Shown: positions 1 to 64,000 of the stretch, one piece after another
How the letters are laid out: each line of letters begins with the position of its first letter
How positions within the stretch are numbered: the stretch's first letter is position 1
Assembly (NCBI GenBank): GCA_963921795.1
Contig: OY997639.1
Location: 51,455,762-51,519,761, forward strand
DNA: 64,000 nt
Reading direction: 5' to 3'
From: Nannobrachium achirus
Lineage: Eukaryota > Chordata > Actinopteri > Myctophiformes > Myctophidae
Notes under the pieces: generated by a model
Databases searched by the model: none
Told to the model about the DNA's origin: nothing
The model's input: the letters and a program-made list of their open reading frames with translations, nothing else
Translations under genes and position numbers: made by a program

Positions 1-2
1 GG

Positions 3-3000
3 CTGCAGAGCCAGGTGGCAGAGAAGGGGCGAGAAGTGAAGGAACTCAAGGACACGATCACGGTCCTAATGAAGGAGAAGGAAAAACTTGAGGGGGTTAG
101 TGACATCTTTCATTTTCTACTTTATAGACTTCTTCCACCGGTAAAAGGAAAAAAAGCTGTGTTTTTTTTCTCTCCCTTTTTACAATCTCGTCTGGGTTTT
201 AAAATGTCTCTCTAATTGGAGAAGCTAAGTAAATGAGTTCTGATTTTCCATTTACTCTGGACCACAGCAAGGTCCGCGTTGGCCCCAGAACCCCACCACT
301 CTGCAGCAGCTCAGAGGAGAGAAATGACCCAATTTGAGGTTTAGACTGTAAATAAAATTGGCATCTGCAACAAACATCAAATAACACCCAGCCTCCTGTC
401 TCTCTTTGAAAACAAGAGGAGTTTATTTTTTCGACGAAGTATTAAATAATTAAACTGTTTTTGGAGACCGAAAGAGAATAATAATTTAAAATGCAGAAGC
501 AGTGCTCTTCCGAGCACAGGTCTCCACCAGGCCACACAAATCGGCCTGTTATAGCGCCACCATGAGGCTGATTTAAAAAATGTGGGGCAGAGGTTCTGAA
601 TTAGCATCCAGGGAGTGTGTGTGCTCAGTTTGGCAGCGATCGGGCCAACGGCGCCGGAGATTAGCTGGTAACAACCAGGCCACACAAATCGACCTGTTAT
701 AGCGCCACCATGAGGCTGATTTGAAAAATGTGGGGCAGAGGTTCTAGATTGGCATCCAGGGAGTGTGTGTGCTCAGTTTGGCAGCGATCGGGCCAACGGC
801 GACTGAGATTAGCTGCTCACAAACTGCAAGGACGCACGCACGCACGCACGGACGGACGGACGGACGGACGGAGGGGAAAACATACTCTCCCTCAGCCTTC
901 GGCTGGTGGAGACAATAATTTTAAAAATATAGCCGCTGCGAGGCATTGTAAGCTTGTAGATCTGTTATTTTTGGCTAATATTCCACTCAGAATGAGATGT
1001 TAGGGTTCAAATGGTTACAACAAGGGTTCATATTTTAGATAGTCATTAGAGAAAAGAAAAGATGAGTGTTAAAATGTTTTACTTCTTTCTATCATTTTAG
1101 CGATTTTAACGATTTTGATTTGCATGCATGCAATTGGCTAAATATGTATTTTTAGACAAAATACGCCCAAAGATTTGGTGGCCCCCCTAGTAGTAACCCC
1201 TGTTGAAGACCTCTGCCATAGAGTCCGACTTGTCTTTCTTTCTTTCTTTCCCCCACAGATTGCACACACACCAACAGTAACACTCACACTCACTTAGTTA
1301 GGGAAAGTTAACCGAGTCTTTGACCAATCTGGGAACAAAATGCTTACAATAGCTTTCTTCACAAATGGCCACCACAAAACTGAAAAGTGATGACTCATCA
1401 CTAAACCAGTTTTGTGGTGGCCATTTTTAGCACAAGGGATGTTTTTTGTGCAAAACAAATGCTTGTATTGGATTTAGAATCGTGAAAAAAACCTAGTTTG
1501 ACCCCTCACATGCTACTTAAAGCAGATGTAATTTTTTTTATTATAATCCTGTATAGTAAAGTCAATGAGACCCCAACTTTGATTGGCTCCCACAAAGTTT
1601 CCCGAGGGAGTTGGGTTTGACAAAGTTCAGAGGTGATAGTAGACACCTTTATGAACACATTTGTGAAGAAAGCATTTAGTTCCCAGATTGGTCAAAGACT
1701 GCTAACTTTCCCTAACTAACTGTGTAAATTGATTAAATCCGATCCTTGATCTTGTTCTCACACCGAAATCCATTGTGAGATTTGTCATTAATCATTCTTG
1801 ATTTACATTTGATGCTTGTAGTAGGATGACTTGTACATGCATTATTTGACATAACCGGCCTGCATAAATAATATTGAACAAAAGACCAAAGCAGGGAAGC
1901 TGATCGTTTGCCTCCCCACTCTCCCACTCCCACCAGGATGTGTCGAAGACGGGCACTAAGAAAGAACTGTCCAGCGGTGAGAAGCTGCAGAACATGGAGT
2001 GCAGCAAGAGCAGCCTTCCTGTGTTCCTGCAGTATCCCCTGCCCTGCAGCCAGGATGCACCCACCCCTCTCCAGGTCTCCCAGAGCCCCACCCAGCTGCA
2101 CTTTGGGAACCCATACTCCAGCTCCTCAGACACAAAAGGTCAGCTGAGCCCACCTCTGTGACAGTAACGCACATCCAGTGGTGGGAAAAGTACTTAAATG
2201 TTTTACTTAACCCTCCTAGGTCGGCAGACATCACGACTTCAAAGCCTTGTTACATAATGATTACACAGCTGGCACCTACCGTATTTTCCGGACTATAAGG
2301 CGCACTTAAAAGTCTTTAATTTTCTCAAAAAACTACAGTGCGCCTTATAGTCCAGTGCGCCTTATATATGGATCATTCATTGACATTGACATTCCCTTTA
2401 GCACAGCTCCATCTGTTTGATGCATAACGCAACGGTAGCGTCTATTATGTGCGCCTTATAGTCAGGTGCGCCTTATATATGAAAACAGTTTGAAAATAGA
2501 CCATTCATTGACAGTGCGCCTTATAGTCAGGTGCGCCTTATAGTCCAGAAAATACTGTATATGGTTCGAAACTGCAGAAATTACACTATATATTTTGAAT
2601 GAAAAATACTGAGTTTTCACAGAGAAAAGATAATTTAAAGTTTACATAAAAGTACATAAAAGTATATAATAATTACAGAGTGCGTCATGGTCATTGAAAC
2701 AGGGAATCACTGACTTACTGTAACTTTTTTTTTTGGGGGGGGGGGGATTTCCAAGCTGTAAAAAGCCACATCCATAGTCTCTCTGCTTCTCTCCAAAATA
2801 AAGTATCCATTTTGTACTCCATTTTGTACCACTTGGTCAGATTTCATGCTAAAAGATTGCCTAGGCCTAATAGTGGTTGAAAGTAAACAAACAAACTCGC
2901 GAAAAGTCTGTGCGTCCCCTTCTCTCCTCTCACAGTGCACACTGATGGCCACACACGTTACATAACATTCCTGCACTTTTACATAACAAAGGATAAGCTA

Positions 3001-4653
3001 AACAGCTAACCAGGAACTAGAGTTATTGAAATGAATTGAGGCGATGATGTCATCCACTAATCCTTGTCTTTGCACTGAAACCTTTGGTTGCCATGGAAAT
3101 GAACAACGTCACATGGCTTCTTCTTTTATGATTTTCAAGCCTTAGCATGGGAGTGATTGCACCATAGACATAGAAAGGTAGACGCCTCCTTCAACTCTGA
3201 TGCATATGCATCGAGGGACCAAGGGAATCATGTGTGCATTGCTTCCATGTGCGTCACACATAGGGAAGTTGCTTGGCCAATCAGAGGTAGTTGGGGGTGG
3301 GTCTTTACGTACGCAAGAACAGCTGAGCTGAACAGCGCAGCCTTTCCTACGGGCGCAAGGGATCCCCCAAAATTATTTGGGGGGTTCCCGCAATGATTAG
3401 CACCATTATTTTCTCATTCAACAGTAAAGTGTATATACAGTGTATCTGCACATTTATACAGTTACAATTTAATTACTTTTAAAGACCTTTTTAATACCAA
3501 ATTGTCAAATATCACATAAGAAAGAGGCAAACATTGTGAAAATAGACGATCTACAAGCTCACAACGTCTCGCACAGCTATTTTCACAATATCCGGGAACC
3601 GTGTCAAACTCAATTGCCATTCCACTGTGACTTTTCTCCCACCATGATTGACTTTTCTCCTGCAGACGAGGAGGTAGATGAGCAGCTCTCTGATGAGCAG
3701 CTGCTGCGCCTGCCCCCTGTGGGCCCCCCGTCCTGGGACAGCAACATCGTGTGCATCCAGCCCAGCCGCAACCTCAGCCGGCCCGACGCACTCGATGACA
3801 TAGAGGAGCAGCACAACAATAACAACAATGTAAATATGAATTAGGGAATGAGACCATAATAGTTATTTCGTTTATCGTGATTAAAAAACACTCACAATAA
3901 TCGTGAAACTATCCTCTGTCATGCACTGGGATCATTTCTCCTTTTATTTGCCGAGTTGCATATCCAGTATACCAACAGACCTGGAAATAACGTACTTGAT
4001 AATCACTCTGGACACCTTCATGAGACATATAATGAAATATATTATCATATATTCCGACTACTGTTTAGGGCAACGCCAATGAGCAGCCCGCAGCGATTGA
4101 ACGAAGGACAAACCGCCTTCTGCTTTGACTCCAGGTACGTAACCATATACCATGTCTAACATTTCTGGGTTCCTGGTAAGCCTGACCTGTGCATTGTTCC
4201 ACCCTTTCTATCCTGATGTTGATGTTAGCGGCCCAGCGGACCACCCACATAGACCCCAGACAGATGCTATTTATTAGCAAAACGTGCCTGCTTTGCCAAC
4301 ACCATCACTCCACTTGCTTATTAACACAAGCTCTCTCTTTCTCTCCCTCCCTCTCTCTCTATTTCCTCTCTTGTACCCCTTTCCCATCTCTCTTTTTCTA
4401 TCGATTCTCTCTCTGTCACCCCCGTCTGTCGTGTCCTCTCGTTCCCATGTCCAGCATGGACATGAAGCGATGTCCGCTCTGCGGGGTCATCTTCCCGCCC
4501 AACTACGAACAGAGTAACTTTGAGGAGCACGTGGAGAGCCACTGGAAGGTCTGCCCCATGTGCAGCGAGCTGTTCCCCCTGGACTGCGACCTGAAGATCT
4601 TCGAGAACCACGTGCTCACGCACTTTGACGGAAACATGTTAAATTTTGACTAA
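3..4653 (+). CDS. tax1bp1: TAX1BP1, 3' part (autophagy/ubiquitin adaptor), partial
   Basis: Five exons are read: 3-95, 1937-2138, 3666-3829, about 4094-4134 and 4455-4653 (stop TAA 4651-4653). The first is charged coiled coil (LQSQVAEKGREVKELKD...). The second and third encode the linker, with segments typical of TAX1BP1 (SLPVFLQYPLP, VCIQPSRNLSRPDALDD). The last carries two C2H2 fingers (CPLC...HVESH and CPMC...HVLTH) and ends HFDGNMLNFD, close to the family's C-terminus. In the family these fingers bind ubiquitin and myosin VI, and the protein acts as a cytosolic selective-autophagy receptor and a TNFAIP3 (A20) partner. The 5' exons (SKICH domain, LIR motif) lie left of the window. Exons 1-3 join in phase. 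The most obvious acceptor for exon 4 (exon from 4069) is out of phase; one at 4092-4093 is in phase, so that boundary is uncertain. The a/b paralogue is not resolved. Confidence 0.9.
531..826. repeat. 148-bp tandem duplication of a GCGCCACCATGAGG repeat
   Basis: The segment starting GCCACACAAATCG at 531 recurs at 679 with a 148-base period and few differences. Both units contain the phrase TTATAGCGCCACCATGAGGC, which also occurs near 10610, 13870 and 14060 and, inverted, at 21350, so this is a dispersed family that has locally duplicated. A (CGCA)n(CGGA)n tract at 832-872 follows the second unit. It lies in a tax1bp1 intron. Confidence 0.8.
1291..1724. mobile_element. MITE with about 60-bp terminal inverted repeats
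   Basis: The left end (TTAGTTAGGGAAAGTTA..., then CTTTGACCAATCTGGGAAC and TTTCTTCACAAA) is matched in reverse complement by 1661-1720. An inner hairpin (GGCCACCACAAAACTG with CAGTTTTGTGGTGGCC, about 1366-1425) sits in the left half. The stretch 1485-1545 resembles 17625-17690 in the opposite orientation, which links this copy to the inverted-repeat element at 17443. No transposase reading frame is present, so it is non-autonomous. Confidence 0.75.
2278..2556. mobile_element. MITE built on GTGCGCCTTATAGTC repeats
   Basis: The left end ACCGTATTTTCCGGACTATAAGGCGCAC (written here only as a motif; its core is GGACTATAAGGCGCAC) is matched inversely by GTGCGCCTTATAGTCCAGAA near 2531-2550. Inside, the GCGCCTTATA core is repeated several more times, so the termini have multiplied internally. 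It is non-coding. Confidence 0.7.
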
Positions 4654-5250
4654 ACTTAATACTCATGTATCAAACAAACTAAATAAAATGTTGTTTCAAA
4701 CCAAGTGGTTCTCCTAACGGTATGTGACGTCCTTAAAACCTACATTGACTATGTCATTCTGACCTTGATTTTGATCAGAGACCGAGGTTGATGAAAACTG
4801 CTCAACTGTCAAGTTATTTTGGTCACACTGACAGGAGTGGTGACAACCTGCCTATGGGCAGGACATTAAATATTTAGGCACACCTCCATGGCTTATTTTT
4901 TTAAATGTAGCAGTTTTACTTTGGTTTAATGTTTTATTTTAACTCTATCTTCTAATTATTATTAACTGTACCTCACAAATAGTCGCCCTGTCCCCTATTT
5001 ATCTTATTTTGTCATGATTTGTCCCAGGAACGGGAAAGAAAAGCTCCATAGCAATTCACCAAGTGACATGGCTTGTTCCTCCCGCTGTTTAAGCCTTTCT
5101 TCTGGGGCATGCCAGTGCACAGCAGCCGCTGTCTAACAAGCCAGGAGCGAAATAAAGACCCGCCCCTCGCGAGTGTGCGAGCTCTGTTTCAGCATGAATA
5201 TGGTGAAATCAGTCTGGTCAATTACAAAAAATTAAAGAGGAAGAGGCTCG
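4654..5250 (+). other. tax1bp1 3' UTR and short intergenic stretch
   Basis: A polyadenylation signal AATAAA lies at 4682-4687, only 29 bases after the tax1bp1 stop codon, so the 3' UTR may be very short. The rest is AT-rich up to about 5000, then moderately GC-rich. No open exon or RNA gene is recognised. Confidence 0.5.
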
Positions 5251-5259
5251 CACACCGTC

Positions 5260-7017
5260 TTTAAAGCTCCCAGTATTGTTTTATTTGGCAACGTTTCGAC
5301 CCTGTGCGGGTCTTCTTCAGGCATGGTATCATACAGGAAATACAAATGTTAAGTACTCATAGCAGTGGGTGTGTGGCAGTGAAACACAGCTGCTCACAAT
5401 AATCATCCAAGATAACCCGCCCACCCAAATTACCAGAGAAGGCTGCTGATTGACAGTGTCTAGCCTGTATAGGTAACATTAAAACATTTTATAATAAATC
5501 AGAGAATGGGGGGGGGTTACAGATAGTAGTATTCTCAGTAATGCAGAGTAAGAAAAATAAACTGCAAAATAAAACACTTGAGTAAAAACAATAAACCTGA
5601 AACCATACAAATAGTACAAAAATAAGTAAAATTCAAGTTATGGACACATATGGACATTAATGGCATAAGGCATATGGCATCAGACTTGATGCCTATGCGG
5701 AACTACAAAGATTAAAATATTAAAAAACATTTTTTTTAAACAAAATGAAAAAGCTAGCCCAGAAATGGTTTTATGTCAAATTCCTCATTAAGGCCGTGAG
5801 GGGCCATAGTATTGAGCGTAAAGATATAGAAAGCCTCACGTTGTAGTAGGAGACGATTGTGGTCTCCACCACGTGGTGGTCTGTTAACTTTTTCTATACC
5901 CCAATATCTAAGAGAGGTGATGCTATATATGGCCCTTTTGTTTGAAATGGGCTGCCACAGGGTTGCGCTCATCACCGCATCTTATGTTGCTTCTGTGTTC
6001 ACTGATCCTGGTACGCAGGGCTCTACTAGTTTTGCCAACATAGGCCAATCCACATGGGCATTTAATGAGATAAACAACAAAAGTTGTTGAGCAAGTAATA
6101 GCTCCATGTATAGTCATTTCTTTGCCACTGTGCGGATGAGTGAACACTTTAGTTTTGATCGTATAGGTGCACTGAACACAGTTTGAACACTTATAATTGC
6201 CAGGAGGAATGTCTGCAAGGAAAGTCTTTTTTAAAGGAATATAAGAGCGCACAAGTTTGTCTCTGATAGTAGGGGACCGTCTAAAGACCACTTTAGGGGG
6301 CCCTGTGAACACATTTTTAAGTTTAGGATCCGTCTCCACAATATGCCAGTATTTGAGAAGGATTTTTCTAAACTCAAAACCCAATGGGGAATATCTGGTA
6401 ATACAAAGAGGAGAATCATTTTTTTGTTTTGTGCGTCTTGTGGGGTTCAGGCATTCCTCCTGTGTGGCTGACTCAAAACGTTTTGCAGCATTGTTAATCC
6501 ATTCTGTTCTGTACCCTCTTGTTAGAAATCTCTCAGTCAAATTTGCTGCTTGTTTTTTATAAGACTCATTGGAACTGCATATCCTTCTCGCACGGTGGAA
6601 CTGACTAATGGGGAGACTTTTAACCAAATGTTGTGGATGAAAACTGTCTCCATGAAGTAAGGTGTTCCTATCCGTAGGTTTGCGATACAGATCTGTCTGT
6701 AGTTGACCCCTTTATTTTTTCACCAGCACATCAAGGAAACTGATCTGAGCATCACTATACTCTAGAGTCAATTTCAAATGTTCAACCCGAGAGTTTAAGT
6801 AGTCATGAAAAAGAGTCAGATTTTCAGCTGTATCATTCCATAATAGGAATAAATCATCAATATATCGATGAAAAGTAATAATGCTGGAGTGGAAAGGGTT
6901 CACCTCAGAATTAAGAATATACGAGAGCTCGAACAAACCCATGTACAAATTGGCATAACTGGGAGCCATGGTGCGATTTTTGTATTTTGATTTCAGTGGG
7001 TGGGGGCATGAGTACAA
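5260..7017 (-). mobile_element. Penelope-like retroelement, 5'-truncated and frameshifted
   Basis: On the minus strand, 7017-6712 encodes the end of a reverse transcriptase with the core motif FHRYIDDLFLLW (about residues 49-60 of that fragment). After a break, 6627-5923 encodes 234 residues ending in a GIY-YIG endonuclease region (VVYLIKCPCGLAYVGKTSRALRTR), preceded by a Cys cluster KCSNCVQC. A further frame (about 5970-5755) carries the C-terminal tail RAIYSITSLRYWGIEKVNRP. RT followed by GIY-YIG is diagnostic of Penelope-like elements, and the Cys cluster fits the Neptune/Penelope groups. Frame breaks between the pieces and the missing N-terminal RT make it a dead copy. The 3' end includes a hammerhead-like motif at 5289-5321. 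Confidence 0.85.
5289..5321 (-). ncRNA. Degenerate hammerhead-ribozyme-like motif of the Penelope element
   Basis: Read on the minus strand: CCTGAAGA, then AGACCC-loop-GGGTC, then GAAAC. This is the hammerhead core order (CUGAUGA, stem II, GAAA) with one core substitution, CUGAAGA. Hammerhead motifs in the terminal repeats of Penelope-like elements are established. Activity of this copy is unlikely. Confidence 0.5.
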
Positions 7018-7020
7018 GTG

Positions 7021-8110
7021 GCTAAAAATGTATTTTTAGACACAATAAGCCGGGAATTTCTTTGTTACTATTTACACCAGCCCCCATTAGTCACATCTGC
7101 CCATGAAAGATTACGGTGCATCTTTGGAATGGTCTTATTGTGTCTCAAAAGACATATTTAGCCACTTGAATGCATGCCACCCAACCTGGGGGCATGCATT
7201 CATTACAACAAAAAACTTAGTTTTTTTTGTTGTAAAAAAACCAAAGTTGTCCTTTAATGCCCTAAAAAAGAGACTGTGATTGACTTCTCTAAAATGGTTA
7301 TAGCAAAAAGCCATAACGAGGTGTGCGGAGATGTCGTGATTGTGACTAGATAGCTGATGCAGGCCTCCATGTTTCATTGACATGAGCACCCATCGTAGCG
7401 CTCCTATTATGCCTGTTTATTTGGTTAGCAAGTAGCACGGGTGCATCTCTCCACTCAGACATGTCTCCTTTCCGACATGTCTCCATTCCGACACTAACCC
7501 TATCTCTACCCCTAACCCTAAACCTTAGGCCCATGGGAGTGTCGCCACTCCGACAATAAGAAGTCCATTTCGGAGTGGCGACATGTCGGAATGGAGAGAG
7601 CCTCCCGCACTAGCAAGCAAGAGGCTAGCCACTAGCCAGCTACATAACAACACTATGTCATCTGCTTTGCTACTATCGAAATTAACCTGCAGGCCTCATT
7701 AAGTGAAGGTGGGGGCCACATGTGGCCCCCGGGCCGCCAGTTGCCCATGTATATTGTAGATGGTACAGCCTGGTCACCACATAAATTACAAATGTAGCGA
7801 CCAAGACTTTTAAGGCAAAGCAGATCATTTCCAAAGAAAGCTCCAAGTATTTATTTCACAAAGCTGGTGTCTACATGACAAGAAAGAGACACAGGTGTCT
7901 ACGGTCTACTGATAAGAAAGACACAGAGGAGAAAGTGGTAACAGTCAGCTCGGGCATTAAGGCCACGGTGGCCTCAAGTCATACCTTTGGTTTGAGGGGC
8001 ACAAGGCCAAATTGAGGGGCAACTTGGCCTTCATGGCCTCCCTTGAAATTCCTGCTCTGGTGGGGTGTAAGCCATTTACCATGAGAGGGAGTGGGTTGGG
8101 TTGCCAAACA
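7021..8110. other. Intergenic repeat-rich DNA without a recognised gene
   Basis: No credible exon is seen. The region 7440-7600 contains repeated and inverted pieces of CGACATGTC and GTCGGAATGGAG, with a short CCCTAACCC stretch between them. Near 7960-8040 there is an inverted GGCCTTCATGGCCTC / GGCCACGGTGGCCTC pair. Confidence 0.4.
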
Positions 8111-8112
8111 AC

Positions 8113-8114
8113 CC

Positions 8115-8202
<88 letters not shown>

Positions 8203-10295
8203 GACTTTATTAGAAGTTTGCATAGGAAAAGGTACAGTTTCATGACGGTACAGTTCACTGGTACAAGGTCTACTAAAAGGTGATCCATGAAAAGACTAAG
8301 CTTATTTCCACAGGAAACCATTAAAGTATCTCATACAACACTGAATGACAGACGAATAGAACACAGTACTATGCAGTAGATATGTAAAAAAAAATGAGAG
8401 AACAAAAAAAAAAGACAACAGTAAGTCTACTCTAAACAAACAGTAAGTATATACAAAGAAGGGGCAGGGGAGGGTAGGGTTGGGCTAGGTTAGTTTTTTT
8501 TACCAGTTGCGAACGGCTGCTGCCTGTAAGTGGTTTTTCAGGGCAATTTTAAAGGATGCTAGTGATCCACACTCCTTTATGGCCTTCGGTAAGGCTTTCC
8601 ACATTTTGGTGGTATAGCAGAAAAAAGAGTTTGACCCTTTGTTGGTTTTGACTCTGGGTTGAAAGTGATCTGTGGCGCTGCCTCTGGTGTTGTAATTATG
8701 GACAGGTACTTGGGTATCATAGTGGTGTAGTGTATCTTGTACACCAGGCCCATTGCAAGTTGCTGTACTCTGTCATCTACTCTGAGCCACCCCACTCTTA
8801 ACTGGTGTGTAGTGGTGAGGTGAGTCTGATAGGGAAGGTTAAGCAGGACCCTAATTCATTTATTTTGGGCTGTTTGGGGTTTAGTTTTTAGGGCTTGTGG
8901 GGCGTCACGATACCATACGTGGACTCCGTAGTCAAAGAGGGGCTGGATTATTGCACCAGCTATGGTATTCAGTGTTGAAATTGACCATTGGGGCGATCCT
9001 CTGTAGGAAACGAGTTTGTTGGTTGATTTTATTTATTACTTTATTTATTACTTTTCGCTGGAAAGATTAGCTTCCAGGATACATCCTAAGTAAGAGATTT
9101 CGTTTTTTCGTGTTATGACCTTGTCACCCACTTTGATTGTGAAGTTATCGACTTTTTTGAGGTTATGATTTGATCCAAAGAGGATGGACTCAGTTTTTCC
9201 CAGGTGAATTGATAATTTGTTGTCGTTAAGCCATGTGCAGATCTTACTTAATTCAGAGTTAAGTGTCTTTTCAACCTGCAAGTGGTCCTTGCCCGAGACT
9301 AGGAGAGCCGAGTCATCCGCGAACAGGAACAGGTTGCAGTCACAAGCAGATGCCATGTCGTTCACGTATATTAGGAACAACAGAGGTCCCAGTATGCTAC
9401 CTTGAGGAACACCACAGCTTACTGGGAGGGGGGGGACAGGGTACCGTTAATCTCCACCACCTGTTCCCTCCCCACCAGGTAAGATTGCATCCAACTCACT
9501 GCTGCGCTGTCATGTCTTGACAGCGCAGCAGTGAGTTGGATGCTTTTAGTTTCTCAATCAGAATAAAATTATTTACAGTGTCAAATGCCTTCTGGAGGTC
9601 CATCATGACCATGCCGTCATCCGCTTCGCGTTTGATTTGGTCAGTCAAATAGAGAAGACATGTGTCAGTGGAATGAGATTTTCTGAATCCAGATTGGAAC
9701 TCGTAAATCAGATTACTCTCATCGAGGTATCTTGCAATCTGTTCGTAGACTATTTGCCAGACCCAGGGGGTCGGCCTACATAAGGCTTTGTCGGTCGGTC
9801 GGTCGGTCGGTCCCTCTTTTCCTCTGATTGCCTTGAGTGCCGTCACCTGTACAGGACCAGCTGAGTTGAGTTGGCTGACGAGCTGCTGACACTATAAATT
9901 CCTCAGCCCATCTGCAAGCTCACAAACATTTCCAGCTGCTCAGCCTATACAATCCTGTGTGTTCATGTGTTAGTTCAGTGCCATACTAGTCAAAACAGCC
10001 GATCTACAAGCTCACTACGCTTTGTTGCTGAGACTATAAAATCCTGTGTGTTCATGTGTTAGTTCAGTGCCATACTAGTTTTCATTGCGGGTCTGGCACA
10101 ACCAGGTGACCTGGTCTAGTTTCTCCATGACTTTGGATATGGAGCTAAGAATGGAAACCGGGCGGTAGTTTCCAGGGTCTAGTTTGCTACCTTTTTTATG
10201 CAGGGGGGTTACTTTTGCTAGTTTGAAGTCCTGGGGGACATGACCCTGTTCGATGGAAAGGTTAATTATGTGGGTAACGATTGGAGTGGTAAATC
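8113..10295 (-). mobile_element. CR1/L2-type LINE, defective, with nested insertion and (GATT)n tail
   Basis: Reverse-transcriptase pieces run along the minus strand. About 10295-10085 reads PLHKKGSKLDPGNYRPVS. The stretch 9756-9540 reads FQSGFRKSHSTDTCL and MMDLQKAFDTVN. The piece 9430-9048 reads GVPQGSILGPLLF and then the catalytic FADDSALL. The C-terminal piece GWLRVDDRVQQLAMGLVYK lies at 8795-8577. The 3' end is a (TCAA)n-type tail seen on the plus strand as (GATT)n at 8115-8200, a tail style of CR1/L2-like LINEs. The RT is broken by an unrelated insertion at about 9757-10085 and by an inverted duplication at 9488-9543, so the copy is dead. A second copy lies at 46845-47610. Confidence 0.85.
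9757..10085. repeat. Insertion nested in the LINE, with an 89-bp direct repeat
   Basis: The LINE frame is interrupted by (GGTC)n at 9789-9812 and two copies of TGTGTTCATGTGTTAGTTC, the copies being 89 bases apart (starting about 9952 and 10041). It contains two half-copies of the short GATCTACAAGCTCAC repeat (9911 and 10001). No coding potential is seen. Confidence 0.65.
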
Positions 10296-10489
10296 AGCCA
10301 AAAACCCACAACAGTACACTTCTACCATATAAATGAAAGAAAACACAGTTGTAACTTGCAAGGTATTTGTATTTTTCCAACTGCAACACAACAGTGGGCG
10401 GGGTCCATGAGCCAACTCAAGGTTGTTGACTGATTTACCACTGTTTTAAGCCAATCAGAATCCAGTATCTGAACATGTGACCACAAAAA

Positions 10490-10731
10490 GTGGTAAAATG
10501 TTGTTGTTGTTGTTTTTTTGGACACTGCTCCTACAAACTTTGCCCTAAAATCACGCAAATCGGTACACAGTATGTCTACACTCATCTCATCAACATGGAT
10601 CTGTCCCATATAGCGCCACCGTCAGCCAGATTTTTTCAAACACATTTTTGGACACTGCTCTTACACATTTTGGCCTAAAATCACGCTGCGACCTGACTGT
10701 CACTTATCTCCCGATTAGGGAGTCTTTCTGG
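10490..10731 (+). mobile_element. Helitron-like repeat, 3' part (CTCCC hairpin subfamily)
   Basis: It contains the units TTTTTGGACACTGCTCCTAC and AGCGCCACC seen elsewhere. It ends with the hairpin CTCCCGATTAGGGAG (10708-10722) followed by TCTTTCTGG. The same end occurs inverted at 21143. The 5' palindrome is absent, so the copy is truncated. Confidence 0.6.
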
Positions 10732-10763
10732 TGGTATAAATAGTTCTTAGCCTACATTTATGA

Positions 10764-10920
<157 letters not shown>

Positions 10921-11039
10921 GTGTGTGATGCAACATGTCTCTAATTACAGCTTTTTCAGCTACTTCCCACATGGACCCATGTTTCCGTTTGCACTTGCAA
11001 TGTCAGTACTAGTTGGTTGGCCCCTCAAGAGAATGTAGT

Positions 11040-11706
11040 GCTGATGACGTATCGTAGAGTCTATGTGAGTTCAACTATTTACTCGACTTTGTTGCTTGGA
11101 GAGGAGATGCTAAGAAACAGAGTAGCCGGTGATCAGGAACACAGACAGATGTTGAGGTGATCAGAGTTTCCAGGTTTATTGCATAGTATGAAGCCCACAG
11201 GCCTAAGCCCACAGAACAACCGGTCAGCCTGCCGGCCTCCCAGGAAATACACCCCGTACATACAAATTCAATGGTCTTTTAAAGCAATTGAAGGCGGGCT
11301 CAAACTCAACCTGTCCAGACAGTTTGATTAAATTAGCATCTGCATGTGGCCAAATGGCTTCTGCCCCTAAGGGCCTTTGTTGACTGAAAACACCTTATCA
11401 ATAGAACACAGCAACATGTGACATTCCTACACAAAGATAGTAGCCTGTGACTGTGTTCCACCCAGGAGCACTGGGGGGTAGATGCAAATAAGCCCTTGTG
11501 TTGCAATGAGAGACAAGCCGGCAGACTTGAGTGAATTAACAGCCTTACCATTATACTGTACAATATCATGAACTACAATAAATGGCGAAGTTTGGCGAAT
11601 ATGAGTTTCACAGGATACCGCACTGACAACTACTGAAACACTGTCCTTCTGTACACTGACAGGACTGCATCACTCACAAATTCCTGCCAAAACGTTAACA
11701 AGTGCG

Positions 11707-11763
<57 letters not shown>

Positions 11764-11919
11764 GAACCCTGCTGAGCTGGGATGCGGTGTCGTGATGTCA
11801 GAACAGGTCAGTCCAAATGAATTATGTCAGACCTCAGTCATCTTCATATTTGGGAAAATATGGTCCAACTTAGACAACGAACCAGGTCTTTTTTTGTTTT
11901 AATTTTTTAAAACAACAAG
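11040..11919. other. Intergenic stretch with a (CA)n tract
   Basis: No exon is recognised. A (CG)n(CA)n tract fills 11703-11760. The A/T-rich run at 11888-11912 lies just 3' of the kelch gene; read on the minus strand it is A-rich and could be a decayed poly(A) remnant. Confidence 0.4.
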
Positions 11920-13086
11920 TTAATCCCATGCCAAAGCATCAGCACTCGCCCAGCAGTCTGCACGCGCCCATGTGGAGGGCAAGTTCGCTTGGCCCTTAAG
12001 GCGAGGTCGATTCTTGCCCTTAGGGCGTCTTACTGGTTTATGTATTTTTCTGTTGCTGTTGGTAGTCATGGTTGCCATTTCCCACCTGATGTCATGTGGG
12101 AGTTCAGACTGTTCCAGACCATTCTGAGTGACTGCTAGCTTGCATAACATCTTCAAGCTAAGATTTAAGTCTAGGATGTACAGGTCACCAGAAGTGATGT
12201 TGGGTTTTTTGTATCCTCCAAGGATGATGATACAATCTCCCACCATGCAACAGCACATCCCATACTTGCTACAGGGGTCTTTCCCCTTGGGCTCAATCTG
12301 CTTCCAGGAAAACATCTCTTGACTGAATTTCCATAGATCATTTAAGTTCCCGTTCCAGCCGATGCCACCAAATATGTACAGCTCTCCATTGTAGGCAAAG
12401 GCTGAATGAAAATTGCGTCCTGGAATAAGGTGTTGTTTAGAAGGCAAGCTCAGCCAGCAGTTTGTCTCTGTGTCAAACACTCTGATGCTGTTGCAGCAAC
12501 CAGCGCCCCCAAATACAAACATCTTTGTCCCAATGATGGTGGCTGAGTGACCTTCTGTAAAAGGTGGTTGAGTGCCTTCAGTGTTAATTAAGGTCCAGAT
12601 CATTATGCTGGTGTCCAACTTGTATATGTCATTATTATATCCAGGTAGTTCGGGGCGTCCCCCATACACATACATAACCTTCTCTAGGTCACAGGCTGAG
12701 TGGAAACACCTTGCTCCTGGAATAGTCCCAGATGGTCCCAGACCCCTATTGGGTCTGAACCAGCTGTGGTCGTCGACACCAAAGGCATAAAGCACATTGC
12801 AGTAAGGGAACCCTCCCCAGATGAAGACAATTTCTTCTACCAGCACAGCTGTGTGGCCCATGCGCCCGGAGGGAAGCTCAATGGGGCCTTGTCCTGTTTT
12901 ATTTGTCACTGAGGGCAACTTCCTCCAACGCAAGGACAATGTGTTGAAAATGTGGACTTCAATCTGATCACTGTTGTTTAGGTCTTTGTAGTGCATTCCA
13001 AATGTGTACAGCTTGTGTCCAACTACCACAGGAGCATGGTAGTATTTATTAGGTCCTCCTTTCAGATGTATCGTCCAGTGACACAT
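11920..13086 (-). CDS. Intronless KLHDC3-like kelch protein with repeat-derived C-terminus
   Basis: One open frame of 388 residues. It follows KLHDC3 (a kelch-repeat substrate receptor of Cullin-2 ubiquitin ligases) along its length: WTIHLKGGP near the start, VHIFNTLSLRW, CNVLYAF, PGARCFHSA, DIYKLDTS, WKQIEPKGK, LCKLAV and LPHDIRWE..MTTNSN at 329-345. Kelch Gly-Gly pairs are at 91-92, 142-143, 193-194, 240-241 and 290-291; the first blade has lost its pair (G30-M31). KLHDC3 genes have many introns, so this is read as a retrocopy that kept an open frame. Residues 351-388 (PVRRPKGKNRP...ALAWD) do not belong to the family and are encoded by a Helitron-like repeat end in antisense. Several blades are shorter than in KLHDC3. 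Start: the first Met aligns with the family's. Function and expression are unknown; it may be a young pseudogene without a stop. Confidence 0.8.
   Translation of the reverse strand: MCHWTIHLKGGPNKYYHAPVVVGHKLYTFGMHYKDLNNSDQIEVHIFNTLSLRWRKLPSVTNKTGQGPIELPSGRMGHTAVLVEEIVFIWGGFPYCNVLYAFGVDDHSWFRPNRGLGPSGTIPGARCFHSACDLEKVMYVYGGRPELPGYNNDIYKLDTSIMIWTLINTEGTQPPFTEGHSATIIGTKMFVFGGAGCCNSIRVFDTETNCWLSLPSKQHLIPGRNFHSAFAYNGELYIFGGIGWNGNLNDLWKFSQEMFSWKQIEPKGKDPCSKYGMCCCMVGDCIIILGGYKKPNITSGDLYILDLNLSLKMLCKLAVTQNGLEQSELPHDIRWEMATMTTNSNRKIHKPVRRPKGKNRPRLKGQANLPSTWARADCWASADALAWD
11940..12036 (+). mobile_element. Helitron-like 3' end forming the tail of the kelch gene
   Basis: On the plus strand GCCCTTAGGGC (12016-12026) is followed by G and TCTTACTGG (12028-12036). 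This is the same 3' hairpin and end as the copies at 34851-34870 and, inverted, 57180-57199. The upstream GAGGGCAAGTTCGCTT piece also matches the 57.2-kb copy. Codon 351 of the kelch frame starts exactly at this boundary. Confidence 0.7.
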
Positions 13087-13690
13087 TTCAACAGAAGTAC
13101 CACTTTGAATCAGTGGAACTAGTTTACAGATAAATCATTAAATGAAACCTCACCGTTGGAACAGTTTGAATGACACTTTATTAATCGGGACAATTATGTT
13201 TAAAGGACAATTACATTTGTTGTGATGACATTGTTTGATGTCATTGTGTGATGATGTAATTATGTAGAATATCTAATGGAATATCCATCCATCCTCTCAT
13301 GTCAAGTCCCCTTTCCCTGTGGTGTTCCACAAGGATCATTTCTGGGTCCTGTACCTGTCCTTGGTAATAAGTTTATCATCTGAAATCATAACTTCCATTT
13401 TCGCTGTTTCACCCATCATTAATGGAAATCAAAGGAGCTCAGACCTGGCTGAAATGTGCCCACATTTGGAGTCGTACGGTAGATCACATTTACTGTACAG
13501 ACACAGAGACAGGCTGGCTGACGAGTCTGAGAACCACGTTGGAGCCACGCTGATCCCACAAGGATCCCAAGATCCACATGATTTGATTCCTTTTACTCAG
13601 GAGTTAAGAATGCCTCGCTCTAGTTTTTGATCCCTCTGCAAACATCCCCAGAGACCACCGGGCTAGATATTTTTAGTGGCTGTGCAGGTT
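13087..13690. other. Intergenic, no recognised feature
   Basis: AT-rich unique sequence; no splice-flanked coding segment or repeat end was recognised. Confidence 0.4.
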
Positions 13691-13693
13691 GTT

Positions 13694-14180
13694 GTTGCGA
13701 CCGTTAGGTCGCAGTTACTTGCACTCCTATACTATCCAAACCTCCACTGGCTGTCAGTCCCTCCGTCAGTCTGTCAGTCACACGTCACACTTTTGCCCTG
13801 CTCATATCTCCGCAACCGTTGCCCCGATCCAAACCACAACCTCCACCATCAATTCTCACATGGCCCTCTTCTAGCGCCACCATGAGGCCAAGGTCTACAC
13901 TCATCTCATCAACATGGATCTGTCTCATAAAGCGCCACCTTCAGGCCAATTTATTAAAACACATTTTTGGACACTGCTCCTACAGATTTTGCCCTAAAAA
14001 CACCAAATCGGTACACAGTATGTCTACACTCATCTCATCAACATGGATCTGTCCCATATAGTGCCACCATCAGGCCGATTTTTTTCAAACACATTTTTGG
14101 ACACTGCTCCTACAGATTTTGCCCTAAAATCACTCGTCTCGGAGCACTTTGTGTCACGCTACAAGCTTGTAGATCCGGCA
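13694..14180 (+). mobile_element. Helitron-like repeat with 130-bp internal tandem units
   Basis: It starts with the palindrome TGCGACCGTTAGGTCGCA (13696-13713), then GTCAGTC-type simple sequence and CTGCTCATATCTCCGCAAC. It continues into at least two units with a 130-base period (ACATTTTTGGACACTGCTCC at 13961 and 14091). It ends near 14160-14177 with a copy of the short TACAAGCTTGTAGATC repeat. The usual 3' hairpin end is not seen. Confidence 0.65.
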
Positions 14181-14824
14181 ATGCCCTTTTCTTTCCACAT
14201 CCTGAGAAAGTGAGAAAACAAACACACACACACACACACACACACATACACACCATTGTCCGGACCAAATGGACCGATGCCTTGTAGGCCTACTTTTACT
14301 CAAGTAGTTTTTGAAGTCCGGACATTATTAAACGTATGAAATGTGAGTAGGCTACTTTTTTACCTGTTTCTATTGAAGTGAAGCTCTTCTAACTGCTCTT
14401 CCTCCTCACCAACAACATCTTACATCTTACTGTCATTCATAAAACAGGCCCCTCTTATATTACGATTATTAAGACAACAAACGTCAACTTTTAACCTGCT
14501 TCAACCGCCAAAATACCGTGCTTCCGTTCAGTCGCGTGTGATGATCACAGAATTTCAAGGAACCATTAGGCTATATATTGTTTTAGCCTAAGTATAAGTG
14601 AGTTTGTAAAAGTGTGTTTGTGCATCATGAGTTAATCGACAAGAGGACACCTTTGCTGACTGAGGTTTATTCCTGATGAGGATTCTATACCTGCTGTCTG
14701 CTTCACCTCACTCGTCATAACATCACAAACTGTTCTTCAGATCTAACAAAGAACTGTGAGCAGGACTTTCTGCATTCGCTTATCAACAAGGAGAGAGGAT
14801 GATCAGGCCTGCACCTTTTTGATT

Positions 14825-14826
<2 letters not shown>

Positions 14827-14907
<81 letters not shown>
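14827..14907. repeat. (GT)n microsatellite
   Basis: About 80 bases of uninterrupted GT. Confidence 0.95.
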
Positions 14908-14910
<3 letters not shown>

Positions 14911-15293
14911 CCCACTTTGTAAATTGTATATGAAGGTATTCTGTATAGTCTTTTGAAAATATTACCGTAAAGTAAAGGGATTTTGCAAAGAAATCTTGTT
15001 TTGAGAGTTGGGTTTTGAGATTATTTTCTTTAAGCCAATTATTATTATTGTTTTTGTTTTCATTTGAAGGTAATTGAGAGTCCTTACTTTAGGAACAGCT
15101 CCAAGCTAATAGTGGAGGGTGGGGCTACTTACTATCAAACCAATTCAACCAGCCCTGACACCTGGTGGCATTTACCGTATTAAATTCATGGACAAGTTTT
15201 GACCCACAATGCCATGGACCATACGTTGACAGATTATCATTTTTGACCACTAGGTGGCACTGTTGACTAATCCAAAAGCTTTGGCTTGGACAT

Positions 15294-15417
<124 letters not shown>

Positions 15418-15654
15418 CTCATTCACTCCAATTGTACACCTTTTTTCCCCTCTGATTTCATGGCATCCATGGGAATGTTTGAGACCATCGGTCTAAAAGA
15501 GAAAAAGAAAACAACAACATAAAGTTCAAGGTCAAATCTGGCATTGTGGGCCTTTGGGGGTTGAGTCCAGAAAAGCACCTTTTGCACTTTGAACCGGTGG
15601 ACATTTGGTTTGGTTTGGGGACTGCCTCATAGGTTGAACTCCTGTTGGGTCAAC

Positions 15655-15720
15655 TGAGGTTAGGGTTAGGGTTAGGCATAGTTTTACTGAGGTTAGGGTT
15701 AAGGTTGGGTTTAGGTGGTG
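15655..15720. repeat. Short interstitial telomere-like repeats
   Basis: GAGGTTAGGGTTAGGGTTAGG and a second GAGGTTAGGGTTAAGG, within a segment framed by GTTGAACTCC and GAGTTCGACC. Similar short tracts occur at 16696 and, inverted, near 43367. Confidence 0.7.
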
Positions 15721-16256
15721 ACGGTCCGACTAAAGGGAGTTCGACCTAAGGACTTGTTACCTTTGGTTTATGTGATTTTTGTGTTTTTCTTTTTTCTATG
15801 GTTTATTTTGTGCTTTTCTTTTTTCTATGATTTATTTTGTGCTTGCGTTCGGTTTTCTATGGTTTATTTTTAGCTTGTTTTTCTTTTCTTTTTTTCCCTA
15901 TGGTTTATTTTGTATTATGATGATGATGATGATGAATGTTGCTGGGTGAGAGAGCTGAAGGCAGCTTTTGGGGCCAGGAACGGTGGTCCAGGGACCAGGA
16001 CATTCGGGCCAGTGGTAGCCGGGACCTCTGGTAGTGGGAAGTTTGTAAGTGCCACGACCACGACCTTCCGCCGAGGGGCTATTGGTAGCCTGACGTCCAA
16101 TAATGTCAGGGGGATGTAAGGGCCACGAGCCCACGACCAAGACCTCCGAACCTGCTCTGCAGCTAATAAGCGGTTGCCCTGTCTGTTATTGACCCCATCC
16201 ATGGGAGGCTACCAAGTGAAAGAGAGAGACGGAATGAGGACGGAAATGACAGAGAA

Positions 16257-16985
16257 ATGTATAGGAGCCAGCGGCCAGACACAGAGCAGGACAGAGAGGA
16301 CGGTGACCACCAGTGTGTTAAGGACCACATTGTGTCCTGTGGAGGACCAAGGAGAGTATCAACGCGCAATCACCGTAGCGCCGGTAAGTCTCACCAACTC
16401 CAGGAAGTACGCCAGATCACAGATTCACAGCACTTTAACAGCTCTGATCATCTTGGGCATTTCTATTGTGTTTTAATGGTGTTTTAGAAGTCCATGTATT
16501 TAGGTATTATTTGATACATTTTGATACAAGTGTATTAGGTGTTTTTAGCAGTGCCACAAATTGGCATAGTCGATATTACAACCTTTAAAGGTAAAAACTG
16601 AAACAGTTTATTTTTATTTATGATTATGATGCCAGTATAGCCATTTTGTGGGGAGTATAATGGGTGAGCTTCAAATGAGTGGCTTGGAAGGAATAGGGTT
16701 AGGGTTGCAGGAACTGCCAACCTTTCAGTGTGGGGAGATGTGAGCCGGTGCATGTTTTTTGTTTTTGTAGATGCTGAGACATATAGATACACGTAGGAGC
16801 CAGCAGCCGGACAAGGAGCAGGACAGAACGGTGACCACCACCCATGTGTGAAGGACCACATTGTGTCCTGTGAAGGAAGATGCGACCAGACGCGAAGATA
16901 TCGACGCGCAATCTGTAGCGCCGGTAAGTCTCACCAACTCCAGTCCCTGTGGAAGACAAGGAAGTAATACCAGATCACAGATTCA
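16257..16985. repeat. Direct duplication of a 180-200-bp segment
   Basis: The segment at 16257-16437 (GGAGCCAGCGGCCAGACA ... GTAGCGCCGGTAAGTCTCAC ... CCAGATCACAGATTCAC) recurs diverged at 16790-16985. Both copies keep the phrase GCGCCGGTAAGTCTCACCAA, which looks like a 5' splice site. Neither copy has a conserved reading frame. Confidence 0.7.
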
Positions 16986-17442
16986 CTAGCCTGGGTGTCA
17001 GCCTGCTCGCTCCGTTCCGCGAGTCTCTCCCATGGTCTCTCCGCATCACAATCTGGAAATGATTCATTTGACTCATATTAAATTTCTGAACAACTGACGT
17101 ATGTGACGTCGTTGCTGATTGGTTGTTACTCCAACAAATCGGAGTAGGGTTGGGGTAGCTCATAAACTATAAAAAAATATGGATAGTGGAAAGCCATTGT
17201 TTTCTATGCTGCGCAAATGAAGCTTTTTTGGCCGTTGTATGGGTGCCGCAATCATTGTATAGAGACCCATTGTAACTTCAATCTCCATTTTAACCATGAT
17301 AGATTAATCAAAAACACATGTTCTTGGTTCGGGTGGCTCATACTGTCCTCCTAATACATGAGCTGGCTGTGTTTTTTCAGTTACTTTTCATTTATTTTTT
17401 ATCCTATTTTTTGAGGAAAAAAATAATAATAATAAAAAATAT

Positions 17443-17897
17443 GTAGCCGGGGACCCAGTCCTCAAAATGGGAGAGGACCTGTGATGTTTGGTCATTAAGG
17501 TCCACAGAATGAGAGGCCTGCTCTGCTGGAAACATCGCGAAAAACGGTTATGGCCATTTGTATATTCACTGTCCCATTGACTCCACTACACAGGAAAATA
17601 AATATATTAAAGAAGAAAAGAACTGCTTTAAGTAGCATGTGAGGGGTCAAACTGGGTGATTTTCATGATTCTGAATCCATTGCAAGCTTAATATAGGCTA
17701 TATTTATTTTACTGTGTAGTGGAGTCAAAGGGACAGTGAATATACAAATGGCCATAACTTTTTTTTCGTGATGTTTCCAGCAGAGCAGGCCTCTCATTCT
17801 GTGGACCTTAATGACCAAACTAATAGATAAAACAGTAATAAAAAGTGAGGCAGAACATCACAGGTTCCTTGAGCTTTTGGACTTGTGGGTCCCCAAC
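17443..17897. mobile_element. Long-TIR foldback element (MITE)
   Basis: The left arm (17443-17580; GGGGACCCAGTCC, CCTGTGATGTTTGGTC, GGCCTGCTCTGCTGGAAAC, GAATATACAAATGG read inversely) is matched in reverse complement by about 17715-17897. The middle is related to the MITE at 1291. There is no transposase. Confidence 0.8.
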
Positions 17898-18199
17898 TAA
17901 TGTCATCACATGCAGAAACAGAAAAAACTGAAAGATGGAGGGTGGCAGGGCACGCCTCCTGGCAGAGATTTGCTCTCTATTGAGCACATATTTCTATTTA
18001 GAATTCAGGCTCTTTCGTTCCATTTTCAAGCAAGTGGTCAATCCTTGTCTGATTGATATGATTTTTAAAATGTTGGAACATTTGATGAGAAAGTAATTTA
18101 TAGCAAGACACAGTCACAGGTCAGGGGCTGATGTCTGTAGAAGAATCTTGGTTTCTTTCTCAGATGGACCTTCCTCACTTTGACCACAGAGTGGCGCAA

Positions 18200-18930
18200 C
18201 TCACTTGTATTGTATAGCTCTATTAAAATAATGTTTAGGGACAGAATTAGAAACTTCATCAACATACCAGAGTGACTTAAACTGCAGCTCTTAGAAGTAA
18301 AATAAACCTAAGTTTTGTTGTTAACCAGGGCTTTACCCCAGCCTGGGGTGCCAGATTTTTTAGAAACTCGCTTAGTTTGTGAAACTATTATAGTTGATTT
18401 TGTGCATTTTAGCCATCTATCATGCCCTAATTAAAGTATTAAAACGTTTTCGTTTTTTATTATTAAAACGACCCCCAGGGGTCCCCAGCTAAATGATAGT
18501 TGGGAACCAAATGGGTCCATAACTAAAAGAGTGTACATTTGGTTCCGTTTGTACACTCTCACTATAAATTGGGGTCCGTCCCAGAGATAGAAATGCCTTT
18601 AATTGGTGGTCCTTGGTGTGGACTGGAGCCGTAAAAATGTTTCAAATGTAGGGGTCCTTGACATGAAAAAGTTCGAGCATAACTGACTGCTTTAAGAGGT
18701 AGGTGGAGCTATCCGTAGGCTGGCTGACATACCTGGCAACCCAAATGTGTGCAATGTGCAGTGTGTTCTGCTTGACCAGACTGACTCCCCGCTGAGTGGG
18801 AATCTCTGGGGTTAGAGAGACGCTGACTGACTGCTGGTTAGATGGCTTCCACAGCGGAATAACTTTGCGCACGGCTTTGCAAACACCTGAGGATTATCTT
18901 GCAGGTGTCCAGTGGCACCGATACAATACA
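18200..18930. promoter_or_regulatory. Region 5' of ptpn2, probable promoter and 5' UTR
   Basis: It precedes the ptpn2 start codon at 18931. No TATA box is obvious, and the transcription start cannot be placed from sequence alone. A duplicated ACCCCCAGGGGTCCCCAG-type segment near 18470 and 18540 suggests older repeat material. Confidence 0.3.
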
Positions 18931-21900
18931 ATGGAACAGGAATTTGAGGACATAGATTCGTCAGGACGATGGCAAAACCTCTACAATGTAAGTCGCGACA
19001 CGACGGGGCCTCTCATGTGTTTCTATGGCGATGCGGTTGGTTGCTAGCTTGCTAGCTAACTAGCTAGCTAACTAACTAGCTAACAGACTACAGTCAGTTG
19101 TGTAAAGTAACCAAGTACATTTACTTAAGTACATTTTTGACTTGAGTATTTCCAATACTTTTGCTTCTACTCCACTACATCTCGGATCCAAATATTGTAC
19201 GTTTACTCCACTACCATTACTTGAACTCCCGAAGCATTGTGAGCCTGAGCCTGTAGATGTTATTTTCAAATATTTGCATACATTTGAAAACGTGTGAAAC
19301 GGGACATTGTGCATAGTGAGTGCATAGTAGTGAGTGCTTTTACTTCTACACTGCACTATTAATACTTTTACCTAAGTAAAACGTGAGTACTTTTTTCTTC
19401 CACCACTGCTAGCTAGCTAGCTAGCTAACGTTATGCAGCTGGCAAGCTTTGCTTTGCCTGCCAAGCCCTCGCCTTTGTAGCCGGGTCAGGGAAGTCATTT
19501 GGTTGACACACTGTTTTACTGACAACAACATTCCGGTGGCAGTGCCACCTACGAGAAGTAATAACCACGTTATTCGCTACCCAGACTTCCGTAGCTAATG
19601 AGCTAAAACGTGCACTAACACCACTTAACGTTAGTACGTTACGTTAGCCTTCTGGAATAAAATGTACACCAAGGATGAGACTATGACGTAATCAACAATG
19701 GGAAGTGTTGTATAATGTGGCAGTGGTTCAAACAAAAAGTGGTTCAAAACTTTTTAGCTCAAGACGCAAAAGAGAATTTAGACGTTTGCCCGGGATCCAC
19801 AATGGCCATTTTGCACATTCGTTTTCTAATTTATGGAGTGTATCAAAACATCTTATTTATTAATGAACTTAGAACAATCATTGCAGATTCATTCTCTTTT
19901 CTTTTTTGATGAAATTCTTAGCTTTTGGGGGGAATGTTTTTGTTTTGAAGTAATAATTATTAAAAACAAAATGTAGGAACCCTTTTTAAGGGACCCATGA
20001 AAATGTAAGTAGTGTTTTGAAGCCTGAGTGACTTTGTAGATCTTCTATTAATATAATATTATTTTTTGATGAAATTCTTAGCTTTTGGGGGGAATGTTTT
20101 TGTTTTGAAGTAATAATTAAAAACAAAATGTAGGAACCCTTTTTAAGGGACCCATAAAAATGTAAGTAGTGTTTTGAAGCCTGAGTGACTTTGTAGATCT
20201 TCTATTAATATAATAGTTTTTAGTTTTTTACAACTTCAATGCTTCACGGGGACTTCTCTCCACTGACTGTTACGTATTTAAATTACGTATTTAAAAAAAT
20301 ATATATTATATTTCACTTGAAAATACGTCATTGTTAATGAGCTGAAGGCGCGGTTCATTTCCGCTGGATGTTTAGTTGTGACATCACAGGCGAGTCCTAG
20401 ATTGTATGCACCGTCGACTCGACCGCAGCTTCTGAGAAGTCATCAAGACTTCCCAGAGAAGAGCGTAGCATATGTATTACCAGCAGACATGCTGCTGGTC
20501 GCAGGACAGGACGCTCTGTCTGTCTGCTGTTGATGCAGCATCCCAGTTTCTCTGTTCCCAACTTCCCAAACCTTTTGATTGATTGAATATTTTATAAGAC
20601 AAAAATGAAGAACAGTACAAGTATATAGTCAATACAAAAAAGAAATGTAGTACAGTACAAGTACAGTTAAACACCCTGCCTAAAAGGAACACCCCAAGTA
20701 AGTCCTTTTATGGTGTTGTTCATGTCGGAGGTCCTTGGTATTCAATTCATGGACGTAACAAATGCGAAAAAACTATACACTATATGTATCAAGTCAATGA
20801 CCCCCAAACTGACTTTACCCATTTGAAAAATAGTAATGATGTACCAGGGACCCCATTAGAGAAGGCCCCCCCCCCCCCGTTTGACATGCATTAGGCTACG
20901 GACCCCCATATTTATTATCTATGGGACCCCCAGTTTATTTATAGTATAAATAAATTAGGGTCTGGCCTAGCGGTCAAGGCACAGACCACATAGGCTATGA
21001 TGCGCCTATACATTTGATAGGGATCATCAGAGCCTATGTGGTATGTGCCTCGATCGCTAGGCCAGCGGGCGCCCTGTTCCCCTGGACCTCAAGCACCCCT
21101 GGTGTAGCTGTATTACTTTTGGACGTGACCCTGCCTGTGCCACCAGTAAGACTCCCTAATTGGGAGATAAACGACAGTCACGTCGCACAGACAAACTTTA
21201 GAAGGCAATCGTAGCCAATCAGGAGGGAATATGGGAAATGAGACTGATCCATGTTGATGACATGACTTTAGAGATACTGTGTAGCGCTTTGTGTGATTTT
21301 GGGGCAAAATCTGTAGGAGCGTGTCCAAAAATGTTTTTCAAAAATGGGCCTCATGGTGCTGCTAGAAGAGGGGCATGTGAGAAATCAGGGGTGGAGTTTG
21401 TGGTTTGGCAGCCAAGGAGTGTGTGTGTTTGGCATCAATAGGGCCAAAGGTGGCCCTAGAGTAGGGGCAAAAGTGTGATGTGACCTGACGGACAGAGGGA
21501 CTGACAGACAGCCAGTGGAGCTTTTCTTAGTAACTTGCGACCTAACGGTCGCAACAACATGGTTTTACTTTATTGGAGTATTTTAAATGTTCTGTACTTT
21601 TACCTGTACCCCACAAGATCTCAGAAGCAAATATTGTACTTTTTACTCCACTACCCTACTTTGTGGATTTCTATTATTGTTACAAAACAGTGTTGTGTTA
21701 ACACATTTCAGCAGTCTTTAAAAACTCATATCAGGATTTAATCTGAAACATTTATTTTATTTTATTTGATCTACCTACCTACCTAGTTGTCTTGATGTGA
21801 ATGTGAGTAATTGATCCAAGGAAAATACTGAAGTATACAGGTGATGCAATTTGGCCAATTATAATGACATTTATTTCAAATCTCCTTGGCAAGTTTTTAT

Positions 21901-24900
21901 GGCTTTTTGTTTATTTATATTATACTCTATCTCAACTTGCTCTTCATTTGCTTAATCGCTTAGATATAATATCTTAGATGGTCGTGTAGTTAAACAAAGC
22001 ATTTATGTATGTATCTCTCCACTGTGTCATAGCATAACACAATGTGATCATATTTTGCTTTTATTTCGTATTATTTTTTATTAGGAAATCCGAAACCAAG
22101 CCAGTGAATATCCCTACAGAGTGGCGAAACTTCCACAGAATCGGAATTTGAACCGATACAGAGATGTCAGCCCGTGTGAGTGTAAAGTAAAAAAAAAAAT
22201 TAGTTGTCGCTTTTATTTGTTACATTTATTTTGAAAGCAAAAAATCTGGAGTTATTAATAACAATAATTTGCTGTGCCTCTGGTTTCAGATGATCACAGT
22301 CGGGTAAAACTTGAAAACTGTGAAAATGACTACATAAATGCAAGTTTAGTCATGGTAGAGGAAGCTCAAAGAGCTTACATTCTATCTCAGGTAATGTATT
22401 ATGTTCTACTAGCAAGTTTTAGAGAGAAAAGTGAAAACAATCACCTATATTGGTGAGACGTTGGCTATTAGGAACAGCAAGTGCCTTGATGGGAGCTGTC
22501 ATACACTCATAAGACTGATGCAATTACTTTATTTATAGGCTGGCGTTTCAGCAAAAAAGCTGCAGTATCATGAAGAAGGTAGCTTGTCTGCTGTAATGTC
22601 AGTCTACAAATAAAGTCATCACATCACTGTTATGTTATATGATGTAAGCACAAAATGCCCACTGCATGTTTATGGTCAATGAGGTCAGGTTTTTCATACG
22701 TTCGTATGTAAGCAAATCATAAATGATACTTGTGTGAGCATGAATGTCACATGATATGCCACCTGATTATTTACTGTTGAGTGAAATAACCTTTTTGCTT
22801 TGGTTCCACAGGGCCCTTTGAGGAACACATGTGGGCACTTCTGGCTAATGATCTGGGAGCAATGTTCCAAAGCAGTTATAATGCTCAATAGAGTCATTGA
22901 AAAAGGATCTGTGAGTACCATTTGCTTTTTACCCCAAAAAACTCAACACGTTGTGACGCGCTGTGAGCTTTTAGAGCAGCTATTTTTGCAATTAGTTGTA
23001 CAAAAAAGTATGTAGGGCTTAAGTGGTATTCCCTGTTGAGTTTGTACAGATCTTAAATCAGTTTTGTCCTGGTGGTGTTGATTTGGTCATCCATTTGGAT
23101 GCAATGCTACCAAGTTATCACAGTGTCCCATAATCTCCTATTTAAACTGGGAACCTATGCATTGTCATACCTTTCAAGCCAGGAACACCTCTGTGTGTAG
23201 TTATTATAATATATAAACATTTTTGAATACAAATTTGAAGTTTTTCAGAAAACTTAGGGCTTAGAGGCTTTTAGAATCGTCCTCCGGTCTAATGGCTTAA
23301 TTGGGGGGAGTTCATATAATTTGAATAGACCTATCACCATCCTCGATATGAGGGATTAATCTTGTCCATATTTCCTTCTTCATCCATGCTTTTTGCCAGC
23401 CAGTGTAAACACACATATTCCGTGGATAATCTGAGAAAATAGCTGAATAGTTTTGTTTTTTATGCACAGTATATCTGAAAATAAAAGGCAAGTCATCACC
23501 ACTAATCTCTGTGAAGAAGTTGATTGTACAAGGGGCATTTCTGGCACAGAGAAAGGTTTTCCATTGGCTTTGACACCAGATGGATAATAGAGCCCCAAAA
23601 TAGGATGCCACAAGGGACAGCATTTCCTGTCTGGACCTCTCAGGGCAACACAAGGACCTCTCAAACTGACTTGCAGTAAGGGTTAGGGGAAAATAACAGC
23701 CATTATGCTCTGTAGGTGTTTTGGGGAACTGATAACCCCGTTGTTGTAAATGGCACACCTCCTTAGAAGACCACTCAAAAAGGCATTCTATTTTCTTCCC
23801 TTTTATGTGGGGGTGCGTTGTATACAGTACTAAAATGTTATTGAATGTCACCCTCTTTAGCTTTTTACAGCTTGGTCACAATGGCCCAGAGCCTTCTAAG
23901 CATGGCTTTTACTTGACCAACCAACTTAATCTAGGCTTGGGGAAGAGCTTGAAGGTTGCGTATTCTAGGAAACCTTGTGCTACGTGTTGGCAGTGGAAAG
24001 TATTATTCTCCATGGGCTACACCGGCCATGTGATCCGCTCCGTTCACATTGGCTGCTGCTACCATACGGCGTACGCTGCAACTATTAATCAATGGAAGCG
24101 GCTACATCTACACCAAGCCTGAGAACCACACGTATGTTACATGGAGTCTTGGTCAGAAGCTCTCCTCAAAGTAGAATATCTTGCCCGATGGAGGGGAGGG
24201 GTTGCATTATGGGTACATCACGCACCAGGGAAGGAAACGAGGACTAGCAGAGATGGCAAAAGTACTCATATTCTGTACTCAAGTAGAAGTAAAAGTACTT
24301 GTGGAAAAAATGACTTTGATAAAAGTACTCATTCAAATACTGACTCAAGTTAAAAGTACAGGCTCAGAAATGTACTTCAATAGTAAAAGTAAAAAGTATT
24401 TTTTACCGGTTGTTTCTGTGCAAAGCAAACTGTAACATAGAATTTGAAGGCTATTAAACTTAAAAGAACTCCGCCAAACACACGTCTTAAAACTAGCCCA
24501 GAATTGGTTTGCAAACTGATGTGAAATCTAAATACAGCAGTGGTTCTCTACCTTTGTTTTGATCTTTTTGTTTGATCTGCCGTGCAACATTAATATTTAG
24601 CAATTAAACTAAAGTAACAAGCCTGTTTTGAAAATGTAACTTGTAGAAAGTACAGATATCAGAATAAGTAGCTTTTACTTCATTACTTCCCATGCCCATC
24701 TCTGAAAACTAGTAATAAATATTCAATGAATGCTGATGATCTTGACAGATGTGCAATGGGCATGACAAGTACATGTGCATAGTATACAAGTTCTGAAACT
24801 TGCATAGTTGGGTCAGATTACTTAGTTTGAAATGTCAGTTACTGATTGAAAACGACATGCAACATTCCATGAATAACTGATTCTGATCAGGGACACGTTC

Positions 24901-27900
24901 TTTACAGAACATCCGTGCTGCTACTTGGTCTTGGTCCAAGCATCCATCCATCCCCCCCACACCCACATTTTTGGATGTCTGATTCGAACTGTGGCTCTCA
25001 CTAGTAGCATATATGGTCTGCGCACACACACTAGTTGAGCCCCCATGTCCCCCTAGCATTTGTCTTCAAAGGAGATTGAATGAACTCATGTATTTTCTCT
25101 GTAACAGGAAAAGTGTGCCCAGTATTGGCCCACCACAGAAGAGCAACAGATGCCATTCACAGACACAGGGTTTGTTGTGAAGCTAGTTTCAGAGGAGGAC
25201 ATGTCTTATTACACTATACGAGTCCTAGAACTGCAAAACTCAAAGGTGAGCGCTTGATCAGTGACCACATACTGTTGAATGTCATCTTTGATATTCCAGT
25301 GGTCCGGTATTGTGGGGAAGCACACAGTAAAATCGTGTTTTGTTTTTGCTTTTTAACTCCAAAACCAAATAATTTCTATTTGTACACTTAAAGTGTACAG
25401 GTTGTGCAGTGTAGTTGTGTAGCAATCTCAACCACAGTGCCGTACATCATAGAATTTAATCATAGAATTTAATCTTTCCATTGTCTTTGCAAATTACTTT
25501 ATTAGCTTTGTGTAACAATGATTGCATGTTTGCATTGCATGACTGCATATTCTGCTCTATAATTTATCCTGACCAATGCAAGTTCTTTAGAACTGTTAAA
25601 GAATACATTTGGTATGCAAAGATATTCTGTTTCTCCTTATCACATCCACTTTCTCACTGTGTCACCTGGTCCAGACAGGGGAGTCCAGGGAGATCTACCA
25701 CTTTCATTATACCACATGGCCTGACTTCGGCGTCCCAGAATCCCCTGCCTCTTTCCTCAACTTCCTCTTCAAGGTGCGGGAGTCGGGTTCCTTGGGTCCA
25801 GAACACGGGCCCTCTGTGGTGCACTGCAGTGCTGGGATAGGACGCTCAGGGACCTTCTCATTGGTGGACACTTGTCTGGTTCTGGTGAGGAGGATTATCA
25901 TTGAAAGTTATGTCCAGAGAACAGAAGGGGAATTATCATGGAATGGGTTAGGAAAGGACTGGAAGGGTTTCCAGAGTGTTGAACTTTAAGCCAAATGTGC
26001 CTTAAAGGATTAGTTCACCCCCAAAATGACTTTTTTTCTATTGATTACTCAGGCCATGGAGAGTAGAGTTCAATAATATTTTTTGGTTTTTGTCACATTC
26101 CTAAGACAACATTTTGATTCGAGTAAATTTACCCCCATTGATTCCGGATGGTGACCCGTTTCGAAACGGGTCACCATCCGGAATCAATGGGGCTAAATGT
26201 ATTGTTATCACATTTTTGTCTTAGGAATGTGACAAAAACCAAAAAATATTATTGAACTCTACTCTCCATGGCCTGAGTAATCAATAGAAAAAAAGTCATT
26301 TTGGGGGTGAACTACTCCTTTAATACATTATAATTGTCCTCTATAACTACAATGGAAAAGTAAAAACACCTTCAATATTTTATGTATTATAGAAAACTGT
26401 TGCTAATCTTTCGCTCATTAGGGGCAGGTCCACGTTGGTAAAAAAAAATGAAATGGCTGATTGGTTAGGACGCGGTGGGTGGAAGCGGAGATCGCTTCAG
26501 TTGGATTTTTCCAGCTGGGAAGAAGATACCAAATCGGCCGTTCGCGTCGTTCACGCCACCCCATTCGGATCCTTTCCACCGTGCCCGGTCGCGCATCGTC
26601 TCTTCTTTGCATTCATGTTATTTGTAATCGCATGTTCGAACGCACCACTTTGTTTGTAATCGCATGTTTGAACGCACCATAAGTCTACCTATTGCCAACC
26701 ATTGCTTATTTTAATCTTGCAACAATGAATTGCCCAGTTTGCAACATAATAAACCTGACTTTGACCTTTGTGTTTATCACATAGGGACTATGCTGGTATA
26801 AACATAAGTGGCAAGGGGTGTTAATATGTCACAAAACTTTGAGGTAGATATTAGAAAAGGGTAAACATCACTCAATCCTTTGGATTTGTTCCTTTGGTCA
26901 TCATTGTATTCTTGGTTTTTGCCTTTGATACAGAAAGGAAAAAAGAACACTCCTGTGTGACTTATCCATATAAATAGCTAATGTATGCCACAGCAATATT
27001 TTGTCGAAACACAGGCTTTGTTAAACATTCTTCTCAGCTTCATTGTAAACATCCTCTTCCTTATCCGTTGTGCAGATGGACAAGAGGAAGGACCCATCGA
27101 CAGTTGACATCCAGAGGGTCCTACTGGACATGAGGGAGTATCGGATGGGCCTGATCCAGACCCCAGACCAGCTCCGCTTCTCCTATATGGCTGTCATAGA
27201 GGGGGCCAAGTCTATCCTGAAAGACATCTCGATACAGGTAGATTCATTAGTTGGAACTCGGATCTTAGAAGAAATGGTTCAGTCTGCATTCACAGCTGCT
27301 GTGACTCACTTTCTAGTTCAGTCTGCATTCGCAGCTGCTGTGACTCAATTTCTTTTGACAATGTTTAAAGGATCAAGTCAGCATAATTTTGATTTCTTGT
27401 CAACGTCTCCAACCAAAATCTGCGGTCCATTTTTCTCTTTCTTGATTTGAGTGTAAACAAGGCAGTCTATGTGTTCTGGGATGGAGATTGAAGAAGAAAT
27501 TCCTTCTACTCAAAGAAAGCAGTACGATGGCCAGCCATGTTCATCGCAATGATAATTTATGATGCAGTTCAGCTTATTTGTTTTAAGTAAAAGCTGACTG
27601 GTAAATTCTGGACTATTAAAAGCTACAGACTAGAGATGTCAAAATATTTCACCATGCTCTGGTCATGTCCTAGTAAACAATATGCTTAAGCGCATCTTTC
27701 AACAACTTCTTTGTTCAACACTCACCTGAGATGTTCTCTCTGTTACGTGTGGTAAGAATATGCTCATCTTTGTGTATCTATCCTGTCTTTGTCCCGTTCT
27801 CTGTAGCAGAGCGAGCAGAGAGTGATGTTCAAAGACAACATCAAGCCAGATCTACCCCCTCCACCACCACCACCCAGGCCTTACTTGGATGACGGGCCCT

Positions 27901-29452
27901 ACATAGACAACAGGCCCAATGGTCAGCCAGGGCCCTGTCTGGAGCACAAGCCTCCCTCTGGAGATGACGGATCAGCTGAGGAGCAGCCCGACACACTCAG
28001 CCAAGACAACAACATAACAGAGGGCTCTGGGATGTAAGTACATACACACTTTTATGTGTTGGTGGGTATGTGGGAGAATAAGAGGGGGTAGAAGTTATCT
28101 ATTTAAGCCCTATTTTATACTTAATGGTACATGTCATGCCCAAATAGGGACGTTCAGGTAGGGTTGGGGACGGTAACCGCCGTACCACGGTATACCGGGG
28201 TCTACCGCGGTGTCAGTGTGCTTACCGCGGTCAAAAAAAAATAAATATTGAAAACAAGCGAGTTTTAAAACAGGGGAGAAGAGAGGACCGCATGCACTCC
28301 ATGCCGCTCTGCTGTGGGCCGTGTACCACATGTTTGGAAGCCACATACGTCACATATCACATATCAGACAGATAGACCTGGAAAGGGCAGCAGCAGCCTC
28401 GTGGGGAGTACGGAGCAGCGTAAACTTTCTCTGTAATCCACACACGACACAAGTATGTTAATACATACCTTGTGTTGTGGCAGTTTCTTTTTTATTCATA
28501 CGGATTACGGGTGGAGCGCGGGCCGCGTGGACTAAAACCGAAAATGAAACTATTTTACTTTTTCCACCGCATCGCGCGTTGTGCCCCGTCCGGCGCGTCG
28601 GTGATTTTATAACCTTTTCTGTCAATTCTTGTAACTAAAACCTGTATATATCAGCACTCAATCACTGCGATTTGAGATGTGAGTTTGAATCACTGCACAC
28701 GATCTGACTACCCGTCTCTCTTCTGGTTTGTTCACACACAGCTGTCTTGTGTCTGAAAAGCCCAAGTAGCCTGCTACGTTACTATGGTAACCCGACATTG
28801 CACAGATCTAAAAGCTCAGAACGTGTCGCGGATGCGATGTGTTGTGAGCTGGTAGATCTGCTCCTTTCAAAGCCAGACCCGCTGTGCTGTACGGGGAAGT
28901 ATAACTCGGGGAGTCAGGCTGTGGAGAGGCGACTTTTGGGAAGACGATTGCAATATTTTGGCTTATCGCCGAACCTTAATTAATAGATACGGGGGTGTGG
29001 TAATTACCGCAATACCGGCGGTAAATGGGAAGACGGTAACCGCGATAACAAAATGTCGATACCGACCCACCCCTACATTCAGGTGAAAAGGTTAAGTTTT
29101 GCCTGCAGGAACCAAACTCTATTTCAACTGTACTTTTTGTCTCATTAGAATCATGACATGAATTCAACTGTGGCACAGGGGGAAGGGAAAATCACTGTAA
29201 ATGATGGTCAGGCATTTAAAGTATTATCGTTTGCTTAATAGTTTTCTTTCTTAATATTTCAGAGTGCGGAAGAGACACCGTGAGGAGAGGATTGCGAGCA
29301 CTGCACAGAAGGTCCAGCAGATGAAACAGAGACTGACCGACTCGGAGAAACAAAAAGAAAATTGGCTATACTGGAAGCCAATTCTATTTAATGTAGGCGC
29401 TGGGGTCGCCGTGGCTGTTGGCCTGTTGGTGTGCTGGATCTACTCCCAGTGA
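18931..29452 (+). CDS. ptpn2: PTPN2 (T-cell protein tyrosine phosphatase), complete, 9 coding exons
   Basis: Exons: 18931-18987, 22085-22175, 22290-22390, 22812-22910, 25108-25245, 25675-25884, 27076-27237, 27807-28033 and 29263-29452. All have GT-AG borders and consistent phases, giving 424 residues (human long form 415). Non-receptor phosphatase domain, about 1-285: RYRDVSPYDHSRVKL and NDYINASL (substrate loop), WPD loop 177-179, P-loop HCSAGIGRS with catalytic Cys213 and Arg219, and the Q-loop QTPDQ at 260-264. Exon 8 adds a proline run (DLPPPPPPP). Exon 9 holds a basic RKRHREER stretch and the hydrophobic tail [20 protein letters not shown], as in the ER-anchored TC48 form. [18 protein letters not shown] and DHSRVKL favour PTPN2 over PTPN1. 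The family dephosphorylates JAK1/3, STATs, and the insulin and EGF receptors. Exon 8 has a NAGNAG acceptor. Confidence 0.95.
19022..19433. mobile_element. hAT-like MITE flanked by (GCTA)n, in ptpn2 intron 1
   Basis: The element at about 19095-19408 starts CAGTTGTGTAAAGTAACCAAG and ends CTTCCACCACTG. It contains TTTACTTAAGTACATTTT and CTACTCCACTAC, the hallmarks of a common fish hAT MITE. GCTA/GCTAACTA simple sequence lies on both sides (19041-19084, 19408-19430). A GTGAGC..TGTAGAT copy of the short hairpin repeat is nested near 19238-19265. Confidence 0.75.
19903..20220. repeat. 160-bp tandem duplication in ptpn2 intron 1
   Basis: GATGAAATTCTTAGCTTTTG at 19908 recurs at 20068, and the two 160-base units are nearly identical through TTCTATTAATATAATA. 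The near identity points to a recent event. Confidence 0.85.
20573..20700 (-). mobile_element. Possible LINE 3'-end fragment with short GATT tail
   Basis: GATTGATTGAATATTTTATAAGAC resembles the 3' ends at 8200 and 46845 (GATT repeat, then a T-rich TTTATTAG-like start). Only a short piece is recognisable. Confidence 0.35.
21143..21556 (-). mobile_element. Helitron-like repeat, full length (CTCCC hairpin subfamily)
   Basis: Minus-strand orientation. The 5' palindrome TGCGACCGTTAGGTCGCA is at 21553-21536. The 3' hairpin CTCCCAATTAGGGAG (21166-21152) is followed by TCTTACTGG (21151-21143). The internal part matches the repeats at 10.5 and 13.7-14.1 kb. About 414 bp, no coding potential; in ptpn2 intron 1. 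Confidence 0.65.
23312..23851 (-). CDS. Unidentified 179-residue open frame inside ptpn2 intron 4
   Basis: An open frame antisense to ptpn2. The product is rich in Cys, Trp and Ser, with no signal peptide, clear domain or repeat that I recognise. Codon use is not obviously gene-like, and no adjacent in-frame exon is apparent. It may be a decayed element frame or chance. It is listed because 179 codons without a stop is unusual for this AT-rich surrounding. Confidence 0.2.
   Translation of the reverse strand: MTFNNILVLYTTHPHIKGKKIECLFEWSSKEVCHLQQRGYQFPKTPTEHNGCYFPLTLTASQFERSLCCPERSRQEMLSLVASYFGALLSIWCQSQWKTFLCARNAPCTINFFTEISGDDLPFIFRYTVHKKQNYSAIFSDYPRNMCVYTGWQKAWMKKEIWTRLIPHIEDGDRSIQII
24248..24704. 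mobile_element. hAT-like MITE in ptpn2 intron 4
   Basis: It starts CAGAGATGGCAAAAGTACTC and ends CCCATCTCTG, with AAAGTACT motifs inside. The flanking 8-mers AGGACTAG and AAAACTAG could be a diverged target duplication. Non-coding. Confidence 0.75.
26003..26322. mobile_element. 320-bp near-perfect palindromic foldback MITE in ptpn2 intron 6
   Basis: The left half (TAAAGGATTAGTTCACCCCC ... GGATGGTGACCCGTTTC) is mirrored by the right half, with the centre at GTTTCGAAAC (about 26160). The ends TTAAAG...CTTTAA would fit a TA or TTA target. There is almost no spacer. Confidence 0.85.
27804..27810 (+). promoter_or_regulatory. NAGNAG tandem acceptor of ptpn2 exon 8
   Basis: The intron ends TAGCAG. 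Splicing after TAG starts the exon with CAG AGC GAG (QSEQRV); splicing after CAG omits one Gln. Both keep the frame, so two isoforms differing by one residue are expected. Confidence 0.6.
28159..29075. mobile_element. 917-bp hAT-like element with target duplication, in ptpn2 intron 8
   Basis: The left end TAGGGTTGGGGACGGTAACC is mirrored by ACCGACCCACCCCTA at the right. Inner inverted pieces such as ACGGTAACCGC are repeated at both ends. The flanks CGTTCAGG (28151-28158) and CATTCAGG (29076-29083) match at 7 of 8 bases, the hAT duplication length. A hairpin repeat (28804-28860) is nested inside. No transposase frame is kept. Confidence 0.75.
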
Positions 29453-31400
29453 ACTGTCTTTGTCACTTAGAACTGACTCTTATTTTGCACCAGTACCTGG
29501 GATTAGGTACTTTTCTTCAAGTAGAATTACATGGTAATATGTGCATAACTGGGGTTATTTATTTCTTAAGGTCAAAATGCCAGAGCGCTGGATCAAATGA
29601 GTGTGTATATTTTTCACATAAGATCTTCTAAAAACAATTGTAACATCTCAGGATCTTGGTGCCAGCACGATGATTAAGAAAATAATTGTCACTATTGATG
29701 AATGTACTGTATCATAACAAAACGCTTTGGAACAAAACTTACTAAAGGTGCAGTACAAAAAAAGAGAAATTCTGACAGTTTTATTTTTGCATTCTTTATT
29801 TGTAAAGGTCAGATGTTTATTGTTCATCTCTGGACATGTTTTACATTTTGCATTTCAAATGGTGTGTGCTGACTTTCCATCCTACCATAGACACTTTAGG
29901 AAGTTGAACTCCAGAGACTAGACATCAGCTTTTTTTTTGTCTTTTTTGTTTTTCCTTTTCCTAAAATGACATTTCTGTTTCTCATGCATGCATTTAGACG
30001 TTTTTCAGTGCACCTCTTGTTCTTCCATTTGTGTCAGCAGGGCATGCCAATATGGCCAGATATATTTTTTTTGTGTGACCAGATACTTCTGATCAGTTGC
30101 CTAGCTGATGTCTCAAAATCTTATAGAATATCAATCTGTTCATTTATTTTCTATTGTATTGAACAAACTTTCATAGGTTTTACTTTTCAAATGAATCAAA
30201 CAAGCTGTCAAGTCTCTGTGTGTAGATTAGCCCACTGGTTGGGTTAATGTGTGTATTTTCAGGTTATCCCACTATTGATTGTCCTTAGGGAAAACAAAGT
30301 TACTCTTATCAGTAAAGGATTCCATGTGGCAAATTGTTGATGTCCTGAGCTATGGTAGAATGAATCTTAAAGTTGTGCTCCCATCGTATCTAGAATGTAT
30401 TTTCTGTTGGTTCTGTGAGAACTGATTCCCACATTAGAAAATAATAGTCACAATGTGTTTTATGATTTTTACTGTTGCCCTCTTAGAATTGCAGCATGGA
30501 ATACATTTTGCAGTGCGACTATTAATTTGAATTATAACCATATGAGCCCAAGCCTCCCTATTATGGGGTGAACATTCAGCAAAAATACTAAGATCTACAA
30601 GCTCAATGTGCTGCAACATGATGTGAGCTTGTAGTTTGACTGTTTTTTGTGAAGAGATGTGGTGAAAGTATATGTTTAAGTTGGTAATGCTGTTCAAAGG
30701 GTTGACCAGATGGGTATTAGATTCTCTGGGACCAACCAATACAAACTAGGAATGTTTCATAGTGCAATTTAAACGTTTGATCAGAGCACCTTCTATTCAA
30801 ATTCCGTTGTGCGATGCTTATGAGAAATTTAGGTGACAAACATAAATTAGTCTATTTATTCATTTGCTAGGATGGATACTTAATGTGCCTTGAAGTGAGT
30901 CAAATGGTTCAATAGGAAAAGTGAGTGCTGCAAGATTTCCTACCATGAACCAATACAGCAGAACTGGCTACACAGTACCGTGAGCTGACATTTCCCAGAC
31001 TAGAGAGAATGGCATGTTTGCACTGCATTGAAGAGTATGCAGTAAGTGAAATCGATACAAGGAGACGTGTATCAAAATCAATAGCGCACCAAATGTGGTG
31101 TTGGCATGTATTATATACAGTGAGATGGAGTGATCAATATTGTACACTGGATATTTACCCCTATTGGATGTGGGTTTTACACATCTTATTTTGCCCAGGA
31201 TATCATTTTGGACCATAACATTCCATTTGATTTTTTTTTTTTTTTTTTAAACAAGATTCAGGGGAGTTTTGTACACTGTTGAGCTGCAGTGAGAACATGA
31301 CAGATGGTGTTTTGAAAATCAAACAAAACATGGACTACTTCTTGAATAAAATGTTCCTCTTTTATAACAAAATCTGTTTGGATAATATTATTCTTTCAAA
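29453..31400 (+). other. ptpn2 3' UTR (extent uncertain) and intergenic DNA
   Basis: AT-rich and without coding signal. An AATAAA occurs in TTGAATAAAATG near 31345, a candidate distal poly(A) signal; whether the UTR reaches it cannot be told. A hairpin repeat copy lies at 30591-30633. Confidence 0.35.
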
Positions 31401-31726
31401 TATTGCAGCTGCAGATAGGTTCAATTATCAACATAAAGCTCCCACCATTAAGCCACTGCTGTGCAGTGCTACAGTAACAGTAGTCATAATTTCATTTTGA
31501 CTGCTTTGAATCAATGCAAGCTAAATTGGATGCCCCCTCAATGTGGATTCCAGGAACTGATTCAATATTGCAAAAAGAGGCTCTTGCTCATATTGACTAC
31601 TGTAGTAATCACATTTTCCCCTAGCGGGGTTAGACTGGAGAGTGTGGAGGAGGATGAAAAACAATTCTATCATCAAGCACAACACACATTTAGTAGTTGC
31701 AAATCTGTCCTTCCAACATTTTTTTG

Positions 31727-31790
31727 TGTGTGTGTGAGAGTGCGTGCGGTGCGTGTGTGTGTGTGTGTGTGTGTGTGCGCGTGTGTGTAT
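31727..31790. repeat. (GT)n microsatellite, interrupted
   Basis: About 60 bases of GT with GAGAGTGCGTGC interruptions. Confidence 0.85.
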
Positions 31791-31799
31791 ATGAAGCAC

Positions 31800-31960
31800 G
31801 GAATTCGATTTAATATTGTTTTTTTTTAAACATCTGTTTATTAACTTTTTCAGGTAGCAAAACAGTGATATATAACAGCAAAATATAATACAATTAGAGT
31901 AAAAATAACAAATGAACAGACAAACACAGAATAAAAAAAAAGACAATAAGGAATTCGATT
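31800..31960 (-). mobile_element. Short retroposed insert with 11-bp target duplication
   Basis: GGAATTCGATT at 31800-31810 is repeated exactly at 31950-31960. The insert begins with a T run near 31818-31827, which is a poly(A) on the minus strand. The parent family is not recognised. Confidence 0.6.
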
Positions 31961-32283
31961 ATTCTTAAACTGATCATGTAATTACAAGCCCCATAATTAT
32001 TACTGTAACACATTATTTAAAGTCATATTCCACAAGTAGACTACAATCAGTTATACAAGAACTACAATCCATTCTCAAACTACAAAAAGGCAAGGTCCTT
32101 TGCCGATTGTCGCAGATTGTTGACGACATTAGTGATCTCAATAGAATGCCCGAATAAAAGGAAAACGTTGTAGATAAGTTTAAAAGAAATGAACACAAAA
32201 ATACACGTCTTCGTTCAAGTTTATTTATAAGTCACAATATGCTCTAAGAGATATATATATATATATGTAGCCCTGACGCGTAT

Positions 32284-33208
32284 TTGGAAATGACACCCGG
32301 GCTCCAGGCGGAGCCGCTCGATTGTCCACGACACTGCAAGCGGCGCGCAGGCCAGCGGACCTTGGTCCTGCTCTTCGCCCCGCGACCGAGTATTTCCCGG
32401 TGAATCTGTGCGCAAAGGTGGGGGCCGATGGGCAAGGAGGGTTGCGAGCTTATGAGAAACAACTAAAATAAGACCTTAAAACCTGGCGAAAACAGTTGCG
32501 TGCATTAGCGCAAATGGAAAACATTCAATTAACTTCTGAAAAGCCTACACGGCCTTTAAACAGCCTGCATACGGTGCATTAATTAGCGCAAGATTAGATG
32601 AGGATAAAGGAAATCATTAAATGGAAAACATTAAATTAACTTCTGAAAAGGCTTCTTCTAAGCCTACACTATAGCCTACTAAAACGAGTGAATCTTGCCA
32701 CACGTGAATAATTGTGGTTCAGTGGTTGTAAACAATAACACAGACAACATAAATCCTTAGTCTAGTTGTGGGAAGAAAAGGATATCATCATCATCATGGC
32801 CCCAAATAACTTTTAAATATCTTGCAATTGGCGACGAGTCTCTTACTAAATCGGCAAGAGTGCCTCTCATTTTCAATACATAAAGGCTAAGCTATAAGCT
32901 CTCCATCATCAGCAATAGTCAGTGGTGCGTGTTCCCCACACTCCCAAGCCCCCACCGTTGCGCACAGATTCACCGGGAAATACTCGGTCGCCTTCGCCCC
33001 CGAGCGCCGCAGGCGCGAGTGGCCGCGAAGAGCGGGCCAGGGCCGCGCGGCCGGCGGAGCGCCGCGCGAGTTACGAAGCCGTAGTGAATGCAAGCCCACG
33101 ATAAACGCCCTGTCCAAGCGACTACAATGGAGCGCTCCCTAGCTCCGCTTCAGCCAATCAAAAGCTTCAGTGGGTGGGGTTTCCCTGGAGCCCGGGTGTC
33201 ATTTCCAA
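32284..33208. mobile_element. 0.92-kb inverted-repeat element upstream of cep76
   Basis: GGAAATGACACCCGGGCTCC at 32286 is matched inversely by GGAGCCCGGGTGTCATTTCC at 33187. A second inverted pair, CGACCGAGTATTTCCCGG (32383-32400) with CCGGGAAATACTCGGTCG (32973-32990), extends through TGCGCACAGATTCA. GC-rich CpG-dense sequence lies at the right arm (32990-33080). The right end is 189 bp from the cep76 start codon. No transposase is visible. Confidence 0.7.
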
Positions 33209-33396
33209 TCCTTGTTTTGGGATAACATTGGAAACGGGAGGAGATATTCAGGCGCTTCCAGATACATTCGCGCTTGCTTTTCCGCCAGTTCGAATTGACA
33301 GTTGTTTTGTTGTCAAAGTACCGCAGTGTCATTAGTTCTCATAATATTGCAGGTTTCATCTTATAGCTGGCTCCAGAAGCAGCTCAAAAAGTCATA
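33100..33396 (+). promoter_or_regulatory. Probable cep76 promoter and 5' UTR
   Basis: GC-rich sequence ends about 33130. CCAATCAAAAGC, with a CCAAT box, lies at 33154-33165. The start codon at 33397 follows 190 bases after the inverted-repeat element. No TATA box is seen, as expected for a CpG-type promoter. Confidence 0.45.
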
Positions 33397-36300
33397 ATGT
33401 CTCTACCGCCAGAAAAAGCCTCTGAACTGAAACAAATAATTCACAACCATTTGATCAAGGTAAGTGACACTGTGACAGTGGTGGAAATGTTATTGTTTTA
33501 GTTCTTTTTATAGGCTACCTGTAAGTACCTCTTACATATTGAGTGGTGATCTGTGTTGTGGTATAGCCCTATAGACAAGCCCTGAATACAGGACGGTCCC
33601 TGTATTCAGGGCTAAGCCCTAGCCATAATGGCTGTGATATATTACTGTAGGCCTATATATTTTAATATATTCGTTGCAGCAATGGGTGTTCTCCACTGTA
33701 ATGTTGTTGGTCACTCTCAGGCAGCACCAGAACATATCAACCTATACTGGCTACAATTATTACTGATTCTATTATCAGAAGTATAATTGCGACCATAGGT
33801 TGCACGTTTACTATGAAAACGGTCACAGCTTGTCTGTGTGTATCTGTCTGTCACGCCTGACACTGTGGTTCTATGGGTTTGTCGCTCTGACATCATGCTC
33901 TGAGGTCACTAATGTCAGGGTAACCACTCTTAACAGAATGGGTTTGCCGCTCTCACATCACACTCTGGCTTGATGTCACTTTTATGCCCATATATGGAGA
34001 TCACTGATGTCATCACGAGTCACACTTGCAAATTAATTACAATTACATCCTTGTCCGTTTTATGCCCATATATGGAGATCCCTGTTCCGTTGTCATCAAT
34101 ATTAAGCGCGACCTAGCTTGACACCCTGAGGCGTCTCAAGCCCGTATCAGAGTCGGGTCCGCGGTGGAAGGCTATCCACCGCGGTGTAGTGCCGTGTAGT
34201 CTTTTTGAGTCATAAAACTACAACGTTAACGCTCAAAAAGACTACACGGCACTACACCGCGGTGGATAGCCTTCCACCGCGGACCCGACTCTGATACGGG
34301 CTTTACTAGTTGATTGTGACCCTAGGTCGCAGATTAGTATGTAAACGGTCACAGCTTGTCCGTATGTGTGTATCTCTGTCTGTCACGCCTGGCACTGTGG
34401 TTCTATGGGGTTGTCGCTCTGATGTCAGGGGAATCACTCTTAACAGAATGGTTTTGCTGCTCTGACATCACGCTCTGGCTTCACTGTCATGTCACACTAA
34501 CAGAATCACTTTAATGCCCATATATGGAGTTCCCTGATGTCATCAATATTAAGCCCATATCTAACAGGACTTGTAACAGAATCCATATACAGTATGGCCA
34601 AGACAGCTCATATCTGTGTGGCTGGTTCTACAGACAGGGATCTCCATCTCTATGTATGTGCATAAAATGGTATGATGTCAGATGTCATAGACATCATAGG
34701 ACTTTCACATAACGAATAACTGAATAAGCATGTTTGGGCTCTCACAGCATATCTCCATACATGGATCTCCATAAATGGGTACCAGGGGTCCGGTCTCCAT
34801 ATACTGTATGGGTAACTGTTCCGATATACATCACTGGCCAGATATATGTTGCCCTGAGGCGTCTTACTAGTAATTATTATACTATTGTTAGCTTATGAGT
34901 CATGATTCAAGTCAAAACCTCCTAAAAGCATCAGCTTTTAACGTAAGTGTGTGAGGCTGGCTCACACAATGAAGTTGAAGTCAAGTCGGTTATGTAGCAA
35001 TTTTTGCAACAATCAATAATTGTATAAGAGCTTTCATTCTTTCTTACAAAATGATACAAATGTTGGTAATCTACTGCAACAGGAGGGGGAGGGGGAGAGG
35101 GAATAGAATTGTGGTTAGTGACTTAGTGTCACAATTTTATAAGTGTTGATCGCGGATACACACCATTGTCTTGTTTTTTCTGTTTTCTTGTTTCTCTTTA
35201 TTTGTTTGTTTGTCTTTTGCTTCATAATTGTATTGTAACTTTGTGGGAGGGGGGTGGAGGGAGGGGTGGGGGTTGATGATTCAGAGTGTAATGTATATGT
35301 CTTGTTCTTTAAATAACAAAAATTTACCTATAAAAATATTGTTTAAAAAAAAAAAAAAAAGGAGCTTTCATTCACCTGGATTCAAACAGTTTAAAAGCAG
35401 GTGTGCGTATGCTAAAATCAGCGGGCGACATCAGAGAAGGAAGTAACCTGCACACTACCAGCTTGCATGATTAATTAGCATAATAAAACATTATGGTAAA
35501 AGCATAGGATATGCACATCCCCTGTACATTTCTTTGAAAAAGTTGTTGCCATATGCTGGACCAAAAATATTCAAGTGAAAAGGGAATTTCCACACACGAT
35601 AAATTGCTGCTCTGCTCTCCCATATTTTATTTAAACAACCTGAACAACTTTGCGCGTGCAAAGGCTTCAACTGATGAAGACCTTGCATGGGTGAAACTTT
35701 GTTTGTGTTGATTAAATAAAATGCATGTGAACAGCAATTATCTGTGTCTGTGCGGACATTCCTCTCCTTTCAATTCACATGGTAAACATTGAGACTATTG
35801 GAGCCTCTAACTCGGTATAACCAGTGGGCTGATGACCAATAATAATTGTGTGTGGAAGGAGAGGGTATTTATCGTATACATTTTATTATTTTTGTCTTAT
35901 TTAATTTTTTAGATGAACATCCATGGCAAGATCCGAGACATTCTGGCTGAGACTGTGAGGGATGACCTTGGCGCTGGACGTCATGCACTCTCTGAGGCGG
36001 ACTTTCTTTATGCCCTGCAACGGAGAGGCATTGTGGACGATGTCATGAAGGACCTACATTTCACCAAGGTTGCACACCACTCGGCCGGCAATGTATACAT
36101 TTACACACACAGTCGCTTCACAGTCCTCCTCTAACCTCTCTTTTCTCTGCCGCTTGAATAAGGAATCTCCACTAGAAACCGACAAAGGATCGCCTTCAAA
36201 GCCTGCTACTCACTTTGTTGATAAAGACCCGACTCAATTAAATAAAAGTAAGGAGATAATGGGGAACGTACTGTCTCTTGAGAGTCCCTTCATTTTGGAA

Positions 36301-39300
36301 ATCCTAGTTAATAGTGGTTGTGGTTTCCTCCCTGTTGTCTCAGCTACCATCGACCCAACAAGGCGGTACCTTTATCTACAAGTGGTTGGTGGTAAGGCCT
36401 TCCTGGAGCACCTCCAGGAACCAGATCCCTTACCCGGCCAGGTGTGTTCTACCTTTACACTCTACCTGCATTTCCGCAACCAGAGGTTCCGTTCAAAGCC
36501 GGTGCCCTGTGCCTGTGAACCGGACCTGCAAGAGGGCTTCCTTCTAGAAATCCATAAAGATGGCATGGGTAACACCACTTCCTCTTTAAACACTTCTAAA
36601 CCTGGCATAAACAAAGAATAGCAGATCTACAATTGTGACTCGTTGGCAGCTATTTTTGCGTAACAACGAATAATGAACAACAAACGAACAATAAAATAGG
36701 GCATAACCATTTACCGTTAACTCAAGTCTATACTTAGTAAAAAAGGACTTGAGTTGCAACTACACTTTTTATGCTCTTTTTTCACCCTACAACAAATCTC
36801 CTTGCCAAAAATACATATACAGACGGGCTCCTGGTGGCCTAGTGGACCAGGCGCCTACCATATAGGCATTGCCATTTCGGCATCAATGCCTGTCGGCGTC
36901 GCCGGTTCGATTCCCGATCCGGGCGACCTTTGCCGCGTGTCACTCCCTGTCTCTCCCCGTTTCCTGTCAGTCTACTGTCCTATCCAATAAGGCAAAAAGC
37001 CCCAAAACAAATCTTTAAAAAATAAAAATAAAACATATACAGAGAGCTTGTACATCTGCCATCCACTATTTTTGGCAGATGTTCCCCCCCAGAATAGGGG
37101 ACGTCGGGGTTCAAGTGGTTGAGTGGTTAAAGGTGACAAAGGTAAAAAGGCAAACCTTAAGTACATAAGAACTTAAAGCCATACTGTGTAAGATGCCCAA
37201 CTAGTGGTCATTAGCCCTATAGCAAACCGCGGTCGCGTCCGCGTCTTCCGGACGTTTTTCGTACCTTCAGACCCCCGCGTCTGCCTCCACCTCGCTGAGA
37301 TCTATCTTTTAAGGGGTCCCTTGTTCCTGTGCGTTCAGTAATTCCAGAGATACGGACTCCTTCACCCTGCCTGGTAGGCGAAATTACCTAGAGAAGGGAT
37401 GGTACAAACGGGCGACAACAAATATGGCTGCCATAGCGACCCCACTTCAAGATGCGCTGTGATTGGCCGGCAGTTGTATAACCCTCGCTGTGATTGGCCG
37501 GTAGTGTGATGACGCAATTTTGGCGCGAGATCCGGTCCACGGCAAGGATCTCAGTTTACATACAGAGAAGGCTTTACAGGCTGAAATTCACGGCGCGGAT
37601 CTTCTAAAACTTTTGTGATTTAATAGTTAGGAGAATTTTAAGATTTGTTTTATAAAAAAAGTTACATAGTACAACTTTAAATAAAACTGTGCTATATTGT
37701 TACTGTTTATTCTGGCCAATGCCTTGCAGGAGAGGGCAGTAAGATGGCGGACCCCACCACCATGCTGTCTATCTGTGACCCAGTCCACTTGGTACTAATC
37801 AAGACTGATACGTCCAGTGAGACCACCCTGGTCTCCTCCTACTTCCTGGACTGGAGGACCGTCCTCAGCTCGCCCAATGGAAAGACCTGCATTGCTGTGG
37901 AATTGCTGGGGGTTGGTGAGGGAAATGCTCAACCTACTGCAGGGGTCTTCAACCTTTTCAGGCCAAGGACCCCTTAGTTGAGAGAGAGATGAAGCAGGGA
38001 CCCCCACAACCTTTTCATAGATTGGCTGAAGTTCTCAGAATATGGACACTAGGGTTCAAGTGGTTAATATAAAAAAGGAGAAAAAAGTTACTATCACACA
38101 AAGATTTGGAGGACCCCCTGTAGTAACTCTGAGGACCCCCTGTTGAAGACCCCTGACCTGCTGTGTGTTCAAATGGAAGCATAAGTCTTAGCAACTATTT
38201 ACTTATCAACCGCTTATTATTAAATTAAATAAAAACTACAAACTCTCAACCTATTGTGTGACGTTGGCCATAGATGCTGGCCATTTTCACTATTATTTAA
38301 TATCTTTAATACCTATGCCCCCTGGCCATATAAATGCCCGAAATAGGAATGCCAGGGTTAATGTGGTTAATTTGTGTGTGTCTTCTTCAGGAAGTGAGTG
38401 TAAGGTACCAGCTGGTGTGCTGAATGTCAGCCTTGAACTCTATCCTCCTCTGACTGAGACTCTGAGTGCTGAGATAATCACCACACAGGTAAAACCTCAT
38501 TTATATACTGTAGTGTAGTATGACAGTGTTACTCAACGAAAAAAACCCTGATCTACAAGCAGCTGACAATGCATCGTACGATCGACCCGTTGTTAGCCTT
38601 TATATACTGTAGTGTTGTATGACAGTGTTACTCAACGAAAAAAACCCTGATCTACAAGCAGCTGACAATGCATCATACGATCGACCCGTTGTTAGCCTTT
38701 AAGAAAGCTCTCTTTTGCAAGCGACACCATTCCACGATGGAGTATTAATTAAGCTTAAAGAGTAAGGAACATTTTCTTCTCTCCCTGCATTGATTTGTTT
38801 AATAATGAATTCATGAATTCACTCTCTCAGAAAGTCATTACCAAAACTTTGCATTAAATTTGCATGACACTTTAGATTCAAACTTGGTTACCTCGGTTCA
38901 TTGATACATTCTTTGTCCAATGTGTTCATTTGGTTATTTTATTAACTCATTTACTACCATATCCCTGTTTCCCAGAGTTATTCCTGTTGTTCCAGGCCGC
39001 CACGCCCGAGTTTCCAGAGCTATTAGATTAATTAGATTGAATTCAAAACAATAAAAAATCGGATCGCTAATTGGCCTTTCCTAAGTGCTCCAAAGACCGT
39101 GCTTCCGGTTTGGGATGGGAAACGGATACTGGGGGGCGGGACAACATGTTCCTCTGTGTCAATCTCTCCTTCGACGTTTTTTAATGTAAATGAGTTAAAC
39201 AAATCATTATCCATCATTAAATAATTTCACTAATACTATTGACATTTACATGAAAAGCAAATAAAACATGGGCTACTTCTTAAAAAAACACAATTCAGTT

Positions 39301-42300
39301 TGGAGTATTATTCCATTCAAAGGATTGTATATCTGCTATTTCCATTATTTTACAATATTTTGAACATGCTTCTGACATGCCCAAAATGGGGCTACCCGGT
39401 TGAAAGTTGTTAATCAGATAACATACATTGCTTATTTGTCTCATTCATTAATTTCCCATGCATGCAGCAATCACTGGAACGCCAGAAGACTGCAGAGAAG
39501 GAGAGGCTTTTCTTGGTTTATGCCAAACAGTGGTGGAGGGAGTTTCTTGAGATCCGTCCATCGCACCAATCCAAACTAGTCAAGATCTTTGCACAGGTTG
39601 GAGCTTATTCTCATACTGTATCTGATTCTTTGTATCTGCTGCGAAAACAGACCAGTTGCATCATGCATGGTTCCTTACCTTTTCATGTAATACATTTCTT
39701 TAGCTTTTTTTCCTTCTTCTATACCAATCACATTTATTTGTCATGTACGTACAATCTTTTTTTTTAGGTCTAGTTAGGATATGTTATAATATTATTATAT
39801 TGTATACTTCTATATAAACAAAACACTGTATGGACATCATTGTATGATTTTTAGACGCATTCCGCAGACGCTTTCCAACACTTTGCAACGCCGACATGAG
39901 TCTGGTGTGTTGCCTTTACACAGACAGACTCATTCTAATGGTGTTGCACCCATGGAGGCATGGGTCGCATCACAGCAGCCCAACTAATATCTACTGTTTT
40001 AGTGCCTTGGAGAGAGTGGTTATAGTTAAGGTTGTGGTCTTTTAAAACCACAAAGCATCTACTTGTACCCAGTTTGACTCAAGTTTAACTCAACTTTGTA
40101 CCTTTACCCTTTGTCTGGGTGTTCATGTGTGTTTGGTGCAGGATGAGAATGGCGTAAACAGGCCAGTGTGCTCTTATGTGCGTGTCCTCCGTGCTGGTCG
40201 TCTGCTGGAGAGCCCACGGCAGGCAGCACGTTTTGTCAGTCTGCTGGCTCACGAGAAGGCACCTGTGGTTGGAGGAGGCAAGCAGGAGCAGTGGTGCACT
40301 CTGCTGGCATTTCTCTGTAGAGGCAAGGTGAGGAAACGGTTAACAGTTTTAACCACATTGTGTGAAGCTATTGAAGGGCTCAACGTTGTCGGGCATCAGT
40401 GGGGAAAAGCAATTTTGACTTAAAAGCTTTAATAATAGCTTTAATAATAACTGATCAGTTACTTACAGTATGTTGAACGACATGGTCATATGATTATATA
40501 AATAGCCTTATAGTCAAATCAAAGTGGTGCTTTCCCCCTGGCTCTTAAAAACATACTTCTTTGTAGTTATTATACTATTGCCCAGAGGCTATTATAAACC
40601 TAGCCCCATGTGTGACCTTACCCAACACAGTAGCTTGGGATTCTGTTCCATAGCGTCATCATTTTTCTATTTTGATGGGGTTCAATTCTATGTGACCTGA
40701 CCGAGTCCGGAGATACATTGATGCGCGAGTTCACAGATGGGGCTAGTATAAACTACTTGATTTGCATCATCTGCACAATCTAGAGTGATGGCAAGGAATA
40801 TATTTTGTGTGTACAAAGTATGTTTACTCTGCAGTTGCTGGCTTTGGTTTTCAGAGTACTGTGGTATTGAGGATATTGAGATTGTATAATATGCTGGTAT
40901 TATTATTGTGGTTAGTGACTACTACTAGTGATAATATTTGGTCAAACCTTCCAAAGCCAATATATTGTTACATTATTGATCATATATTAAAAGTGCTGCT
41001 GCTGCTGCTGCTGCTACTACTGTTGTTAAAGTAAAACAGCAATAACAAGTGGTAGTAGTACTGCTCTCACTTTAAAGTTAGTTGCATTGATTGTGTCATC
41101 CTAAGAAACAAAGTCTTGGGAGTTTGCAGAGTTGACTGATGTGTTTTCATGTCAGACTAGATATTAGGGAATTTCCCTGGACCACCACAGAATAAAATCT
41201 TCTGCCTCCTTGTCTCTCTGCATGGCTGGCAGACACAACACACCTCTCACAAAGTGGCCCTTGTCAGCTGTGATTTATTACTTTCATTCCAGGGGAAATT
41301 AATTTACCCTCGTCAGTCCCCGGCCTCTTCCGAAGCTGCCGTCCATATTATCATGTCTGGGAATCATCTATCATTCTGACTTCCCCACAGCCTAAGCCAA
41401 GCATACAGCAGTAACACATCCCCAGCCTCTTACTGGAAAAGTTGTACAACTGAAATAAGAGTTGCTTAGTGTCATGGGCAATTTCATAACAGAAACTATT
41501 GGATTTACAGTTGACTTTTATTTTATGCCTTCAGCATTTCTCATGCCTCATATATACTTGGTTTGCGCATGATGTCACGTGCCAACAATTGCCAATCTAC
41601 TAGCTCACAACATGCTCTGACTTGTTTTGAGCTTGTAGATCAGCTAATTCTGCTGTGCATTCCACCAGGATGTCAGAATGTCTGCTTGTGTCAAGAGGAA
41701 CGGGCTGCTTAAACAGCAGTGTAATCTATATACAGTACATGATGACTTCAGAATAAAAATGTCACCAGCTCACCATGCTCTAATTTATATCTTATGGAAC
41801 AGACAGTAATGATGTGACGATAGGAAGATGCACAACATCACCAACATTTCATTTATATATTTGTTTGTTAAGAGGGGAAACACCATATCACAAAGCCTTG
41901 CTATGATAGTGTAGTAGAGCAAAATGACCCATTACCCAGACATGATTTTATTCAGTCATCCTCATCCACTGTGACCCTCATTTCTGCTTTATGGCACAAT
42001 ACAGTGGGAAATATAGAGGAAACATTAGTTAAAGAGAAGGCAGATAACATCTAGCAAATGCTATAAGCTGAATTTAATAGCAAAAACATGGCATACCGTA
42101 TGTTGAATGACTTTAAAGTTTAATGTGTTGTATGGGTTATGTTCTTTTCCCCCAGGGTGACTGTGAGGATCATGCCACCCTGCTATGTAGTCTCCTACTA
42201 GGCTTTGGCTTGGATGCCTTTGTGTGTGTGGGCACCAAGGCCAAGGTTGGTCCACACACCTGGGTCATGACTCGTGGAACTGATGGCAGCATCACCTTCT

Positions 42301-45300
42301 GGGAGAGTCTGACTGCACATAGGTTTGATTTGTAGTGTTTCGGTTTACAGCTATATGTGTTGGTATACTGTACATCCTGCTATAAAATGAAGAAACCTCT
42401 TGTCCGTTCGGCTGTCCTCATCCGTTTTTCTCCTCGGCGGGTTGATCAATCGATCTGAACTGGGGCATTGGGCATATGCACATAGTTGGGAAATAGATGG
42501 TTAACCTTTCCCACATTTATGTTGTATATTAGCATTTGTGACATGGGATCTACAGTCGTTGTTACAGTCCAAATATAGCCTTTTATATTGTCTTCTATTT
42601 TGTCTGTCTGTACTGTAGAGCAACTTGAGCTATACATAATTTATCAAAGGTGCTATTAAATAAAATACATTTAGGAGTCAATTATAGGCCTGTTTCTTTC
42701 CTGCCTTTGTTTGTTGTAATTGATTGCAATTTCTTTGTATCTAAAGAACCACATTGTTATTTTTTCAGTGTGCAAGCCTTTTTGTTGTTTATGGACTTCC
42801 AATAAAAGATATAGATTTGGTGTGTTGGTTGTGGTCCTGGAGGCACTGAATAGGCTTGTATGTGTCGCCAGGTACCTGCATCAGGCAATAGACCCAGATG
42901 CACCACCTCTGGCACCCCAACCCAAGCCCACGTCCCCATACCGCACCGTGGGCTGTGTCTTCAACCACCAGATCTTCTTAGCCAACTGCCAGCCCTCTGA
43001 TGCTGTGGAGCTCTGTGTCTTTGACTTACAGGTGAAAACAGGGTGGAGGGGGGTAATAACACTTAGCCAGCATTCACACAGGCATGTTTTATTGCGATCA
43101 AAACGAATCCTGTAGCGTATTGTCAGAAAATACACATCGTTTGGGCATGTGTGAAGACGCATCCGTATTCTTTTGCGAATCAAAGAAACAAATGCAAATC
43201 CCCCAAAAAACGGTGGTTTCGATTCGCTACAGCAAACGCTTCACAGTTGTTGTGAATCCATCCGTCTCAAATACAGTCAATGAAACATTGTGGTATATAG
43301 AACCATGTGCGGGTTTAATCCATAGTTATATATAATAGGTTAAATCCCCCTCCCGACCGTCCACTCTAACCCTAACCCTCATTGATTTAATTTCTGATCA
43401 CCGCTCCCTCGATCGTGCATAGTGTTGTGAGGAGTTGCTCACAGTCATAAAAGTAAAGGAGAGTCACTGTTGTATAATGTATATCCTATAGGCTATATAT
43501 AGGCCTAATATAATATAGGCCGATTTGTGGGTCCCTTGCTCTCTCTCTCTTTCTCTCTCTCTCTCTCTGTCTGTCTCTCACTCTCTGTGCCAAATCATGT
43601 CCAAATGGTGGTTGTGGTTGTGTCACATATCTTACCAGAGCTATATGGAAACGAGGTGTCACTCTGTCCAGACTGCTGGCAACATCTTCGTCACATTACT
43701 GCTGTTTCCAGCATATTGTACAAACACAGCGCTCCCATTGAAACTATTCAAAGCGGAACAAAAATACCTCAGTTTCATATGATTGTTTGATTTTCAAGGA
43801 AGAGACAGACTAATGTTGGTTGATGAATTCATAATTATGTCTCCAACCTACTTTTACACTCAGAACCCGTCCCGATGGAAGGCGATGAGTGAGGAGGCCC
43901 TGAGGTCAGTTTGTTCCCCAGGATCCACTACTTCTCTGCCCCCTCTGCCTCCTCTGTCCGCTCCTTCTCTGGAACCGGCTGCTGCCAGCAACCAACTGGA
44001 GTTAGAGATGCGCTACCTCATATCTGAACACAGGAAGGTAAAACGCTGCCTGACCCTTACTCTTTGTATTGTGGTGACCTACCAGACATAAGCATGCGTC
44101 CATCTGGGACACAGGTGTTGGACATGCTCCTTTCTCCCTCTCTGCACTTAAGTTTCCCCTCTTGCTACATTGCCCTGCCTAATAAAGCAAAGAAGAAACA
44201 GTCTTATAAAACCATCACTACTCAACAGTAAAGAAATGAATAATTTCTGCTTCCAGGACCTGGAACTGGCGACTGTGTGGGACGACCATCTGTCCTACCT
44301 GCTTTCCTCTGCCCTGTCAGCCTACGAGCTGGAGCGCTGCACCGGCGTCTCCTGTGGCAACGAGGAGTTCCAGGACGCAGTGAGGAGGGCGGTGCCAGAC
44401 GGGCACACCTTCAAAGGCTTCCCCATCCACTTCCTGCATCGCAACGCTCGCAGGGCCTTCGCCACCTGCCTCAGGTGAGGCCATGTGACAGGACTGCTCT
44501 CGCTCTGTGATTGTTAATGCATTCATTTTAAATGGGGGATATGATTTTAACCACTTGAACCCCAGTATGAGAGATTTGGTGTATAAACAGCGGTCTCACT
44601 ACAGTTGTAACTCAAGTATTTTGCAAGAGTAGAGTGTTTAAGTTGTTAACCCATTCAGGCCGGGAACACATTTTTCTGTTTGGGAGGGGCTTACAGTACA
44701 TGTACAGTATGTAGCAACATATTTGTTTTGTAGGCTGATTTCTGATTTAGCCCTATTCTATAGGTTAGGCCTAAATGGTGTAAACAGGAAAGTGGGTTTC
44801 AATGGAATTGCCTTCATTTGGTTATTTTCTGTATTTTAATATATTTCATGTTTTTGAGCGGTGGTCACAACGCTCCTATACGTGGCCGTGTGTGTGGGTC
44901 TGTCTGTCTGTCTGTCTGACTGTCTGTATGCTTGTCTGTATGTAGCCTACAGTACCTTTTGTGACCACACATGTTAAGGGAGGGGGGCTGTTGTTCAGGC
45001 CAGGCCAGACACCCACACACACACACACACACACACAATATATATATATATATTTGTTTTGCTGTTGCGCAGCCTCCATGACCACCGCTCAGTTCACACG
45101 GGTGTGATTTTTTATATTCTAATTCTAATTACATTTGCTCTAAGTGGATTGGCTGTCGATCTACCAAGTATAGTAACACGACTGTTACTGTGTTGTTGCT
45201 TGTGCAGGTCTTCCTTCTGCGAGGAGATTGTGTGTTGTCGTGGAGACCACGTGCGGCTGGCCGTCCGTGTTCGGGTGTTTGTCTACCCCGACAACGCCTG

Positions 45301-45346
45301 CGCTGTCTGGCTCATGTTTGCCTGCAAGTACCGCTCTGTTCTCTGA
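33397..45346 (+). CDS. cep76: CEP76 (centrosomal protein 76), complete, 13 coding exons
   Basis: Exons: 33397-33459, 35913-36068, 36163-36247, 36344-36568, 37730-37915, 38391-38488, 39468-39596, 40142-40327, 42156-42322, 42872-43031, 43864-44037, 44257-44474 and 45208-45346. All phases fit, giving 661 residues (human 659). The N-terminus MSLPPEKASELKQIIHNHL and C-terminus CAVWLMFACKYRSVL match the family. Exons 4-6 form the C2-like domain (DPTRRYLYLQVVGGKAFLEH, FRNQRFRSKPVPCACEPD). Exons 8-10 form the transglutaminase-like domain, with GDCEDHA (Cys379), PHTWVM (His410) and FWESL. CEP76 sits at centrioles and restrains their reduplication, recruiting CP110 partners and CDK2-linked regulators. 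The adjacent ptpn2 is conserved linkage. The introns hold a SINE, MITEs, a Helitron pair and an L1-like tail. Confidence 0.96.
33786..34309 (+). mobile_element. Helitron-like repeat copy C, split by a foldback insertion
   Basis: The 5' palindrome TGCGACCATAGGTTGCA is at 33788-33804, then CACAGCTTGTCTGTGTG and two CCATATATGG sites. The 3' hairpin CCCTGAGG is followed by GCGTCT at 34131-34136. The family end should continue TACTAG, which is found at 34304-34309 after a 166-bp foldback. cep76 intron 1. Confidence 0.65.
34138..34303. repeat. 166-bp foldback with two identical 72-bp arms
   Basis: The left arm 34138-34209 and right arm 34232-34303 are perfect reverse complements, with a 22-base loop. 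Each arm itself contains CCGCGGTGGA ... TCCACCGCGG, so nested hairpins can form. It is inserted inside the TCT/TACTAG terminus of the Helitron-like copy. Confidence 0.85.
34310..34870 (+). mobile_element. Helitron-like repeat copy D, head to tail with copy C
   Basis: It begins TTGATTGTGACCCTAGGTCGCA immediately after the CTAG of copy C. The interior resembles C (CACAGCTTGTCCGTATG, GGTTCTATGGGGTTGTCGC, CCATATATGG). It ends GCCCTGAGGCGTCTTACTAG at 34851-34870. About 560 bp, non-coding. Confidence 0.7.
35040..35361 (+). mobile_element. L1-like LINE 3' fragment with poly(A) and 12-bp target duplication
   Basis: GAGCTTTCATTC at 35028-35039 recurs exactly at 35362-35373. The insert ends in TTTAAA followed by a run of about 15 A. 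It contains only 3' UTR-like sequence, so it is strongly 5'-truncated. cep76 intron 1. Confidence 0.75.
35580..35740 (+). ncRNA. Hammerhead-like core in a Penelope-type 3' end
   Basis: CTGATGA (35671-35677), AGACC-TTGCAT-GGGT as stem II, and GAAAC (35693-35697) give an intact hammerhead core order, followed by ATTAAATAAAATG. Hammerheads are known in Penelope-like terminal repeats. Stems I and III are not clearly closed here, so activity is doubtful. Confidence 0.45.
36824..37032 (+). mobile_element. tRNA-derived SINE with perfect 11-bp target duplication
   Basis: Box A-like TGGCCTAGTGGA and box B GGTTCGATTCC are in order, then GTGTCACTCCCTGTCTCTCC, TCCTGTCAGTCTACTGTCC and AAGGCAAAAAGCCC, ending in an A-rich tail. 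ACATATACAGA flanks it at 36813-36823 and 37033-37043. It lies in cep76 intron 4. Confidence 0.9.
37172..37680. mobile_element. MITE with TTAAAG...CTTTAA ends in cep76 intron 4
   Basis: CTTAAAGCCATACTGTGTAA at the left is matched inversely by TTACATAGTACAACTTTAA at the right. Inside, CTGTGATTGGCCGG is repeated twice (near 37457 and 37490), bringing two CCAAT-type boxes. Confidence 0.65.
37940..38158. mobile_element. 219-bp MITE with CAGGGGTCTTCAAC inverted ends
   Basis: It starts CAGGGGTCTTCAACCTTTTC and ends GTTGAAGACCCCTG. GGGTTCAAGTGGTTAA lies in the middle. A related right half (CCCTGTTGAAGACCTCTG) is at 1197-1215. cep76 intron 5. Confidence 0.75.
38500..38698. repeat. 99-bp tandem duplication in cep76 intron 6
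   Basis: GACAGTGTTACTCAACGAAA at 38522 recurs at 38621 with near identity through GATCGACCCGTTGTTAGCC. Each unit holds a GATCTACAAGC piece of the short dispersed repeat. Confidence 0.85.
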
Positions 45347-46844
45347 CTGACAGTGATGTCAAACTCTCTTCCCTTATTGCACGTGTGCATTCATAAACAG
45401 CGCTTTAGATCGCGGGTTGGTAAACTATGGGTCATGTCGACAATTAATGAATCATCTGTTGTGGTCCTAAGAGCTTTTCTCCCGCAGTACTTCTCAACCA
45501 GTGGGCCTGGAGAACAAGGTGACACAAGGCAGTATCCCACGGCATGTTCCTAAGTTTATTAAACTCATACAGAGGTCACATACAGTACACATGGCCAGAA
45601 GATGGGAGTCATGACTGATAGAGCTATGCTAGACTAGGCAGGACAGTGACGGAGACTGTGGAATCAGAATCTACTTTATTTTCACATCACTGACTTACAG
45701 ATCAGTGATGTTTTTGCATAAGCTCCCTCATTTTGTTGTGTGGGGAGAGGGAGAGTAGGGAGATTTATTTTTTAACATTGTTTAATCATGTCAAAGAGAA
45801 CTTAAAAAGATCAATATATCTACGTACACATAAGACCAGCAGACAACTACATGAGGTGCGAAAGTTGTAGCACATTGATGGGCCCACATACAGTAGCGGT
45901 TAGACATAATGTGCAAAAAAGAATGTGCACGCTGAGCATACAGTCACTTGATGAAGTGTATAAGACTCAAGGTTAATCTATCAGTATATTTTGACAGAGA
46001 TACTGGGCTGCAGGTCAGGATCCAGAATGGACCATAAGCGTATTTGAAATTGATTTTCACATGGCAGGAGTGCTATTCCGAAATAAGCCATGGTCTCATT
46101 ATGTGACTGAGTTTAGTCAAGTGTGGCCTTCTGAACTGAAAGGTTCAAGAACCACTTTTCCTTTTTCTAACACCTGTTTAAATCTGCCATCTGTAACTTT
46201 CATGTCCTACCCGGGAGCAAGCACTAATATGTTTGCTGTTGAGCTACGGTACAATGTATTAACATACTCTAATATATACATTTTCTAAATTAACGCTTTA
46301 TTCTAAAAAAAAAAACGTATGGATTGCAATTTTAAGCGCATTGCTCACATTCTACTGTAAAGGTTTTCAGTGGTGTACATAATATTTTCTTTGACACTTT
46401 TGTACTGAACAGTTAAGTTCACCGATTATTTGTATAGAGACAACCATGTTTACACTCTAAGATTGTATTCATGCATCTATTTTTTCTAAATAAATGAAAC
46501 TTTGTAAGTGCAAGTAAGTCTGTATAAGTGCCACTGTGGAATAGCACATGAACAGTTTGATTGACATAAACAGCTAATCATATTTATGGTTAATAAATAA
46601 ATAAACCAATAAGTTATATATTCTTATTTTTGTATTTAGTCAGTTGATATCTAGTGGTTGTATGGTGTTTCTAATCTCTTTCTTTGCAGTCAGTCAGGGT
46701 TGTGATATATTTGTAATACACTCTTTTAACACTAGATGGTGTGTTAAGCTAAACATTGGCATGATGAGCAGCTTTAAGCTGTCCACAATGCAGCCTACAT
46801 TTATATACTGTATTATATCCATATTATTAAGGATTTTCAGAGAT
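45347..46844 (+). other. cep76 3' UTR and downstream intergenic
   Basis: Candidate poly(A) signals AATAAA occur near 46490 (CTAAATAAATGAAAC) and in the AATAAATAAATAAAC run near 46594. A GAATCAGAATCTACTTTATTTT segment at 45661 looks like a fish retroelement 3' end. No further exon is seen. Confidence 0.4.
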
Positions 46845-47610
46845 TGATTGATTGATTGAAGAGTTTATTAGCAGTTTGCAATAGAAAAAAGACAGCACAA
46901 ATCACTGGTACAAGGTCAACTAAAAGGATATCCTAGTAAGCTTTACAGCTTATTTACACAGGAAACACTTTATGTATCTCAAATTTACCTACTGTATATA
47001 TTTTTTGCACTGTTTATTTTATTTTTATTTACTTTTTTTTTATTTGTTTTACTATATCTACTGCATAGTTCTGTGTTCTATCCATCTGTCATTCAATGTT
47101 ATATGTGATACTTCAATGGTTTCCTATGGAAATAAGCTTAGTCTTTTCTAGGATCTCCTTTTAGTTGACCTTGTACCAGTGAACTGTACCGTCAAACATG
47201 GGGGCTTAGTCTATTTACAAGTCTCCAGTAGCAGCCGCCTGAAGGTGACTTTTCATACCAATTTTGAAGGAGGCTAGGGATTTGCACTCCTTTAAGGCTT
47301 GCGTAAGGGCGTTCCACATGTTGGTGGTATAGCTAGAAAACAAATTAGAGCCTTTTATAGTGTTAAATCTAGGTTGAACATGATTAGTGGAGCTGCCTCT
47401 GGTGTTGTGATCGTGGACATCCTTGACCTTTAGGAAGTAGTTTGTCAGGTACATCTTGGAGGTGTAGTGTATCTTGTACACCAGGCCCATTGCAAGATGC
47501 TGTTCTCTGTCAGCTACTTTGAGCCACCCCACGCTTTCGCAGTGATGAACGGTAAGGTGGGCCCGAGGAGAAGAGCCTAGGCTGCACTGTAACCTGTTCC
47601 AACAACACAC
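46845..47610 (-). mobile_element. Second CR1/L2-type LINE 3' end, with inverted internal UTR piece
   Basis: (GATT)3 tail at 46845-46858. The C-terminal frame 47610-47215 (GWLKVADREQHLAMGLVYKI, NTRGSSTNHVQPRF) matches the copy at 8577-8795. Between the tail and the frame, 47050-47190 lies in the opposite orientation to the equivalent UTR at 8230-8390. The copy is truncated and dead. Confidence 0.8.
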
Positions 47611-47619
47611 ACAACTATA

Positions 47620-52304
<4,685 letters not shown>

Positions 52305-52633
52305 TAGCGAATGAGCGGACGGCATAGGGTTGTGGTCGGTTTTATTCCGTGAGTTCTACCGACATACATCTGATCTCGGACATACATCTGATCTAGCTAT
52401 GAGTTGAGGTGGATGTGAAGTGGGGCGTGAATGGGCTTGGAAGTGGGATGCGGCAATAGGAGGAATGTAAGTATAGATTGTCTGCGTGTAGCGGCAGGGA
52501 TGTAGGGTTGCACTGGGTGCTGGTGGTAGAAATCAAGACAGATAATATGTGAGAACTGAAAGAGAAAATTAACCATAAAACTCATGATGATGCTGGATTT
52601 CCACACATTTTTGTGCACTGGGTAGGTTTAGAG

Positions 52634-52939
52634 TGTGGGCACAGTGGCGCAGTTGTTAGCACTGTTGCCTCACAGCTAGAGGGTCCTTGGTTTGATTCCC
52701 GGCAGGGGACGCTGTGGGCGTTGGGGGCGTGTTCTCTCCCCTGCGTCATCAGTGCTCACACCCTGGGTGAGGTTGGTGAAAGGGCCTTTCTGTGTGGCGT
52801 TTGCATGTTCTCCCCGTGTCTCCTAGCGTAGATACCCTCACAAAAACATGCAGTAGTCCTGGTTTCTATAATGCCTCCCCCTGGCCGCCCCCCCTGGCCT
52901 CCCCAGGCGTGGCAGAGGGAGAGAAGAAACCAGGACTAC
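52634..52939 (+). mobile_element. DANA-like tRNA-derived SINE
   Basis: GTGGCGCAGTTGTTAGCACT (box A region), GGTTTGATTCCC (box B), and CTTTCTGTGTGGCGTTTGC with GTTCTCCCCGTGTCTCC follow the order of the zebrafish DANA family. The 3' part forms a hairpin, GTAGTCCTGGTTTCT (52853-52867) with AGAAACCAGGACTAC (52925-52939). Confidence 0.75.
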
Positions 52940-54159
<1,220 letters not shown>

Positions 54160-56058
54160 ACATGTGTGCGAGAGAGAGAGAGATTGTGTGGAAAAGAGCA
54201 AGCAACCCAGCAAAAAATAAAGATGCTGTCTGAAAACTAATGTAAAAAGAAAAAAGAAGATGGTACTGCCATCCACCATCCCTGCACTCGTTTGTCTCCC
54301 CTCCCTGTGGCAGAGAGGGAGCAATGGAATCCCGTTAACGGATGAAAGCTTTCAAATGAACCTGTTACAGTAAAGTTGTTTTTGCGCTGCCCGGTTTATA
54401 TCCTCTTCAACATCCCTATAACAGTTTACTACGCCAATTAGGGATTTATATTTTCAGGGGAGTTTTAATGCCATTTCAAAGGAAGAATTAATTAAGAGTC
54501 AGCTTTTGCTTTTTTGCACCAATTTCACACACCTTCAGTGACAGTAATTGCTTTGGGGTTATTTGAAAAATGTTCAAAGTACAATATCTTGTCACATAAT
54601 TAAAAAGAAATATCTTCTGGTTTTCCGGTATGCAAATACAGTTGCTTGCCAGTCGTTGTTTGTGTGTGGGTGTGTATGAGTGCGCGTGTGTGCATGTTGT
54701 TCATGTCAATAGAGCAGACGGAGACAAAACAGAGAAAATGCAGCACACCTTTCAAATAATGATTCTTTTTTTTTCACCCCTGCACCTGCACTGTAACAAT
54801 AGTATGATAGTGAATCAAAGGCCTTGAGGGCATTTGGCTTATCATACCCAAATATTCTCAAATTTCACTATCATTAATCTTAGAAAAGTCAAGCCTTTAG
54901 CTATCTATCTGTTTATCATCTTTCTTTCTGTCAGTCCTGTTGTTTTGAAACAAAGAGACAGGACTTAATAGGACATTTTTTTGTGATCTTCCCAGAAGAA
55001 TCCAATTACAGGGCTGTTTGGAGATCAGTGAGATTACAGTGTACTATCTAACAAAAACAATCAAAGCCTATCTGATTCCAAGGTTTAGCAGGAGACACAT
55101 CCCCATAATGAAGTCCCTCTCCCCTCTATCCTCTTTCTCCCCATCCATTTCTCTCTAGTGCCTGTCTCCCATCTTTCCTCCTCCTTGTTCCTCTCCCTTT
55201 AACTCTGTCTCTGTCTGTCCGTCTCTCTGTCTCTGTCTCTCCCTCATAGGCACCGCACAGGAGACCCACGCAAGCAAAAATCCCCCATTTTCCCCCACCT
55301 CTCCCCACCGCCAGTCTAATCTTGCCATCAGGGACTATTGCGGCAGACCTGAAGGTGGTGCACGCACACAGAGAGCCTGGTGGCAGAGCAGTGTTTTCAC
55401 CTCAGCAATGAAAAGATCACAGGAGACCCGGTGGTGGCGATGACCTTTCGAGAGCACTGCATTTTCGCCTTGCTTGCTCGCTCTTTCGTAAAATGCCCGG
55501 CCACGCGTCTCTCCCCCCTGGGCGATGTGGCTCAGCAACTGCAGCGTATTGAGTGCTTGTAGATCTATACTCTGTGTAAATAATTTATCACTCCGACTGA
55601 AAGGGAAAGGGGGGGGGGGGGTTCAATGCTCTACGGAGGGTGGTGATGGTGGCGGCGGAAGGGTGGAAAAGTCTGAAAGACACAGAGAGAGAGATAGAGA
55701 GAATGCAAAACAATAGGCAAGGACGGAGAGGAAACATTATACAAAATATATTGGCTAAAGGAGAGTTTTCCAATACAGTCTATGCAAATGACAAAACTGG
55801 AATGTCTCACATGAGAAGATGCAGCGCAGGCATGTGGCATGCATCATAATAAAATACTGTTCATTATTGCCTTTACTTCCCCCCCTGACTGCTGGTCCAT
55901 AAATGGTGAACAGATGAATGCATTATTGGCACCATTATGTTGAAATGTCACCATGTCTTTGTGCCATACAACACATACAGTGCTGTCAGTTATAGTGCTG
56001 ATAATGAATTGTCTCTTTCACATCAGATATGTCACAGCGGTGACATGCAATATATGGA

Positions 56059-56060
<2 letters not shown>
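54160..56060. other. Unique DNA, possibly regulatory
   Basis: No exon. AT-rich stretches such as 54420-54500 (CCAATTAGGG, GAATTAATTAAGAG) look like homeodomain-type site clusters. A G9 run lies at 55610. Confidence 0.3.
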
Positions 56061-56283
<223 letters not shown>

Positions 56284-57127
56284 GCACACTCATGCATGCG
56301 TTGGTGTGCATGTGTCTTGCTTCTGTTTGTCTGGTTATCATTTCAACTGTCTGTATATCAGTATTTTCCTGATTATTTATCGTTATCCATTTTTCTGTGA
56401 GCAGATTTGATCTGTAGTGTAAACAGATAGGTGTATCTTGTCAGTGTGACCTATTTTGAGCTCTATGATGAAGTGACCTACAGGCCTGAGACAGTTGCTG
56501 TCAGAATGTGTTTTTATAGATTGCTATATAGATTTATTACCCGGTTAAAATGGCCGCCGGCCACAATCCCCTTCATTACTCAAACCCAGTGACAATTTAT
56601 ACTTCCATCTGCTTTTGAGAAACTTTGCCATACTAATTTCATAGAAGGGTGAAGGTAAACAGACACGTAATTTGAATTTGCAGACTGCAACTAAAGTCAT
56701 ATCATCTGCAACTATCAAGCTTATAAAATGTTGTTTGTGGCTGTTAGTCGTGTTAGATCTTTTATGTCCCTTTTCTCCTTAAATCTGGATCAATGACTTT
56801 CTGAATAATTTATCCTCATATATCATTGTTTTGGTAACTGTAATGGAACAAAACCACCACTCTTTGGTAATCGCTTTACTGTAATCCTGTTACCAGTAAT
56901 TTGTTACTTTCCAACCCTGATGACCTATGACGGTTGATATTGATGCTTGGCTCTTCCTCTACTCGTCAATGTGTGGTAATGTTGATCAATAGGGTCCATC
57001 GCCGTGAAAGGTCAGGGTGGAGGATACCACCATCAATGAGACCTCATACACCCTTTTGAATACCAGATACCACCATCAGTGAGACCTACATAAACCCACT
57101 TAGAAACGTAAGTGGTGTGCTCTATTC

Positions 57128-57131
<4 letters not shown>

Positions 57132-57179
<48 letters not shown>
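57132..57179. repeat. (CA)n(TA)n tract next to a Helitron-like end
   Basis: (CA)n then ATATATATAC directly abuts the 3' terminus of the element starting at 57180. Confidence 0.85.
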
Positions 57180-57468
57180 CCAGTAAGACGCCTAAGGGCG
57201 AAAAGCGACCTTGCCCGCGCCATCTGTCTTGGCCATATATGGATTCTGTTAGTGTGGTTCTCCTAACAGGGCATCATCTGTATACAATCTCTTTTAAGCC
57301 GATATATGTGGATCCCTGCTCTGAGTATCTGACATCACTGTGATGTCACCTGTGATGTCACAGTGATGTATCAGGGGAACCACAGTGTCAGGCGTTACCC
57401 GTCCGGACGGACGTCTACGGACAAGCTGTGACGGTTCTGATAGTAAACTGCGACCTATGGTCGCAACT
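57180..57468 (-). mobile_element. Helitron-like repeat copy E, full length
   Basis: Minus orientation. The 5' palindrome TGCGACCATAGGTCGCA is at about 57465-57449, then CACAGCTTGTCCGTAG, with one CCATATATGG site at 57233. The 3' end is CGCCCTTAGGCG and TCTTACTGG, closing at 57180. It shares its last 60 bp with the C-terminal codons of the kelch gene at 11940-12036. Confidence 0.7.
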
Positions 57469-58377
57469 AGCCCTTCAAAGATATGTGCTCAGAAATGATG
57501 TGCAGAGAGTGTGCACACAGTATTCACCATATTCCTGGCCCCGCCCCGGCTTCCTGTTCATATCCTGAAAGAGGCGGAGGCTGAAAAAGCTGGCCTGAAA
57601 AACATAATTTGGTTTCCTGTTGTCCTTGCATTAAAGTGTCAGTAGTTGGCTTTCTGGGCTCTGGGCTCTGAATGTACCTGGGTTGCCAAAATAGTATAGT
57701 TGCTTATTGGGCTTACTTTCTAATATTTTTTAAACCAGTGGTTCCCAAATCTTTTCATATCAAGGACCCCAGATTAACATATTTGTCCACAGTCGCAGAC
57801 CCCCATCTGAAAATATGTGGTGCCAGGGACCTCCACACACATTTTTTTCCCCTCAATATTTTTTAAATAGCAAATATACAAGCTCACTGATACATTGTGA
57901 GCTTGCTGATCTGCTATTTTCAAATGTAAATGTAAAGTAGTATAGCCTAGTTGCTTCTGTTGGGCTTATTTCTTTGGCAAAATCTGGCAACAGACAATTC
58001 CATGTCACTTCCTTACTTAGGAGGAAGTGAAAAGATGTTTTTTGAAGCAGCACACAGAGAAAAACTCTCTAGCGGCCTCTGTAAAAGAAAATGGCTGCCC
58101 CATAGAGAGGGCCAGGAATATGGTGAATAGGGATGGAAGTAACTTTAACTGGTGCTTGCATGAGAAAATGTAGGATCGTCCCATAGCTTGGGAGGGCTCT
58201 AACCATGACAATGGCTGTAACCATGGCGACAATGGAATAAGCCGTGTTAACATGAAAACGCTAATACCAGTATACAGCATACAGTTTGTGAAAGTGCCAA
58301 ACGGGCTTCGCAGTTAGATCAATTGCTCCAGCCACCGAGGAGAAAAGGGCATGGATCAGACAGACAGACATTCAGTG

Positions 58378-58378
<1 letters not shown>

Positions 58379-58470
<92 letters not shown>

Positions 58471-58506
58471 CAGTATATACAGTATATATATATATATATA
58501 TATATA
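58379..58506. repeat. (AT)n microsatellite
   Basis: About 88 bases of TA, then a CCCAGTATATACAG break and more TA. Confidence 0.95.
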
Positions 58507-58667
58507 ATTTGTTCAGCAACATTACTTTAATTTCCATACTATGCCTGTGTCATTGTCTTGAATCCCATCCCAGATTGTCTAAAACATATTGTCTGGTCGG
58601 GGAGTATCCCTTGGTGGTTATCCTCCATTACTATGTAATGATATTCATGAGCTGGGTACACCATAAG

Positions 58668-58846
<179 letters not shown>

Positions 58847-59048
58847 CCTACTATGGATACAGCGTGAGCTACCCGTTCCTGGGAGCCATTTGGCTATGGC
58901 CTAATGACCGAGAGACCCAGGCACATCCCCTGGAGGGACAGTCTGCAGTCTCCTTTGTGGGGAAGAGTCTGTGATGAGGTCTTTGAAGGAATGTCACATT
59001 TGTGCCTAACTGTATGTTGCCTCTGGCTCATACGCCCCCTACCCTGCA

Positions 59049-59049
59049 G

Positions 59050-59101
<52 letters not shown>

Positions 59102-59104
59102 ACA
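59049..59104. repeat. (CA)n microsatellite
   Basis: About 55 bases of CA. Confidence 0.9.
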
Positions 59105-59109
59105 CTTAT

Positions 59110-60845
59110 GTTGATGAACATGGCCTTTTGTAATTCCCTGTACACATACAGTACACACACACACTTGCGCGGTGGGGCCTTCGCAGTAGGTTCCGCAGTA
59201 ATAGGCCCCCTGCCATCTGGAGACCCTGTCCAGGGGGCCGCAAACAATAGAGCCTGCTCAATATGGCAGGGGACATCACCGGATCTGCCCCACCTAAACC
59301 AATGTTTTCTCACACCCCGCATCCACCCTGGGGCTGTTAGGTATATTGTTAAGCTTAGTGGGCCACTGGGCACGCCACGTATACATTTTGAATAATGTAA
59401 GAACGTGCTTCATTTGTAACATCAAAGGTGGACATTACAGTATCTATGTGTGCCTGCATTGGTATTTTGCATCTGGGCCGGTCTATGTGCATGTGTGTGT
59501 GCACAAGTTGAGGTGTACCTACAGCAGGTGAGATATGAGCAACAATAATTAAAAGGTCTACAATTTGTTAAAGATTTAACCTGGACTTCTGTTGTTTTTT
59601 TAATGAACAAACACCCAAGAAATAAACACTTACTGTATAGCCTCTGTAAAAAAGAATCTCTCTCCAATAATTATGTTTTTGTTTTTTGTTTTATAGTTGA
59701 TAGTAGTATGCTGGCCTCTGACTGGCCATATAAATGCATGAAACAACATTCTGCATGTATAAATGCAACCAGCATGAAACAGCACCCTGAGTCACTGAGG
59801 CTCTACAGTGTGTTTTAGACGAATGTCTTAAGTCTTAATGTGTTGTGCTGTTCACAATCTTACTATCATCTAATTGAAGCATTTTTATATTTTACAGCCG
59901 GATCATGTACTCTGTCTTTGCACGTATGCTGCCACAACTATTATCCTCCGTGGCATGACATTGTCGTGCACATCTTTTGAACTCGCCGTCTCTCTTTGAA
60001 ATTTTAAAATCAAACTGGAATATTTTGCGGATTTTCCTAAGGTGCAGAATACTAATAACCATTTATCCTTTGTCCCTGTTCCATATATGAAAAATAATTG
60101 TCATAACGAAGCCCACCCCCCTTCTCCTGTTCCCCCGAGCCTTTTATGAAAATCAGATCTAGGGAGCGCCTAATTAGGCGTGATTCACTGTAAAGGAAAG
60201 GAAAGAGAGGAATGTGAATAAATTGAGAGCAGGAGGAGAGAGAAAGGAGCGACAGACTGGTGATTAATGTGAAGGCTATGATGCACGTCGATGGAGGACG
60301 AATGAAAGGATGGAGAGAGATTTCCTTTAAAAAGAAAAGGAGGGACAATCCAATGCAGTCTAGGCCTTGATTCTATGTAACACATGCAATTATCAAAAAA
60401 TAATCAAAGTTATCATTTCGCTGATATATTCTTCATATTCTTTAGTTTTGTTTCGGGGTTTCTGCATTGAACTTGACGGATTTTGCACAATAGTTTATTA
60501 CATGAGGGTATTGTCTATGTATAGTAGCCTTCTTCTAAATAATTACAATGGACCCAATTAATTTTCTGATTGACACAGCAGTCAAATTCGTCTCACTTAC
60601 ACAAAGTGCAAGTGTTTCACATTTTGCTGTATCCTGCATCAAGAATCACAACAACATAAAAATAAATGAACCAATCCAGGAACATGCTGATCTGTGCCAC
60701 TGTCTGCCCCAGTGCCCCGCCGGGCCATGCATTCAGTTGAATTCATTCAAATCAGGCTGTATTTTACAGAAGGAATATCCTGAGGAGGCAGCTGGCTATC
60801 TATGTAAATGAGTGTGAACACCTACTGTACAACAGTGGACAGAAG
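59110..60845. other. Unique DNA, no exon recognised
   Basis: The stretch 60050-60340 is low-repeat, with GCGCCTAATTAGGCGTGATT (an imperfect palindrome around TAATTA), and could be conserved non-coding DNA. Confidence 0.3.
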
Positions 60846-60846
60846 A

Positions 60847-60847
<1 letters not shown>

Positions 60848-60919
<72 letters not shown>

Positions 60920-61012
60920 GACTGACTGACTGACTGACTGACTGACTGACTGACTGACTGACTGACTGACTGACTGACTGACTGACTGGCAGGCAGGCAG
61001 GCAGGCAGGCTG
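60848..61012. repeat. Three-part compound tetranucleotide repeat
   Basis: (TGTC)n to about 60920, then (TGAC)n to about 60987, then (GGCA)n to about 61010. Each block differs from the next by one base per unit. Confidence 0.9.
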
Positions 61013-61287
61013 AAGGTTTAGCTGGAAGGTTTCTGGTCTGTCCTGTCCCACTGGCGTGGTGTGTAATGGACTGACTTGGACTGACTAGCCTGTTGGCAAA
61101 CATGTTGGCTGCCTCACCGATAATTGTTAACAGCAGGATTACGTTCCTGCCAGGGTCCAGCTCCCAGGGTGTGCTGAATTTGTTTGATTTCCAAAACAGG
61201 ATGTTTTTGATCGGTCTTTATTGATCTATTGGGACATGCTGCCTGGAGCAAAGAACTGCCACTCCGTAGCATTAAATCTTCCTAGTT

Positions 61288-61455
61288 CCAGGGGCACCCT
61301 GGTAGCTCACCTGGTGTGCATACCATACCCGAGGCTCTTTTGCCATATGTCACCCCCCCCTCTCTCTCTCTTACTACTCTCACTGTCATATTGAAATATG
61401 GCAGAAAAGCCCCCACAAAAGTAAATACATAATAAATGTAAAATAAATCTTAAAA
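61288..61455 (+). mobile_element. Internally deleted tRNA-type SINE
   Basis: CCCTGGTAGCTCACCTGGTG (box A region) is followed by TTTTGCCATATGTCACCCC and AAAAGCCCCCACAAAA. The B-box segment is missing, so this is a relic related to the SINE at 36824. Confidence 0.6.
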
Positions 61456-61824
61456 AGAAAGAGGACCTCTGTCGTCCATTGAATGACTGGCAAGCTGGTT
61501 TATTGACTGGTTTGCAGGCTGTCTGGCTGGCGGGTTTGCTGGCTACTGGCTCCTTCAGTAATCAGCACTCGTCTGGTTTGGCAGCAGCACTAATTGACAA
61601 GGGGAACGCAGGAGAGCTCTCCCCCACCACTAATGGAAGTCTCCCCTCTCCCCCGTCTGATTTTGATTCACCTCATTATGAAAAACAGAACGGGGGAAGG
61701 TCAGGGGAAATGGACATGTTTCACATTGGTACCTATTTGATCCTGTCCTTTCCGCATTATATTAAGATGAGGAAAAATATAAAGATTTTTGCATGCTGCT
61801 TAGTAGTTATAATTTCAATAATGT

Positions 61825-61827
61825 CTG

Positions 61828-61871
<44 letters not shown>

Positions 61872-62120
61872 ATTTATTATATTTTTATTTGACCTTTATT
61901 CCAGGAGTAAAATCTCATTGAGATTCAAAATCTCTTTTCCAAGAGAGCCCTGGTACACAACAGACAGCAGTGTGCAATTAAAACAAGCGACACAATACAA
62001 CTACTAACAAATAAAATGAAATAACTACATTAAAACTTAGATGGAAATTAAACTTTCAAATTTCAATAACCTAGCAACTAAAACATTTACAGTTCGTAGA
62101 ATCTGCCTCTTTCAATATGG
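61825..62120 (-). mobile_element. LINE 3'-end fragment next to a (TCTA)n tract
   Basis: (TCTA)n at 61826-61871, then TTTGACCTTTATTCCAGGAG, CTCATTGAGATTCAAAATC and AGAGCCCTGG, which recalls a common fish LINE 3' UTR read in antisense. Confidence 0.5.
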
Positions 62121-62152
62121 ATTTAAAAGCGTTCAATGATACATTCAACTTA

Positions 62153-62153
<1 letters not shown>

Positions 62154-62239
<86 letters not shown>
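62154..62239. repeat. (GT)n microsatellite
   Basis: About 85 bases of GT. Confidence 0.95.
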
Positions 62240-62242
<3 letters not shown>

Positions 62243-63605
62243 GTATGTCAGTATTTCACCCACTCCTTTAGAACCTAGTGATGTGACAATACACTTGAAG
62301 ACGAACATCCATTACCCTATTTTCAAATTCTTCTACAGGCTTACAACATGTCACATTGTGATGCTTTGTGAGCTTGTAGTTCACTATTTATTTATTAAAC
62401 AATTCTGGGTATTTATTTAAATCTTCACTTGAAATGACATGCCCACAATATGCCAGGGTTACCTCTTAAGCCCCAGGGGGGTCCAGGGGAAAAATCCGCC
62501 TAAAATGCATCCCCAAATTGGAACAATTGTGGACACAAAACTACAATGATTGTAGCTACTCTTGACTCACCAAATGTCAGCTAACCCTTGAAAATTCACA
62601 AATGCAGTGTAAAACCTCACATTTCTCTTACCAAATTGTCCTATGATCACTTACCTAGGAAAATATGATTGATAAAGACCTCCGCCTATGGAAATGTTGC
62701 CTTTTGAATAGTGAATGAGCCTCAAGACCTCATTGAAAACATATATAGTGAATAGAGAAATTGTTTACCAAGGTGTCATCAATTGATTGGCAAAATTGTA
62801 TGAATATATTCCAAACTATGTAAACTCTACAGATGTTTTAGTGAGAGTAGTGCTGTAATTTTAGTAATGTTAAAGTATAGGGTGAAAAATGATAAAAACG
62901 AGTAACAATAAGTAGTAATAATACTGTAATAGGAGTAATTTATGGATGAAAAGTACAATGGCAGCTGTTTACTATGCTGTAGGCCCACTGTAACAATAAT
63001 CAACAATGAAATTGTAGTTTTATTTGGTCTATATTGATTTATTGGCATTTATTGACAGCTGTTCAGAGGTCAACACTTTTTGCCCCCGCCGGCGGGGGCA
63101 ATGGGGTTCAAGAGGTTAAAGTGGTTCATCTGTGTTGTAAAACTATACCCAGGCCTACACTACAGGTATTCTGATGGTGAGCAGTCGAATACATTACCTT
63201 GAAAAGTCCCCCTTCATTGACTCAGCAATAAACTGTAAGTTCACACACTTTCCCATAATATGCAACCTAAGCCAATGTAATTTCCAGAGTATTGTTTATT
63301 ATTACCCATTAATATTGTATGTAGTAAAACACCAAACAAGTGCATGTAGATCTGACTAAATTTGACTCATTTTCCTAATGCTGCTATACAGTCAGCTCTG
63401 ATAGTTTATATCAGCTGATAATTATATTTTGTCCTATATCAATATTACAAATATTTTATCTCTCAACTCAAGATCAAATCACTATATTGCAAAACAATAT
63501 GGGACAGCCCCTTGCTGTGTTTAATTTTGGGGATTCTTTTAACCACAGGTACTCTAACATTACAACATGCGTTGTAGGAGGTCACATTCTATGATGCTCT
63601 CATCA
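62240..63605. other. AT-rich unique DNA, no exon recognised
   Basis: A copy of the short hairpin repeat lies at 62345-62382, and GGGGTTCAAGAGGTTAAAGTGG at 63103. No coding signal. Confidence 0.35.
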
Positions 63606-63609
63606 CATA

Positions 63610-64000
63610 ATTGCGACCGTAGGTCGCAGTTTAGTATCAAAACCTCCACCGGCCGTCCGTCGGTCGGTCGGTCGGTCGGTCACACGTCACACGTCACACC
63701 TTTGCCCTGCTCATATCTCCGCATCAGTATGACATCACACTGCTGATAGGGCTTGTTTGTGTTTTGTATGACATCACACCACATCATCGGCTGAGGACTG
63801 TGTGATGTCATCATATCTCCATATATGGAGACATAAGTTGCTCATGCCCAAATATGGGCTGGTGAGGTCAGACTTAGTGTGATGCGTAGGTTATCTCCAT
63901 ATATGGAGATTCAACTTCAATGAGTATATAAGACCGGCATTATCTACCGACAGCTGCTATAAGCCAACCCTGGCGATAAGGTCTGAGTCGAAGAAATGCT
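63610..64000 (+). mobile_element. Helitron-like repeat copy F, runs off the window
   Basis: The 5' palindrome TGCGACCGTAGGTCGCA is at 63612-63628, then (GGTC)n, CACACGTCACACC and CTGCTCATATCTCCGCA, shared with 13.7 kb, and two CCATATATGG palindromes shared with 34 and 57 kb. It joins the two subfamilies in one copy. The 3' end lies outside. Confidence 0.7.

What the first reader, a model, noticed from the sequence alone, without database searches (positions are those of the whole stretch)
11920..13086. Open retrocopy of klhdc3 whose C-terminus is made of a Helitron-like repeat
A 388-codon single-exon frame follows KLHDC3 up to about residue 345-350. From codon 351, exactly at position 12036, the coding sequence becomes the antisense of a Helitron-like 3' terminus (hairpin GCCCTTAGGGC, then TCTTACTGG), which also ends copies at 34870 and 57180. 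The repeat supplied 38 new basic-then-neutral residues and the stop codon. The frame is open despite lost Gly-Gly in blade 1 and shortened blades. KLHDC3-type receptors are studied for C-degron recognition by their kelch propeller, so a changed paralogue could have new specificity.
Basis: partly seen in the sequence, partly recalled or inferred. Interest (0 to 1): 0.8.

Follow-up and report, generated by a model that had tools for sequence, protein, structure and literature searches.

The report
Huge family of hypervariable degradation receptors
The gene copy that was flagged is one of many hundreds of intron-free copies of a protein-degradation receptor in this genome, in which the supporting frame is kept while the residues lining the binding pocket differ from copy to copy, rather as in an immune repertoire.

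Summary
In detail: 11920-13086(-) is an open 388-codon frame, best match KLHDC3, running into a Helitron-type 3' end. The interpretation misses the main point. The same intronless gene occurs all over this 1.66 Gb genome: motifs of 7 and 10 codons hit 829 and 890 places (reversed controls 0), and three capped searches listed 312 distinct places with open frames of at least 330 codons. One exon of an intron-bearing klhdc3 was found. In 93 intact copies the propeller and cullin-docking motifs are conserved, but the residues with which KLHDC3 holds C-degrons are among the most variable: 77 window-like copies give dN there 4.5 times overall dS and twice the upstream divergence; the carboxylate-anchoring RSR triad is complete in 0 of 93; 93 of 93 pocket combinations differ. 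Best reading: a germline-encoded, diversifying repertoire of CUL2 substrate receptors with new specificities, perhaps for defence (function inferred; no expression data, one species only). The Helitron tail is incidental: the family's stop just before it was lost, and the sister copy's tail differs by frame-shifting indels. How the roughly 1.25 kb units spread is unresolved. Seven paper searches listed no report of this expansion.

The parts
11920..13086 (-). 388-codon open frame of this copy (W), KLHDC3-like
12052..13086 (-). codons 1-345: kelch propeller, BC box, CUL2 box, up to the conserved MTTNSN; the part shared with the other members
12130..12159 (-). BC-box-like SLKMLCKLAV (KLHDC3 SLKTLCKLAV); motif definition recalled
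   Evidence: loose consensus in 86 of 93 copies, [SP]LK.LCKLAV in 59 of 93
12076..12102 (-). CUL2-box-like LPHDIRWEM (KLHDC3 LPHDIRWEL); motif definition recalled
   Evidence: 91 of 93 copies, 16 of which were sampled by this motif
12037..12051 (-). place of the family stop codon (consensus AACAGAAAAAAATGACA), lost here (AACAGAAAAATACATAAA), so the frame reads on
11977..12036 (+). Helitron-type 3' end, apparently a tandemly duplicated hairpin, CTGG|T; read antisense as codons 351-370
11920..11976 (-). last 18 codons and stop; origin not shown; also present in sister copy L009, with frame-changing indels between the two
13087..13294 (-). 5' part of the unit shared with other copies (up to about 208 bp before the ATG; contains ATGACATCACAACATTGTCATCAC-like and CCAATG-like stretches)
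57180..57215 (-). related Helitron-type 3' end
34836..34870 (+). related Helitron-type 3' end (CTAG|T)
21143..21175 (-). fourth Helitron-type 3' end, different hairpin, same TCTTACTGG

Best explanation
This is one member of a very large family of intronless genes that arose from a retrocopy of klhdc3 and then multiplied to many hundreds of copies, found on all of contigs C1-C24, several hundred of them with long open frames. Each encodes a six-bladed kelch propeller with BC- and CUL2-box motifs, so each should still dock on Elongin B/C-CUL2 and present a target for ubiquitylation (inferred from motifs). What differs from copy to copy is the mouth and channel of the propeller: residues before the conserved His of strand A and the residue after the Gly-Gly pair, blade after blade. 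The frame is kept and these residues are diversified by selection (supported by computation). The C-terminal-Gly degron anchor of KLHDC3 and its self-inhibiting His-Gly end are lost, so members should not be C-degron receptors but recognise other, varied targets (inferred). The likeliest use is intracellular defence, destroying proteins of viruses, parasites or mobile elements in an arms race (inferred, not tested).
For: Copies: 106 scored places, the window's own included, all matched in one stretch from residue 1-3 to at least residue 342 (106 of 4094 candidates scored); 829 and 890 motif places, 0 in reversed controls; 312 of 335 distinct listed places in open frames of >=330 codons. Integrity: 77 of 81 best-scoring copies; 16 of 20 copies taken along C1 by a 7-codon motif, 119 of 121 rows besides the query have no stop within 330 codons. 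Origin: exon with AG|...|GT borders and its part of the pocket intact. Diversification: the published pocket columns have median entropy 2.97 against 0.66 (p 5.6e-8, 93 copies), and in the 16 C1 copies alone p 2.7e-7; 77 window-like copies give dN/dS(all) 4.49 at the 12 pocket columns against 0.78 elsewhere, and 2.04 against 0.36 relative to upstream divergence, with similar values in 38 disjoint pairs; 656 pocket replacements against a mean of 186 for random column sets, reached by 0 of 20000. Docking motifs: CUL2 box 91 of 93, loose BC consensus 86 of 93. Sixteen ring positions are 25% Tyr (6.1x), with 93 of 93 combinations distinct.
Against: No transcription, protein or binding data. Average dN/dS is near 1 by parsimony (0.95 terminal, 1.00 internal branches), so constraint on the frame shows mainly through open frames, conserved columns and the comparison with upstream DNA. 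Only 1 site passes a 5% false-discovery rate on its own, and random column sets reached the pocket's parsimony omega in 10 of 5000 draws. The 81 best-scoring copies were chosen for scoring well; the C1 sample needed an intact 7-codon motif, and a stricter start rule accepted only 7 of 20. L100, an example of an intact copy from the C1 sample, has as nearest relative a frame-broken copy at 90-91% identity, so its age as a separate copy is not large. Synonymous sites are more alike than upstream DNA (0.156 against 0.343), hinting at gene conversion or constraint, so no single dN/dS figure is safe. Immune function is analogy only. No other species could be searched.
Confidence: 0.7

Rival explanations
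1. A mobile element rather than a host gene family: the roughly 1.25 kb unit (5' part plus frame) is copied in trans or inside composite transposons; copies are intact because they are young, and the frame diversifies because the element fights host control.
For: Among 21 copies with long flanks, shared sequence ends at median +1010..+1056 and often at about -165..-220, although median synonymous divergence is only 0.18, so duplicated flanks should still align; dispersion over C1-C24; 32 of 77 window-like copies are followed at once by a (CA)n/(CACG)n tract against 19 of 546 control windows; L015 and L024 on different contigs share -171..+1776 at 96% and no colinear sequence before -171; nearest pairs are as close as dS 0.013.
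Against: No transposase, reverse transcriptase or terminal repeats were seen in the unit (not searched exhaustively); 5' edges are ragged (medians -43 to -181); 0 of 16 C1 copies has the (CA)n tract; intact C1 copies differ by median dS 0.51; neutral expectation is 6.8 nonsense changes per C1 copy on its own branch (an overestimate, since closer relatives were not sampled); tandem clusters exist (C5, C8).
Confidence: 0.2
2. Ordinary decaying retropseudogenes: KLHDC3 is strongly expressed in testis, so it was retroposed often, and the open frames are luck.
For: KLHDC3 is most highly expressed in testis in mouse (PMC12922316, passages); retrocopy origin; 4 of 81 and 4 of 20 copies are broken.
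Against: Neutral decay to W's identity with human KLHDC3 left no stop in only 2 of 1800 simulated runs; 312 listed places in long open frames; replacements concentrate in the pocket; copies are closer to one another (median dS 0.18 and 0.51) than to the parent exon (0.97).
Confidence: 0.03
3. As first read: a single klhdc3 retrogene whose Helitron-derived basic tail gives it a new property.
For: The frame does run 38 codons into and past a Helitron-type end; the sister copy L009 is also open, 390 codons.
Against: Hundreds of other members; tail differs between the two sisters by frame-shifting indels; other copies that lost the stop have unrelated tails, e.g. microsatellite-encoded.
Confidence: 0.03
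4. Relaxed constraint rather than diversifying selection: once the C-degron site was lost, pocket residues drift while the fold is kept.
For: Pocket residues of KLHDC3 are kept in only 132 of 1209 cells; few single sites are individually significant.
Against: Replacement rate at pocket columns is about twice the upstream non-coding rate and 4.5 times dS; residue use is skewed (Tyr 6.1x, Pro 0.05x at 16 ring positions).
Confidence: 0.12

Closest known systems
KLHDC3 (CRL2 C-degron substrate receptor)
   Same: Same propeller and same order of BC and CUL2 boxes; 55.6% identity for W; source of the family.
   Different: Intronless, many hundreds of copies; RSR triad complete in 0 of 93, His-Gly C-end in 0 of 93, pocket hypervariable.
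finTRIM genes of teleosts (PMC2657112, abstract and section list seen)
   Same: Fish-specific burst of TRIM genes (84 in zebrafish) under strong positive selection in the B30.2 recognition domain; proposed role in innate immunity.
   Different: RING/B-box/B30.2 proteins in clusters; here a cullin adaptor on a kelch propeller, intronless, at least several times as many, dispersed as well as clustered.
Nematode and plant F-box and MATH-BTB adapter expansions (Thomas 2006, recalled, not seen)
   Same: Large families of cullin substrate adapters with positive selection in the substrate-binding part, suggested to act in defence.
   Different: Other cullins, other folds, invertebrates and plants.
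KLHDC2 / KLHDC10 (other C-degron receptors)
   Same: Related kelch BC-box receptors (66.7 and 62.2 bits).
   Different: Far weaker sequence match than KLHDC3.
Helitron 3' ends
   Same: Hairpin followed by CTRR and a T at 12036 and three more places in the window.
   Different: Only the 3' end is recognised; no 5' end or helicase found; incidental to the gene.

Membership tests
KLHDC3 family (sequence) | Best match to KLHDC3 over the propeller and C-terminal boxes | tested here: met
   363.8 bits over residues 1-349, next 99.5
KLHDC3-type C-degron receptor (function) | RSR motif R240/S241/R292 that binds the substrate's C-terminal carboxylate (PMC11568203, section 7) | tested here: not met
   W has N, F, Y; complete triad in 0 of 93 copies
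KLHDC3-type C-degron receptor (function) | Own C-terminal His-Gly as degron mimic (PMC11568203, section 8) | tested here: not met
   0 of 93 frames end in HG; 2 of 93 end in Gly, L010 and L103
CRL2 (BC-box/CUL2-box) substrate receptor | BC box and CUL2 box sequence | tested here: met
   loose BC consensus 86 of 93, CUL2 box 91 of 93 (definitions recalled; the CUL2 motif was the sampling criterion for 16 of the 93)
CRL2 (BC-box/CUL2-box) substrate receptor | Binding to Elongin B/C and CUL2, ubiquitylation activity | not testable with these tools
   needs protein
Retrogene of klhdc3 | Intronless copy of an intron-bearing parent in the same genome | tested here: met
   one exon with AG/GT borders, L109, C13:26.81 Mb; copies run through without introns; other parent exons were sought but the searches did not complete
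Retrogene of klhdc3 | Poly-A tail and target-site duplication | tested here: inconclusive
   no exact repeat of 9 bp or more between the stretches compared around W; an A-rich tract follows the tail but is not clean; W is old
Functional gene rather than pseudogene | Frame maintained beyond neutral expectation | tested here: met
   with the sampling caveats given
Functional gene rather than pseudogene | Transcription | not testable with these tools
   no RNA data at hand
Positively selected recognition repertoire (finTRIM-like) | Excess replacement at the ligand-binding site, defined independently | tested here: met
Positively selected recognition repertoire (finTRIM-like) | Induction by infection or a known pathogen ligand | not testable with these tools
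   none
Helitron | 3' hairpin plus CTRR|T | tested here: met
Helitron | 5' TC end, Rep/helicase, or full element | tested here: inconclusive
   no shared 5' end seen among the four copies; no helicase search made
Transposable element (as name for the kelch unit) | Defined termini and own or borrowed mobility machinery | tested here: inconclusive
   sharp 3' edges, ragged 5' edges; no machinery identified

The most novel reading that the evidence does not exclude
A vertebrate has built, out of one housekeeping E3 receptor, a germline-encoded repertoire of a thousand or more single-exon degradation receptors with an antibody-like, Tyr-rich hypervariable ring at the mouth of a fixed propeller, spreading as self-contained 1.25 kb units and used to mark foreign or selfish proteins for destruction inside cells.
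Probability: 0.35. Interest if true: 0.95.

Novelty: new variant of a known kind. Interest (0 to 1): 0.85.

Why it matters
Expanded, fast-evolving ubiquitin-ligase genes are known from finTRIMs and (recalled) from nematode and plant F-box/MATH proteins, but I found no report of a cullin-adaptor repertoire of this size in a vertebrate, made from one receptor whose structure with ligand is solved. Because the pocket residues are known to the atom in KLHDC3, the family makes a direct test possible of how E3 specificity evolves, and offers hundreds of naturally diversified binding pockets on one scaffold with the cullin-docking motifs intact, of interest both for intracellular immunity and for targeted protein degradation.

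Tried and rejected
Single-retrocopy reading: dropped. Missing last exon: no KLHDC3-like C-terminal peptide in the window (motif recalled, best matches 5 of 9 residues). Helitron tail as functional: rejected. The antisense Helitron end offers CCA|GTAAGA, a possible splice donor; not testable. Structure of W alone: mean pLDDT 31.8, useless; no fold search was run on it. Viral-contig search for relatives: none. Paper searches for such an expansion; three gave 0 papers, the others were judged from listings (titles and starts of abstracts), capped. (CA)n-primed retroposition as the general mechanism: seen in 32 of 77 window-like but 0 of 16 C1 copies. A first, stricter start rule called 7 of 20 C1 copies intact; inspection of the frames led to the rule (ATG at the aligned start, at least 325 codons), 16 of 20. 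The nearest-relative search with L103 and the second parent-exon search never got an answer.

Full report
What was checked first. The frame is real: 11920-13134 on the minus strand is open, with an ATG at 13086 giving 388 codons. Pfam gives kelch propeller families, and phmmer against solved structures gives KLHDC3 (9d1i_A, 1.1e-107) far ahead of everything else. Of 342 aligned residues 190 are identical, with 11 gap runs and no stop. Similarity to the other ends covers 11977-12036 only.

First sign of something larger. KLHDC3 is the substrate receptor of a CUL2 ubiquitin ligase and reads C-terminal Gly degrons; its contact residues are given in PMC11568203 (abstract, passages, and sections 7, 8 and 9 read). 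Of 14 residues named there, V115 does not fit the chain's numbering (the chain has W115, which W keeps) and was left out of the count; of the other 13 none is kept in the window copy (2 are deleted), against 190 of 361 elsewhere (Fisher p 7.9e-5; without the two deletions 0 of 11, p 1.1e-4). The BC-box and CUL2-box stretches are nearly unchanged. Neutral decay to the same identity left no stop in 2 of 1800 simulated runs (human KLHDC3 stands in for the parent, which overstates the distance).

The family. The window's own genome is held (1,658,514,493 bases, 564 contigs). A search with the product scored 106 of 4094 first-look candidates; all 106, the window's own included, match in one stretch from residue 1-3 to at least residue 342, at 68-80% identity apart from itself (many rows count stops, but this query runs past the family's usual stop). 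Exact degenerate patterns for LPHDIRW and YNGELYIFGG hit 829 and 890 places, with 0 in reversed controls. On contigs C1 and C2 I counted by eye 19 copies shared between the 55 and 89 hits listed there, which puts the number of places with at least one motif near 1,450 and a capture-recapture guess at 2,600-3,900; the guess assumes independence and would include broken copies. Two more searches (82 aa of KLHDC3; the first 330 aa of copy L100) found many further members. Pooling the rows of the three searches gives 335 distinct places on 26 contigs (all of C1-C24 and two small ones; one place is the parent exon), 312 of them in an open frame of at least 330 codons, counted stop to stop.

Integrity. 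I fetched 80 of the 105 other places and 20 of the 27 LPHDIRW hits on C1. With the window copy, 77 of the first 81 have the ATG and at least 335 open codons; of the C1 set 16 of 20 have the ATG and at least 325 (a stricter start rule gave 7 of 20). The first set was chosen by score and the second needed an intact 7-codon motif, so both fractions are upper estimates. In one search, whose query stops before the natural stop codon, 119 of the 121 rows besides the query have no stop inside and 2 have one each; one place appears as two rows because of a frame break. That broken place is L100's nearest relative (90-91% identity); an intact one follows at 84%, one at 67%, and the rest lie at 55-62%.

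Origin. A 214 bp exon on C13, bordered by CAG| and |GTAAGA, encodes the klhdc3 stretch GTPARW...RRSHSA with F182, R198, R240 and S241 intact; only this exon was seen. The 93 intact copies differ from it by median dS 0.97 and dN 0.315 over a median of 61 codons, but from one another by median dS 0.18 (77 window-like copies) or 0.51 (16 C1 copies). This fits one old retrocopy and later amplification.

The pocket is hypervariable. In an alignment of the 93 intact copies with KLHDC3, the published pocket columns have median entropy 2.97 against 0.66 for the rest (Mann-Whitney 5.6e-8); the 77 window-like copies give 9.3e-8 and the 16 C1 copies 2.7e-7. The variability sits at the same places blade after blade: the peak before the strand-A His (or its equivalent) is 2.8-3.3 in all six blades, and the residue after Gly-Gly scores 2.5-3.7 in five; the sixth (blade 2) is too gapped to score. 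His and Gly-Gly themselves are at 0.0-0.6, except the blade 1 His (1.4) and second Gly (1.0). The KLHDC3 residue is kept in 132 of 1209 pocket cells; the full RSR triad in 0 of 93. At 16 ring positions (chosen after seeing the alignment, unlike the 12 published ones) Tyr makes up 25% (6.1 times the rest), Cys, Trp, Ser and Arg are also enriched, Pro is nearly absent, and all 93 copies have different combinations.

Selection. Over 2926 pairs of the 77 window-like copies, dN at the 12 published columns is 4.49 times the overall dS and 2.04 times the divergence of the 165 bp upstream; the remaining columns give 0.78 and 0.36; 38 disjoint closest pairs give 4.49, 1.88, 0.88 and 0.37. With dS taken from the same columns the pocket ratios are 2.26-2.76 against 0.62-0.74, and by parsimony on a tree of 93 copies 1.81 against 0.71, with 656 pocket replacements against a mean of 186 for random column sets, reached by 0 of 20000; the parsimony ratio itself was reached by 10 of 5000 random sets. 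Against my reading: the average over all columns is about 1, only one site is significant alone after correction, synonymous sites are more alike than upstream DNA, and copies may exchange sequence by gene conversion, which nothing here models.

The tail. The family consensus ends ...MTTNSNRKK and a TGA; 63 of 77 window-like frames end by codon 352. The window copy and its sister L009 (C2:47.58 Mb) lost that stop by small changes and read into the Helitron end lying just behind it. Between the two sisters the tail has 1- and 2-base indels, so it is not kept in frame. Other copies that lost the stop have other tails, such as microsatellite-encoded ones.

Spread. Among 21 copies with 3 kb flanks, shared sequence ends at median +1010 to +1056 on the 3' side; on the 5' side many pairs reach about -165 to -220, but medians range from -43 to -181. 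At this synonymous divergence duplicated flanks would still align, so mostly short units moved rather than whole segments, with exceptions (W/L009, L015/L020, L019/L022 share longer flanks; L015/L024 share the 3' flank up to the end of another repeat). A (CA)n-type tract follows 32 of 77 window-like copies (control 19 of 546 windows) but 0 of 16 C1 copies. The mechanism is open; KLHDC3's strong testis expression (PMC12922316, passages) would favour retroposition.

Known or not. No paper on a klhdc3 expansion turned up (open-licence library, listings only). The nearest known kind is finTRIM (PMC2657112, abstract and section list seen): 84 zebrafish genes with positive selection in the recognition domain. 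The nematode and plant F-box/MATH case is recalled, not seen.

How it most likely works. Supported by computation: a conserved propeller with conserved docking motifs and a diversifying pocket, in several hundred copies with long open frames. Inferred: each binds Elongin B/C and CUL2 and sends a different target to the proteasome; the targets are not C-terminal-Gly degrons; the driving force is an arms race with pathogens or mobile elements.

Noticed in passing
G000:C15:1940802-1942061: Two KLHDC3-like matches 1 kb apart are both reported in a 748-codon open frame, apparently two propellers fused in tandem.
   Followed up: no
G000:C7:11040904: A family match inside a 2104-codon open frame.
   Followed up: no
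window 5923-6711(-): 262-codon frame with a weak GIY-YIG match (Pfam 20.3 bits, below its cut-off of 22.6), Penelope-like by recall.
   Followed up: no
window 9048-9891(-): Two pieces of a reverse transcriptase (RVT_1, 52.3 and 26.4 bits, the second below cut-off), probably a decayed LINE.
   Followed up: no
   Followed up: partly
window 4186-4650(+), 25600-27450(+), 36049-36621(+): Exons of an autophagy-receptor zinc-finger gene, a PTPN2-like phosphatase and CEP76; the kelch copy sits between the first two.
   Followed up: partly
L015 (-398..-172 and +1541..+1776 from its ATG), L020, L024: A repeat ending GATACCCATCCCTA flanks the kelch unit on both sides in L015/L020 and ends the shared stretch in L024: a possible composite mobile unit.
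   Followed up: partly
family 5' region, about -165..-126 from the ATG: Conserved ATGACATCACAACATTGTCATCAC and CCAATG stretches, resembling CRE and CCAAT promoter boxes (names recalled), carried inside the unit.
   Followed up: no
G000 clusters C5:5.71-5.83 Mb, C5:66.6-67.5 Mb, C8:59-69 Mb: Dense local clusters of members beside the dispersed ones.
   Followed up: no
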